Positions 1-64,000 of a DNA stretch of 64,000 nucleotides are shown in pieces. The notes beneath the pieces are model-generated. The model was not told the origin of the DNA. It did no database searches and was given only the letters and a program-made list of their open reading frames with translations. The position numbers were made by a program, and so were the translations under genes. The stretch's first letter is position 1; each line of letters begins with the position of its first letter. The stretch comes from Protula sp. h YS-2021. Lineage: Eukaryota; Annelida; Polychaeta; Sabellida; Serpulidae. Where the stretch lies: assembly GCA_949752745.1 (NCBI GenBank), contig OX457031.1:5600849-5664848 (forward strand). Direction: 5' to 3'.

Positions 1-1290
1 GTTCAGATTGCACTGTCACGGATTTTGGAACCTTCGAGGAAATTAATGTAAAAATCTCATGATCTCTGCAAGCAACTTGAAGAGCATTTATTCCAGTACC
101 GTCGGTTCCAGTGACGCTGTTTCTCGATGCAAAGTACATAATCCATGGCTTGACTCCCAGCCTGACGGAGCACGTCAGAGGGCTTTCGCCTACGTAACCA
201 TAGTGATTGAGATCGTTCTCTAGCTCGGCCATTTCCGTGTGGCTGCCGAGGAGTTGGAGTATTTCCGGCGCGTGGCTGTGAGCTATGGCGTACTGCAGGG
301 GTGTCATCCCGCGCCATAGCGCGCCCGCGTTTGCCTTGTGTTTGAGAAGAAGCCGCACCTTATCTGCGGAGTTCATGCGCACTGCGCAGTGCAAGGCGCT
401 CTCCCCTCCCGCAAAGGCGCTGTTGGCTTGTGCGCCGTGCTGGAGCAGCTTTTGGCAGATGTGCGCCGGGCATAGCTCGGTGGCAAGCGCCAGTGTGTGC
501 GGCGCTGTGTTCACACAGCCCACTGCCTGGAGCAACAAATTCAGGCCTTCGTCCAGAAAGAACTGCTCGCGGAACGTACTCGTGTTGCCGCACTCTCCCA
601 AAAATGACGTCACAAGGCTTTCCCCTGCATTGTTTAATAAATTCAAACTGGGTTTGACTTTTGAGCTGTGGATAAATGTACGGAGCAAATTTAGGTCATT
701 TTCACCCTGTCTTTGTGCGGCTAGGGCAACAAATTTGTGCACAGTTGCATTTCCGCACTGTCTTGTATAGCTGAATTGCATCTGTTATCTTTAAGAATAT
801 GAGCGATAATTGGGGAACAGTCAAATTCAATGGCTACGTGCAACGCTGTACGGCCTTGTAGGTCTTGCTGATTAATGTCACAGTCGTTGCTGAGCATTAG
901 AATCCGGACCACATCGATCCGTTTGTGCCACGACGCGCGGTGGAGAGCCGTCTGGCCGGCTATGTCCTGCCGGTTTACGTCACATCGGTCATCGCGGAGA
1001 AGTAGTTGCACAACGGCTGTGTGGCCGCGTCCGGATTGCCGCATGCAGCGGAGTGTGTCCATGCTGATCCGGACAGTTGATGTCCGCGCTGGCGCACTGA
1101 GTCAGGGTCTCAGCAGGGCGGGTGTTCCCGCGCGCACACGCGCAATGCAGAGGCGTCATGCCATGCTTATCCTGCAAAGTGACGTCACACTTCCGGTGCC
1201 GTGTGAGTGCTTCCACAACCTTGCCATGATCCCGTGCCGCTGCTAGACTAAGGGCGGTCAGCCCAAAGTTGTCCTTGACATTAACATCGC
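1..1290 (-). pseudogene. Ankyrin-repeat gene, partial copy 1 (frame-broken, cut by window edge)
   Basis: Read on the minus strand, this stretch encodes consecutive ankyrin repeats with the usual G-x-T-xLH-xA core (for example DKHGMTPLHCA, DQHGHTPLHA, IAGQTALHRAS, LQGRTALHVA). It matches 3921-5123 almost base for base and is a head-to-tail second copy of the gene at 2672-5123. Relative to that copy it has one-base differences near 601, 702, 755 and 1035, mostly in homopolymers, so no single frame stays open. At some sites this copy holds the reading-frame-consistent base and at others the second copy does. At its 5' end (about 1255-1290) one more ankyrin repeat is readable, and the coding sequence then meets a poly-A tract and a minisatellite. 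The catalytic half would lie to the left of the window. It may be a true tandem paralogue or an unmerged haplotype. Confidence 0.75.
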
Positions 1291-1295
1291 AAGGA

Positions 1296-1795
1296 GAACT
1301 TTTTTTTTTTTTGGGAGGGAGGGAGGAGCGTGGCGCCTCTTTTATGCGTGTTGGGGGTGGGGGGTTACCTGGTTATCATGACGCTCGTTTCCCCCAGTTA
1401 CCATGGTACCTTTGTCATGCGTATTTTTTTTTATTGGGAGGGAGGGAGGGAGCCTCTTTTATGCGTGTTGGGGGCGGGGGTTACCTGGTTACCATGACGC
1501 TCGTTTCCCCAGTTACCATGGTACCTTTGTCATGCGTGTTTGTTTTTTTTTTTTTTGAGGGAGGGAGGGAGGGAGCCGTGGCGCCTCTTTTATGCGTGTT
1601 GGGGGCGGGGGTTACCTGGTTACCATGACGCTCGTTTCCCCAGTTACCATGGTACCTTGTTTTTTTTTTTTTTGTTTTTTTTTTTTGAGGGAGGGAGGGA
1701 GGGAGCCGTGGCGCCTCGATATGCGTGTTGGGGGGGGGGGTGGGGGGTTACCTGGTTACCATGACGCTGTTCCCCCCAGTTATCGCATTTTTATG
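1296..1795. repeat. G-rich minisatellite, about 115-bp unit, 4 copies
   Basis: Each unit contains a T-run, a GGGA-repeat purine block, GCGCCTCTTTTATGCGTGTT, a G-run, and GGTTACCATGAC followed by GTTACCATGGTACC. The last two resemble RFX X-box half sites. Copy boundaries lie near 1300, 1430, 1545 and 1680. Open frames across it simply read the repeat. Confidence 0.85.
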
Positions 1796-2671
1796 TGATA
1801 TCCCTTCTGCCTTGATAACTTAGAGTCCAGATTTTTCGAGTATTTCCAGCAGTTTCGGGCCACTTTTGCTATCCTTGCTTTTTCGTACTTTTTTAACGCT
1901 TTACCACCTGTTCCCACCGCTTGGGGTACAAGGGGTAGGAGGATGCGGAGGAGGAAGGGGGGGGGGGTTGGTGATTGCAAAAACAATGCTGTCGGAAAGA
2001 TAAGAACTGCCATGAACGAGCCTTGTGATGTAAAACATGGCCATAGAGGCCTTACCCCTGCGTACTTCTTGGTCCGTTGTACCATGGTTTATATATACAG
2101 TTCCCGCGAAATATTCACCCACCCCCCTCCCCCTTTCCCGGATGAACGAAACTCTATGTCAAATTGTAGTGTATTTTTGAAAAGATTTCCACCGAGCAGG
2201 TTTGCATGTGCCCAAGTCACAATCACGGTGTGGGGGGGGGGGGGGTGGGGGGGGGACGAGAGGAGGGTACCATTTTAGCCCTGGAGTTCAAGATAAAGAG
2301 AGCAGAGGGGGGTAACTTTCCTTAAAAATTGGAATTTACCAGGTAGAGATGGAAATTGGGACAGTGGTGTGTCTCTTAGCAGCAATGAAACACATCCCAA
2401 AAAAATGTCGTGAATGCTTCCGTTTACGGAAAGAAAACTGTTTTCGTGTTATAAGACTAAATAAAAATAAACTTTGCAAATGTATTTCTTTCTCTTTGGC
2501 AATTATGTCTTTAAATAAAGGACAGTTTCTTATCAGACTTTCCCAACGTTAGGGAAGAGTCGCGTTTATATCAATGTACAGTGGTATTCTCGGTAAAGTG
2601 TAGTGACTGTTTGAATCAGGCTCCACAACAATGACGTGTACTGTTGTGTGCTGGGTTGTTTTGATCACGTG
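1796..2671. other. Spacer between the two ankyrin gene copies
   Basis: No gene is supported. It holds poly-G runs (about 1960 and 2231-2260). Short open frames here show no codon or motif signal. It is the 3' flank of the cGAS-like gene copy that ends at 2672. Confidence 0.5.
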
Positions 2672-5123
2672 TTAGGTAGAAACAAGGTGCTGGCCAAACG
2701 CCACGTGTTCGAGCTGTCTCTTATTATCGCTCAGCCATGCCCTGATCTGGTGACACAGTGACATCATGACCCTCTGCTTCTGTCGGCTCGGATGGGCGTC
2801 CCCCTCGTCGTCCTGGCTGTGGAACAAGACGTCCTCGAGGTGGTAGGGGACCAGCCCCCCGGCTTCCACTCTCTCCTCCAGCTCTGCGTAGATTCGCTCG
2901 GTGACGTCGAACACGTTTCCCGAGAGTAAGGGCCGGTGTTCGGAAAGCACTTGTAATAAGCACGTCTTCAGCATGTAGGATGTGATGAAATCTTCGCTGT
3001 TAATACCGTGTGCTAGTCGCAGTGACGTCACATCACGAGGACAGCAAATGGACGCTAGCCGCACGCTTTGGCCGCGATGAAACCTTGCTTTATGTACGCC
3101 GGAAGTGACGTCATAAGCGCCCGTTCTGCTGTGGAATGAGACACAGCCAGACGGAAGTTATATGGATCACGCCGCGACGTTTTGGTGATGAGGTGGTAAT
3201 CCTGTTGATCCATGCCCTCTGGCAGAGTGACACCGGCCACATAACCTGGATAGGCGAAGGCGGGACGAGATCCACGCTTACCACCATATCCTTGAATACT
3301 GGCCCCCTCCAGAGCAAGTGCAGACAGGAAATCTTGTACTTGAGCGTCAGGGCGTATCGATGCAGATGTAAACAACCGAAGCGATGGCCTTCACAGACCA
3401 GCTTTGATAAATGTTTTTGAATCGTGTCATAGAAAGAGCTAGACACTTTCCTGGCGTTGAGGAGCCGTCATCGTTGCATAGGTTACTCCAGGGGGACAGC
3501 CCACGCACTCTTATCTTACCCACGGAAGCGGAATCGCTTAAAATCTCCAGCGCTTCGTCGTCATAGAACACGCAGACAATGTCCACCTCGTCCGGCATGT
3601 ACGTCTTTGTCCCCGCTGCCGTACTTCCGGCAACTTCCGCCTCGAACCGGAAGTGGGCGTCGGCGGAAGTTGCCGAAATGGAAGCCGATAGGCCGCGGAT
3701 GGCGGAGAGAACACTGTAGAGGATCCGCGCGCTTTCCGGGTGCGAATTCGTCTCCGCACACGAGGTGATCAGCTCGTGAAGGTATTCAGGTCGCGGGCTT
3801 GCCCGGATGTTGCTGTGTGACTCGGATGTGGTTTTTTGACCCGGATGTTGTTGTGTGACCCGGATATTGGTGCTGCAGGCTTTCTGTAATCGTACCACTT
3901 TGTGAAACTGTTAAGTCTTAGTTCAGATTGCACTGTCACGGATTTTGGAACCTTCGAGGAAATTAATGTAAAAATCTCATGATCTCTGCAAGCAACTTGA
4001 AGAGCATTTATTCCAGTACCGTCGGTTTCAGTGACGATGTTTCTCGATGCAAAGTACATAATCCATGGCTTGACTCCCAGCCTGACGGAGCACGTCAGAG
4101 GGCTTTCGCCTACGTAACCATAGTGATTGAGATCGTTCTCTAGCTCGGCCATTTCCGTGTGGCTGCCGAGGAGTTGGAGTATTTCCGGCGCGTGGCTGTG
4201 AGCTATGGCGTACTGCAGGGGTGTCATCCCGCGCCATAGCGCGCCCGCGTTTGCCTTGTGTTTGAGAAGAAGCCGCACCTTATCTGCGGAGTTCATGCGC
4301 ACTGCGCAGTGCAAGGCGCTCTCCCCTCCCGCAAAGGCGCTGTTGGCTTGTGCGCCGTGCTGGAGCAGCTTTTGGCAGATGTGCGCCGGGCATAGCTCGG
4401 TGGCAAGCGCCAGTGTGTGCGGCGCTGTGTTCACACAGCCCACTGCCTGGAGCAACAAATTCAGGCCTTCGTCCAGAAAGAACTGCTCGCGGAACGTACT
4501 CGTGTTGCCGCACTCTCCCAAAATGACGTCACAAGGCTTTCCCCTGCATTGTTTAATAAATTCAAACTGGGTTTGACTTTTGAGCTGTGGATAAATGTAC
4601 GGAGCAAATTTAGGTCATTTCACCCTGTCTTTGTGCGGCTAGGGCAACAAATTTGTGCACAGTTGCATTTCCCGCACTGTCTTGTATAGCTGAATTGCAT
4701 CTGTTATCTTTAAGAATATGAGCGATAATTGGGGAACAGTCAAATTCAATGGCTACGTGCAACGCTGTACGGCCTTGTAGGTCTTGCTGATTAATGTCAC
4801 AGTCGTTGCTGAGCATTAGAATCCGGACCACATCGATCCGTTTGTGCCACGACGCGCGGTGGAGAGCCGTCTGGCCGGCTATGTCCTGCCGGTTTACGTC
4901 ACATCGGTCATCGCGGAGAAGTAGTTGCACAACGGCTGTGTGGCCGCGTCCGGATGCCGCATGCAGCGGAGTGTGTCCATGCTGATCCGGACAGTTGATG
5001 TCCGCGCTGGCGCACTGAGTCAGGGTCTCAGCAGGGCGGGTGTTCCCGCGCGCACACGCGCAATGCAGAGCCGTCATGCCATGCTTATCCTGCAAAGTGA
5101 CGTCACACTTCCGGTGCGTGTGA
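2672..5123 (-). CDS. Ankyrin-repeat / Mab-21 (cGAS-like receptor) nucleotidyltransferase protein, copy 2, frame-broken
   Basis: Minus-strand gene in two halves. From 5123 to about 3930 it encodes roughly ten ankyrin repeats (DKHGMTALHCA, IAGQTALHRAS, GGESALHCAVRMN, WRGMTPLQYA). From about 3900 to 2672 it reads as a Mab-21/cGAS-like nucleotidyltransferase. A glycine-serine loop followed by the first acidic pair is seen as AGSTAAGTK...PDEVDIVCVF (about 3640-3560), the third acidic residue as VSVDLVP (about 3275), and the C-terminal helical part as SLPAYIKQGFIAAKA (about 3110-3065) and SYMLKTCLLQVL (about 2975). All three metal-ligand positions are therefore present. Frame changes occur near 3850, 3446, 3240, 3060 and also near 4520 and 4620, where copy 1 shows the missing base. 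The 5' end is lost in a 200-N gap. Family knowledge: cGLRs make cyclic dinucleotides on sensing nucleic acid and feed STING signalling; the ankyrin part would be the partner or sensor module. Intron positions cannot be excluded as the cause of some frame changes. Confidence 0.7.
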
Positions 5124-5323
5124 NNNNNNNNNNNNNNNNNNNNNNNNNNNNNNNNNNNNNNNNNNNNNNNNNNNNNNNNNNNNNNNNNNNNNNNNNNNNN
5201 NNNNNNNNNNNNNNNNNNNNNNNNNNNNNNNNNNNNNNNNNNNNNNNNNNNNNNNNNNNNNNNNNNNNNNNNNNNNNNNNNNNNNNNNNNNNNNNNNNNN
5301 NNNNNNNNNNNNNNNNNNNNNNN
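5124..5323. other. Assembly gap, exactly 200 N
   Basis: Two hundred consecutive N, a round number typical of a scaffolding join of unknown real length. The gene order across it (cGAS-like gene then SLC49A4) is therefore unproven, and the 5' end of the left gene and the 5' exons of the right gene may be lost here. Confidence 0.98.
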
Positions 5324-6162
5324 GACGACCGAGAGCGTGTTGTGAAAAAGAAGAAATAGTGACGTCTTTTTTTTACTTGACACTCTTCCTCCTCTCCCAC
5401 CCCCCCCCTCCCCCCCCCCCCCCCCCCCCGTCGCCTACCACCCTCCTCCACCCTTAGCTTTGTGCCATTTCTTCTTGTGATAGTTCTCACAAATTCCGTG
5501 AATTCGATCCGATAACAGGTATTGGACGTTTTTCACTTAAGCAGTAGTGTATTAAAATTTCGATATATAATTTTTAAATCAACGGTGGGGAGGTGTTTGA
5601 AGATCCCTCCATTCTTTTAAAAGATTTCCAGGAAACATTAAATCACACACTGGTCTGCTATCATCACCGCGTGGTCTGACGTCATCACAGCTTTGTCTGA
5701 CGTCATTACACCGTGATCTGGCGTCATCACACAGTGTCTGACGTCATCACAGCGTGGCCTGACGTCATCACACTGTGGCCTGATGTCATCGCACCGTGTT
5801 CTGGCGTCATCACGATCAAAAGGATATATATTTGGGAGTTCTGCAGATTCCGCAAACCTCCAAAAGTGAAGATAATCCCAACGACCATGGAAAGAAGCGT
5901 TGTTTCTCACGGAATAACTACAGTACAACCTCGTTACAGCGACGTGCTGGACCTCCAATTTATCGCGTTACCAGCGATATATCGTTAAAACATAAAGACG
6001 TGTTTTTAAATACAGTAGAGCCCTACTGTTTACCTCTTCTCGGTGTCAAAAATACATTGTATGTCGACTGGATACATAAAGTAACTTAAAGTGATACTCT
6101 GAAGGTATACGTCGGTGCAGGAATTACGACTGTTGCAGTGTGTGTTTATTTTTTGTTTTCAG
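5324..6162. other. Intron or 5' flank of SLC49A4
   Basis: Begins with C- and T-rich low complexity (5370-5430). It ends with a good splice acceptor (TTTTTTGTTTTCAG, AG at 6161-6162) that opens the first recognised SLC49A4 exon. A segment near 5928 (CAGTACAACCTCGTTACAGC) resembles pogo/Tigger-type transposon ends, but no partner end was found. Confidence 0.45.
5655..5815. repeat. 21-bp tandem array carrying TGACGTCAT (CRE) motifs
   Basis: About seven copies of a unit close to GTCTGACGTCATCACAGCGT. The palindromic CRE core TGACGTCA is kept in most units and degraded to GGCGTCA or TGATGTCA in others. Confidence 0.85.
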
Positions 6163-9100
6163 AGAGTATGAGAGGAACCACTGTGATCACACGATTAGTC
6201 ACATCAAGTCATGCATCATGCGCTACATGTACATGGGTGAGTGAGGGCGGGGGGGGGGAGGGGGGGAGGGAAGGGGGTGGGGTCAGGGCATGGGAGTGTG
6301 ATCACACGATTAGTCACATCAAGTCATGCATCATGCGCTACATGTACATAGGTGAGTGGGGGGGTGGGGCGGGAGGGAAGGGGGGAGGAGAGAGTGAGGG
6401 AAGGGGGTGGGGTCAGGGCATGAGAGTGTGATCACACGATTAGTCACATCAAGTCATGCATCATGCGCTACATGTACATAGGTGAGTGGGGGCGGGGGGG
6501 GGAGGAGGGGGGGAGGGAAGGGGGGTGGGGTCAGGGCATGAGAGTGTGATCACACGATCAGCCACATCAAGTCATGCATCATGCGCTACATGTACATAGG
6601 TGAGTGGGGGCGGGGGGGGAGGAGGGGGGGAGGGAAGGGGGGTGGGGTCAGGGCATGAGAGTGTGATCACACGATCAGCCACATCAAGTCATGCATCATG
6701 CGCTACATGTACATAGGTGAGTGAGGGCGGGGGGGAGGGGGTGGGTGAAGGGGGTGGGGTCAGGGCATGAGAGTGTGATCACACGATTAGTCACATCAAG
6801 TCAAGCATCATGCGCTACATGTACATAGGTGAGTGAGGGCGGGGGGGGAGGGGTGAGGGAAGGGGGGGGGTCAGGGCATGAGAGTGTGATCACACGATTA
6901 GTCACATCAAGTCAAGCATCATGCGCTACATGTACATGGGTGAGTGAGGGCGGGAGGGGGTGGGGGAGGAGGGGGTGAGGGAAGGGGGGGGGGTCAGGGC
7001 ATGAGAGTGTGACCACACGATTAGTCACATCAAGTTAAGCATCATGCGCTACATGTACATGGGTGAGTGAGGGCGGGAGGGGGTGGGGGGAGGAGGGGGT
7101 GAGGGATGGGGGGGGGTCAGGGCATGGGAGTGTGATCACACGATTAGTCACATCAAGTCAAGCATCATGCGCTACATGTACATAGGTGAGCGGGGGGGGG
7201 GGGGCGGGAGGGAAGGGGGGAGGAGAGAGTGAGGGAAGGGGGTGGGGTCAGGGCATGAGAGTGTGATCACACGATTAGTCACATCAAGTCATGCATCATG
7301 CGCTACATGTACATAGGTGAGTGGGGGCGGGGGGGGGAGGAGGGGGGGAGGAAGGGGGGTGGGGTCAGGGCATGAGAGTGTGATCACACGATCAGCCACA
7401 TCAAGTCATGCATCATGCGCTACATGTACATAGGTGAGTGAGGGCGGGGGGGGGGGGGAGGGGGTGGGGGAAGGGGGTGGGGAAGGGCATGAGAGTGTGA
7501 TCACACGATTAGTCACATTAAGTCAAGCATCATGCGCTACATGTACATAGGTGAGTGAGGGCGGGGGGGGGGGGGGGGGGTGGGGGGAGGAGGGGGTGAG
7601 GGAAGGGGGTGGGGTCAGGGCATGAGAGTGTGATCACACGATTAGTCACATCAAGTCAAGCATCATGCGCTACATGTACATGGGTGAGTGAGGGCGGGAG
7701 GGGGTGGGGGAGGAGGGGGTGAGGGAAGGGGGGGGGTCAGGGCATGAGAGTGTGATCACACGATTAGTCACATCAAGTCAAGCATCATGCGCTACATGTA
7801 CATAGGTGAGTGAGGGCGGGGGGGAGGGGGTGAGGGAAGGGGGTGGGGTCAGGGCATGAGAGTGTGACCACACGATCAGTCACATTAAGTCAAGCATCAT
7901 GCGCTACATGTACATAGGTGAGTGAGGGCGGGGGGGGGGGGGTGGGGGAGGAGGGGGTGAGGGAAGGGGGGGGGGTCAGGGCATGAGAGTGTGACCACAC
8001 GATCAGTAACGTTAAGTCAAGCATCATGCGCTACACGTATAGGTGAGTGGGGAAGGGATGGGGGGTATGAGGGCAGGGGGGAGAGGAGGAGATTGTGGGA
8101 TGAGGGTGGCCACTCGATCAGTTAAGCATTGCGCACAACATGCGCGTAACTGAATGAGGGCGCGGTGGGGGGGGGGGGGATAAGAGGGAAGGGTGGTAAG
8201 AGGAGACAGGTTTGAGGGCGGTGGCAGCCAATGCTATAAAGCCCTGATTGGAGCGAAATCGGGGGTGAGGGCAGGGGGAGAGTGGTGGGACAGTCGTTAT
8301 TGTAAGGCCCTGATCGGTGAGCCAGAGCCTGTGATTTTGCTGCGTCGGACGGATAATTATAACGCCACAGAGCTCTGATGGTCAACACGAGAGAAGGAAC
8401 AATTTGTCATCATATGGACGCTGTAATGACCACTGCTTCATTCTCATATAATCTCAGAAATGTTTTCATTCAAATGATCGTAACATAAATATCAAACACC
8501 AAAGAAAATTAACGAAAATTTTATGTACAAATGATCAGATGATGGGGTGGGATAAGTAGCTTCAATTTGATTTCGTTGTAAATGAAGTAAAAAAAAAAGG
8601 ATTCCGCGAAGCATGGCTTTATGGATGTGTCATCAGGCCACCATTTTAGTGCCTACTGGAATCTTAAGTGAAATACTGAATTACAGCTGGAGTGCTATTC
8701 TGCTCTGTCCTTATTTTTAAGGATGCCCTTATTTTTAAAATAAGGATAAAAAAAAGCTATTCTACTCAATCCTCAAACTGAACAAAGTCTTTTAAAAATA
8801 AGGATAAAAATTAAGGATGAACCATCTAATCTCAAGAACGTCCTTAAATATAAGGACAGAGCAGAATACCACTCCCCGTCGTATATCTAGGAGTAGGATC
8901 TGTTTATGTTTACAGACTTCACTCTGTGGATTCCGTCGTATATTTTGTTTGTGTTTACAGACTTGGCTCTGTGCATTCCCCGTATATTTTGTTCAGGTTT
9001 ACAGACTTGGCTGTGTGCATTCCCCGTATATTTTGTTCATGTTTACAGACTTGGCTCTGTGCATTCCCCGTATATTTTGTTCATGTTTACAGACTTGGCT

Positions 9101-12100
9101 CTGTGCATTCCCCGTATATTTTGTTCATGTTTACAGACTTGGCTCTGTGCATTCCCCGTATATTTTTGTTCATGTTTACAGACTTGGCTCTGTGCATTCC
9201 CCGTATATTTTGTTCATGTTTACAGACTTGGCTCTGTGCATTCCCCGTATATTTTGTTCATGTTTACAGACTTGGCTCTGTGCATTCCCCGTATATTTTG
9301 TTCATGTTTACAGACTTGGCTCTGTGCATTCCCCGTATATTTCGTTTATGTTTACAGACTTTGCTATGTGCATTCCCCGTATATTTTGTTCATGTTTACA
9401 GGACTTCGCTCTGTACATTCCCCGTATATTTTGTTCATGTTTACAGACTTGGCTCTGTGCATTCCCCGTATATTTTGTTCATGTTTACAGACTTGGCTCT
9501 GTGCATTCCCCGTATATTTTGTTCATATTTACAGACTTCGCTCTGTGCATTCCGTCGTATATTTCGTTTATGTTTACAGACTTTGCTATGTGCATTCGTC
9601 GTATATTTTGTTCATGTTTACAGACTTCGCTCTGTACATTCCCCGTATATTTTGTTCATGTTTACAGACTTGGCTCTGTGCATTCCCCGTATATTTTGTT
9701 CATGTTTACAGACTTGGCTCTGTGCATTCCCCGTATATTTTGTTCATGGTTACAGACTTGGCTCTGTGCATTCCCCGTATATTTTGTTCATGTTTACAGA
9801 CTTGGCTCTGTGCGCGGCGCTTTTCGTCATGGTACTGGTCCGCTACCCATCCAAGCCCAGATTCCCGCCCACCCTGTCGGCGTCCATCGAGAGGTCTCCC
9901 TTCATCCCAAGCATGAAGGAACTCTTCAAGTAAGAAGTACGGGGGTGGGGGGGGGGGCGGGGGGGGGGGCGGCGGGGATAGGGATGTCAGTCTACACGTC
10001 AGTTTGGTTGTACTTTTGATAGCTGCACAGATATCACATGCAGATCCGTAACATAATCAAGTGGGGCTGGGTTGTAATCGTGATAGGGGGGGGAGAGAGG
10101 GGTGGCGAATGATCGAATTCGTCTGGAAATCGCCTGCGAAAAAATCCTGAACATGTTGCATGCGCCTTCCAGAAATATCCCCCCCCCCCCTCTCTCCCGT
10201 CTCTTTTGGATCAGCAGATCCAGATGCCTGTTTAAGTGATGCAACGTCAGCCTGGACTTGGAGTGAGGATCCGTCGGCTGGACTATTTAATTGCAATTTG
10301 TGTTGACAGGCACGGGCGGTTCTGGATGCTGGGGCTTCCTTACGCCATATCCGGCGGCGTGCTGGGATGCTGGGGATCAGTGCTCGACATCAACATCGGT
10401 CCGCTAGGAGTGTCGGAGGTGAGGAGGCGCGGGGGGAGGGGGGAGGGATTCTGGGGATCAGTGCTCGACATCAACATCGGTCCGCTACAGGGCTCGAAAT
10501 TAATGGGAGCCCGAGGCTCCCAGATTTCGCGCCGGGCTCCGAGATTTTCGGATCTCGGAGCCCGGCTGGCTCCCGGAAAATCCGGTATTTTTTTTTACAA
10601 TACTGAAATCGGATTTTATTTATTGTGACGCCAAAAACTTAACAATGAACTTAATTATTTTTAATTATTTTATGAGAAATCCATGCTTTGAAAACTGCAC
10701 GCTAGAGCACATCAGGTTTCTCCACAATGAATTTGTTCATAATTGATAAGAAATCAGCTTTGAAACATTTCAGGACTACATTGTGGAACTAGAGCAGTGT
10801 GCATAGCCCACATATTCCCCACAGGCCCCCATCAGTTAAACATGGCCATCAATAGTCAATCAAGAGCTGAAATTTTCCAAGTTCAGTTGGTGTATTTTCC
10901 ATGGACGAACCTGGCCCATTTACAACATCGATCTGTGTTTCTTCCCATAGAAGCTACATACCAAGTTTCATTAAAATCCCTGCAGTTGTTCTTGAGATGT
11001 CGTGTTAACAAACTCATTCCGATGCTGAATAATTTCCAGGATTTGGTATATTTCGAAGTGCATTTGGATCATTTTCCTTGGGCCAAAATAACCCATTTAC
11101 CAGACGGACCCACAACTTCAGTGACCATCTAAACTATAGGGTTTTCTTCCTGCTAGATTTGATCAAAATCGGATTAGCTGTCTCTGAGATACCGTGTGCA
11201 CATAGTCAAAAAGTCAAAAACACACAAAAGTGAAATTTAAAAAAATGTTCAATATACAATTTTTAATCAGAATCAACCTTCGTGATGATGTGCACTATCT
11301 GGTGTTTCTAATTCCAGGGTTTGGAGAAGATCCGATACACCGTTTTAGAGATATCGCGTGAACAAAGTCCAAAACAGCTAAAAACAAATCAAAGTGCCAA
11401 AGTACCAAAAGTTCGTCAAAAATTCAATTGTTGACAAAAATAAAAAATAACCCTTTAGTGATGATCGTCACAGTATGGTCTTTCTTTCTAAAAGGTTCGA
11501 TGAAGATCTGATGAAATGTTTTAGAGATATCGCGTAAACGAAGTCCAAAAACAGTTAAAAAAAACACCTAAGTTAAAATTTCAAAAATTCGTCAAAAATT
11601 CAATTTAAAAAAAAAATCAAATCAATTCCTTAGTGCAAATCTGCACTATATGGTCTTGCTTTCTGCAAGGTATGGTGAAGAACTGATGAGCTATTTTTGA
11701 GATATCGCACAAACAAAGTTTAAAAACAGTACTGAAAACACTAAAATTAAAAAAAAAATATCAGTCCGCCAAAAAAAATTGGTGTGCATCAAGCTACGAC
11801 CATGGGACTGAGTCCTGTACACTTTCAGTCCAAATGGCCTACACATCTAAGAGGAATGAGTGGTAACGGACGCACAGACGGACGGACAGATAGACAGACG
11901 GGCAGAGCGCAATTCATAAGCTCTTTCCGGGGCACAAAGCCCCGGTTGGGGGCTAAAAAACGAAAAGTGATTGGCGGTCCTGCCTAAGTGATGATCACGT
12001 TAGTTACTTCATGATGGTTCAACTGGAATCAGAAGAAATATCTAGCTTTGACCCTAGCCATGTTATTGATCTTTGGGCCACTTCAGGTGTTTGAATAAGG

Positions 12101-15100
12101 CGTCCCGATATGATGGACAAAAAAGAGGAAAAATGAAAAAGGCAAACAAGTTGTAAACGAAGAAAACGAAGCTTGGCAGAACTTAGATTTCATGTTATGA
12201 CAAGTGTGACATTAATAAAAAATCGAATACACTTTTTTTATTTTTTTATTTTTTTTATTTAATCAAACATGTATACTCCGGGCTTCCAGATTTTGGGTCG
12301 GGCTCCCAGATTTTCAGACCCGGGAGCCCGGTGGCTCCAAGTCAAAAATAGTTAAGTTCGAGCCCTGGTCCGCTAGGAGTGTCGGAGGTGAGGAGGCGCG
12401 AGGGGAGGGGACAGGGATGGTGGGAATCAGTGCTCGACATCAACATCGGTCAGCTAGGAGTGTCGGACGCAGAGGTGAGGAGGGGAGGGGGAGGGGGGAG
12501 GGACTCTGGGGATCAGTGCTCGACATCAACATCGGTCCGCTAGGAGTGTCGGAGGTGAGGAGGCGCGGGAGGAGGGGGGAGGGATTCTGGGGATCAGTGC
12601 TCGACATCAACATCGGTCCGCTAGGAGTGTCGGAAGTGAGTAGGGGAGGGGGAGGGGAGAGGGATTCTGGGGATCAGTGCTCGACATCAACATCGGTCCG
12701 CTAGGAGTATCGGAGGTGAGGAGGGGCGGGGGCGGGGGCGGTGGTGGTGGCGTAGATGGGGAAGGAGGGCAGGGATGATGGAGAAGTCGGAGTTCATTTC
12801 TGTATTTGCAGGAAGAGGTAGGATTGGTGAGGTTCATGTATGGTTGTGTGCGTGTTTACAGGGCAGGGCAGGATGGCTGGGGTTCATGTATGCTTGTGTT
12901 AACAGGGCACAGCAGGATGGCTGGGGTTCATGCATGATTGTGTTTGTTTACAGGGCACGGCAGGATGGCTGGGGTTCATGTATGCTTGTGTGTGTGTTTA
13001 CAGGGCACGGCAGGATGGCTGGGGTTCATGTATGCCTGTGTGTGTGTGTTTACAGGGCACGGTGGGATGGCTGGGGTTCATGCATGCTTGTGTGTGTGTT
13101 TACAGGGCACGGCGGGATGGCTGGGGTTCATGTGTGCTTGTGACTGTGTATACAGGGCACGGTGGGATTGCTGGGGTTCATGTATGCTTGTGTGTGTGTG
13201 TTTACAGGGCACGGCGGGATGGCTGGGGTTCATGTGTGCTTGTGTGTGTGTTTACAGGGCACGGCAGGGTGGCTGGGGTTCATGTATTCTTGTGTGTGTG
13301 TTTACAGGGCACGGCAGGATGGCTGGGGTTCATGTATGCTTGTGTGTGTGTTTACAGGGCACGGCGGGATGGCTGGGGTTCATCAGCACCATGGCGGGGC
13401 AGCTAGCCGTTGTACTGGTGGGAATGTAAGTGCAAAACTTTCTTTGATAAAACTATATTTCGGAATTTAACATCACTGATTTTGCTCGTTACATTTTACG
13501 ACTCAACATTGCTCATTTCAGAGTGTATGTTTCAGATTCGGGGCTTCAGAAGTTGCTTTTCAGTTTTTACGTTTCAGATTCTACGATGCAGATTCCAGGT
13601 TTTAGATTGTGCGTTTCAGATTCTACGGTGCAGGTTCTATGTTTCAGATTCTGCGAATCAGATTGTACGATTCAGATTCTAGGTTTCAGATTGTGCGAAT
13701 CAGATTCTACGATGCAGATTCTACGTTTCAGATTCTACGATGCAGATTCTACGTTTCAGATTCCAGGTTTTAGATTGTGCGTTTCAGATTCTACGGTGCA
13801 GGTTCTATGTTTCAGATTCTGCGAATCAGATTGTACGATTCGGTTCTGCGTTTCAAATTGTGCGAATCAGATTGTACGATTCGGTTCTGCGTTTCAGATT
13901 GTGCGAATCAGATTGTACGATTCAGATTCTAGGTTTCAGATTGTGCGAATCAGATTGTACGATTCGGTTCTGCGTTTCAGATTGTGCGAATCAGATTGTG
14001 CGATTCGGATTCTACGTTTCAGATTCGCGGACGTGTTCGCGCGCCGGATGAAGCTCTTCCTGCTCTCGCTGTTTATCGTCGGCACCGTTTCCTTCCTCGT
14101 CTTCGCCCTCATGTGTTCTAAACTGCTTCCCTTCAACATAGGTGAGTGGCTATGCGCCCAACTTGAGACGAGCAACTGTGCGCTGAATAGCAGTAACTAT
14201 GTAACGAACAGTAACCTAGTTAGCGTGTAGCAGTGAGTCGTTTCGCATGGAAAATTTGGGGAGTGACTATGCACAGGACAGTAGGCTAATGACTATGCGC
14301 TGAAAAGCGGTGAGTAGTTTGGCATCGAAAAATAGACGAGTGACTATGCATCGATCAGAAGGCGAAAAACTCTGTACCTAACAGCAAATAGGTAACTATG
14401 CGCCTAGAAGCCAGTTAGTAACTATGAACTGATGAGTGCACAGAGTCTGTCTAATGCTTTCCCATGGTAATTCCTGATCGGTTGGTCGATTAAGGGGCCA
14501 GCCATGAATTGCGTGCGCGGGTTTTCAGACCTGTCAGTGTACTGAGACCGTTTCCGGTTTCCGGTTTGCTCGATGCTCTAATAAAAAGAGTTCTATAAAT
14601 AAAACAAGTAAGTAAATAAATATGTGCTTCATCTTAAGACTTTGACCCATTGATCTGTCACCGTTGCATATTACATATAATTTCATCTCTGATTCATGTT
14701 TTATTCATGTAACATCCATGTCACACTTTGCTACAGGTCTGTTGCATCTGTTACACTTTGTTGCATCTTCAATACTTTACATCTCGGTTGTAGCTGTGCA
14801 ATGCTGCTTCTTATCTTTGTTACACCAGTATTACATTGTTACATAAATATTGCACTCCATGTTACACAGCTGTTAGGAAAGATTGTGCACGCTCTGACTG
14901 CGGTACGCATATATTATACCCAGTCAGTATTATACATCTGTTACACCATTGTCACAAATATGTTACACCACTTGTTACACCCCTGTGTCTCCTTTACAGT
15001 GGTGCTGTTCGCCGCCGACATCGTGGGTAACATGGGCGTGTTCGGCGCCACGCCGCTGTTCTTTGAGCTCGCCTGCGAGTCCGCCTACCCCGTGGCCGAG

Positions 15101-16480
15101 GGCATCACCAACACCCTCATGACGTGGCTGAACAACCTCATGGGGCTCATCTTCCTCTCCATCCTCATGATTCCCGCCACCGGTAAGTTCTTAAACCTTT
15201 GAAGTCCTCGGCAATTTCCGGAAGTGCTCGTCTTCCTCTCAATCCTCATGATCCCCGCCACCGGCAAGTTCTTAGACCTGCCAAGACCTCGGTAATTTCC
15301 GGAAGTGTTCGTCTTCCTCTTCATCCTCATGATCCCCGCCACTGGTAAGTTCTTAGACCTGCCAAGACCTCGGCAGTTTCCGGAAGTGTTCGTCTTCCTC
15401 TCCCTCCTCATGATCCCCACCACCGGTAAGTTCTTAACCCTTTGAAGACCTCGGCAATTTCCGGAAGTGCTCGTCTTCCTGTCCATCCTGATGATCCCAA
15501 CAACCAGTAAGTTCTTAAACCTGTGAAGACCTCGGCAATTTCCGGAAGTGTTCGTCTTCCTCTCCCTCCTCATGATCCCCACCACCGGTAAGTTCTTAAA
15601 CCTTTGAAGACCTCGGCAATTTCCGGAAGTACTCGTCTTCCTCTCCATCCTCATGATCCCCACCACCGGTAAGTTCTTTAACCTTTTGAAGACCTCGGTG
15701 ATTTCCGGAAGTGTTCGCCTTCCTCTCTATCCATATGATCCCGGCCACTGGTGCCTTCCATACATGGGAATCTTCCGGCTTTTACGGCTTTTTTTGCCAA
15801 ATCGACCCCGTTTCCATGTATGGTAAAATTTTCCGGCTTTTTTTCGACCCCGTTCTCATGTATGCGTTCGTTAACCCTTTGAAGACCTCGGAAGTTTCCG
15901 GAAGTGTTCGTCTTCCCCTCCATCTTCATGATCCCTGGTACCGATGCGTTTGCTGAAAACTCTAGTATTTACCTTAAGGACGGAATAAGCATAAAATGAG
16001 GCAGCTTTCTTGTAACTGAAGGGTTAATTTTTTCAAAAGCTGCATTGGTGTTCAGCGGAAAAGGTTTTTTTTCACCCGTTGTAAGTAATAATAATAAACA
16101 GCGTGAGTACAATTACCACAACAATTTAAAGAATGATAATGATAATAACAGTAATAGATACTAGTGTAGTGTACAGTATTGAGTGTACAGTATTGTCGTC
16201 GGGTGATACTGTTGGCAGTATTGGTAATTGTAACAATGAAAATTAAGTACTGGGGCGAGGTACGAGGTATACATTTTTACAGGAAGTGCTCACGTTTTAA
16301 AGCCGTTTTGTTTCAGGCACGGCGTGGACAAACTGGTGTCTGACGGGTGCCGTAGGCATATGCGTACCTGTCTTTGTATTCTACCGGGAGCGCTACGCCA
16401 GGCTCGATATAGACTCGCACACACAGCAGCAGCAACGCCCCCAGGCGGTCATCACCGTCATTAATGACTACCCTTCTTAG
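6163..16480 (+). CDS. SLC49A4: SLC49A4 (DIRC2) orthologue, seven C-terminal exons
   Basis: Exons: 6163-6236, 9800-9929, 10310-10418, 13358-13425, 14023-14141, 15000-15182, 16317-16480 (stop). Every boundary is AG/GT and all phases join in one frame, giving 281 residues. Landmarks match the human DIRC2 C-terminal half as I recall it: SHIKSCI (human AHIKDRI), RYPSKPRFPPTL, LPYAISGGVLGCWGSVLDIN, AGWLGF, RFAD-like IFADVFARRMKLFLL, PLFFELACESAYPVAEGIT, NWCLTGAVG, and a final YRERYARLDID. This is the second six-helix half of a major facilitator transporter. The mammalian protein sits in lysosomes, and vitamin B6 export has been reported for it. The N-terminal ~200 residues are not visible and may be in or beyond the N gap. 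Unusually, nearly every splice junction is embedded in its own tandem array, so the true donor or acceptor copy used is ambiguous in several places. Confidence 0.92.
6178..8060. repeat. Minisatellite built from exon 6163-6236 end plus its splice donor (about 16 copies)
   Basis: Unit about 113-133 bp: the exon segment GTGATCACACGATTAGTCAC ... GCGCTACATGTACATRG, then the donor GTGAGTG, then a variable G-rich block (potential G-quadruplex). Unit starts lie near 6178, 6297, 6427, 6545, 6661, 6774, 6887, 7010, 7131, 7262, 7378, 7497, 7630, 7752, 7865 and 7990. Nearly every unit keeps an intact GT donor after the copied exon end. Confidence 0.95.
8061..8879. other. Intron sequence between two junction arrays
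   Basis: Degenerate G-rich repeats to about 8320, then AT-rich unique DNA. At 8700-8870 a short internally repeated stretch contains several copies of a TTTTTAAAATAAGGAT-like motif in both orientations. No exon recognised. Confidence 0.5.
8880..9799. repeat. 44-bp minisatellite built from the splice acceptor and exon start of exon 9800-9929 (about 20 copies)
   Basis: Unit: GTATATTTTGTTCATGTTTACAG (intron end) then ACTTGGCTCTGTGC (first 14 exon bases) then ATTCCCC. The last copy runs into the real exon at 9800. The unit has no plus-strand stop in any frame; because 44 is not a multiple of three, one long open frame cycles through all three readings. Confidence 0.95.
10360..12740. repeat. Minisatellite built from exon 10310-10418 end plus its donor (about 6 copies, split by a hAT element)
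   Basis: Unit about 75-85 bp: GGATCAGTGCTCGACATCAA ... CCGCTAGGAGTGTCGGAG then donor GTGAGG and a G-rich spacer. Copies start near 10376 (the true exon end), 10456 (interrupted at 10488 and resumed at 12368), 12426, 12513, 12592 and 12672. Confidence 0.93.
10488..12367. mobile_element. Non-autonomous hAT-type DNA transposon, 1,880 bp
   Basis: Ends are inverted: CAGGGCTCGAA at 10488 and its reverse complement ending TTCGAGCCCTG at 12367. Both ends continue into imperfect inverted GGGAGCCCG/CGGGCTCCC palindromes. It is flanked by a perfect 8-bp duplication GTCCGCTA (10480-10487 and 12368-12375), as expected for hAT. The interior has no transposase and holds 3-4 degenerate repeats of about 180 bp (11150-11780) sharing GAGATATCGCGT and CAAAAATTCAATT. 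It sits inside the second unit of the exon-donor minisatellite, so it inserted after that array formed. Confidence 0.93.
12810..13357. repeat. About 50-bp minisatellite built from the acceptor and start of exon 13358-13425 (about 11 copies)
   Basis: Unit: GTGTGTGTTTACAG (intron end), GGCACGGCGGGATGGCTGGG (exon start) and TTCATGTATGCTT. Acceptor copies lie near 12857, 12902, 12953, 13002, 13055, 13103, 13155, 13207, 13257, 13306 and 13357. The final one leads into the real exon. Confidence 0.93.
13525..14022. repeat. 12-25-bp tandem array of TTTCAGATT built on the acceptor of exon 14023-14141
   Basis: Dozens of short units of the form TTTCAGATTCTACG or GTGCGAATCAGATTGTACGA. Each carries a CAG acceptor-like triplet and the first exon bases ATT. 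The last unit is the real acceptor at 14021-14022. Confidence 0.9.
14142..14440. repeat. Degenerate array starting at the donor of exon 14023-14141
   Basis: Diverged copies of a roughly 40-60-bp unit, GTGAGTGGCTATGCGC followed by an AGCAGTAACTATG-like part, begin exactly at the splice donor at 14142. Several GTGAGT or GTGACT words recur. Confidence 0.6.
14690..14999. repeat. Degenerate TTGTTACAC array ending at the acceptor of exon 15000-15182
   Basis: Many variants of TTGTTACAC, TGTTACATC and ACACCT, spaced 10-25 bp apart, run up to the acceptor CTCCTTTACAG at 14999. Confidence 0.55.
15150..15960. repeat. About 78-bp minisatellite built from exon 15000-15182 end plus its donor (about 9 copies)
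   Basis: Unit: CTCGTCTTCCTCTCCATCCT, CATGATCCCCGCCACCG, then donor GTAAGTTC, then TTGAAGACCTCGGCAATTTC and CGGAAGTG. Copies start near 15150 (true exon end), 15229, 15307, 15388, 15468, 15548, 15630, 15710 and 15905. Most keep GTAAGTTC intact. Two units (15725-15860) are disrupted. Confidence 0.93.
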
Positions 16481-16501
16481 GTTGAATATGGCAGATTAGG
16501 T

Positions 16502-16855
16502 TTGGGGGCCATCTATAAACTATACGTATGCACGGGGATGTCGGGGGGGGGGGGGGGGTAGGGGTGGTGACGTCACACATTTTACGTATATGATTGGAGA
16601 GAGGACGGTGTTTGAAGGAGGGGGTGACGCCAGACATTTCGATTACATTATTGGAGGAGCGCTGTGTGCTCCAGGAGGGAGGGGGAGGTCGTCACATTTT
16701 GCGTGCATTACTGGAGGACTGTGTATGAAGGGGGTGACGTCACACATTTTGTGTACTTTAGTGGAGGAGGACTATGTGTGAGGGGATGAATGGAAGGGGG
16801 AGGGAGGTCAAAGGCCGGAAGTGCTGTGTGCGTCGTTTATGGATGACCCCTTACT
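16502..16855. mobile_element. Small fold-back (MITE-like) element with internal CRE repeats
   Basis: Starts GGGGGCCATCTATAAACTAT (from about 16504) and ends with the inverted counterpart GTCGTTTATGGATGACCCC (about 16833). Between them are four roughly 55-60-bp repeats of GGGGTGACGTCACACATTTT...GGAGGA. It lies just after the SLC49A4 stop, so it may be part of the 3' UTR. The superfamily is not assigned. Confidence 0.6.
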
Positions 16856-18640
16856 CTGTATACCTCATTAATTTATAGGATTATTAGGATTTATCATCTT
16901 ATTAGGATGTATCATGGTACGTGTAGGATTTTTGTCTTTGTGTTGTGATCTGGCGTATTTCGTAATGGTCTTTGGCCTCCCATAAGCGCCTGAATCTTAA
17001 CGAAGTACGACAGGACATGACCGATCACTATTCTAACACGTTAGATAACTGAGTTGATTGGTGTCGCAGATACATGATGGCTCCTGCAAAGAAGCGCTAT
17101 TCCTGCTTCTCACATGATAAAAGTGTCGTCAGAATAAGTTCGCAATCTTTATTTTATTGTTTGATTGATTTATTTTTTATTATTATTATTATTGTCTTTT
17201 TTTTTTTTTTTTTTTTTTTGGCGAAACATTTAATAGTATTCAGTGCGGTGGGAAACATTAGATTTGAGGAGTTTGTTGTTTGAACAAACATAACTTTTAT
17301 GGAGAATACAGTTTCAGGGTAATATTTTTCTTATTATTTTAATTGCTCAAAGTTGTTAAGGATAGTTTTGGAGAAATATAATTTACTGTTCGTCAGTTGA
17401 CAAGATGGCGTCTTGATAAATTGACAAGATGGCGCCACCTGAAAGAAGAAGACCGCCGGGACGAGATTTCTGTTTATTTATTGACCTGTTTGTTTTGTTT
17501 TCTTTTTATGTTTTTTTTTTTTTTTGGCGATTGTATGAAGCGGTAACCCTGTGATGTTCTTAATGGAACCAACGACATCTTGGCTGATACATGACGATAT
17601 GACGTCATGATTGTGTGATATATATAGATGTAATTGACCATGTGTGTATCTAGTCAGTGTATTGTTAGCACTTAAAACGATAAGATTATGTCTTCATAAA
17701 TTTTATGTGTATTATAAACTCATGTCTGCATTTCAATATTTAAGCTAAACCGAAGAACTGCACGAGTGTATAATTGGGTTGGGGTGGGGGAAAGGGAAGG
17801 AGTATATTTTTAGGCGAAGTCTTTCTGTAGAATTTTGTATTTGTAATGATTTTGACAATTTTGCTTCTGCCAACATTCGATTTTTAAATGCTTTTGAAAT
17901 CTTTAAATTAAAGTTTTTAGTTTCCTTCAAACGACTTCAAAATGAATTTTTGGAGATTTTGCTGGATGTCTTAGGTCACTAAAAAGGCGTTGATGGGGAA
18001 ATTCAGTAAAGTTCGCCAGGACGTAATTGTGATATTTATTGTGACATAAAAAATCTAAATTGTTCTTTTTCTATGAAAAAAAACGGATTTTTGCATTTTG
18101 AATAAAAGCTGTAAATAAATGACGTATTCCTGTCGTTACCGTTTTAGCGGTTATTGAATTTGAATTTCATTGTCACTGTGCTGAAATTTTACAAGCTGTT
18201 TCTCTTTTTTTTTGGCGCAATACAAAAACCAAAACGTTGAAAAAAAAACAACAACAAAGAAAAGAAAAAACTCTGAAAGGTTCTGCCCAAAGCCATGAAC
18301 CTAACGCCGATGAACTCGGTTGACCCCGTGGCGGTTACTTGCATAAAGCGGTGTGTTGGAGACTTATCAGAGACCTGTATAATATTGCGTCATGGCGTGG
18401 TGCAAAACGTGTTTTTGTCGTGCGTCTCCTTGCCGGGAGAAATGGGAGGGGGTGGAGTTTTACACTCTGTTATATAGTATATAGTAACAGATTTAAGGTG
18501 CCAAAATCTACAAAAGTATTCGATGACACCATTACAAATCAGATAAGATTAATATGAAAAAAAATTTAAAAACTTAGTTCAATTAATGCAAACGACATCT
18601 GACTATCGCATATATCTAATAAATACTAAAAAAAAAAAAT
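16856..18640. other. 3' flank of SLC49A4, AT-rich, no gene seen
   Basis: T-runs at 17195-17219 and 17511-17525. AATAAAAGCTGTAAATAAAT at about 18101-18120 is a possible poly(A) signal for SLC49A4, which would imply a 1.6-kb 3' UTR. Confidence 0.4.
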
Positions 18641-18682
18641 AGATAATACTGGAAAGTAAGTTTGTACTAAAAAAGTGAAAAG

Positions 18683-19440
18683 TCAATTAAAAGCTGATGC
18701 AAAGAGATGGGACTTTAACCGTTTCTTAAATCTTTCAAACGAAGTTTCTACTCGGATTTCCTCTGGCAATTGATTCCAGAGTGACGGTCCTCTGCAACTG
18801 AATATCCGTTGACTGTATCGTACCGTGCTTGAGCGTGGAACTTTTAAGAGCATATGCCCGTCTCCAGACTTAAACTGCGAGATGGTTGGTGGAGAACAAT
18901 AAGTTATTGTAGATATTGGGGAGCTTCCCTGTGTATACATTTGAATACGAGCATAAGCGTTTTGAAAATTATCCTATTGCCCACTGGTAGCCAAGGAACG
19001 AAGCATCGGTGTTACGTGGTCATGTTTAGGTTGTTGAAGGATAATTCTGGCTGCGATGTTTTGTATTCTTTGTAATCTGCCTAGTTCTGTTTGTGGTAGC
19101 CCTAGCAGTGTTGCATTGGCGTAATCCATTCGGGACGTTACCATTGCATGAACGAGTGATTCACATGCTTCTCTAGTCATATAACGACATATTGCCGAAA
19201 TGTTTCTAAGGTGAAACATGCATGATTGGCATACAGACGATATGTGTTCATGCATCGTCAGGGAGTCATCGAAGATCACGCCAATCTTACGCGCTAATTT
19301 GGTAGGTTTCACTATCGAACTGTCAATGGTAGTTGGTTTGGATATGGGTGACTTATTAGTTTTAGGTTTGATAAACAGAACCTCTGTTTTTTCAGCGTTC
19401 AGTTTTAGCTTATTGCAGGTCATACAGTCTTTTATCTCAT
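18683..19440 (-). mobile_element. 5'-truncated CR1/L2-like LINE fragment (reverse transcriptase C-terminal part)
   Basis: Minus-strand translation gives LKLNAEKTEVLFI, IGVIFDDSLTMHEHISSVC, RYMTREACESLVHA, SRMDYANATLLGLP, LQRIQNIAARII and, after a frame change near 18960, SLWNQLPEEIR and FKKRLKSHLF. These are the standard C-terminal landmarks of non-LTR retrotransposon polymerases of the CR1/L2 kind. The catalytic core and the endonuclease are absent. Dead copy. Confidence 0.9.
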
Positions 19441-20139
19441 AAACACAGTCCTAAAATAAAACGCCAAATAATAGTAGTATTTAGGGACTCAGGTACTTCT
19501 ATTTTATTTATTTAATTCCTCTCCATTTTATATTAATCCTTTGACACTAAGGTCTGTGGGCGTTGCCGTTCTCCGACCTCACTCAGAACTTATTATCCCA
19601 TTTGTGGTGCCACAGTTTCACAAACATTGGTTTAATCGCTGCTGTTAATTCACTAGTCAAGGCAAAAGGTTTAAACATTTCACAAAAGAATTCAAAACAC
19701 ACTCCTCACAGTCATGATCTAGCATTATTAATGTCTTAAATCTGGACTTTCTTTTATAAATAGCATTTGTTATAATAACCGTTCTGATTTTTATATTTCT
19801 TCATCAAAATAGTGAGCGTTATTTTCCTACGTATTTCTGTGGCTGACATGCTCATCACTTACGCTTTATACTTTTATAAAGACTGGGCTTACCTAACAGT
19901 AAGCAAGGTAAAGTTAGAATTTCTCTGAGTGAAGATTTTAATCTAAAGTTAAATTTGTGCATAATACTTAAAACAGCAATTCTATCACCTTCAACATTCT
20001 TTATAACGGGCTTTAGCGGGCATAAAAACTACGAATGACCCAGTCAAGAGCATGTGGAAAGGCTTATGTCTAATATGAGGTGAAATTTATCGCACTTGCA
20101 CTTTCAAAATCTCCCATCCCAATACTTCAATGTGTATAT
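19441..20139. other. AT-rich intergenic DNA
   Basis: No gene. A stretch at 19658-19735 (TTTAAACATTTCACAAAAGA) resembles 38065-38110, part of the dispersed duplications in this region. Confidence 0.4.
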
Positions 20140-21280
20140 GAAAGTCATAAGTATAAGCCAACGTGACACTGACAAAATTTTGCACGAAGCCAGATGACGA
20201 CACAGTACTGTGAAGTATCCAACAGTTAAACAGCTTTTCCGCTAAAGCAGCTTTTAAGGCACGATTGGTTGTATTTTTGTTGTAAAAAGCGATAGGCCAC
20301 GGGACTAGTGTGCTTTGTGTTGGATTCGGCCTCTTCGAAAGGCCGGTGAACTCATCTTTGCGTTTTATTCAATTCTGATTAACATCTTTACTGCAAGAGT
20401 TATTTATATCTAAAATATCTCATTTATTTTTTTTTAATATGTGACTGTTCTGCTAAAAGCCGTAATTTTATACTGCAATTAATATATAGCCTATATTTTG
20501 ACTTCCTAGCCTATGGGATTTATGGACATAAATCAGGAGAAATAGAATTATTTTGATCTATCTTCAGGTCCAATTCTATTAATCGTGAAGTCGGATAACT
20601 GAAGTCTGGTCTGTTTCTTTCACCAAATCCAATGTAACAACATTTATTTAAAGTGTATTTTTGTTCTCACTTTTGAACCCATTTCTTTTATTTTGTTTGG
20701 ACTAAGTATAAATATTGAACTTTGAGCTTATCCTTGGCTTTTAAGAGCATGCACAAAATTTTAAAAATATCTTAGTTCTCATACTTATAGGATTTGTAGG
20801 GCATATTCTAAGTAATTGGTCTAGTTGTTTTGTCTTAATTGGATAACAATGAACACTCGCCCTTTCTCTGCACGATTTCAGCCATTTTCTTGCAGGAGCC
20901 GCTGTTCTCTAGGGCACATTCTCTGTAAGTCTAGTTTCCAGTCCTCCGGTTGGATTACAATGAATGCACAAGCGCAGCCGGCGTCTTGTTGGCGCCTTTC
21001 TTACGGTAAACAACTTTGCTATTACAACTCAATAGCAGAAAAATTGCTTTTCACTGAATGCAGAAAATGGGCTTTTATTTAAGTATACAATGGAGAAAAG
21101 ATCAATTACGTTTTGATTTTAAAACATAGTTGGCCGAAAGACTCAACGGACGACAATTCTTAATTCCGTGAAAAGCAATCTCGCCCAATGGATTCGTCTT
21201 GTTGAGACAATCAGAACAAAATCAAGCACTTCATTGCCACCATGGAAGGATTGGAACCGGGAACTATGACCTCATCCCTA
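20140..21280. repeat. Segmental duplication, copy A (partner 29850-30790)
   Basis: Aligns colinearly with 29850-30790 at clearly reduced identity. Shared landmarks: CCAACGTGAYAMTGACRAAA at the start, GTAAAAAGCG/GTAAACAGCG, AATTCTG[A/C]T[T/G]AACATCTT, AAATATCTCATTT, ACTGCAATTAA, AGGAGAAATAGA, TAAGTAATYGGTCTAGTT and CGAAAGACTCAA. No coding capacity was recognised in either copy. Confidence 0.7.
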
Positions 21281-24200
21281 CTTTAAATACGTAAAAGCAT
21301 CAAAATTTTTGCTTGTGTTTTAGTCCCTTTCTGCTTGGACCAGCGTCTCTTTAATACAAAAAAGGACATATTCTTATTTTTAAATTGGTAACATTTAATG
21401 CGATTAGTTTGGTGATATTCTTCTAAAAATTGTCGCCAAAAACCTCAAAGTTTAAGAAAAGAAGTATTCACTGAAAAGATTTATTTTTCATGTGTCATGC
21501 ACGGCTTGGACGAACTCGTGCTTAACTCCTTCCTTAGCTCTTGCATAAAGAAAACCATATTAGACTGGATAATGATACCACGCGCGATCGTCGTTACCAG
21601 GCGGTCATAAGAGCCATGAACTGACTGAATGAGTATACCTGTTATCACCAAATATAGTCAGTATTAGAGCACTGAATACTTTCAGTTAATAACTGGCTCC
21701 AGTTATGCAGCAAATATTACAGTTAAATTAAAAATATTACAGTGTCTTTAATTAAAATGAAATAAAAAATATTACAGTTGTCTTTCAAAACGGTAACAAA
21801 TGGTTTGAGCTGGATCTCTGAAAAAGAGCCAAATAAGTTTTGTTCCGACGATTTAATACAAAAAACCAATGGCGTGTCACGCTTTATTTCTGTAAGGAAT
21901 TTTAATTGCCACATCCTTCTCTTCATATGCTTTGTATGTATGTTGAACTTGTTGCGAATGCCCCCATTACTTATCCCTTTTAAGTTTGTATGTTTGGGCA
22001 CTCTGACTAAATTGAACAGTAAATTTTTTACACACCTGCACCTCTCAATATCAAAACCGCCAGATATCCCATTGTGTTGGTCCCGAGACTATCAAAGCTA
22101 CAAGTAATTAGCCAAGAAATTATGGCATTTTTCGATTGTTTTTAGCAATTTTAATTGATTTTTTAAATATTTTAGCATGTCAGTAAATTTAAAACTTAGA
22201 ACAATCCACCTAAAATCGCTAGCTTGAGCGACAAGCTGAATTCGCAACAAACACAAAATCTGTAAGTTGAAATGCTGCAATTATGACTGAATCATCTTGA
22301 AAACTTACAAATGTGTTTCGGGTACAAAGAATACATGTTGTACTTTTTATTAAAATTCGTAGAGATCCCTGTGCATGTCGATATTTCGTCTTAAACTGTG
22401 GAAGTAATGACACAATTTCACAATATATCTCTTCAGTCTATTTCATGAACCGCTTATAAACTGAGTAGAAACCTTCTGGATCAAAGTTTTTGAAAATATT
22501 GCAGCGAATTTTTAAAAATCATAAAATATATAATATGTTTTGAAATGTTTGGAAATAATTAAATCACTAGGAAACTGTGCAGGTATGTTTACTATGTGCA
22601 GAAGATTATTAGTTGTGCTTTGTACTGAAATTGATCAAATAAATTTTTCGACATCTGGTCTTAAGCTTATAGTATTTTCAAAAACTTCCTCATTCCGTTT
22701 TAGAGGTTGCGTTTCCACAGCTGCTAGAAAGTTAACCCTGAGCATTTTATTTTTTTGCATATTTTCCATGTGCACATTAGTATGGGTTGTTCTTTGTATA
22801 GAAGGTGATCGATTTAAAACTATTCGAAATTTTGGCTAAGACAGAGCAATATGTTGCTAGCAGTTACAATGTGTCTTTCTTGATTCAGTATTTGAGGTTC
22901 AATCTTAAAACTTGGTGGAAAGTTGCCTATTTTGATCCCAAAACTGGCTTGTGCTTCGAATGTCAATAATGGCGCTTTATTGTTTTTTCATAACATTTTA
23001 ATAATATAACGTGTAAGCGCTTTTGAAAGCGTGAACTGCGTCCCTTTTCACAGTTTCAGTTTTGGATTTTGAATTATTTTAAAATTGCACAGATGTTTCA
23101 TATGTACAAAACATCATTGGCTGAGCTTCATTTCGAAATAGAATAATGTTAAAATTTTGGATATCTGGTCTTCAACAGGAAAAATATTACCTCCATTAAA
23201 AATAATCTCCTCAGCTTTTGTAGCTTTTTGAAAGTTTACCCAGGGATTTTAAGAAGTTTTACATTTTTTCCACTGGTCAGTGTCCTGGAAATTCTTTCTT
23301 GTACCTTAAAAACATGGAGCTGAAAAGCAGTTACCCAAAAAACAGCAATGAATGACTTTCCGTCTCCAGGTGTCCAAGAACTGTCTCACTAATGTGGGCC
23401 ACTTTATTTATAACTAATATAAAAGAAGCCCTTCATTTCTCTTTGCTTTATATTTTGATATTAATATATTCATTATTGATATATTTTCAAGTAATCGGAA
23501 ATGTTATGTGGCGCTCAATTTGATTGTTCTTCCTTTCTTCATTTCTTTTGACACAAGGCTGAGCTTTTGATTTATTTTTAGCCATTGAGTGAGATTAAAA
23601 ACAGAGCACTGGTGTCAGTAGTGCTAATCGATTGTGTGAACACAAAGGCACATTATCTAAACAATACAACCTAATTAAATGCTCATTAGAGTGATGCAAG
23701 AATAAATAAAATTACTTTACACATTGCAAAATCGAACCATAATTACTGCTACACAAATACACATGTATCAAGTTTACTTGAAAAAACTTAACCGACGGGT
23801 TCACTCAGCTATACCGGAAATTCTCTCGATACAAACATAAAGTGCAAGCAACTCCTTTGCTCTATCTTCGTAAATTACCCCCCTTTTCCGGAACTCTTAA
23901 TTATGTCGATTTATAAAGAGCAAAATAATGCGGGTAACATTTAAAACCTCAAATATATATTTACACGTGTTAAAGTGTTAGCTCACTTATTGAAAATATA
24001 ATATCACCAGATATCTTCACAAATGCTTTTGGAAGATATTATTAGACTTCTCATATAAATCTGGCAAACTTTTTATATTTAATAATATAGCTTATTTTGT
24101 TAGGGCTTGTGCAAAACTCAGATAGAGCTAATATGGTTTATTTATTTAAAGAAAGAAAAAATATGGATCATAGATGGTTTATAGGGAGAGTTGAATAAAG

Positions 24201-25320
24201 CTATATGGTTCAGTGAAGACATAAATATGACTTAAATCGTTTATATGGAGTCATAAATATGACCTATATAGTTAACAGTAAGATAAAAATATGCCTTGTA
24301 CGAAGAAGCAAATATATCTAATATAATTTGTGTTAAGATGCGGATATGGCCTATACGGTTTGTATGAACATGTGATCCGAGTCTAATTCTTTCAAAAGCC
24401 AATAAACTAAATAGTGTTAAACACGGAAATTAGGTTAACATAACTTGTTTTTTAACCTGGTACAAAAAATAATACAAGGATCTCATCCCTTATCAAGTTT
24501 TAGGTTCCGTTCAGTGTGTAGTTTTTATGTTTAAAACTGGAATATATATAGCACGAATTTATGTAAAGCGGTCAAGGAAATTCAATCAAAAGCTGTCAAA
24601 GTGAACCTTAATCTCTTGGTAAAATACATCCCATAAAGCCCATACCAGGATATGTGCTTGTGTGACGATTCGATAGCTAGTAACATAGATAGCAACAAGT
24701 ACTGTAGTAAAATTGATGAGCAAATTGTCCGACTACAGAGAGTATTAAATTGTTTTGTAATTTAAATGCTTAGTTCATACACTATCACTGCTTATGCATC
24801 GAACTCATTTAATACTGAGCTGGATTTAAAATAAACAAGCTTCGTAAATGAAATTTTGTTTCATTACATTTATATGAAACGCAACCTCAAATTTCAGTTT
24901 ACTTGATATATATTTATAATTCAGATTTTTGTATGGGTGTTTTATTATAATATCACTTGTTATTTTAGAATTAAACTTCTGCCTTATATTCATAGAAAAC
25001 ACAGATCATTTTAACCATTTTGCTCAAAGATTAGATAGTGTGAACGTTTATATGAGATTCTGTCCTCCCATACAGAAAGCTCAAACGGGTTCTAAAGAAT
25101 AAGATTACCGCAACCCACAGTAAAAGTATGTATATTACGAAGCAATTTAAAACCTGTTATTCAAAATGTTTAAAAATAAAATAGAATATACACATGTTTT
25201 AAATTATCCCTTTAAGCAGAAGTGGAACCCACTCAGCTTAGGGCTAAATATTGCAAAGAGTGTCACAAGCATGTTCGTACTGTAGTGTAGGCGAGAAATG
25301 AAGGTAGCACTGGCAATTAT
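21281..25320. other. Gene-poor AT-rich region
   Basis: No exon or RNA gene is supported. Parts near 23350-23510 resemble 47945-48110 (GGTGTCCAAGAACTGTC shared), and 23640-23710 resembles 35380-35410 (TTAGAGTGATGYAAGAATRAA), consistent with old dispersed repeats. Confidence 0.4.
24120..24370. repeat. Degenerate 40-50-bp tandem repeat
   Basis: About five diverged units, each with an ATAAATATGAC/ATATGG word followed by GTTTATA or GGTTTAT. Confidence 0.5.
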
Positions 25321-25462
25321 TTGTTATCTGTTCTGAATATTAATTCCATACGCTACCAATGAGGGCCATTTTGCGAAAATTACTTTTCTTAAATTGTTGT
25401 CTTTCCACAGGCATATTTGAAATTGGTTCAATGACTGGCTTTGTTTTTGCACTACTACTTTA

Positions 25463-28400
25463 CTATTGTGTGGTAGACGACATATACTTAATGTGTCTTG
25501 GGTGTCCGTCCCAACATTTTTCAGCCTTTCCATCGCACTCAGAGTATTTGACTCGATTCCGACCGCCATTTGCAGAATAGATGAGCAGAGTGTGGACATG
25601 CCCTTCGGCTTCGCTTGTCGTTACCCTGATTTCCTTCATGTTCTTTATGGCGTCCATTTCGGTCTCGCTTAGTTGTATTTCATGAACGTGTTGATTGGTT
25701 TCCACATTTGAAGGACTCAGCTTATAGATGTACTTCGTTGATCCTTGTGATTCATCTGCTGACCCTTGACTTCCGATAGTGATCGGATTGTACATGACAT
25801 GACCGTAGGCTAGCGGATCCATTACAATTGCCTTCATAGCTTCTATTTCTTTCCAGAGGAGTGTCCCGTCGTCATGTATTGGAGCTATAGGGTACCGCTG
25901 GCGTAAGGAACCAACCCCGGGAATATTTGGAATGAATGCACGATGTCCGGAAGCTCTCATTAAGCGCTCAGTGCCGTTAGAATCCAAGACAAAGACTGCG
26001 AATTTGCTTAGGTGATCGTTTACGAAAAAGTTGTTGGGTGTTAGATAGAAATTTCGGGTGTTTGTTCCGTTGAGCGCTTTTCCGGCTTTACCGTTTCTAC
26101 CTCCGGCTGTCACAGCATCAAAATTCGGGTTACCCTTAGGATAAAAATTTATATTATATGGATTCCACTTGGATAGCGGTGTTAGGTAAATAATTTCTAA
26201 GGGAATAGCGTAAGTCCATTTTTGTGAAATAACATTGCATTTATTCCCACGGCATACTGTTAAATTCATTCCAGCAATTTTGTCTTGATCAGTCATTGCC
26301 ATGTAAATATTCTGATCAGCGAAACCACGGTAACGGAACTGCTCTCCCATTGCATCCAGTTTGGAAACAAAGAAGTTGCGATGATAGTACCCAGCATTCA
26401 ATGTTGTAGTTCTATTGTCTGACTCCAAATAGATATCGTCCTCAAACCCTTTGTCCTCAAAGTACGCGTCGTAATTATTCTTTCCCGGGATCTCAAGCAT
26501 CATGGAATCTAGTAGTTTGTTCCTTTTATTAGACTCCTTTGTGAACGGTGCGTCTACTGTATTAAGCCGGAACCTAGCGAGACGTGAGTTCTTATAGTTC
26601 TCTAGAGGCATTTGATCGCGCATGCGCGCTGACAGGTCATCGACCACGCGAAGTCTATCTAGGGGCAGATCATTCCTTAGAGGGTGGCACAATATATCAT
26701 AGTTCCATTGGGCAAAGACAGGGTAACCAGTCTCTGTGACATTGAATACAACCTGGGGCAAGTAAGCAATGTTCTCAAGTCTGCCCTTTGATCCTGAATA
26801 AGCCTGGTATCTTGTTTTTTCTTGCATTTCAAACCAGTTATTAGCATCGAGGAAGTGGCGATCACTTTCAAATGATTCGTCTATAGTATCATCGGAATAA
26901 GTCCACATACCCTCCATGTAACACAACACTGGTCTGAAATAGGGTCGGTAATCTCGAACTGAATAGTTTTGGTCACGCCACGCCTCAAACCATTTCGACA
27001 TTTCTACTATCTGCTCCTCGGCAGTAGGTAAATTAGTGACTTCCTTTGGTACATCTGGAAATGGAATGTCTTCCGTTGCCTGGTAATCCTGTGAAGTTGT
27101 ACTCGGCATTTTTAGTTTGTAATCATTGTGACGTGTACGAAATTCAACGCCGTTCATGACAGCAGTGACTTCTCCCATACCAATGGTTCTGTCGTAAGGC
27201 TTGTGGTCATGGATAACAGCAAAACCTCGGCCCGATACCGTCTCCGAAAAGTACGCTTTTGTCCCCTCATTTGTGTGCCGGATCTATGAAAAAGCTATTT
27301 TTATAGTGGTTATGTTCTGTCAACTGTTGTATAACAGCCTCTGTGGAATTTGTGAACACTGATAAGATAATGTATGTGCGATAAGATAGTGCAAGTGCGA
27401 TATGATAACATAAGTGCGATAACACAGATATAACACCGATCGGCTGCAAAGCTAAACACTTTTAAAATTATGAACACTGATAAGATAACGTAAGTGCGAT
27501 AAGATAACGCAAGTGCGATAAGATAACGCATGTGCGATAACACAGATGTAACACCGATTGGCTGCGAAGCCGACCACTTTTAAAGGGAAATACGGGTATC
27601 TCTGCGCCATCTAGCTACCGAAATGCGCATTACATTGAATATCGCTGAGTTTGAATCAAAGTTTACACAGTATAAATAGCTACTAAATCCGTCTAGATGG
27701 AATTTTTTTATTCAAAGACAAACAGAATAGTGTCCTGAAATGGTCTGTATTGATATTTTGTTCCTAGAAAGGCCTGTGTTTATATATTGTCCATTAAAAT
27801 CATAGTACACTGTTTCCTACCATTTATCCATTGAGTCAATGGGATTGACTCAAGTATCAAAAGTGTATAATTCTCTTATTGATGCGGTGACATATATTTT
27901 TGATTCGCTTAAAACATTTCATATGACGTGTTCTTCAAACAGGGAAAAAATGAGGCAATTGTCAATTGTGATTATGTGTGAATTTTGCATTTTGATTGAA
28001 ATTTCTTGGTTTTCCCAATGGTTTCTATAGTTAAAGGTACGCGACCTTTCAGTGTCTTTATTTCTCTTATAACATCGGTGACCCCCCTTTTTCTTTTCAA
28101 TTTTTGAATATTCACCCTCAAAGCATTAAACTGTGAAAGTATGAAGGAAATGTCAATTGTAGGTGAGATACCCGCATTTCCCTTTAAATCCTATTTGTCT
28201 AGTCCACATGAAGTTTATTTCTTACAGACAGTTCTTAAACTTACAGTAAATAGCGTAATTTGTGGTGCAACGACTGATTTTGTATTTTATGTGACATTTA
28301 ACAAATATATGAATATTTACTTTGGTAAGGTAAAACGTATTTGTAGAATGACCACATTTAGTTATCTTTTTACAAAAGGAAAAACAAACTGTTTTTTACT

Positions 28401-28628
28401 GGACTAAGCATGACTGCCCACCTGTTTGAGTCCTGAGTCTCCCCGAGACCGCACTTGTTCCTCGATGTGCATCTGGGTTAAGAGAACTTGGCGCGATAGC
28501 TGACCAACCAGATTCTTCAGTGACTGCAGTTCCTCTCTGACCGCATCACTGTTTGCTTGACCCATTGTTAATCCTAGCGCGTGGCCGAACCACAACACAA
28601 AACACCAAAATCCCTGAAAAGAATGCAT
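25463..28628 (-). CDS. Secreted 675-residue protein of a lophotrochozoan family, two exons
   Basis: Exon 1 is 28628-28422 (69 codons) and ends CAG/GTGGGC. Exon 2 is 27283-25463, opening after TTTTTCATAG, and the phases match (0/0). Exon 1 gives a hydrophobic leader (FWCFVLWFGHALGL) and then a short amphipathic helix (REELQSLKNLVGQLSRQVLL). Exon 2 begins IRHTNEGTKAYF and contains IPFPDVPKEVTNLPTAEEQI, RDYRPYFRPVLCYMEGMWTY, WTYAIPLEIIYLTPLSKWNP and two H-x-H strands near the C-terminus (NQHVHEIQL, EGHVHTLLI). I recall this pattern from uncharacterised secreted proteins of molluscs and annelids; the function is unknown. An AG at 28614-28615 after a pyrimidine stretch (CATTCTTTTCAG) makes it possible that the true start is in an upstream exon. 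The intron (27284-28421) holds a GATA-motif array and a MITE. A broken copy lies at 36600-37580. Confidence 0.85.
27355..27583. repeat. Two-unit intronic repeat packed with GATA motifs
   Basis: Two units of about 115 bp (27355-27470, 27475-27583). Each begins TGAACACTGATAAGATAA, contains three sub-repeats of GTGCGATAAGATAACGCAA and ends CACCGATYGGCTGCRAAGC. About a dozen GATAA words fall within 200 bp. Confidence 0.85.
27584..28183. mobile_element. 600-bp MITE flanked by TTAA in the intron
   Basis: The left end AGGGAAATACGGGTATCTC and the right end GAGATACCCGCATTTCCCT are inverted copies differing at one base. TTAA lies directly outside both (27580-27583 and 28184-28187), a piggyBac-like target pattern, although the terminal bases are not the usual CCY. 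No coding capacity. Confidence 0.75.
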
Positions 28629-29849
28629 AAAATGCTATTAGCATGAAGCACTGCCTTACATTTATTAATTTTCTTTTAATTTTAAAGTATACACTCAACC
28701 CTAAGCGGAGGTTGGATTAGTCATACACTGAATTCCTTTCAGATAACAGTCTTATCATCCCCTTTCTGATTGGCAAATATCACCCACAATCGTTTGTCTG
28801 TGTCTTTAAGCTAACTATACAACCAACAATTCCAGGAGCAATATTAAAATATTTGACAATAAAATCCACAATACGGTCTGATGCATGATCTAACCTAAAT
28901 AAAAATCTTTAATCTAGGCTTGCTTAAAAACAACAAATAATAAATTTACATATTTACATATCATCGGTGCCAACTAGAAATGGTCAAGTTGTTTTGGTCA
29001 GTTGAAATTATTATAAGTCAAATATTGATGCAAGCTATCTACATTTTGCCTGTGAAATATCTGAAAAAACCCAGTCTAACTATTATCTTGCAGCTCTACT
29101 CACCCTCATTTTATCCACTCAAGTCTAACTCGAATAATAACAACCAAATGAAACCCCGAATTCCTCTATAGTAACGACTACTAAAGCGAGTTCGAGGTGA
29201 TACCGCCTGATAAAACGTGGTGTCTTCTTTATATCGCGGCATCGTTCTCGTAGACGTCATTAAATAACAATTACCAGTGATTTGTCCAAAAACTGAAATC
29301 AATCAGTGTATTTTTATAGCCACCAGTTTTACAAGTGATAGTTTATGTTATTAGGTATCAGTAACATATGCAATATCTTATGAAATTATTTAAATTTCAG
29401 TTAAATTTCAATTAAATTATTATTATGCATACTTTTCCAGAAATGAATTTCTGAAGCTGTCTGAAGCTATTAAAAAATACACTTACTTGGAAAACTTTCT
29501 TATTTAGCTGTTGGTTGTTGATGAAACACACATAATTTTATCAGAAATTGTGCTCCTTAAAATAACTTGATTACTTTTGTTGTTTGTAATATTCTGCAGG
29601 TCTTTAATACCGATCCTTTTTATTGTTATTCCAGGAACTTTTTTGTAGCAGAAAGTAGAAGCACACTTACAACTGAAATAAAGATTGGAGGCAATCCTCC
29701 AACAATAGATCCTCAGATTAAGCATCTGATTTAACATTTCAAAATCTGCTTCAAAGAAAATTGAAACAGTGTCGGTGCATGCTATAAGTATTATGAAGCA
29801 TTGATATAAAAGTTTCAGTGCACTCAAGATGCGTGACTCATAGTTGCAT
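28629..29849. other. 5' flank of the secreted-protein gene, no further gene seen
   Basis: AT-rich. No convincing TATA box could be assigned upstream of 28628, and any non-coding first exon is not visible. Confidence 0.35.
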
Positions 29850-30790
29850 GAATGTCAATGGTGTAAACCAACGTGATAATGACGAAAGCTTTAAAGAAGC
29901 GCCCATTTTTGCGTCACGAAAGTTCTTATGTGACTGACAGGCACACTATTGGGAATTATCCAACATGTAAAAAAACATTCAGCTTTACTTGGTTATCTCA
30001 TTTTTGTGGCTTTGTTGTAAACAGCGCAAGATCAGTAAACTCGCCGTTGCGTCTTAATACAATTCTGCTGAACATCTTGACAGTAACATTAATTTTTGTC
30101 CCAAATATCTCATTTTTTTACCTTGTGAATATATAGTCGTCGTGATAAACGGGCCTAATGTCGCACTGCAATTAAAGAATACCTTTGTCCAGACATCCTA
30201 TTCTATAATATTTATTTACTTAAATAAGGAGAAATAGACTGACTTCGATATATTTTTAAGTTTTATCGTAGAATCGGATCACTGTAGCTTGAGGATAAAT
30301 TGTGAAAGGTTCAAGCGATTTTATCCTATTGTTTTAAAACAATAGTTCTAATGTTTTAAACCAAACCTGACAGGTAAATACATTAAACACATTTTAAAGT
30401 GTAGTTTTTGCAGAGCATATTTTAAGTAATCGGTCTAGTTCTGGTTTTCTGTCTTCAGCATGGATGACAATAAAGACACAGGCTTTGCGCCTCTTTTTCC
30501 TCCCCATCATTGCCGTCGGTGTCTGGTCTGCGCCACTGTTCCAGTAAACAACAGTGCGAAGATGAAGGCAAAAATGCTTCTCATTAAGTTTCCGTTAGGC
30601 TAATAACATGTATGTAGAAAAACGGCTTCCATTATAGAGAACAATGGTGAAAAAAAACAGTTTTTTTCTTTTCTAAAAATGAAATAATCGAAAGACTCAA
30701 TAGTGAAAATTTTGCATTTTGTGCAAAAGCGTTCGCCTGGCTGAGGCAGTGAGAGCGAAAGCCAATCCCCTGCTTACCACCCCTGGCCCG
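29850..30790. repeat. Segmental duplication, copy B (partner 20140-21280)
   Basis: Diverged colinear copy of 20140-21280; shared words are listed under that entry. Same orientation. Confidence 0.7.
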
Positions 30791-31855
30791 TTTTGCACCA
30801 GGGACCTTTCCAATCCCCAGAGACCTCCTTAACCCCCCGGGACGTTATCACCACGCAGAGATCTCCCCAATCCTTCACTGACATCCCCACTCCCCCATCA
30901 CCTTGATTACTAATTATTGGAGCTAACTATTGGAGCTAACAGTAAGCATCCAAAGTTTGTTGTCATTTTTGCCCGTTTCCGAATATTGAGAAGCTTGGCA
31001 AAGAGCGTGACAATGCTGTTCTGTTTGAAACTGCAGGAATACTCTACTTCTTGGGCAACATGTACTCGAAAATGTTCTTCTGAATGTTTTTTTTTCAAAT
31101 AATGTTCTTTTAAAATATTGAAAAAAAAAACTTCAACACTTAAATCCACAAACTTTATGACAACAACTGTATTTCTTTTTCGGTCATTTTTTTATTTGAC
31201 AAAGATATATTACATTGCATTAAACACTTATTTTCATTTGTTGAAAAAACAAATTGTTTTATTCTATTATGTCAGTTGACTTAAATCTATAAGCATAAGT
31301 ATTTCTTTTAAGATAGGTCTTTTGCTCTTGAGGTTGTTTTGTTCTTATTGCTCAGACATGCTAGAGAAATGTAGATGCTTATGCATCCAAAGACAAATAT
31401 ATTTCAATGCATCCAAAAGTAAAACTTGTTAGGTGAATAAAAAATAACCTTGTTTCTCTGAACCCGATTAAAATCGCAAATAAAAACAAAATTAAAACAG
31501 AACTAGGAGCGGCCCAGAAAATGTTGATAAAAAACAAATCCAGCTCATCAAATTTTAAAATAAAAGCAACTCTTAAAGGGCAAAAAAGTACTGAAAATGG
31601 TCTTTTAAATTTTTGCTAAAAATTTGCTCATGCGATTTCGGCGAACGTATTTTCAGCCCAGATACTCTTCAAACGCTTAAAATTAGCAACTTATAAACTG
31701 TTAACATAAATCTTATGTCGTATAATGTTTATAAAGGGACAGTACTTTAGAGTGACATTAGTTGTTCCCGTATGTAAACACTGTGGCAACATGACACAGA
31801 GGCATGTTTATAAAGTATTAATGTATCAATTTGCCGTAGTAAGAAATCTGCATCT
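30791..31855. other. AT-rich intergenic DNA
   Basis: A C-rich stretch of repeated CCCC...ACCTCC words at 30770-30900, then AT-rich DNA. Nothing coding. Confidence 0.4.
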
Positions 31856-31947
31856 TGCCAAATCATCGACGTCGGTGAAACGTCGGAAATATACCGATTT
31901 CCAATGGATCTCTAAATTTGTGTATTTCACGCATAACTTGAAATGAA

Positions 31948-32112
<165 letters not shown>

Positions 32113-32448
32113 GTTGTGTACGAGTGCTCCACATATTCCACAGCGTCGGAAAAAAGATGCCGGTATTGCCAACGCGTATTACACGTATTTTTTTAAACGT
32201 CTATAAAACGCATATTCTCCTATGCATAAACGACGTCGGAAATACATCGGAAAAAAGATGCCGATATTACAATCGTATATTATACGTGTTTTTTATACGT
32301 CTATAAAACGCATATTTTCCGATGCTTATTCGGCGTCGGAAAATTTATCGATTGACGTTTTGTAGGGGACGTTATGAAGAATCAATAGTGGAGCATTATG
32401 AATATAAATGAAAATTATCATTTACCTCAATAAACTAGCCCCAGCCGC

Positions 32449-32515
32449 CGTGGAGTAGAGGTATGTTCCGCGCCTAGGATGCAAGAGGTCCCCGGTTCAA
32501 ACCCGAGTAAGTACT
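32449..32515 (+). ncRNA. tRNA-Pro-like segment (SINE head or tRNA pseudogene)
   Basis: GTGGAGTAGAGGTATG matches an A box, CCTAGGATG an anticodon loop with AGG in the middle, and GGTCCCCGGTTCAAACCCG a B box and T arm. The order and spacing fit tRNA-Pro(AGG). The acceptor arms (AGCCGCCGT... and ...AGTAAGTACT) do not pair, so it is not a functional tRNA. Inside a repeat-like block this suggests a tRNA-derived SINE promoter. Confidence 0.7.
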
Positions 32516-32950
32516 AGTGTTCAGTTGCAATATATAGATATGCTATGTTGTATATTGATATGCTATGGTGTATGTATGATTGTGAATTATGAATGGTTGG
32601 TAAAGGTTCAATGGGTCAGTTAAGGTTAGAAACAATTTTTTTACGTATAAAAATCATCGGAAGTTCGTCGGAAATGCATCGGAATATAAACGTATAACCG
32701 ACGTATAGCCGACGGTTGGTATCCGACGTCGAAGAATTTGTAGGGATATTTCCGACGGTTGCCCGACGTATTAAAGATATATCGGCCCGATGTATATCCG
32801 ATGTACGAAGCCGCTATATCTATTATGCGTCGGGCCATAGTTAATCCTATGTGCAACCGATACATCGGCCGACGAAGTTGCCGATATTGCCGATCTAGTA
32901 TAGATGTATTTTAGACGTTACGCGAGTGTTCGGGAATTATATCTAAAAAA

Positions 32951-33712
32951 TGACCGCTAGCTTTTACGTAAATTAGTTATATTTTAGCTGCCTACCAATC
33001 TACTTTTTAGTGATTGCCCAGAAATCAAAGTGCACTTAAATTATACGTACAATGTTTCTTTGAATTTAATTTTGTGCGGAAAAATAAGAGGATGTATCTA
33101 TAATTTCATTGGTTGCTCTGGAATATAGAGTTTGCGAAGACAAGTATGTTTGCATGTAGATGTTGCAATATATGTCCCTTCAATCCATAAAAAAACGAGA
33201 CATAATATGCAAACAAACGTAACTTGTTAATGGTTTAGTATGTTTGCAGACTCTACACAGTAAGGTCACAATACATAACAGTAAGTCATAATGCGACATT
33301 TAGACCTAATCAACCTTAACAACTTTTCATGCTCATTACGTTACTTTTAATATCATTCAGGGAATTAAAATCAATAACAGTCTTTTAAAGAACTGTAAAC
33401 GTCTGTAAATTGGAGATCTAGTGAGATTAAATTCTTTTCTTTTATTTTCAGGGCACAACTGTTACAGATATTGAACGGACATAACTTAATGAACAGATAA
33501 GTAAAACTGCACAAAAAGCTTTCAAAATTCAATGACGCACACTCAAGATGGGCAAACTATAACCCGATATCAAATGTTCACCCAGTGACCTTTAATGTTC
33601 AAACGTATGAGTTGTTTTTTGAAAATACTATCAAAACTTATCTAAACTTATCATACTTGCAATGAAGTATCCACTTTTTTATCATAACAATTAACGCTGA
33701 AAGAGATTTCTA

Positions 33713-33713
<1 letters not shown>
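32951..33713. other. AT-rich intergenic DNA
   Basis: Nothing coding or structural recognised. Confidence 0.35.
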
Positions 33714-33765
<52 letters not shown>

Positions 33766-33801
33766 TATTATTATTATTATAATTTTATAATTATAATTAT
33801 T

Positions 33802-33841
<40 letters not shown>

Positions 33842-33842
33842 A
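33714..33842. repeat. (TTA)n microsatellite
   Basis: About 130 bp of TTA repeats with a central AT-rich interruption. Confidence 0.95.
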
Positions 33843-34599
33843 GATAGACATCGATTGATATTAATTTTGTCGATATCTATTCTTAAAAAGTAAAAAATAT
33901 TGCTATAATTTCAAAGGTGAGTTTTCTGATTTAGTTTTTGACTATTTCTGACTCAAGCCTGAATCTTTTCTTATGTATCTGGCAAAATTATGGGATTAAG
34001 CAACAGTGACCGAGCGGATAATAATAAATAATGCCTTTGTATCTTAGGGTTTCCAAATACTGTGTATCTCACTAATCCACCCGCTTTTACACTACCAATA
34101 TAAGCAAACCATCTCAGACAGCACCACGAAATTACATTTATTGACATACTACTGCTACTGGAATTGCACGAGGTCTGAGCTTTTTAAATGCCTATCTTTG
34201 CCAAAAATTTTGCGCGCTCGCTCAAATAGTTCGGTAGTTTTTAACAAGAAATTTTCAGTAAAACTCCAAGACAGCAGCCAAGATCTTGACCACTACGATG
34301 CGTCATCTACATAAAACATATCACATAAAAACGGTTGAATGCGTAACATCCTGGGTTGGTTCTCTGGACAGATGAAAAGACGGACGCACAAGCGTATAGG
34401 CCACTCCGGGGTAAATGTTCTAGTTGGAGTCTCGTAAAAAATTGATTCTCGTGGCTTTAGATTTATTTTTCGTTGTTAATATTTACCATGCATTTCCCCA
34501 TGCTGCATTCACGGTGCCCTTACGTATTTCGCCTTTCGACACAGCAGTGACCTCAGATAATGTTCTAGGACAGTGTTATTGATTTTCTGTCTAATTTTG

Positions 34600-35005
34600 C
34601 TGATCCAGGTTGAGCGATGAGAAATGCACATTCTGTGATGGATGTATATTTCCTCATTGGCTGGACTTGAATATATCGACACTCATTGAAGGCTGTATGT
34701 TTTCTCTTTGGCTGGAACCGTATCTATAAATACTCTTTGCACTCAGTGATGGCTGTATGTCTTCTCATTTTCCGGAAACGTGTTCATAAACAGTCAGAAC
34801 ACTTAATGATGGCTGTATGTTTTCTCATTTCCAAGACCAGTATTTATAACACTCTGCACACTCAGTGATAGCTGCTTGTTTTCTCATTGGCTGAACCTGC
34901 GTTTATAAACACCCTTCACACTCAGTGATGGCTGTATGTCTTCTCATTTGCCGGACCCGTATTCATAAACAGTCTGCACACTCAGTGATGGCTGTATGTT
35001 TATAA
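34600..35005. repeat. About 60-bp minisatellite with CCAAT-like and TATA-like words, about 6 units
   Basis: Unit: CACTCAGTGATGGCTGTATG, TTTTCTCATTGGCTGGACC and GTATTTATAAACA. Starts near 34630, 34685, 34743, 34800, 34860, 34919 and 34980. ATTGG (inverse CCAAT) and TATAAA recur in most units. Confidence 0.8.
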
Positions 35006-36599
35006 GGACTTCTGGCTTAGTAACATTTCTATTCTCATTGAAACTGCAAGAGCTGATAGCGAAAGTATTTTTCAGAATATGGCCCATTGTCTAGAACATT
35101 GTCTTGTAATAGATTCATTTTCCTTCCTCTATGTGTTCCTCTTTAGTCCTAGATTTAATTTCCTGCCTCTATTTGCTCCTCTTTGCACTTGTCTGCTTCA
35201 TCAGTTTAGTTCTTTAGTTCTTTAGCCATTTTTTCATTAGTTCCTTAGCCATAGCGTGACTTCCGTGCTTGATGTCCGCTCTCAGTTTCAATAAACACCT
35301 ACAAAACGTATCACGTTTCAAGTTGTAAAACGACTGTGTTAGCGTAAAAAGTGCATTGACTTGGCCATTTAAACTACTCAAGTTCTAGTTAGAGTGATGT
35401 AAGAATGAAAGCAAGAAAAAAATAGTTTTTTATAATAAGTTGTCTTAAAATAAGCAAATGTGTTTTAATGTTCAACTCAAGTTTGTTGATTTGTGGGAAC
35501 TTCAATTTTAATAATTTATTTATTTATTTTAGCGAGTAAAAACAAACGCTCAAAGAATTGTGTGTATTTGAAAGTTTCTCATTCTGTATATATTGCTGTA
35601 TATTTTCAAGTCATTGGTTTGACCTCAACGGCAAATTAGTATAAAACCAATGGCATATTGAACACTAAGATGACGCCTATATGACAGAAATGTCGCCTGA
35701 AACGTCGCTGCGACGTGGTTTTATCTTTCTGTTAATAAAGGAGATACATTTTCTTTAACTCTGATATTTCGGAACTTCCTACGCCGTTGTGACAATGTCT
35801 TTGCGCTTCTGATCAGTTTTGCGATTCCAAAATGGAGCCGTTTTGAATCAGATTGCTTTTGTGTGTTTCTGGAGATCACAGACCTAATTACAAACATCTA
35901 TAATTTGATGTGTCTGATTGAAGAATCTATAACTATGGGTTCTAAAACTATAAACAATGGGTTGCACAACTATAAAAAATGGATGTATAACAATAACCAA
36001 ATATTTTCTATAATAACACGGGTTCTACAATAATAATAAAAATAATTTCGCTTAAGTTAGAAGTAGGAAACTGATCATGGGAGTAGGAAACATGGCAAGC
36101 ACAATATAAAACAGTTAAGAGCAAAATGAAAAAAACATAGGAAGTCACGTTTAAAGTGTTACTCAAAACATTTTAGAGTACAATGCAAGGTGAAGAAATA
36201 TTTTAAAGTAATCAGTAAAGCCGAAAGTCTTGCTTACTGAACGCATAGCCAAGTTACTGCAAAGAATTTCACGCACATCTTATAATAGAATTTGTGCTAT
36301 AATTAAGGATAGCACTGATACTTATCTTATATCCCGTATAATTTATATTTATATTTTATATTCTAAATCACACATTCCTAAATCAAGGTCAAGTTTCATA
36401 AATAATTTTACTTAAATTAACGCCTTAATAAAAGACACATTAGAAACATGTACAATGGCTGTGTTTTGTTATGTAAGAATTTTCACTCAGAAAATCTCAG
36501 CTATCTTTTAAAATACTCGAACGCTAGTTTTAGTATTATAACCTGAATTGGAATTATATTTGAATGAAAGTCAATGGAATATTTATGCTTTTTTCGGTA
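35006..36599. other. AT-rich intergenic DNA
   Basis: No gene. Short degenerate repeats of CTATAA...ATGGGTT occur near 35920-36030. Confidence 0.4.
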
Positions 36600-37580
36600 G
36601 AACTGATGCATACAATGTATCCGTCCCAACGCCTTTCAGACTTCCTTTTACACTCAGTACATTTCACTCGCTATAAGCTGCCGCTTCTAGAAGAAATTAA
36701 AAAAAGCAGAACAAGGCCTTGGACTTCCCTGTCGTACCCTGATTTTCTCTTTCTGATCAGATATATTTCGGATTAGTGATTAATTTTTCTGGTGTTTCTG
36801 CTACACTTAAATGGAGTTTGACTAGGTTGAATATGACATGGTGGTAAACCAGCGGATCCGACATTGTTGCCTTCACGACTTCTAATTCTTTCCAGAGTAA
36901 GGTTCTGTCCTCATACATTGTTGCAAGGACTCACAGTCGTTAGAATTCGAGACGCAGATTGTGGGCTGCCTTCCTCTACCCTGTCGAAAACATTCTTATT
37001 TTATCCTGCTTAACTCATCCCAACAATTTTGTCTCGTATGTTGCCATGTTTACATTATGATCAGCATAGCTACGGAAACGGAACTGTTCTTTCTCCCATA
37101 ACAAATATGATGCAAAGAAGCTGCAATGATAGTAACCAGCATTCAATTTAGCTGCTCTTATATTATCCGATGCCTGGTAGCTATCGTCCTATGACCTTTT
37201 GTCCTCAAAAAGGGCGTAGGCGTACTTGGTTTTTCCTTGAATCTCATCAAGGAATCTAGTAGTTGGTTCTTCTTTGAGTCTCCTTCATCTACAGTATTCA
37301 GCTGAAACCTTCACATGTGAGCTCTTGTACTTCTATAGTCTCTATTGCTAGGGCATACAATAAGCTTGTAAAGGGACAGATCTTTCCTTGAAGGATGATA
37401 CAATATATTAAATTCCATTTTACAAACACCGTGGAGTTTCTATCGTCTTCGTTGCGTACCCATGGTTCTATTATGTCGTGAATGGCCATGCACTGAAGTA
37501 AGACCAAAGAAAAGTCCGATTTGATCCCGTCCAACAAAATGCAATCTATGAAGTAATGCTATTATTATAGTGTTTGTATT
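36600..37580 (-). pseudogene. Decayed duplicate of the secreted-protein gene
   Basis: Colinear with 25463-27300 on the same strand but with many substitutions, indels and internal deletions. Shared stretches include TCCGTCCCAAC...TTTCAG (36620 vs 25506), TCTAATTCTTTCCAGAG (36880 vs 25843), CAATTTTGTCT (37024 vs 26275), AGTAACCAGCATTCAAT (37130 vs 26387) and AAGGAATCTAGTAGTT (37250 vs 26507). Similarity continues past the exon 2 acceptor into the intron (TCTATGAA...TTATAGTG, 37546 vs 27283), so this is a DNA-level duplication, not a retrocopy. No frame survives. Confidence 0.88.
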
Positions 37581-38209
37581 CGAAAGAAATTAGTAAATAA
37601 TTCCACTTTACGCTGTACACCAACGTATTTAAACATAAATCTGTGTTTTTGGTGCAAATTACGCAGACTTTTTGATTAAACAGAAGGTATTTAATGCAAA
37701 TCAAGAGGAAAATGAATCCGTTGTATTGTTGTAAATTGTTTAGCAATTAGACTTAGAAAATAATATTTGATAGCTAATTTATTGTAATTATGACTATGTA
37801 TTTAACTGGGACATTCGAGAAACAGGTAATATGTGCCAGCAATAGCAATGTCATAATAACAAATTGACTAAATGGCGTAAGGACATGATTGCGTTAGCGA
37901 AACACCAATACAATTTAATCTGCTAAATCTATGAAGATAGAAGAAAATATAAACACCGTCTGATCAGCAGTCTCATCGTTTCATTTTTTCTTGCACAATG
38001 ACTCCAGTAATGCTACATCTGTCTCATTTAATACATTATGTAGTAAAGAAGTCCAGGAAAAGTATTTAAACATTTCATAAAAGAATCCGTAAGACACTCC
38101 GCGGCATTCTGATGATACTGTTTGGTGCTGAGTGAATGCTACTGTTTGGTGCTGAGTGAATGCTACAGAACAACCTCAAAAATGGAATACGGCTCCTTCT
38201 ATTAACTAA
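37581..38209. other. AT-rich intergenic DNA
   Basis: A direct repeat of TACTGTTTGGTGCTGAGTGA (38118 and 38140) is the only visible structure. Confidence 0.4.
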
Positions 38210-38600
38210 GAACTTTGAGTCGTTAATGTTATTCGTGACTTGGGAATTTACTTGGATTCTGAACTCACAGTGAAACATCCCGTGTCAAGCATATCAATGA
38301 TTTGTCATTTAAATATACGTCATGCATGTCTACCTGCAAATATCTCACTACAGATGCAACAAAAGTGCTTGTTCATACCTTCATAATTATGAAGCTTGAC
38401 TATTACAATTCCCTTTTACACGGTGTCTCTGATGACCTTTCAGACAAGTTCTGCCTTATACAGAATGCTATAGCGAGAATATGCGCTTTTGTTATAAACT
38501 CACATATATAATTAACTTAGGTAAGCCTATTTGTAAAGGGCTATGGGCATTATGTTGATCTGGCGCTATATAAATTTTCTCGTTATTATTATTCTCATTA
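38210..38600 (+). mobile_element. Second CR1/L2-like LINE 3' fragment
   Basis: In shifting frames the plus strand gives IRDLGIYLDSELTVK, then VHTFIIMKLDYYNSLLHGVS and LIQNAIARI, the same polymerase C-terminal landmarks as the fragment at 18683-19440. It ends GGCGCTATATAAATTTT followed by TTA repeats, a common 3' tail of such elements. Confidence 0.8.
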
Positions 38601-41600
38601 TAGCAGTATCTAAGCCAAGTCATGAGATCATGTCTGGTGAAAAAATAAGACGTTATACTTTTCTTTTTAATTTTTCTTTATAAATATGTGGGCTACATTT
38701 GGGTTTATAGCGAGAAATTATATTGACAAAACAGCAATTTCCTGCAATCAAAAGATGAGACAATAAACCACCCTCGTCTAATGCGCGGCGTTCAGCATCT
38801 TTCAACACGGATCTGACGAGAGTGACAGAGTCTTGATCCTTCGAGTTTACCAGCCCCCTCCCTTCCCAAACCCCCTTCGACCAAAAGCTGGCACTTACTT
38901 TTTCAAAGACGTAAGACGTGAATACAATTCATTCATTCAGGAAAATGTTAAAGAAACAATTTCTCCAAATGGACATGATGGAACTTTGTGAACAATTCGA
39001 AATGAGCCATTAAACTGCATTTACAAATTTCAAATTAATTTAAATAGATATTCCAGTACCTGTTGCATTATTAATAACAAGTAAAAGTCAGTATTGAAAA
39101 TATCAAAAGCTTAACCGTAATTGCCATTCTTCTGAAAGTGGTTCAGGGTGTTTTGTGCAATGCAAAAATTTGGATGACGATAACATATTGTCACAGAATG
39201 CTTATATTGTTATATTCGACATGCATTGCTGCACACCGTGTTGTTATATACCGCATATAATGTTACGTACCGCATACAATGTTATATACGGAATACATTT
39301 TTAAATGCCATATATATATTGTTATACATCGCATACATTGTTATATATCGCATACATAATTAATGTACTCATAGCACTGAAAGACAAATCAATCAATTTC
39401 GGAAGTTTTGCTTTTGTTACTCGCATATACCGTCTAAAGCACTTGGTGTACACCAAATCTGCCGTGCACAATCGAGATTGGTTCCAGGCGGAAGCTATCA
39501 CAATAGAACATTTCCGATTCCGTCGTTGGAGTTGCAAAATGTACGATATTTAACAAAACAAATTAATGAATCCCAGAAGCCATTTTAAATGCAAATAAAT
39601 ACATCTGAGTGCACTTACATAAATCTGCCAATGCACACTTTTCCATTGTCGCATGATGTTGTCTGGTTATATGGATGTCTCACTGAAACAGACGTGATTA
39701 AATGCCAGTAATCTGTGCTGAAATATGTTCCATTGATGAAATGAATAAACTAAGGCTGCCTCATCTTATACGCTTGACTTGGTAATACTTTTTGACACAA
39801 TTAGGCTCTTCATTTTTCAAGCCATGTGATTGCTTGGTGTAGATCATAATAAAAACAGAGAGACTTTGACTTGTATTTGAAGTCCCACTTCATTGATTAT
39901 AGTATGCCAAAGTCGATGGAGCATCACTTATTTAGCGCTTCTTCTGAACTTCCTCTCCTGTATTGTGTGACTTAAGTACTGGTAATGGAACCTAGGGCTT
40001 GACCTGATTTTAAAGGCAAGGTGCGAAGGTTAAAAGCCATTCAGAGACTAAAAGCCAAAATACGCACTTTGAAGAGATTAAGCTGGTTTTAAAATAATAA
40101 CGTAGTGCTTACCTAAACAACACACGTTTAAATTATCACACGCATTTGAACTTTATTACTTTTATTTTTATTTTGGATATCATGACGTAATAAACGGTCC
40201 AGTTGTTGTTTTTAACTATAATGACGATGCGAACAATTAATTCTTTAATTATTATAAAATTTTGAAAATTCTTGAAGATAGAACATCGGCTAATATTTCA
40301 GGATACAAAGATAAATGAAAGACATTTACGTAAAACGCTTGGAAGCTAACAGATTTTACCGCTGAATTACGTCTTGCAAAAGTTGCAAAAAAAACAAAAT
40401 TCAAATCGATTCTATTGTGTCAGTTTAATTGGAATCGATATCCTTTAGATGCAGACATATTGTTTCAAGAAAGCACTCTTTAAAATGGCTTATTGTTAAA
40501 GCAGTCTTTCACCACTTAAAATATAATCAAAATGGTCAATGCGTGCTTGTGAATGTAGTGCAAGGAAAAGTAAAGCAAAAAAACAATCGAACTGAAATGT
40601 AACACATCAAACAGACATAAACAAATCAAACTATTTGAAAAAGAGAGAGGAGCAATGAGTGAGTGAGTGAGTGATAAAAGAACAAAACACTGTGAAACAG
40701 ATAGCGGGACAAAGGGTAACAGGTGCAATTTAAGAAGAACACACTGATTTAAATTTCTAAACTACCCAGGAAAGAAGTTTTATGCGTAAGTACGAGACAA
40801 AATTGAAACATCCGTTCAAAGAGTCAGCCCTAATCATTTCTCTCAATTTATGTGAATTCAGAACCTTTTAGATTACATATCTTTAATTTTGTTCATCTTC
40901 GCTATTTTGAAAAATAAGGTCAGCACACAATTTTACTAATACTTTATAGGTCTTGCGTCAAAGCGAAAACTTAATATTTGTTTCATATTTAATTAAATTA
41001 AATGCAATAGTTAGCTCAACAATACTTGTTAAAAGTCGTCCATTCATAATTATTTTAAAACTGTTTTAAAATTAATAAATTTTCTTTAACAATGTACCTT
41101 TATTGTTATTACTATAATAGCACTTGATGGAGGAACCATGTTTTACTGCCTTTACAACCGGTAATGCACAAGAACGGTGCATTATAATAGCTTGAATGCC
41201 TCCAGGTTTCTGTCAGTAGTAAAAACAGTTTGGGTTCATGCCATGAGGAATTACTTTGTTACATGTCTTTATTGAGGATTTTACGCTCGTTTTTTTCTTT
41301 AAAATTTAGATGCAGAAGTTATACTCAAATGGAGCTAAACTTTTTGTGAGTGATGTCGTGATTTCAAACTTTGGCAATTTCTTAGCTGTCATTTTGTTCA
41401 ATTTTGTTTTAACTTTTCAGCTTTCTATATCAGGAACAAAAATTTGAGATATATCAAAAGCAACATAAAAAATGCACAACGCTCTAGAGATTGAATAACT
41501 ACGCAATGCGCAAGTGTTCAATAAAATGTTTGCAGTGGCTGTAATAATAACACGTATCTTTTTATTAAAAAATAATTGCTTATATTTTTTATTTTAATTA

Positions 41601-41934
41601 TTTGGCATTATATAAATTCTATTTGTATCCTTTTTCACAAAGCATTTTGATAGTAATAAATTAGTTTTTCAATTTACACTTACTAGATCCGGTTCATAAC
41701 TTCAAGCACAATTTTAAATTAAAAGTGACATGGTTTCCATTGGTAAGAATATTCTGACATAATGTTTATCATCAGCTTTGTATTTACCATCATCTTTGAA
41801 CTCTTAATTATATTCCAAGTCAATGAAATGATGCAGAAGTTGGGAAAACCTCTCAGCAACAGCTATCTATCTAAGGCTTAAGATTAATTTGCAGTATAGG
41901 ATATGCTAAGCATTTCGGAACAGGAACAGGGTAG
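38601..41934. other. Gene-poor AT-rich region
   Basis: No exon, RNA gene or mobile element recognised. A small GAGT microsatellite lies at about 40656-40672. Confidence 0.4.
39195..39365. repeat. Degenerate 18-22-bp tandem repeat
   Basis: Variants of GTTATATACCGCATACAAT repeated about eight times. Confidence 0.65.
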
Positions 41935-42295
41935 TCAGTTTTGCAGTATTCGCCATAAGTCTTTTTCTTGACAGCCAGGCAATATTTTCAATGACAGGGG
42001 GCCAGTATTATAGATGAAAGGTAGTCAGTATTTGTCATAACACGTGGCCAGCATTTTGTATGACAGGTAGTTAATATCTTCCCTGACAAGTAACCGTACT
42101 TTCAATGACTGGTGGTCATTGTTTTCCATAACAGGTAGTGAGCATTTTCCACGACAGGTAATAAATGTTTTCCATGGCAAGTTGCCAGTGTTTTCCCTGA
42201 CAGATGGTCAGTATTTGCTATGACAAAAAGCGTACGACAAAGTTGCAACTGATAGCGTAATCCATAATAACTTGGGCTTTCCATGATAAACTAAT
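41935..42295. repeat. Degenerate 28-31-bp tandem repeat, about 11 units
   Basis: Variants of TTTTCCATGACAGGTAGTCA repeated with a 28-31-bp period. Confidence 0.75.
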
Positions 42296-42984
42296 CCATG
42301 GATAAGTCAGTGACACATACGTGCGTGCAAAGTCAGCGTTTTCGTTTTCTACGTGCTGTGACTTTGTAGGCGGATGAGGTCAATATTTTCTTTTGGAGTG
42401 AGATTTTACTGTGCGCAGCCTACTTTTGTACACCAATTTACCATCAAAAGCTGCCTTATTCCGGTTAGATTTTTGTGCACTCTAATAATCTCCGTTCAAT
42501 GGCAATCGCAATAACCCTCAACACCACCCCTACCCCGGCCTCAGAAGTGGCTAGATGTAAAGAACCCGGTCTTTACCATCCCCACCTCTGACGTCAAATG
42601 AATAGTAATTTTTATTATTAAATGGGATGTTAAGCGATTTTGTGCTCTATAAAACTGCTAGTTTATGTAGACCATATTCAATTGTGTTTTTTTTTGTATT
42701 ATAACAAAATACAAATTCAGAAGTGACCCAGCTTTTTGTAAAGGTCAGTGTAGTCCTTTGAAACGTGGCAGAGCCATTTAAGTTCAGACGATCACAAAAT
42801 ACTTGTTACTCTTAATAAATATCACATTTAACATTTGAAATGACATGAAACTAACCGCTATTCAACATAATAAATAGTAATCACGTTAGGATGTGTTTTG
42901 TAACAACAGATATTAAATAAGCACGGAAAGTTTTCGCTTCAATTTTGATACACATACTTTTTCAAATTAAAAAGAAAAACACAG

Positions 42985-44578
42985 ACGCGGACAAACAGCC
43001 GTCACTGCAGGACGAGATATTATCTTCTCTCGAGCAACGCTCACGAGGTGAGTATTTTTTAATATTTTACTATTTTCTTGCTTCACCACATCAATTAAAT
43101 TTATAAGATGGGATAACTGGTAACCAAATGTCAGCAATTTGATTTTAAACTAACAGAACAACTATACTTGCTTGCATTTTGTTGCAATTAGATGTGAATT
43201 TCAAAAACTCTGTATAAAATTATGAAGACAACTTACTACCGGTTTTTTGGGAAATAAGAATATATTAAAATAACAGAGGTCTAACTTGAATAGAAGATGT
43301 AAACAAAACTGTAAGAGATGTTTAGCCTCAGATAAAACTTGTGAACAAATTAAGACATCGATTTGTTTAGAAGAACACATGTCAATAAGAATACATTATG
43401 TAGGAAAGGTTACATGGTCTAACTGGGGACAAAAGTGACAATTGAGCACAGCAATCCTGAGAGCGTTAGCAGTGCAATGCAGTTTCCGTGTTACTTGCAA
43501 TAATCAGCCAATCTTCTGATTGCAGCAAAAGCTATAACAAAGATAAAGCTTACAATACCGTAATCTGAATGTTATGTTATTTTTGTAGATATAATATTAC
43601 TTTGTCATTACGAAATACAATACAGGACACACAGTGATAAGCCATCGGTACTCTCCAACATATTTGTTATGTCAATTGTTAATCATTTAAGCTCATTGAA
43701 GGAAAATATCTTTGTATTTCCTGCATAACTTACTAGTGATGTCAGACCATAAACTCTTAATACTATGCACACATAATTTATAATGTTTCAGATAATCGAT
43801 CAACATGATAAAAAATACAACTGCGTTTTGCTTAATGACAATTTGCGCTGCCTTATTGATTACCACTTCAGTAGGTAAATCTTTGGCACCAAAGTTTTAT
43901 AATGCCCAAATATACTATACAGGATGCTCGAATAAAAAAATAATCTTAGGTCAGTGCCAATCTCGGTGCAGGGTTTGCATAAAATTCTCCTGTTAATTAC
44001 GTTTAGTTTCTATTTAGCTAAACAAACACAGGTTTCAAAGTAGCCTTAAACTTATAAATTGACAAAAAATGTTATATCATATATGCGTTTTATAAAACAA
44101 TTGGACCATATCCGGTAGAAAAACGAGCTAAAATTATGAACAATGCCAGATCAGAAGTAAATAAAAAGAATTTGGCAATGGTCGGACCAGAAATAGAAAG
44201 AACGCCAGCCGGCTGGATCATTTTTACTAACATAAAGGGAAAAGAAACAAAACTATACCCTTTCTAGCTTTAAATAGTTTTTTGCCACTTATGTCATCAC
44301 ACAAACATCTAGTCTTAGCTTCTCTAAAACTGTGATACAAAGCCAAACACGAGAAAAAGCGCTATTTTTGTTGTTGTTTTTGTTATTGGTTTGTTATTGG
44401 TACGTTCGATTAAAACCTCCACAGCACTTTGTTTTTCTGTCAGCGCCTCCGAACCCAGGCTTCTACACTCTCCAGGCAGTGGGTGACGCTTTCGTGGAAG
44501 GACAGCAATGTGGTGTCGCAGGATTATTGTCTCTGCAAGGAGAATGATGAAGCGGAAGTGCTCTGTGAATGTCTGTAA
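42985..44578 (+). CDS. Small secreted cysteine-rich protein, tentative three-exon model
   Basis: Proposed exon 1 (non-coding) ends at 43047 with CACGAG/GTGAGT. Exon 2 starts at 43792 after GTTTCAG, with ATG at 43805. Exon 3 is 44444-44578 after GTTTTTCTGTCAG. Exon 2 encodes a clear signal peptide (CLMTICAALLITTSVG) and then GCSNKKIILGQCQSRC. Exon 3 encodes WVTLSWKDSNVV, YCLCKEND and a C-terminal LCEC motif. With an exon 2 donor at 43973 the product is 100 residues with seven cysteines after the leader (C41, C51, C55, C85, C87, C97, C99). The C-x3-C and C-x-C spacing recalls cystine-knot hormones, but this is not established. The weak point is the exon 2 donor (GTTTGC); without it exon 2 alone reads a 63-residue peptide. 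Confidence 0.42.
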
Positions 44579-44845
44579 ATCATAAACTGACAACATCAAA
44601 AAGGCCAAGTGCAACCACCCTAACAATATTCAAAAATATGAATATATGAATATGAAACAATATCATAAAAATTTAAATTTTTATACACTTCTTATTACAT
44701 TCACGTTAGTGAAAAGGCTTTTAATTTAAAATACTAAAATAGTTTTACTTCAAACACAACGTAGTTAATTTAACTTTGAGAGTATTTAATGCATCTTACT
44801 TGACTATGGCCAGACGAAGTACGAGTACATGCCTGGTTTGCTTTG

Positions 44846-44935
44846 CTCAATATTCGTCATCCTTACTTGTTAAATATTCGTCATCCTAACTTATAAAATA
44901 TTCGTCATCCTAACTTGTTACATATTCCACCATGA
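44846..44935. repeat. 24-bp tandem repeat, about 4 units
   Basis: AATATTCGTCATCCTAACTT with slight variation. Confidence 0.8.
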
Positions 44936-46884
44936 GTGCAGAAAGGTAAAAAGGTCAAGTGTTTCAACATGCCACCGATCATAATAGGTTGATTTACCAA
45001 ATACCTCCAATGTATACTATTTAAAACCAACAGCCATTTTGGTTGTGTCATACATGCCTCATATTAATCCTATTCTATGTCAGAGTAAAGCTCCATTTTA
45101 GCACATATTTCCCTATCTGTGCCACGGTAAGAAGTGTAAGAAGTTTCTGGCTGAGCCTAAATTGCATATTTGAGTTATGGTCGTGGTGATTGCAAAGTGT
45201 TGGGGAAATCTTAAAATACGCTGTAGGATTAAATAACACTCCTGAATCATTGGTACTAGGCTACAAAATCGCATTAGACAATAGAGTTAGACTACCCACC
45301 TCAGATACTTTAGTCAACAGTTATAACTACACTTTTTTCTCCATTAACAAAGTGAACATCTTCAAATAAAGTTTACTCAATTTCTAAAATGATTACATTT
45401 ACCATAAGCATTAATCAACATTACTGTCAATTTTAACAAATTAAATGACACCGTAACTATACTAATAAAAACACACCACAATCACAACAGGTTTACATTT
45501 TTTGTACACGGAACCGTAATTCTATCAGTAGTCAATATTTGCGCTGTGATTCTAGACAATGAAACTATAATTGTGACGTCACCCATTGTCTTTGCATGAG
45601 AATTCTCAGCCGCAAAACCCTTCTAATGACATCAACTTTCAATTTGCATAAACAACATCTTAAGGACTCTGAAGGGTCTATCTGTTCGTGAGGTCGTGTG
45701 TCGAGATCAAACTTGAAAACCCTTTAATGCCAAAAATGAAAATGTGTATACTATTTGCAATAATGTATACACTTATACAGTTATTTCTTTATATCTGGAC
45801 ATTAACATTTATGGCTATGCAACTAACTCTTTGCATTCAAGCTTCGTTTATAAAACAGGTCAAGCATCAAATCTTGTGTACTCTGTTCATGACATGTAGA
45901 ATTGACCACTTCCAAAAGCACCCGCTATAGCTAGGTTTTTCTTGCACTGAATTTTCAAACAATTAAGTGTATTCTGGCGTGGTGCCTGCAGATAGCACTA
46001 TCCACAGAAACTTCATATGTCAGAGATCCGTTCTTAGATAACAGGCCTTTCGTGTAGTGATGGGAAATGTCCATGTTTCATGTTCCTGGCGGTAATCATA
46101 CAGAAGAACGCCCTCATCTACACTGAAAGATTCGCGTATCATTTCATCCTTTCTGTTTTATGTTTAGGCACACAGCCTATTTGAGATCGGATTTCTCCCA
46201 CTCACTATCAGATGTGTTACCATGCATGTCCCAAAACAACGCGGAGAACGGAGATTTATTTTAGGCCACCTCGAGGAGTGTCAATTTCGTTAGAGGGGAT
46301 TTTTATTCAGTTCTTTGGAAACTTACATCAAACTTTGAATTCCACGTTTAGTGGCCATTTGAAAAAGGCATGAACGCAACTAATTTTTATCTGATTGGCC
46401 CTATGGTCTTTATCCATTTCACAGATAAAGTAAAACCTAAACAGTTCTTGTTATACCGTTATTGTCTCGGACGTGCTGATTTTATCCATATTGTTCCAGT
46501 CATCTTTAGTGTGTGTCAAAAATGATGATAAACACAATATAACAGCAAGAATTTAACCGCATCTTTCTTGTTCAGGTTCACCCACAAAACGTACTGAAGC
46601 AACACTTTTCCTAGAGATGGTCGTTGTAGCCAGAACTGGTGATAATCATTATCTAGAATGCATTATAGTTTATTGGTTTCCTCCAGAGACATTTTCGAAG
46701 TGCGTTGTGACAGTGCAGTTTGTCAGGGTGATACAGCAGGTGCGATTTACCAGAGTGATACAGGAGGTGCGATGCCACACACCGAACCTTTTCTGTGTTA
46801 ATCGTCACGTACGTCGATCCCACATCCCCAAGCATTTGTGAGTGCGTAGTCTTGTTGTCTATATTAATGAATTTATCTCCACCT
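44936..46884. other. Intergenic DNA
   Basis: No gene supported. A short repeat of GTGATACAG[C/G]AGGTGCGAT occurs at 46728-46772. Confidence 0.4.
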
Positions 46885-47240
46885 GCCAGAGCTGCTAGCA
46901 TGCTCTCAGTCGTGGAGAGTGGGAATCGATGTCAAGCGGTGAGTTCAAGGCCCATACGGTCACTCATGTACCAACTGGTTACCACGTGTGTCCATGACTG
47001 CTGGCATGCTCTCAGTCGTGCGGAGTGTGAGCCAATGTTAAGCGATGGATTAACGACCCAGGCGGTCACTCATGTACCAACTGGTTACCATGCATGCCCA
47101 TGACTGCTTTCAGTCGCAGTCATTTTTAGTCGTGGGAGAGCCAGTGTCAAGTGGTTGGTTCACGGTCAGGGAGTCGCAGAGTAGCCACTCAGTACCATGC
47201 GTGTCCATGAGAGTAGTGTTAAGCAGTGGATTCGCTGTTA
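46885..47240. repeat. About 115-bp tandem repeat, 3 diverged units
   Basis: Shared words: GCATGCTCTCAGTCGTG, GGCGGTCACTCATGTACCAA, CTGGTTACCA and TGTCCATGACTGCT. Confidence 0.8.
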
Positions 47241-47424
47241 CTTCGAAACACTGGTGGTGGGAGATTTTAGTTATACTTTAAGTTCAATTGTTGAAGAGAC
47301 TCCTGAAGTCTATTTCTGCTAAAATTTTAGCTTTTTCGGACCATCAGCCATGTGCATTGACTTGATCTCTTACCAGTCCAGCTTGATGTGACGTAACCGT
47401 TCTCCGTCAAACAACAGAGGGTCA

Positions 47425-47590
47425 CCGCTTTTGTGCACACACACACGCGTAGACGGCACTTTTGACACATACACGTGTGGACGGCGCTTTTGACACAAAC
47501 ACACGTAGACGGCGCTTTTAACACCACTCAAGTGTAGATGGTGTTTTAGGCGCATACACGCGTAGACGGCGCTTTTGACAAGCGTACTCT
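47425..47590. repeat. About 30-bp tandem repeat, 5 units
   Basis: CACACGCGTAGACGGCGCTT followed by TTGACACA, repeated with small changes. Confidence 0.85.
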
Positions 47591-47629
47591 ACAAGTGCAT
47601 TAACATACCCTTTTGGTTGAACATTTTTA

Positions 47630-47667
47630 TCGAGTTTCTTTGATTATATATTATCAAAGAAACTCGA
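47630..47667. other. Perfect inverted repeat (15-bp stem, 8-nt loop)
   Basis: TCGAGTTTCTTTGAT and its exact reverse complement ATCAAAGAAACTCGA are separated by TATATATT. It could extrude as a hairpin. No associated gene. Confidence 0.9.
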
Positions 47668-48124
47668 AAAGAATTGGCAAAAAACGGCATGTTTTCTCAC
47701 GCATGTGCTTTACTGGGTTTAAAACAACACAATATATTAGTATGTTCCCAAGATTTTTTCGATATTTTCGATATAACATCTTAAGCAGTGCGATCTACTG
47801 CTTAATGACATGAATCTATTTGTTCAGCTTTGACTGTCGCTTTCCAAACTTGTTAGAAGCTGACAAAGGACTTGTGAAATCTTTCGCATTGTTTCGGGTG
47901 AATATTCTTCTTGATATATAGTAACAGCATGTGGAATTGACAGTTTACCCAAAAAAGCAACAATAATTGCCCTTCAGTCGTGAGGTGTCCAAGAACTGTC
48001 AACTAACCTTCTGCCGCTTGGCTTAAAACTAAATCAATTGAAACCTCTGACTCTCGTTGCTCTTTGCCTATTTTTTTGGTAATTAACATCTTTGTCATGT
48101 AATCCATTTTTAGAACTGCATTCA
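47668..48124. other. Intergenic DNA
   Basis: 47945-48110 resembles 23350-23510, an old dispersed repeat. Nothing else seen. Confidence 0.4.
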
Positions 48125-48495
48125 CGCCAGCCTTATTTCCTGCCAAGTGACGTAACCACAGCCATAGTTATTACCATATGACGTATCCACAGCAATAGTT
48201 CCATGCCATGTGACCACAGCCTCAGTTCCTGCCACGTGACATAACCACACCCTTAGTTCCTGCCACGTGACATAACCACACCCTTAGTTAATGCCACTAG
48301 CCGTAACCACAGCCATAGTTGCTGCCACATGACGTAACCACAGCCATAGTTCCTGCCACGTGACGCACCCCCAGCCATGGTTCCTGCAACGTGACATAAT
48401 CACACCATAGTTCCTGCTACGTGGCGTACCCACAGCCATAGTTCCTGCCTCGTGACGTACTCACAGCCATAGTTCCTGTCACGTCATGTAACCAT
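48125..48495. repeat. About 30-bp tandem array with CACGTGAC and CGTAACC words, about 12 units
   Basis: Unit: TGCCACGTGACGTAACCACA followed by GCCATAGTTCC. The CACGTG E-box palindrome is retained in about five units. Confidence 0.9.
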
Positions 48496-48889
48496 CTTTT
48501 GCCCTTGTTCTTGGACAACTTTCTAGGACAATCAGTTCGTTAATTTTAGTTTGCTTAATGTTTTTGCTTATTATGAGAAATAATAATGTTGCTATGTGCT
48601 GTCCCGTTTTCGATGCAAAAAAATCACGTGAAATTGCATTTTGTGAACAACTTCAAGGATCAACGACGGTTATGTTGGAAAAATTTCCAATTGCAGCAAA
48701 ATGTATGTCATTTTAGCGACGTCACAAAGCCTTCTTTAAGACATCATCCACGTCGTTTCAGTGACGTCACAGCGACGCTGTTGTAATGATGATTTTTTTT
48801 GCGTTCTCAAAGCGATTCGACAAAATTCGAATGCAACTAGATAAGGCATGTCTAGATACCGTGGTTGAACATTTCACTGAGTTTTGGAA

Positions 48890-49180
48890 GCACAATACTG
48901 TATCAGGAGCACAAATACTGTATCGCGAGCACACATACTGTATCAGGAGCACGCATACTATATCGGCAGCACAAATACTGTATTGCTAGCACACATACTG
49001 TATCAGGAGCACGCATACGGTATCGGGAGCACACATGCTGTATCAGGAGTACACATACTGCATTGGGAGCACACATACTATATCGAGAGAACACATACTG
49101 TATCAAAAGCGCACATACTGTATCAGGAGCACACATACTGTATCAGGAGCACACACACTGTATCAGGAGCACAAGTAGTA
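48890..49180. repeat. 21-bp tandem array, about 13 units
   Basis: GTATCAGGAGCACACATACT with scattered substitutions. The period is a multiple of three, so open frames run through it on both strands. Confidence 0.92.
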
Positions 49181-49199
49181 TGAAAACAAGAGTTCTGGC

Positions 49200-49570
49200 C
49201 CACTTGATGACGTCATACTGTCTGGAAGTGACGTCATACTGTCTGGAAGTGACGTCATCATGTCTGGAAGTGACGTCATCATGTCTGGACCGGAAGTGTT
49301 GTCTAGACCGGAAGTGTTGTCTGGACCGGAAGTGACGTCATACTGTCTGGACCGGAAGTGACGTCATCATGTCTGGAAGTGACGTCATAGCGTCTGGACC
49401 GGAAGTGCTGTCTAGACCGGAAGTGCTGTCTGGAGTGGAAGTGACATCATCATGTCTGGAGCGGAAGTGACGTCAGGATAAGTGTAAGGATAGGCGCGGC
49501 CCTCCATGACGTGATAATGACGTCATGATGACGTCATACTGTCTGGAGCGAAAGTCTGGAGCGAAAGTTG
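49200..49570. repeat. Tandem array of composite ETS-CRE sites
   Basis: Units of 20-32 bp made of GACCGGAAGTGACGTCAT and ACTGTCTG. About ten TGACGTCA palindromes and eight CCGGAAGTG or close variants occur, often directly abutting. Confidence 0.88.
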
Positions 49571-49630
49571 CTTGAAAGTGTTGGCCGAGTCAATCATCAT
49601 GAAGCCAACGCACTCCACCTGTCAATCAGT

Positions 49631-49644
49631 GTAACCATGGCAAC
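49631..49644. promoter_or_regulatory. RFX X-box-like palindrome
   Basis: GTAACCATGGCAAC fits the RFX consensus GTNRCC-N0-3-RGYAAC. It sits between the ETS-CRE array and the 83-bp array and is preceded by a CCAAT-type word (GTCAATCAG). Confidence 0.5.
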
Positions 49645-49661
49645 AGAGCCTAAAAAGGTCG

Positions 49662-50075
49662 ACAACCCCCCCCCCCCTCGAAATTGTGATTTTTGCAGAT
49701 TTATCCGTTTCAGACGATTCTGAACATTTTTCATTTTTTGGGTCGACCGACCCCCCCCCCCCCCCTCGAAATTGTGATTTTTGCATATTTATCCGTTTCA
49801 GACGATTCTGAACATTTTTCATTTTTTCGACCCCCCCCCCTCGAAATTGTGATTTTTGCATATTTATCCGTTTCAGACGATTCTGAACATTTTTCATTTT
49901 TTCGACCCCCCCCCCCTCGAAATTGTGATTTTTGCATATTTATCCGTTTCAGACGATTCTGAACATTTTTCATTTTTTCGACCCCCCCCCCTCGAAATTG
50001 TGATTTTTGCATATTTATCCGTTTCAGACGATTCTGAACATTTTTCATTTTTTCGACCCCCCCCCCCCCCCTAGG
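49662..50075. repeat. About 80-bp minisatellite, 5 units, next to the viral element
   Basis: Unit: CGACC, a C-run of variable length, TCGAAATTGTGATTTTTGCA, TATTTATCCGTTTCAGACGA and TTCTGAACATTTTTCATTTT. Units differ almost only in C-run length. It could belong to the terminal repeat of the Polinton-like element or to host DNA. Confidence 0.93.
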
Positions 50076-50117
50076 CGAGCAACATTCTGTCAAGTCAGCT
50101 TCAGTTCCATCAGAGGG

Positions 50118-50154
50118 GTATATAAGGGATGAGCATACAGCAGTGACAGTCATT
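50118..50154 (+). promoter_or_regulatory. Viral core promoter 1: TATATAAG box and TCATTT initiator
   Basis: TATATAAG starts at 50118 and TCATTT at 50149, 31 nt apart. The same arrangement recurs at 51476, 53673 and 61399. Downstream, GTGACAGTCATTTCGGTGAG contains a donor-like word. Confidence 0.75.
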
Positions 50155-50213
50155 TCGGTGAGTGGAGCAAGTACAAGTTGTAGAACTACAATTGGATCAC
50201 ATCAGATCAAGGG

Positions 50214-50267
50214 ATGGCATCCAGTGACAACTATTTCGGTAAGTGTTTATTGAAACTTTATAAATAA
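50214..50267 (+). CDS. Possible short leader exon or 17-codon peptide
   Basis: ATG at 50214 lies about 65 nt after the promoter 1 initiator. It reads MASSDNYF and then either splices at TTTCG/GTAAGT (donor at 50239) or continues for 17 codons to a stop. No in-frame acceptor could be fixed. The donor faces a 13-bp tandem array that would be the intron. Confidence 0.3.
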   Translation: MASSDNYFGKCLLKLYK

Positions 50268-50269
50268 AA

Positions 50270-50600
50270 AGTGAACTTTGTAAACAAACTTTAGTTATTT
50301 GCATAATTGAAACTTTGTAAACAAACTGTGTAAACAAACTTTATAAACAAACTTTATAAATAAACTTTGTAAACAAACTTTGTAAACAAACTTTGTAAAC
50401 AAACTTTGTAAACAAACTTTGTAAATAAACTTTATAAACAAAATTTGTAAACAAACTTTGTAAACAAACTTTGTAAACAAACTTTGTAAACAAACTTTAT
50501 AAATAAAATTTGTAAACAAACTTTATAAACAAACTTTATAAACAAAATTTGTAAACAAACTTTGTAAACAAACTTTGGTTATTTGCTTAATTGAAACTTT
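50270..50600. repeat. 13-bp tandem array AAACTTTGTAAAC
   Basis: More than 20 units of GTAAACAAACTTT with A/G changes (TATAAACAAACTT). The same motif in the opposite orientation fills 59690-59930. Confidence 0.93.
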
Positions 50601-50944
50601 GTAAAACAATACCTTTCGTTATACTTGGTCGATTTATATGAAAATTTCACCATTTGATTCAGTTTTATGTAAAGTTTTGTTATAAAGTAGTCATAGGCTA
50701 TTTGCGCAGCTGGCTGTATGCATTTTTACCGCCATTACAGTGCTTCTTCGCGGATGAATACCATTTGGCAGACCATTTAACTTCACCGTCAGTTAACTTC
50801 ACCGCTAGATGTCTCTGCTGTGTAGCAGTGCAGCTGTACAACTCGACAACTGTAAGTGAGACATTCATATACACAAGTAAAATTCTGCTGAGTCAGCAAT
50901 TTTTTAACAAAGTTACACACCATATTTTGATTACATGGAAGTAG
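50601..50944. other. Non-coding spacer inside the viral element
   Basis: No convincing gene. Possible acceptor sites (CCGCCATTACAG at 50740) do not give an open frame with the donor at 50239. Confidence 0.35.
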
Positions 50945-50981
50945 TATAAAAGCATGAGTGAAACATGTCAACTAGTCAACT
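50945..50981 (+). promoter_or_regulatory. Viral core promoter 2: TATAAAAG and TCAACT
   Basis: TATAAAAG at 50945; TCAACT starts 31 nt downstream at 50976. The initiator lacks the K of TCAKTY but keeps TCA at the same position. Confidence 0.65.
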
Positions 50982-51078
50982 AGTAATACATTCTGTCAAC
51001 AAGTCAACAAGTGGATATTGTGTGACGGGAAAAGACTTGACAATGTCGGCCTTACTTTTTCACAGATGTGTAGAGACC

Positions 51079-51480
51079 ATGGATGACGTCTTCAAAGTGA
51101 ATTATGCTGACTATGTGTTTTCAAAGCTTCCTGCTTTTGAATCGGATTGGATGCTGCAAGTGAAGAACTTACATCAGCATTGGGAAGCTGTTGGAAAGAC
51201 CATTCCAAGAGATCGTTTCATCCGCTCGTTTCTACGTGAATGTGAAGATCTACATTTACCGTTAACTTATGACATTGATTTAGCATTTATCAACGTGAAT
51301 ACAATTTGGGCAGTTGAGCTCATGTTAGATGTGGCTGCAAGAATCATTTTACGTTATGATGATGATGTTCCAAATAATGTATCAGACCTTGTCCGATTCA
51401 ACCATGGACGAGTTGAAGTGAATTCAAACGTTTGCAAGTTCTTTGAAAAGGGAGCTGACTCAGCAGATAGTTGGGTATAA
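51079..51480 (+). CDS. Viral early-type protein, unknown function
   Basis: Frame open from 50965. The promoter geometry puts transcription start near 50977, so the upstream ATG at 50965 is unlikely. ATG 51043 is possible, and ATG 51079 has the best context (ACCATGG), giving 133 residues starting MDDVFKVNYADYVFSKLP. Predicted mostly helical, acidic at its end, with no recognised motif (no LxCxE). Its stop codon lies inside the TATA box of the next gene (51476-51483). Confidence 0.65.
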   Translation: MDDVFKVNYADYVFSKLPAFESDWMLQVKNLHQHWEAVGKTIPRDRFIRSFLRECEDLHLPLTYDIDLAFINVNTIWAVELMLDVAARIILRYDDDVPNNVSDLVRFNHGRVEVNSNVCKFFEKGADSADSWV

Positions 51481-51512
51481 AAGGGAGTGAACTCAGCAGA
51501 GTGAAGTCATTT
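51476..51512 (+). promoter_or_regulatory. Viral core promoter 3: TATAAAAG and TCATTT
   Basis: TATAAAAG at 51476 overlaps the upstream stop codon. TCATTT starts at 51507, again 31 nt downstream. AACTCAGCAGAGTGAAGTCA resembles the same region of promoter 1 (CAGCAGTGACAGTCA). Confidence 0.8.
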
Positions 51513-51560
51513 CTCAGCAGACAGTTGGAGGGAGTGCATCATCAGTACATTGTAGCAGCC

Positions 51561-52192
51561 ATGGAGAACAAGACAAGCAACGCAACGCAGCGCAGCAGCA
51601 GCTTTAAAATTAGTGCTAACTTAACCATTACTGTGGAGCATGGAGAATATGGGCCATTTCTACGCATCACACGTGGAGAGAGATGGTGTGCTTATTCACC
51701 ATCTTTGTGGAAGATTGTATGCCAAAGCTTGAAAAATTCAAACTGTACTTAACGCAAACGAAGTGGCTTGAAGTCATTTCATACTTGGATATGCGCTATG
51801 TGAGTTTTGTGCGCACGTCACGGTTTGAAGGGAAAGAATACACACATCACATCAACATGAATGATGGTGAATGGGAGACACTGCTTCAGGAGATGGACAA
51901 CATCAACTCAGCCCTATCACCATGTGAGGAATGTCATGACAAGAAAACGATCATCAAGCTGCAAAAGGATGGTCGGATGAAGTTGTCAAAGCTATCCAAG
52001 AAAAGGCTGGCTGAAGTTCAGTTGGAGAACATGAACGTACAAAATCAACTTGGACTTACCTGTGACTATTGCGGTGCTTGTGGATATGTGGAGGATTATC
52101 ATTGCCACTGCCACAAGTATAATTGCAAGTTGTGTGAACCAAGCAACTTCTGCGGCAAGTGTGGAGTACTTAAAGTCAGTGAAGCAAAGTAA
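51561..52192 (+). CDS. PC4-like protein with Cys-rich tail, one-base frame break
   Basis: The first segment from ATG 51561 (after promoter 3) reads ITVEHGEYGPFLRITRGERW...SPSLWKIV and stops at 51752. The second frame, open from before 51683 to 52192, reads LYLTQTKWLEVISYL, INMNDGEWETLLQEMDNI and then a Cys-rich tail (CEECH; CDYCGACGY...HCHCHKYNCKLC...CGKCG) suited to metal binding. The strand pattern ending in ...W..L resembles the PC4-like genes at 59932-61337. The two frames are best reconciled around an A5 run at 51732-51736; this could be a sequencing error, decay or frameshifting. Confidence 0.6.
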
Positions 52193-52216
52193 AAGCCCAC
52201 AAGACACTGAAACAAG

Positions 52217-52726
52217 ATGGACGCATGTTTTAAAAATGCTTATATTGACTTGATGATTGCTAAACTTGCTTGCTGTGGCACTCCAGACTATCAACTTTAT
52301 CATTTGGATGCTTTTTGGGATGTTGTACATCATAGTCTTGATGTGATTGAACTGCATTCAAGATTTCTTGGAGAATGTCATAAAACTGGAATAGAAGAAG
52401 ATCCTGACTTTGACTTTGATTCTGCACTTTATTCTGCTCGCACTGATGTGGAAGTATATTTCACCGTGGTTGATCATTTGAGAGATTGTTGTAAAGAAGA
52501 AGAGGAAACCGAGCAGCTTTATCAGGTAAGTTATAAAAACCTTTTTTAAACATGTTTATGACAACATAGTGAATTGTTTCTCAAAGACATAACAATGTTT
52601 TTCTTACTAGCAAATTTAGTTTTATGTGAGTGGTTTCAACGTAAACAAAGAAAGAATATGATAGAAGAGGCAGCAAATATATTAAAAGATATTTTATTAC
52701 AGGAAGAAACCGACATGTCAGAATAA
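52217..52726 (+). CDS. Viral small helical protein, apparently spliced
   Basis: Exon 1 is 52217-52525 (103 codons, MDACFKNAYIDLMIAKLACC...) and ends EQLYQ at CAG/GTAAGT. A 176-bp intron ends TTTTATTACAG at 52702. Exon 2 (52703-52726) adds seven codons, EETDMSE, and a stop, continuing the acidic run, for 110 residues. Read unspliced, the frame ends at 52549. Function unknown; rich in Asp/Glu at its C-terminus. Confidence 0.55.
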
Positions 52727-52741
52727 AGAAGGAAAGTCAAC

Positions 52742-53179
52742 ATGGAGAATCTTGTACTATTCAGCGGTCATAAGGACGTTCTTTCAAACATGTTTCCAAC
52801 ACGACTTGAAAAGTATGGACATGTGTTCAACTCAAGTGAAGCTTTGTATCAATATGAGAAAGCAGTGTTTCATCACCGTCCAGATATTGCTTCAGCCATT
52901 GCTTCATGTAGAAATGGATATGAAGCAAAACGTATTGCTAAAGTGATAAAGCCATGTCCTTTATGGCATACAGTGAAGAGAAGCAAAATGCAAGATGTTT
53001 TACAAGTCAAACTGGATCAGTGTGTATTGTTTCGCAACAAGTTGAAAGAATGTAAAGACAAAACTTTAGTTGAAGCAACGTATGATCATTGGTGGGGAGC
53101 TGGTGTGAAACAAGTGTCATCTGGATATCCTGGTCAGAATATCATGGGAAAGTTGTTAGAACTGTTGTGTGAGGGTTAG
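52742..53179 (+). CDS. NADAR-domain protein (YbiA/DUF1768-like)
   Basis: 145 residues, the usual length of a single NADAR domain. Family landmarks in order: LVLFSGHKDVLSNMFP (4-19), NSSEALYQYEKA with conserved E33 and K40, IAKVIKPCPLW (W75), R80-x-x-M83 followed by K90, LVEAT (E111), DHWWGAG (115-121) and GQNIMGKLLELL (N133). NADAR proteins bind or hydrolyse ADP-ribose conjugates; some bacterial and phage members remove ADP-ribose from nucleic acid. It sits among early-type genes just upstream of integrase, so it may counter host ADP-ribosylation during infection, which is inference. It starts 15 nt after the preceding gene's last exon. Confidence 0.88.
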   Translation: MENLVLFSGHKDVLSNMFPTRLEKYGHVFNSSEALYQYEKAVFHHRPDIASAIASCRNGYEAKRIAKVIKPCPLWHTVKRSKMQDVLQVKLDQCVLFRNKLKECKDKTLVEATYDHWWGAGVKQVSSGYPGQNIMGKLLELLCEG

Positions 53180-53280
53180 AGACTTTTTCATTTGCTTGCC
53201 AACCGTCATGGTGTGCAGACGTGTGAACATGTAAATTTGAAGTATGTTTAACTTGTGTTGCATTGATTCAAGACTGCACA

Positions 53281-53613
53281 ATGGCGGACATGACACTGAG
53301 ACAATATATTGTGCAAAAAGCTTATTGTGAAGAAATGTTATCCGCTGTAAAAAAGTTTGCCTATTTAGTCTGTCCTGCTTGTCAACATGAAGAGTGTCAA
53401 GAACATACTTGTCATTTTGCATCTGTTTATACATATTTGAATGAAGCTAAATATTACATGCATTTAGATAAAGTGTTAGAGAATGCAAATCAACGTTGTG
53501 AGAAATATGGTGTAGATGCTATTACATTGGATGAACTCAGTCATTGGTTAGTGTTCATTGAAGACCAATGGTCTCCAGTGATTCATACCATTGTATCTAT
53601 ACTTGATTTGTAA
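53281..53613 (+). CDS. Viral small protein with Cys/His cluster, unknown
   Basis: 110 residues from ATG 53281 (CACAATGGCGG context); a longer start at 53263 is less likely. Near residue 30 it has C-P-A-C-Q-H-E-E-C-Q-E-H-T-C-H, a plausible zinc site, followed by helical sequence ending WLVFIEDQWSPVIHTIVSI. No family recognised. Confidence 0.6.
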   Translation: MADMTLRQYIVQKAYCEEMLSAVKKFAYLVCPACQHEECQEHTCHFASVYTYLNEAKYYMHLDKVLENANQRCEKYGVDAITLDELSHWLVFIEDQWSPVIHTIVSILDL

Positions 53614-53672
53614 AAAACTTGTTAGTTAAGTTATAAATGCATGTTAGTTAAGTGATGTTGGTTGAGTTATAA

Positions 53673-53709
53673 AATAAAAGCTGTTCTGTTGAGAAGGTGG
53701 TTTTCATTC
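53673..53709 (+). promoter_or_regulatory. Viral core promoter 4: AATAAAAG and TCATTC
   Basis: AATAAAAG (with an overlapping TATAAAA at 53668) starts at 53673 and TCATTC, a perfect TCAKTY initiator, at 53704: 31 nt again. The integrase ATG follows 15 nt downstream. Confidence 0.7.
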
Positions 53710-53718
53710 GGTGTGACC

Positions 53719-54826
53719 ATGTCGACGTGGAAAGACTACTTGACTGATATTTACTTCAAACCTGGACAGCCTGGAGCATTTGCTGGTCCTTACAAACTGT
53801 ATCACATCTTACGAAAACATAATCAACCAGTCACACAGTCACAAGTGAAGAAATGGTTGCAGGATCAAGATGCTTTCAGTTTACTCCAACCTGTCAAATA
53901 CAGGTTCAAAAGACAACGTGTCATTACACGTGGTATTGATGATATGTGGGATATTGATTTGGCTGATATGGGAAACATAGCTCCCTATAATGATGACATA
54001 CGCTTTTTACTCATTGTCATTGATGTGTTTTCCAAATATGTCTGGGTACAGCCAATACCTAATAAATCACATACCAGCGTCATACAAGCTTTCCAAAAGA
54101 TTTTTTCATGACACACGACGAAGACCGCGAACTCTAAGGTCTGATAAAGGAACAGAATTTAAAAACAGATGGGTAAAAGCATTTTTGAAGAAAGAAGGCA
54201 TTCATGCTTATATCACAAAGAATGAAACCAAAGCCAACTTTGCTGAAAGAGTCATTCGTACTCTGAAGGGAATGATGTATCGGTATTTTCTACATAATCA
54301 AACTTACCGTTACTTAGACATTCTTCCAGACTTGGTGTACAATTACAACCATAGACCTCATGGTTCTCTTCCTAATAAATATGCTCCAGCCGAGATTCGT
54401 AAAGACAACGAATCAAAAGTGTGGAAGTATATGTATGTTGACAAACTGAAATTGAAACCGAAGAAGAAGAAGAAGTACAAATTTAACATTGGTGATCATG
54501 TTCGCATTTCTCACATTAAATATGTGTTTCAACGGGATTATCACATCAAATGGACGCAAGAAGTCTTCATTGTCACACATCGTTGTAAGAAGCAAGGAAT
54601 ACATTTATATCGTGTGAAAGACTTTTTAGACGAAGATATTGATGGTCATTTCTATGAAGAAGAACTGCAGAAAGTGACCAAAGATATTGAATCTATTTAT
54701 AGAATTGAAAAAGTCTTGAAAACACGTAAAAGACGAGGAGGAGGTGTGAAAGAATTATTTGTCAAGTGGTTAGGTTGGCCAAACAAGTTTAACAGTTGGG
54801 TGAAAGAAACAGACATTCAACAATGA
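53719..54826 (+). CDS. INT: Retroviral-type integrase with chromodomain, one-base frame break
   Basis: DDE integrase that would insert the linear element with a short target duplication. The first frame (ATG 53719, ACCATGTCG) carries the N-terminal helical region, then WDIDLADM with the first catalytic Asp and VIDVFSKYVWVQPI, and stops at 54111. The next frame, open to 54826, carries LRSDKGTEF (second Asp) and NFAERVIRTLK (catalytic Glu). It ends with a chromodomain (YRIEKVLKTR, FVKWLGWPNKFNSWV). The break lies at a T6 run at 54101-54106 between the first and second catalytic residues. Without frameshifting or correction the enzyme is inactive. Its stop overlaps the ATPase start as ATGA. Confidence 0.93.
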
Positions 54827-55482
54827 AGCATCCATTTACATGTTTAGTCTCTGGACCTACAGGCAGTGGCAAAACGTCTCTGGTGAAGGAAATTCTAGAA
54901 CAAAAGTTGATTAAACCCTCTCCAAAAAGCATTTTATGGCTCTATGCAGCAGATCAGCCTTTGTACAAGGGAATGAAAGGCGTGGAATTTTACCAAGGCA
55001 TTCCAGATGACATTGAAGAGCGTTTTAACCCGAAGAAACCAAACTTACTTATCATTGATGACTTAATGACGAAATGCCATAGTGATGAGCGTATGACACG
55101 TCTCTTTAGTGTTGGCAGCAGTCATCAAAATCTAAGCATTATTTTTATTGTGCATAATTTATTCCATCATGGGAAAGAGATGCGAAATATTAGTTTGAAT
55201 ACACATTATATCATTCTGTTTAAAAATCCGAGAGACAGTCAACAAATTAGTACATTGGCGCGGCAAATGTATCCTAGAAGATCTCAATTTCTCATAGAAG
55301 CCTATCAAGATGCTACTAGCAAACCTCATGGTTATTTATTCATTGATTTAAAACCACAGACAAATGATCAACTACGTATTCGTACAGGCATTTTACCAAA
55401 AGATACACATTATGTATATATTGATAAAGCAGTGTATGAACAAGAACCAAGTCATTTAACCATTCGCAGTCAAGATGTCTAA
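54823..55482 (+). CDS. Genome-packaging ATPase (FtsK/HerA, A32-like)
   Basis: 219 residues starting MKHPFTCLVS. Walker A is GPTGSGKT at 11-18 and Walker B is LLIIDD at 75-80, with a later sensor-type region (IIFIVHNLFH). Such ATPases translocate viral DNA into preformed capsids in Polintons and related viruses. An in-frame ATG exists at 54796, but 54823 starts at the conserved leader and gives the 4-base ATGA overlap with integrase. The end overlaps the next gene by 8 bases. Confidence 0.95.
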   Translation: MKHPFTCLVSGPTGSGKTSLVKEILEQKLIKPSPKSILWLYAADQPLYKGMKGVEFYQGIPDDIEERFNPKKPNLLIIDDLMTKCHSDERMTRLFSVGSSHQNLSIIFIVHNLFHHGKEMRNISLNTHYIILFKNPRDSQQISTLARQMYPRRSQFLIEAYQDATSKPHGYLFIDLKPQTNDQLRIRTGILPKDTHYVYIDKAVYEQEPSHLTIRSQDV

Positions 55483-55801
55483 ACGTATTCGAGCGAACCA
55501 GCCGTTTCTTCACTTGCTTGCACGCAGTGGGCCTAAACGACGTAAATCCTTGCTACAGCAAGCTACAAAGGAGGAATTAACAAGCTTGTTTGAAATTTGT
55601 TTGAATATATTGCAAGGACATTTACCCTTAAGCTCAAAACGGTTTAAGGAATTTAAACGTGAACGTCATACGCTACGTACTCTAGCTGATAAGAAGATAT
55701 CTCTTCGACGAAAAAAGAAGTTGATTAATCAGAAAGGAGGATTCATTGGAGTTATTGCTAGATTGGCATTACCTTTGTTAGCCAAACTACTGCTAAAATG
55801 A
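55475..55801 (+). CDS. Conserved small Polinton/adintovirus virion-type protein
   Basis: 108 residues: a basic N-terminal half (LLARSGPKRRKSLLQQA), FEICLNILQGHLPLSS in the middle, a Lys/Arg-rich stretch, and a C-terminal GGFIGVIARLALPLLAKLLL hydrophobic amphipathic tail. I recall this pattern (LL..GP..RK.LL ... N.L.G..PL ... GGF) as a recurrent companion of Polinton ATPase genes. The role is probably structural, unproven. Overlaps the ATPase by 8 bases and the next gene by 4 (ATGA). Confidence 0.8.
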   Translation: MSKRIRANQPFLHLLARSGPKRRKSLLQQATKEELTSLFEICLNILQGHLPLSSKRFKEFKRERHTLRTLADKKISLRRKKKLINQKGGFIGVIARLALPLLAKLLLK

Positions 55802-56373
55802 AACATACGATGAAAATGGTCCTCATTCCTGAATATGAATATAAAATGTTGCTAGAAAAGAAGGGTAAAGATGGTGAAATCAAAACGAAAGTGAATAAAC
55901 TTTTACGTGGGAAACGAACACGTGAAAAGGTTATTGAAATGTCTCAACTTCTTGGCCGTCATTTACGAACAAGTCAGTCTAGGCAGCAAAAGCCCTCATC
56001 ATCATCACCACCTGAAAAGCCAGAAAAGCTAGTGTTAAGTCATTTTCAACCTATCTATCATGGAAAAGTACTACAACTTTTAGCCGAACTGAAGAAATAT
56101 GGTACGACATGGTCAGAGAAGAATGAACTTGTGTTGAAAACGGGCGATATTATAGCAAATTCCAACATGGTTGATTTGATGAAAGAAGCATTGGTGGCGA
56201 CAAGAAGAAAAGAACGAGTCAAACCACATGGTTGGCATCCGTTTATCCAGGAAATTGTTGATGCTAATATTCCAAAAACAATGTTTAGTAAAAAGACCAC
56301 TCGTGACGACATTACAACAGAAATGAAACAACGTCAACAAAGACAGTTTCCTGAAGGATGGGAAAATTTTTAA
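55798..56373 (+). CDS. Conserved Polinton-type protein of unknown function
   Basis: 191 residues: a basic N-terminal part, a Ser/Pro/Lys-rich linker (about 60-80), then a folded part with LVLSHFQPIYHGKVLQLL, TGDIIANSNMVDLMKEALV and PHGWHPFIQEIVDANIPKTM. Similar small proteins with a W-x-P-F-I...N-x-P ending accompany capsid genes in invertebrate Polintons. Not assigned further. Confidence 0.7.
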   Translation: MKHTMKMVLIPEYEYKMLLEKKGKDGEIKTKVNKLLRGKRTREKVIEMSQLLGRHLRTSQSRQQKPSSSSPPEKPEKLVLSHFQPIYHGKVLQLLAELKKYGTTWSEKNELVLKTGDIIANSNMVDLMKEALVATRRKERVKPHGWHPFIQEIVDANIPKTMFSKKTTRDDITTEMKQRQQRQFPEGWENF

Positions 56374-56579
56374 CATGGCTGAAAGAGCTATGTTGTTGTT
56401 GTGAGGAAGATAAACCAACTATTCCTGTGAAGATCAGATGTACAAGTGCTTGTTGTGAAGGAGAAGTCATAGATCATCTAGATCATCATCATGATGTAAA
56501 AGACCATTTGCATACTTGGTCGAATGGCGCGCGCTATCGTGAAGTATATAGACAACGTCAACGCACCTATACCATTTAG
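56358..56579 (+). CDS. Cys-rich small protein with dual-acylation-type N-terminus
   Basis: 73 residues beginning MGKFLTWLKELCCCCEEDK. Gly2 with Thr at position 6 fits an N-myristoylation signal, and the four adjacent Cys fit palmitoylation, so membrane anchoring is likely if expressed. It continues with TSACCEG, a His/Asp-rich patch (DHLDHHHDVKDHLH) and a basic tail. It overlaps the previous gene by 16 bases. No known family. Confidence 0.6.
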   Translation: MGKFLTWLKELCCCCEEDKPTIPVKIRCTSACCEGEVIDHLDHHHDVKDHLHTWSNGARYREVYRQRQRTYTI

Positions 56580-56590
56580 TTCCCACCATC

Positions 56591-57349
56591 ATGGAGTCGA
56601 CAAGCTTTTACATTACTTTGCCTAGCAATGCGAGTATGACCTATTATCCCAACAACAAGGCTTCGAATTATCAAATTCGTATGCCTCGAACCATCTATCT
56701 GAATGGAAAATATGAAGTGGCTTTAGCTGAAATTCAATATCCACATACATGGACAACGATGAGACAGGGCATGGACTATTCTATTCAGTATCGACAAGAA
56801 CTATTCGATGATCCTATTCTTAGCACTCTCAATATTCCTTATGGGTACTATAGAACCATACAAGAACTATGTGAGGCAGTCAATGAAGAAGCGACTAATG
56901 CTCTGAAACTTACAGAAGCTATTCGACTAAAGTATGATAAAATTAGACGACGTGTGTTTCTATTTCTCGATTATGGCTATGAAGTGTCCTTTTCCGCTGG
57001 ATTAGCTGAGATTTTAGGATTTATCCCAGATCAATGGTATACTGAAACATGTACAGCTGACCATAAAGCGGATGTGAAACAGGGGTTTTATACACTGTAT
57101 GTGTATTGTAGCATTTGTGAACCACAAGTTGTTGGTGATTATTATGTTCCCTTACTACGTTCTGTTGGCATACAAGGCCATGATGGAGATATTATCATGA
57201 AAACGTACGGCGAACCACATTATGTTCCTGTAAACACATCCAAATTTGACGTGATAGAAATGAATATTAAGGACGACACAGGCCATAATGTTCCATTTCA
57301 AACTGGAAAGGTGATCTGTAAACTTCATTTTCGACCAAAAGCAATATGA
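56591..57349 (+). CDS. Penton (minor capsid) protein, single jelly-roll
   Basis: 252 residues. The opening FYITLPSNASMTYYPNNKAS and YQIRMPRTIYLNGKYEVALA, then IQYPHTWTTM, LAEILGF and the closing FDVIEMNIKDDTGHNVPFQ...VICKLHFR are typical of the minor capsid or penton proteins of Polintons, which occupy capsid vertices. The start is preceded by TAGTTCCCACCATC, a good Kozak context. Overlaps the next gene as ATGA. Confidence 0.9.
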   Translation: MESTSFYITLPSNASMTYYPNNKASNYQIRMPRTIYLNGKYEVALAEIQYPHTWTTMRQGMDYSIQYRQELFDDPILSTLNIPYGYYRTIQELCEAVNEEATNALKLTEAIRLKYDKIRRRVFLFLDYGYEVSFSAGLAEILGFIPDQWYTETCTADHKADVKQGFYTLYVYCSICEPQVVGDYYVPLLRSVGIQGHDGDIIMKTYGEPHYVPVNTSKFDVIEMNIKDDTGHNVPFQTGKVICKLHFRPKAI

Positions 57350-57687
57350 AAGCTTATACACACGATCCGTCTGCATATCGCAACCATTTTCTTCGTCAAG
57401 TGGGCGGGGAATTACCAGGATTCAAAGGAGCGCGAATCCAATATGGCGATGGTATTGGTTCCATACTGGGATCATTGGCTCGCAAAGCTATTCCACTACT
57501 TAAGGCTGGGGCTAAGATCGTTGCGCCACATCTTAAGAAGGCTGCAAAGAATGTCGCGAAAGATGTGACGGGCCGAGTAGCAGAACGTGTGTTTGGTGAA
57601 CAAAAGCGTATGCAACCAACGAAACGTGCCAGAAGACGAAAAACAGCCAGACGGATAACATCAAAATATCGCAAAGATATTTTTTAA
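57346..57687 (+). CDS. Basic core / pVI-like virion protein
   Basis: 113 residues. GIGSILGSLARKAIPLLKAG is an amphipathic membrane-active-type helix like those of adenovirus pVI and similar Polinton proteins. It is followed by Lys/Ala-rich repeats and a very basic tail (RARRRKTARRITSKYRK). Likely binds DNA and lines the capsid. It sits between penton and major capsid genes as in related elements. Confidence 0.8.
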   Translation: MKAYTHDPSAYRNHFLRQVGGELPGFKGARIQYGDGIGSILGSLARKAIPLLKAGAKIVAPHLKKAAKNVAKDVTGRVAERVFGEQKRMQPTKRARRRKTARRITSKYRKDIF

Positions 57688-57699
57688 AGAAAAAAAAAA

Positions 57700-59073
57700 A
57701 TGTCTCTCATTCATAATCATTCGTGTGAATGTAGTCTTTCTCCATTGGAATGGTTTCACGTACCACCAACGCAAACTGCTGTAGAGAAAAGTTATAATGT
57801 TGACTATCAACCACTTACAAGCATTAGAGAAGGCGCTCCAATAGAATTCTACATTCCTGCGAGTACAGAAGAATATCTAGATTTAAAGAACAGCAAACTT
57901 CATATTGTATGTCGCATTCTAAAGGCTGATGGAACAGCGTGTGGCGCAGATGATAATGTCTCTTGCATCAATGATGTGTTTAATGGGTTATGGTCTAATA
58001 TTGAATTGTTTCTGAATGATCGTTTGGTTTCGCATAGCAACAATACTCATGGTTATACCAGCATTATCTCTCATCTCATCCATGATTCGGAAGAAAGTCT
58101 ACATTCTGAGCGCTCTATGCGTCTCATGTACAAGGATACTGCTGGGTCAATGAATAGTCATGAGGTGAAAAGACCTAATCATGAACAATATGTATCCGGG
58201 TTTCATGTCAATGCCGACGGTGGTGACTTGGCTGAGCAAGGCAATAATGGCTTACATCATCGTTATTTGCATACTCGTCTTAGCCGTGATGTTATGCTTA
58301 CTGGCGGTTTAAGGATAGATTTGTTTGAGCAGGATCGTTATCTTCCGAATGGCATCAGTTTGAAATTGCGTTTCCATAGACAAAAAGATGACTATGTATT
58401 GATGGCTGTAAATAATACCTATAAGGTAGAAGTGAAAGAGGCATTTTTAACCATTCGCAAAGTGAGGGTGAGTCCAGGTATTCAGTTAGGACATGCAGAT
58501 GCATTGATGAAAAGTCCTGCCAAGATCATCATCACTAGAAAAGAATGTAAAGTCTTGGCCATTCCAGCAGGATTTCAGTCTTTTGTGAAAGATAACATCT
58601 TTTTGGGTCAATTACCAAATCGTATTGTCATTGGTCTGGTTCATAATGAAGCTTTTGGTGGATCAGTATTGAGGAATCCATACAATTTTGATCATTTTAA
58701 TCTGGACTATATGCAACTGTACACGGATGGTGAACCAGTTCTATCCAAACCTCTCAAGCTTGACATTACACAGAACAAATACCTGAACGCTTTTGAAACG
58801 CTTTACAAATCGTTTGATCGGTTGAATGGTGAGAAAAGTTCCATTATAAAACGGGAAGATTGGCCTAGAGGTTATGCTTTATTTTCGTTTGACTTAACAC
58901 CGGATTATGATGGTGATGATCATTTCCCCCTGATCAAGCATGGGAATTTGCGGCTAGAAATGAACTTTGCTAGGGCTTTGCAACCTACAATCAATGTCAT
59001 TGTCTATGCTGAATTTGACAACATTATTGAGATCAGTGCCAATCGCAGCATCCAATTCGACTACCAGTCATGA
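57700..59073 (+). CDS. MCP: Major capsid protein, double jelly-roll hexon-like
   Basis: 457 residues, the normal length for a Polinton MCP. Landmarks: an N-terminal ECSLSPLEWFHVPPTQTAVE, IREGAPIEFYIPAS (start of jelly-roll 1), NGLWSNIELFLNDRLVS, GLRIDLFEQDRYLPNGISLK and the family hallmark GYALFSFDLTPDYDGD near the C-terminus, then NLRLEMNFA and VIVYAEFDN. Animal-genome copies are often mislabelled as F54H12.2-like. The frame is intact. A poly-A run lies just upstream of the ATG. It overlaps the protease gene by 4 bases. Confidence 0.96.
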   Translation: MSLIHNHSCECSLSPLEWFHVPPTQTAVEKSYNVDYQPLTSIREGAPIEFYIPASTEEYLDLKNSKLHIVCRILKADGTACGADDNVSCINDVFNGLWSNIELFLNDRLVSHSNNTHGYTSIISHLIHDSEESLHSERSMRLMYKDTAGSMNSHEVKRPNHEQYVSGFHVNADGGDLAEQGNNGLHHRYLHTRLSRDVMLTGGLRIDLFEQDRYLPNGISLKLRFHRQKDDYVLMAVNNTYKVEVKEAFLTIRKVRVSPGIQLGHADALMKSPAKIIITRKECKVLAIPAGFQSFVKDNIFLGQLPNRIVIGLVHNEAFGGSVLRNPYNFDHFNLDYMQLYTDGEPVLSKPLKLDITQNKYLNAFETLYKSFDRLNGEKSSIIKREDWPRGYALFSFDLTPDYDGDDHFPLIKHGNLRLEMNFARALQPTINVIVYAEFDNIIEISANRSIQFDYQS

Positions 59074-59507
59074 ACACGAAGCAGATTGATGCCATATTGA
59101 GTCATGATGTCATGACCAAAGACTTGTTTCAAGGCGTGTTTGCCATGGATCAGTTACCGTCTTTACAACGCGGCGCCTATGTGATCAACACAGACGATCA
59201 AGATGAACCAGGAGAACATTGGGTGGCAGTGTATTATGATAAAGACCCTGTGGAATATTTTGACTCTTATGGACTGTTCCCTCTCGATGATCGTTTAAAC
59301 ATGTTTTTAAGAAATGACTATATGTATAATTCTATATCATTACAAACGCCAATATCATCGTCATGTGGTTTTTATTGTGTATATTATATATTGCATAGAG
59401 CTCGAGGTCAGAGTATGTTTGATATTGTGAATATATTAAAAAGAAAGGATGGTGATTTTATTGTAAAGGATTTTGTATATAGACATTATAAACCATTGTT
59501 TTATTAA
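59070..59507 (+). CDS. PRO: Adenain-type maturation cysteine protease
   Basis: 145 residues. Early GVFAMDQLP motif, catalytic His50 in EHWVAVYYD, Asp65 in YFDSYG, Gln92 and Cys99 in SSSCGFYCVYY, all in the order of adenovirus proteases. Expected to cleave capsid precursors. The start overlaps the MCP stop as ATGA. Confidence 0.95.
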   Translation: MNTKQIDAILSHDVMTKDLFQGVFAMDQLPSLQRGAYVINTDDQDEPGEHWVAVYYDKDPVEYFDSYGLFPLDDRLNMFLRNDYMYNSISLQTPISSSCGFYCVYYILHRARGQSMFDIVNILKRKDGDFIVKDFVYRHYKPLFY

Positions 59508-59931
59508 TGTTGTTGTTGTTTTATTAATGTTGTTGTTTTTATTAATGTTGTTGTTTTATTAATGTTGTTATTGTAGTAGTTAAGTTGTTGTTGTTATATT
59601 AGTTAAGTTGTTGTTGTTGTTATATTAGTTAAGTTGTTGTTGTTAAATAAAACAAATCAAGTTTCAAACAACTGTCTTGTTTATTGTGTTCTATTTACAA
59701 ATTCTTAACTACAAACACTATTTACAAAGTTTACAAACACTATTTACAAAGTTTACAAACACTATTTACAAACTCTTAACTACAAACGCTATTTACACTA
59801 TTTACAAATTCTTAACTACAAATTCTATTTACACTATTTACAAACTTTTATTTACACTATTTACACTATTTACAAGATTCTTAACTACAAACTCTTAACT
59901 ACAAAGTCTATTTACACTATTTACAAACTTT
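59508..59931. repeat. Convergent intergenic AT repeats with opposed poly(A) signals
   Basis: 59508-59645: TTGTTGTTTTATTAATG and GTTATATTAGTTAAG units. 59690-59930: ACAAACACTATTTACAAAGT units, the inverse of the 50270-50600 motif. AATAAA at 59646-59651 serves the plus genes. Its complement at 59931-59936, overlapping the last minus-strand stop, serves the minus genes. Confidence 0.85.
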
Positions 59932-60553
59932 TTATTTACAAACACATTCATTTTTCAATACATTCATCAATGAATACCATTCATTAGAATCTAAATTGAT
60001 ATAGGTATCATAGACATTACATCCATGTTTGTAAATGCTATGAAAGCTCACATAACACACATCACCAAACTTTATCACTTTAACAGTTACATGTTCAGAC
60101 AGTTTCAGTTCATATCCTTCTTCTTCTAAGTCAATGTCCATCACACGCATAGGTTGTGTCAGCTCAATGGATTTGGTGCCTCGTGTAAGCCATATTTCTG
60201 TTTCTTTGAATTCAAGCGTTAGGTTCTTTCCAATCCAATGCTTGTAACAACGCGTTCCATTCCACTGTGTTGAGGGTGATGTAATCATAGTTTTCTGTAA
60301 GCTCGTCATATTGGCGAAATTGTATAAACACGTCTAAGCAGTTCTCAGTCACACGCACTTCTAATTCATTTGAGACTGTCAGGAGAAAGCCAGGTATCCT
60401 GAACTTCTCTAGATGGTCTTTCAACACGGATTGGTCATCAAGTGATAGGACGAGATACTGTCCAAAATGTCTTAGCACAATGTCATCATATTCGTTTCTC
60501 AGATATGAGAACCCATGCGTAATTGGTTTATATTCCGTTAAAAAGTCTTCCAT
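59932..60553 (-). CDS. PC4-like protein(s), two overlapping frames
   Basis: The upstream frame (60553-60212, 113 residues) has LVLSLDDQSVL, FLLTVSNELEVRVTENCLDV and ITLNTVEWNALLQAL. The downstream frame (60309-59932) has IELTQPMRVMDIDLEEEG, LSEHVTVKVIKFGDVCYVSF and INLDSNEWYSLMNVL. Both show the beta-strands followed by x-x-x-E-W-x-x-L helix seen in PC4-type ssDNA-binding proteins. They could be two genes or one two-domain protein with a frame change near 60212-60230. Preceded by a TATA-like box at about 60613. Confidence 0.6.
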
Positions 60554-60577
60554 CTCGTCCAGCAGTCAGATGAACTA

Positions 60578-60613
60578 TGAGCTGTCTCCTTGTCTGCAAA
60601 GACGTTTTTTATG
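60578..60613 (-). promoter_or_regulatory. Viral minus-strand core promoter (CATAAAAA ... TCATAG)
   Basis: Read on the minus strand: CATAAAAA at 60613, then TGCAGACAAGGAGACAGC, TCATAG 33 nt downstream, ATG at 60553. The intervening GCAGACAAG word also occurs in the promoter at 61028, suggesting duplication of gene plus promoter. Confidence 0.55.
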
Positions 60614-60980
60614 CTCGCAAGATGGCGAAGAGTGGATGTTGTATCACTTCTAGGAATCGTAAGACTGCGCGCCAGTTCTTGATATCAAAGATGATCAAAT
60701 CTGTATATGGTGTATCTGGCACAACTCCCTTATAATCCTCTGGATAATCCTGTAAAAGATTTCTACAGATTTCTACACGTATGTTAGAATCATATTCAGC
60801 CACCGTCACTTCCACTTTATTTTCAAGTCTGCGTTTAAACCCAGCTTCAAGCGGTATGTTTTTAAAGTCTTTCCACACTTCAGGTTTAAACCGATGATAA
60901 CTTGTCTTAGAATCTAGTATCACTTCATTCCTCTCATTGACAGTAAGGTAAACACCACCGTTCAGCATGAGTGCATTCAT
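60609..60980 (-). CDS. PC4-like paralogue
   Basis: 123 residues: VYLTVNERNEVIL, RFKPEVWKDFKNI, RLENKVEVTVAEYDSNIRV, then LIIFDIKNWRAVLRFL. The strand-rich body ending in a W-x-x-L helix groups it with its neighbours. It starts 13 bases after the neighbouring PC4 gene and has its own TATA-like box inside that gene's end (61028). Confidence 0.65.
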   Translation of the reverse strand: MNALMLNGGVYLTVNERNEVILDSKTSYHRFKPEVWKDFKNIPLEAGFKRRLENKVEVTVAEYDSNIRVEICRNLLQDYPEDYKGVVPDTPYTDLIIFDIKNWRAVLRFLEVIQHPLFAILRA

Positions 60981-60992
60981 GTTTTTACCTTG

Positions 60993-61337
60993 TTATGACT
61001 TGTCGTCTTGTCTGCGAAGCCTTTTATCCACTTCTTTCACCTGCTTCTTCAGCATTTTCCATTCAGGTATTGTCAGCAAAATTCCCTTTTTCGTTGGACG
61101 GTTTTTTCCAGTCCCCTCATCTCTGAGGTATTTGCGAATGTTCACCACACCTTCATTACTTTGTTTCATAATCTTGATATACTTTCCATTGCCTAGAGAA
61201 AGCATTCCATCCCACGACTGTGGTGTTGGTGCTATCTCCACTTTTAATTTCTTAATGGTAGTATCAGGATGTTTCACTTTCATGTCTTTCACCGTATCTG
61301 CTAGAGTATCCATATCCGTTGTTGCAGATCTTTTCAT
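60993..61337 (-). CDS. PC4-type ssDNA-binding protein
   Basis: 114 residues and the clearest PC4 (transcription coactivator p15) member: LSLGNGKYIKIMKQ, GVVNIRKYLRDEG, RPTKKGILLTIPEWKMLKKQ. The order strands, IRKY, PTKKGI, W-x-x-L helix is the family signature. Likely coats single-stranded DNA made by the protein-primed polymerase encoded next door, or regulates transcription. Has its own TATA/initiator at 61399/61368. Confidence 0.88.
   Translation of the reverse strand: MKRSATTDMDTLADTVKDMKVKHPDTTIKKLKVEIAPTPQSWDGMLSLGNGKYIKIMKQSNEGVVNIRKYLRDEGTGKNRPTKKGILLTIPEWKMLKKQVKEVDKRLRRQDDKS
60996..61028 (-). promoter_or_regulatory. Viral minus-strand core promoter (GATAAAAG ... TCATAA)
   Basis: GATAAAAG at 61028 and TCATAA 30 nt downstream on the minus strand, inside the 3' end of the upstream PC4 gene. 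Confidence 0.55.
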
Positions 61338-61362
61338 GTTGACGCTTCAGTGTTCACACCTC

Positions 61363-61399
61363 AACTGACTCTAAAGTTGAAGTGTCTCCCCCTTATATA
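61363..61399 (-). promoter_or_regulatory. Viral minus-strand core promoter: TATATAAG and TCAGTT
   Basis: On the minus strand TATATAAG starts at 61399 and TCAGTT (a perfect TCAKTY initiator) at 61368, exactly 31 nt apart as in promoters 1 and 3 of the plus strand. Confidence 0.8.
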
Positions 61400-64000
61400 C
61401 TGTAATGCCCATGCGCCAAAGTGGAATAGCCATCACTCATCACATATCGCTTATCATCAAAGGGAGAGAGAGCCACTTTCCTCAACTTCTCCGAGAAAAT
61501 CTGGTGGTCATGACTTCGAATGATGTGCCCTGTAGTCATCGTTTGCGTTTGGTTGAACAAACTGTCTCTATACTGCTGATGTTTCATCCGTCTTTGACAC
61601 GCGCGAGTGATGCCTTTAGCCGTACGTTTTTCTTTCCCACCATATATCATACTATACATTTTCGGCCGAAGTCCAACAAACTCTTCAATGGGAATGCCCG
61701 CCGTCTCATCTTTCATTTTCCCAAGCACTTTCTTGTTCACGTTGGAATGCAGGAAATGATCTGGGGGATAGTCACTTGTGTCGAACAAGTCGGCATCTTC
61801 CTGCATGTCTTTGTAGATATCGTCCGTTTCTATGTCATAACATAGACTGTCGGTGTCGCTGAACAACAGCTTGGCGTCGGGATACTTGGTCATGATGTAG
61901 TTGTAATGAAAGTGGAACATGAGCACTTTGCTGAGGTCGAGAATGGTGAACCCAACTTGAATGGGTTTATCCAGAAGCAGATCCACTTTGCGTAAATGTA
62001 CCGCGGTTAAATCTTCGTTGAAAATTCTAAATTTGTGGAAGGAAGGTTTGGCCACAAGTTTCTTGAACCGCTTTTCCTGGTGAACAAGTTCCACATTGAT
62101 GCGTTTTCTTACATTTTCCATGGTTTTGCCAAACACCGAGTTGTTCATCAATTTGAAGAAGTCTTTCTCAAACGGGTTCTTAGCCAACTTTCTCTTTTCT
62201 GTGTTCAAGGAGATGTATTTTGCCAACCATTTGCTCTGTGCAAACATGATGGCACGATGCACCTTCGTGACTTTCAATCCCAGTGAGACATATTGCTGTA
62301 AATTTCTATAATGAAGCACATATTTCTTCTTGTCACACAAGTTGGGAATGAGCTTTTCACTAGGCTTGCTTTTCATGTCTAGATCTTTCCGTAGCTTCTG
62401 ACTATGTTTTGACAATTCTCCCACTTTCACACATTTCCGTTCTGGAGCCACTGGGTAGTGATTATGATGATCATGAATTGAATATGGGTATTCCAAATCC
62501 ACTTCTAAAATGTATCCAATCTCGTCATCTTCATCCACATCCATAAAGTCAATGGATTCTGGCTCGCTCACCCACATAAATCCACTTTCCGGCATGCTTT
62601 GCGACATAGCCCAGCCATACAAGTTGTTTGCATCCAGGTACGTCAAGTAGTTGGTTGGTTTCGTGGGATCGTAATCTGCTACGTAGGGGTTATTTGCTTT
62701 CGCATACTTGTGTGTGATGACAGATATTCCTCCACGTAGACCTTGTTCAACCATTTGGTACATGTCAATGTCGTTAATCAATTCCAATTTCACCTTTGTC
62801 GCTTTCAACATGGCATCCCACGACAGTCCTGGCGCTGTATAGTAGTGAGCAGGATCTAATTCATACGTGTTGAGACATACGTGACGAAAGTTTTCAAACA
62901 CGTCAGCCAGCAGCAACACATCTGATTTCAGGTACAAGTCATGGTATTCACCAAATGTAGTACAGTGGAATGTCTCCCACACCTTCTGCGCATGCGCATA
63001 ATCCTCATCGCTAATGTCTTCTTCACTGAGTAGACTGTAAAACTTGTCTTTGGACGGCAGTTGTGTTTCAGCAAACTTGGATGGCTCATCCACGTAATCA
63101 TAAGGGTACACTCCCTTTCTCAACAGTAAATCTTGTTGGTCACTATCGTGAATGTGTGACGTCATGTTATAAAAATTGTCTTTCCCTTCTGCTGCCAGGT
63201 TGGATACCAGCTTCTGTAGAGAAGTACTCATGAACTGAAAGCTGTCTGTAAATTTCAGATTGCTCATGGTGAATGCAATATATTTCTCAACGGTGTTGGG
63301 AATGACTGTAATGGTTTCATTTTTGAACTTTCCAATTTCTTCCATGATCAAATGGCTGTCATAGCCTCGTAAATTGTGGAAAAAGACAGGAATGATGAAA
63401 GAATCTTCAACATCCTGCTTATCCTTTCGAAATCGGAATTGTAAATTGCATTGACTATGTGCAGCTCCACGGTATTTGCCATTGATATGATCATGATCTC
63501 TCACACGATCTGCTCCTAGAGGCTCATGACAAATGTAGCAATCTGTGGCGTTCTTATAATGCTCTTCATCTTCATGAGTCATGACCATTTTCTTTGGCTG
63601 TAGCAAGCCATGCACAATACGATCACGCTCATTCACCATATGGTCTAAAAAGACTTTCACAGCATTATCTCCTCGATATACGACTGGAGCACGTGTCTCA
63701 TACTGGCTGACAACCACGTAGGCAAAGCTGTTTGGACGATGATGTTGATACTTGTCTCCTTCATGCTTTTTCGTGAAGCATTCAAAGTCTGCATAAATGA
63801 CAAACGGCGCTCGCTGTTGTTTGGCTACATTCTTGAACTTGATGAAAGGTTCCTTGGGGAATGATAAACGTTGTGCGCCATGCTTGCCACACACTTCACG
63901 ATGCTTGTCTAAAAGATCTTGTCGCATAAACCCATGAAGACAGTTGAAACAATAAAAAGTTGCACCATTATACTTTGATCGATAAGCCATCAGTCTGCTG
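61393..64000 (-). CDS. POLB: Protein-primed family B DNA polymerase (5' end outside window)
   Basis: 869 codons visible. The frame is still open at 64000 and residues before the first Met (S-R-L) fit the family, so the true start lies beyond. An N-terminal C-x2-C...H-x3-C zinc finger (FYCFNCLHGF...) is followed by the 3'-5' exonuclease motifs YADFECF, FFHNLRGYDSHLIM and YLKSDVLLLADVF, then polymerase motifs YLDANNLYGWAMS, KLMNNSVFGKTMEN and LLFSDTDSLCYD, and K-x-Y as PKMYSMIYGG. A second Cys/His cluster (CYICHEPLGADRVRDHDH) resembles that in other Polinton polymerases. It replicates the linear element from terminal-protein-primed ends. No internal stops. Confidence 0.97.
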   Translation of the reverse strand, partial: SRLMAYRSKYNGATFYCFNCLHGFMRQDLLDKHREVCGKHGAQRLSFPKEPFIKFKNVAKQQRAPFVIYADFECFTKKHEGDKYQHHRPNSFAYVVVSQYETRAPVVYRGDNAVKVFLDHMVNERDRIVHGLLQPKKMVMTHEDEEHYKNATDCYICHEPLGADRVRDHDHINGKYRGAAHSQCNLQFRFRKDKQDVEDSFIIPVFFHNLRGYDSHLIMEEIGKFKNETITVIPNTVEKYIAFTMSNLKFTDSFQFMSTSLQKLVSNLAAEGKDNFYNMTSHIHDSDQQDLLLRKGVYPYDYVDEPSKFAETQLPSKDKFYSLLSEEDISDEDYAHAQKVWETFHCTTFGEYHDLYLKSDVLLLADVFENFRHVCLNTYELDPAHYYTAPGLSWDAMLKATKVKLELINDIDMYQMVEQGLRGGISVITHKYAKANNPYVADYDPTKPTNYLTYLDANNLYGWAMSQSMPESGFMWVSEPESIDFMDVDEDDEIGYILEVDLEYPYSIHDHHNHYPVAPERKCVKVGELSKHSQKLRKDLDMKSKPSEKLIPNLCDKKKYVLHYRNLQQYVSLGLKVTKVHRAIMFAQSKWLAKYISLNTEKRKLAKNPFEKDFFKLMNNSVFGKTMENVRKRINVELVHQEKRFKKLVAKPSFHKFRIFNEDLTAVHLRKVDLLLDKPIQVGFTILDLSKVLMFHFHYNYIMTKYPDAKLLFSDTDSLCYDIETDDIYKDMQEDADLFDTSDYPPDHFLHSNVNKKVLGKMKDETAGIPIEEFVGLRPKMYSMIYGGKEKRTAKGITRACQRRMKHQQYRDSLFNQTQTMTTGHIIRSHDHQIFSEKLRKVALSPFDDKRYVMSDGYSTLAHGHYSI

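Follow-up and report, generated by a model that had tools for sequence, protein, structure and literature searches.

An SLC49A4-like transporter gene, found in the window of 64,000 nucleotides that makes up the whole stretch of DNA analysed here, carries six tandem arrays, each of which lies across an exon-intron junction. These are very probably an unusually dense set of mirages, that is, of tandem duplications that cross the border, have grown into the intron and leave the copy on the exon side as the one that is spliced. Mirages were described in amphioxus as minisatellite-like tandem duplications at the 5' or 3' intron-exon boundary, with BflGb6, BflGb9 and Adh3 as the examples (PMC3087553), and imperfect repeats of 60 bp and 108 bp lie over splice sites at two exons of lancelet PGBD5, in a paper that also cites troponin C (PMC3902484). 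The preliminary description of this DNA, which had recognised the arrays, took the pattern to be undescribed, and this is wrong at least for amphioxus.

The gene runs along the forward strand from 6163 to 16480, and the spliced frame together with alignment to homologues places seven exons within the window: the first one seen at 6163..6236 (acceptor 6163, donor 6236), further ones at 9800..9929, 10310..10418, 13358..13425, 14023..14141 and 15000..15182, and the last coding exon, including the stop codon, at 16317..16480. GT-AG joins between them give an open frame of 281 aa, in which the MFS_1 Pfam domain scores 35.7 bits against a cut-off of 33.4. Ten protein homologues were found, one of them a solute carrier family 49 member 4 homolog (Montipora), and the five solved sequences that match the protein at about 1e-14 are all FLVCR1 or FLVCR2. 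When five of these ten (35-45% identity) are aligned with the protein, all six intron positions are free of gaps, which supports the junctions; the preliminary description was right about both the identity of the gene and the positions of its junctions. No N-terminal exons were recognised by eye in the window, and an assembly gap of 200 N lies close to the gene at 5124-5323. Beside this gap, the stretches 57-1250 and 4028-5100 have near-identical ankyrin-coding translations on the minus strand according to the ORF list.

The six arrays identified earlier are indeed present, and TRF together with the ungapped protein alignment shows them crossing three donors (6236, 10418 and 15182) and three acceptors (9800, 13358 and 14023), with units of 14-117 bp. 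All lie on the forward strand, and their description combines TRF with a junction probe, the exon bases per unit being partly counted by eye. Across donor 6236, a 117-bp unit with about 55 exon bases is repeated 15.5 times (6182..8049), while the array across acceptor 9800 has 20.7 copies of a 44-bp unit that holds 14 exon bases (8901..9813). The array at donor 10418 is in two pieces: copy 1 and a partial copy 2, read by eye rather than from a TRF row, lie at about 10363..10487, and the remainder at 12367..12738 has 4.6 copies of an 80-bp unit with about 55 exon bases. Acceptor 13358 is crossed by 11.4 copies of a 50-bp unit with 26 exon bases (12820..13383), and donor 15182 by 7.4 copies of an 81-bp unit with about 38 (15145..15742). 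The array across acceptor 14023 (13559..14026), built of 33.6 copies of a 14-bp unit or of a 42-bp higher-order unit, is the weakest of the six, with 4-9 exon bases common.

What separates the two pieces at donor 10418 is an inserted element of 1.88 kb (10488..12367) with 16-nt inverted ends (94%) and an 8-bp target duplication, GTCCGCTA. We take this element, which has a 2.2-copy repeat within it at 11342-11730, to be hAT-like. Its insertion point is an exon-derived stretch of the array, and the array is therefore older than the insertion. The same split, with its target duplication, speaks against the arrays being assembly artefacts, as does the fact that their units are unlike each other: in the first array the mean identity between units is lowest, at 64%, in the G-rich part that is intron and highest, at 96%, in the part that is exon. 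Even with the 200-N gap nearby, such an artefact is very hard to credit.

The arrays also have little in common with one another. Between-array matches at E <= 1 amount to 27 nt, shared by two G-rich arrays, and a further 18 nt, so that the earlier assertion of unrelated unit sequences holds for the most part and fails for these two short matches; a unit common to different arrays was accordingly rejected. G-quadruplex motifs occur in two of the six arrays, both at donors and on the coding strand (coverage 42% and 20-29%), and the idea that they are a feature common to the arrays was likewise rejected, the other four being free of the motif. In two arrays, those at 9800 and 15182, divergence is greatest in the units farthest out. 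Similarity showed no gradient away from the junction at P <0.05 in any of six comparisons over five arrays (those at 6236, 9800, 13358, 14023 and 15182), and the comparison nearest to significance, that of the 14023 array (P 0.054), ran in the opposite sense. Searches with Rfam at gathering scores and with ARAGORN (bacterial code) returned nothing, and a bacterial promoter scan of 9790-9830 was uninformative.

Many of the repeated units carry an intact copy of the splice site. Among the junction-probe matches, with the real site counted, the dinucleotide is intact in 15/15 at 6236, 20/20 at 9800, 5/8 at 10418, 11/11 at 13358, 19/21 at 14023 and 7/8 at 15182; two of the three failures at 10418 are G-rich false matches, and the third is a copy with its donor shifted to 12474. 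Once the copies that escaped the probe (one each at 8042 and 9402) and the shifted one are included, 74 copies beyond the six real sites keep GT or AG, 26 of them donors and 48 acceptors, in line with the tens of copied sites expected from the preliminary description. When one site is changed at a time, every other donor copy (26/26) leads to a premature stop, as do 34 of the 48 other acceptor copies, and the 14 acceptor copies that stay in frame add residues that are absent from the five aligned homologues. The length of the homologous proteins is obtained only with the exon-side copies. The arrays are therefore most simply read as intronic, with splicing probably picking the outermost copy. 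With a splice-site matrix, 22 of the 25 GT donor copies that are in register do at least as well as their own real donor, and the site alone thus does not explain the choice. It could be argued from these scores, and from the stops predicted from all the donor copies, that selection keeps the spare donors and acceptors as backup sites or for tuning expression through poison transcripts. However, the dinucleotide has been lost in some copies (15263, 13857 and 14009), and this reading appears improbable.

Whether the arrays sit on junctions more often than chance allows was assessed by random placement within the gene. The arrays counted were those with at least 3 copies, a period of at least 10 and a TRF score of at least 100 between 5324 and 16481, seven in number; rows nested in the 6236 array, the C-rich 5388-5429, the G-rich 9941-9977 (score 55-60), short two-copy rows and 11342-11730 were dropped. 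Each array was shrunk to a single unit, which reduced 5324-16481 to 4603 bp and, at the 10418 array, also took six exon bases (10360-10365) out of the model gene. Six of the seven arrays lie on junctions against 1.04 expected, and in each of these six the exon-side edge of the array crosses the junction. The gene was picked for its pattern, and the following probabilities are all uncorrected for that choice: 1.9e-5 when at least 4 exon bases are required, 3.5e-5 when wholly exonic units are left out, 2.5e-5 with full-size arrays (5 of 200000 draws), 4.1e-4 when the weakest array is omitted (5/6) and 2.7e-4, with an approximate placement chance, when a 175-bp repeat within the inserted element is added (6/8). 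Inside the SLC49A4-like gene, the arrays thus sit on junctions more often than random placement predicts. As an observation made post hoc, the junction sits near the middle of the unit across the six arrays (6182-15742), with a mean deviation of 0.11 unit (P 0.018). Inspection by eye of the ORF lists, which covered 17-64 kb at a minimum of 110 aa and 33.5-50.5 kb at a minimum of 55 aa, brought up no further spliced gene whose model could be tested and that could serve as a control.

Such an excess invites the suggestion that the exon-intron borders of this lineage act as mutational hotspots, at which transcription or splicing would, by way of R-loops, G-quadruplexes or break repair near the nascent RNA, preferentially start or expand tandem duplications. 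The placement result, the G-quadruplex motifs on the coding strand of two donor arrays, the junction lying closer to the unit middle than expected and the occurrence of the pattern in several amphioxus genes (PMC3087553, PMC3902484) would all fit this suggestion. Yet the gene was selected for the very pattern at issue, the probability rises to the values given above when the weakest array is removed or the element repeat added, four of the six arrays are motif-free, the units of the different arrays share little sequence, and the gradient away from the junction is not significant. The suggestion is therefore tentative and rather unlikely to be correct. Exon borders may be the target of a mutation process; the stronger claim in the preliminary description, that a border-targeting mechanism is needed, was not established, given the choice of the gene and the presence of G-quadruplexes in only two arrays of six.

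Moreover, the pattern might owe itself to chance and to the reader's selection, with the SLC49A4-like gene in the tail of the distribution of a repeat-rich genome. TRF gives 96 rows over the whole window, with many arrays outside the gene, and a probability of about 2e-5 would not be extreme when multiplied over tens of thousands of genes. On the other hand, genes with seven arrays are likely to be few, and the same pattern is reported at Adh3, the globins, PGBD5 and other loci (PMC3087553, PMC3902484); chance with selection seems an unlikely account.

Two further, degenerate arrays had been proposed, one adjoining donor 14141 (14142..14440) and one of TGTTACAC-type repeats ahead of acceptor 15000 (14640..14999), both on the forward strand. 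Their self-similarity was reached by none of 300 dinucleotide shuffles each. However, two of four other intron stretches (9930-10309 and 8120-8900) also pass the same test, the other two being reached by shuffles in 111/300 (13426-13535) and 15/300 (15960-16316), and TRF at a minimum score of 30 found nothing in 14142-14440, while its rows in 14640-14999 are all short, with scores of 39-50. Both degenerate arrays are weak for these reasons.

Set beside the amphioxus mirages of PMC3087553, the six arrays agree in crossing the exon-intron boundary, in occurring at both the 5' and the 3' ends of introns and in unit size, the 14-117 bp seen here falling inside the reported 10-160 bp (10-72 bp in Adh3 and 150-160 bp in the globins). 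In both cases many units, though not all, retain AG or GT. Mirages are unstable in length, between haplotypes or cells (PMC3087553); the array data presented here come from one haplotype. The present arrays differ in that six of them occur in a single gene, the largest having about 15-20 junction copies (or 34 short units at 14023). Boundary units of the globin mirages escape homogenisation (PMC3087553). Here, over the arrays other than that at 14023, the real copy resembles the other copies at least as much as these resemble each other in six of seven comparisons and slightly less in one, although the farthest units are the most diverged at 9800 and 15182. Lancelet PGBD5 (PMC3902484) is alike in having repeats that overlap splice sites at more than one exon of one gene, with two arrays of 2-7 copies against six larger ones here, and PMC3087553 cites two further amphioxus loci, with papers on a retinol dehydrogenase and a presenilin. 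In amphioxus VCBP3, whole exons or parts of them, along with splice sites, are mentioned inside introns (PMC2632668). Minisatellites also lie at human exon-intron boundaries, where they are able to create new splicing patterns (PMC2812944); those are in primate segmental-duplication genes and come with transcript evidence. Tandem genomic duplication has likewise been linked to intron structure through intron gain (PMC4974935), but there the gain of a new intron is reported, whereas in the SLC49A4-like gene existing introns seem to have been enlarged. No report of a genome-wide scan for border arrays was found among open-licence PubMed Central papers, and PMC12783039, PMC4039745 and PMC2206037 proved to have no bearing on these arrays.

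Elsewhere in the window, a 131-bp x 3.5 array on the minus strand (1300-1741) ends beside what may be the acceptor for some ankyrin-type coding sequence, and by eye its units lack the AG of that acceptor. A run of ORFs at 51000-61000 includes a chromodomain with a sub-threshold integrase match, an A32/IVa2-type packaging ATPase above cut-off, an adenovirus-type protease match just under cut-off and two more ORFs without a Pfam family; the run resembles a Polinton/Maverick-type virus-like element. A 606-aa ORF on the minus strand (25463-27283) has 674 relatives and no Pfam family; of the 120 relatives listed, those that bear names come from cnidarians, annelids, brachiopods and molluscs, and one is labelled as a capsid protein.

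The origin of mirages is called unclear in PMC3087553, where RT-PCR suggests regular splicing despite their presence. For the six arrays, read as mirages, birth may have come about through short tandem duplications across the exon-intron border, and growth into the intron through slippage or unequal exchange. Splicing would most likely use the copy beside the exon, the whole array being removed as intron, and the arrays might be tolerated if use of the other donor copies leads to premature stops and transcript decay. 

Overall, only a handful of amphioxus genes are reported to contain mirages. A gene with six such arrays therefore offers a strong test of whether exon-intron borders are mutational hotspots, of how the spliceosome chooses among tens of near-identical sites and of how introns grow or originate. 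Cephalochordate names are absent among the ten SLC49A4-like homologues and among the 120 of 674 relatives listed for the 606-aa ORF, only some of which are named, and a further protein search gave no match; if the host is other than amphioxus, mirages would be extended to another lineage. Should the borders be hotspots across the genome of this lineage through a transcription- or splicing-linked process, which we consider doubtful, introns would grow from their borders and do so with large stocks of ready-made splice sites.
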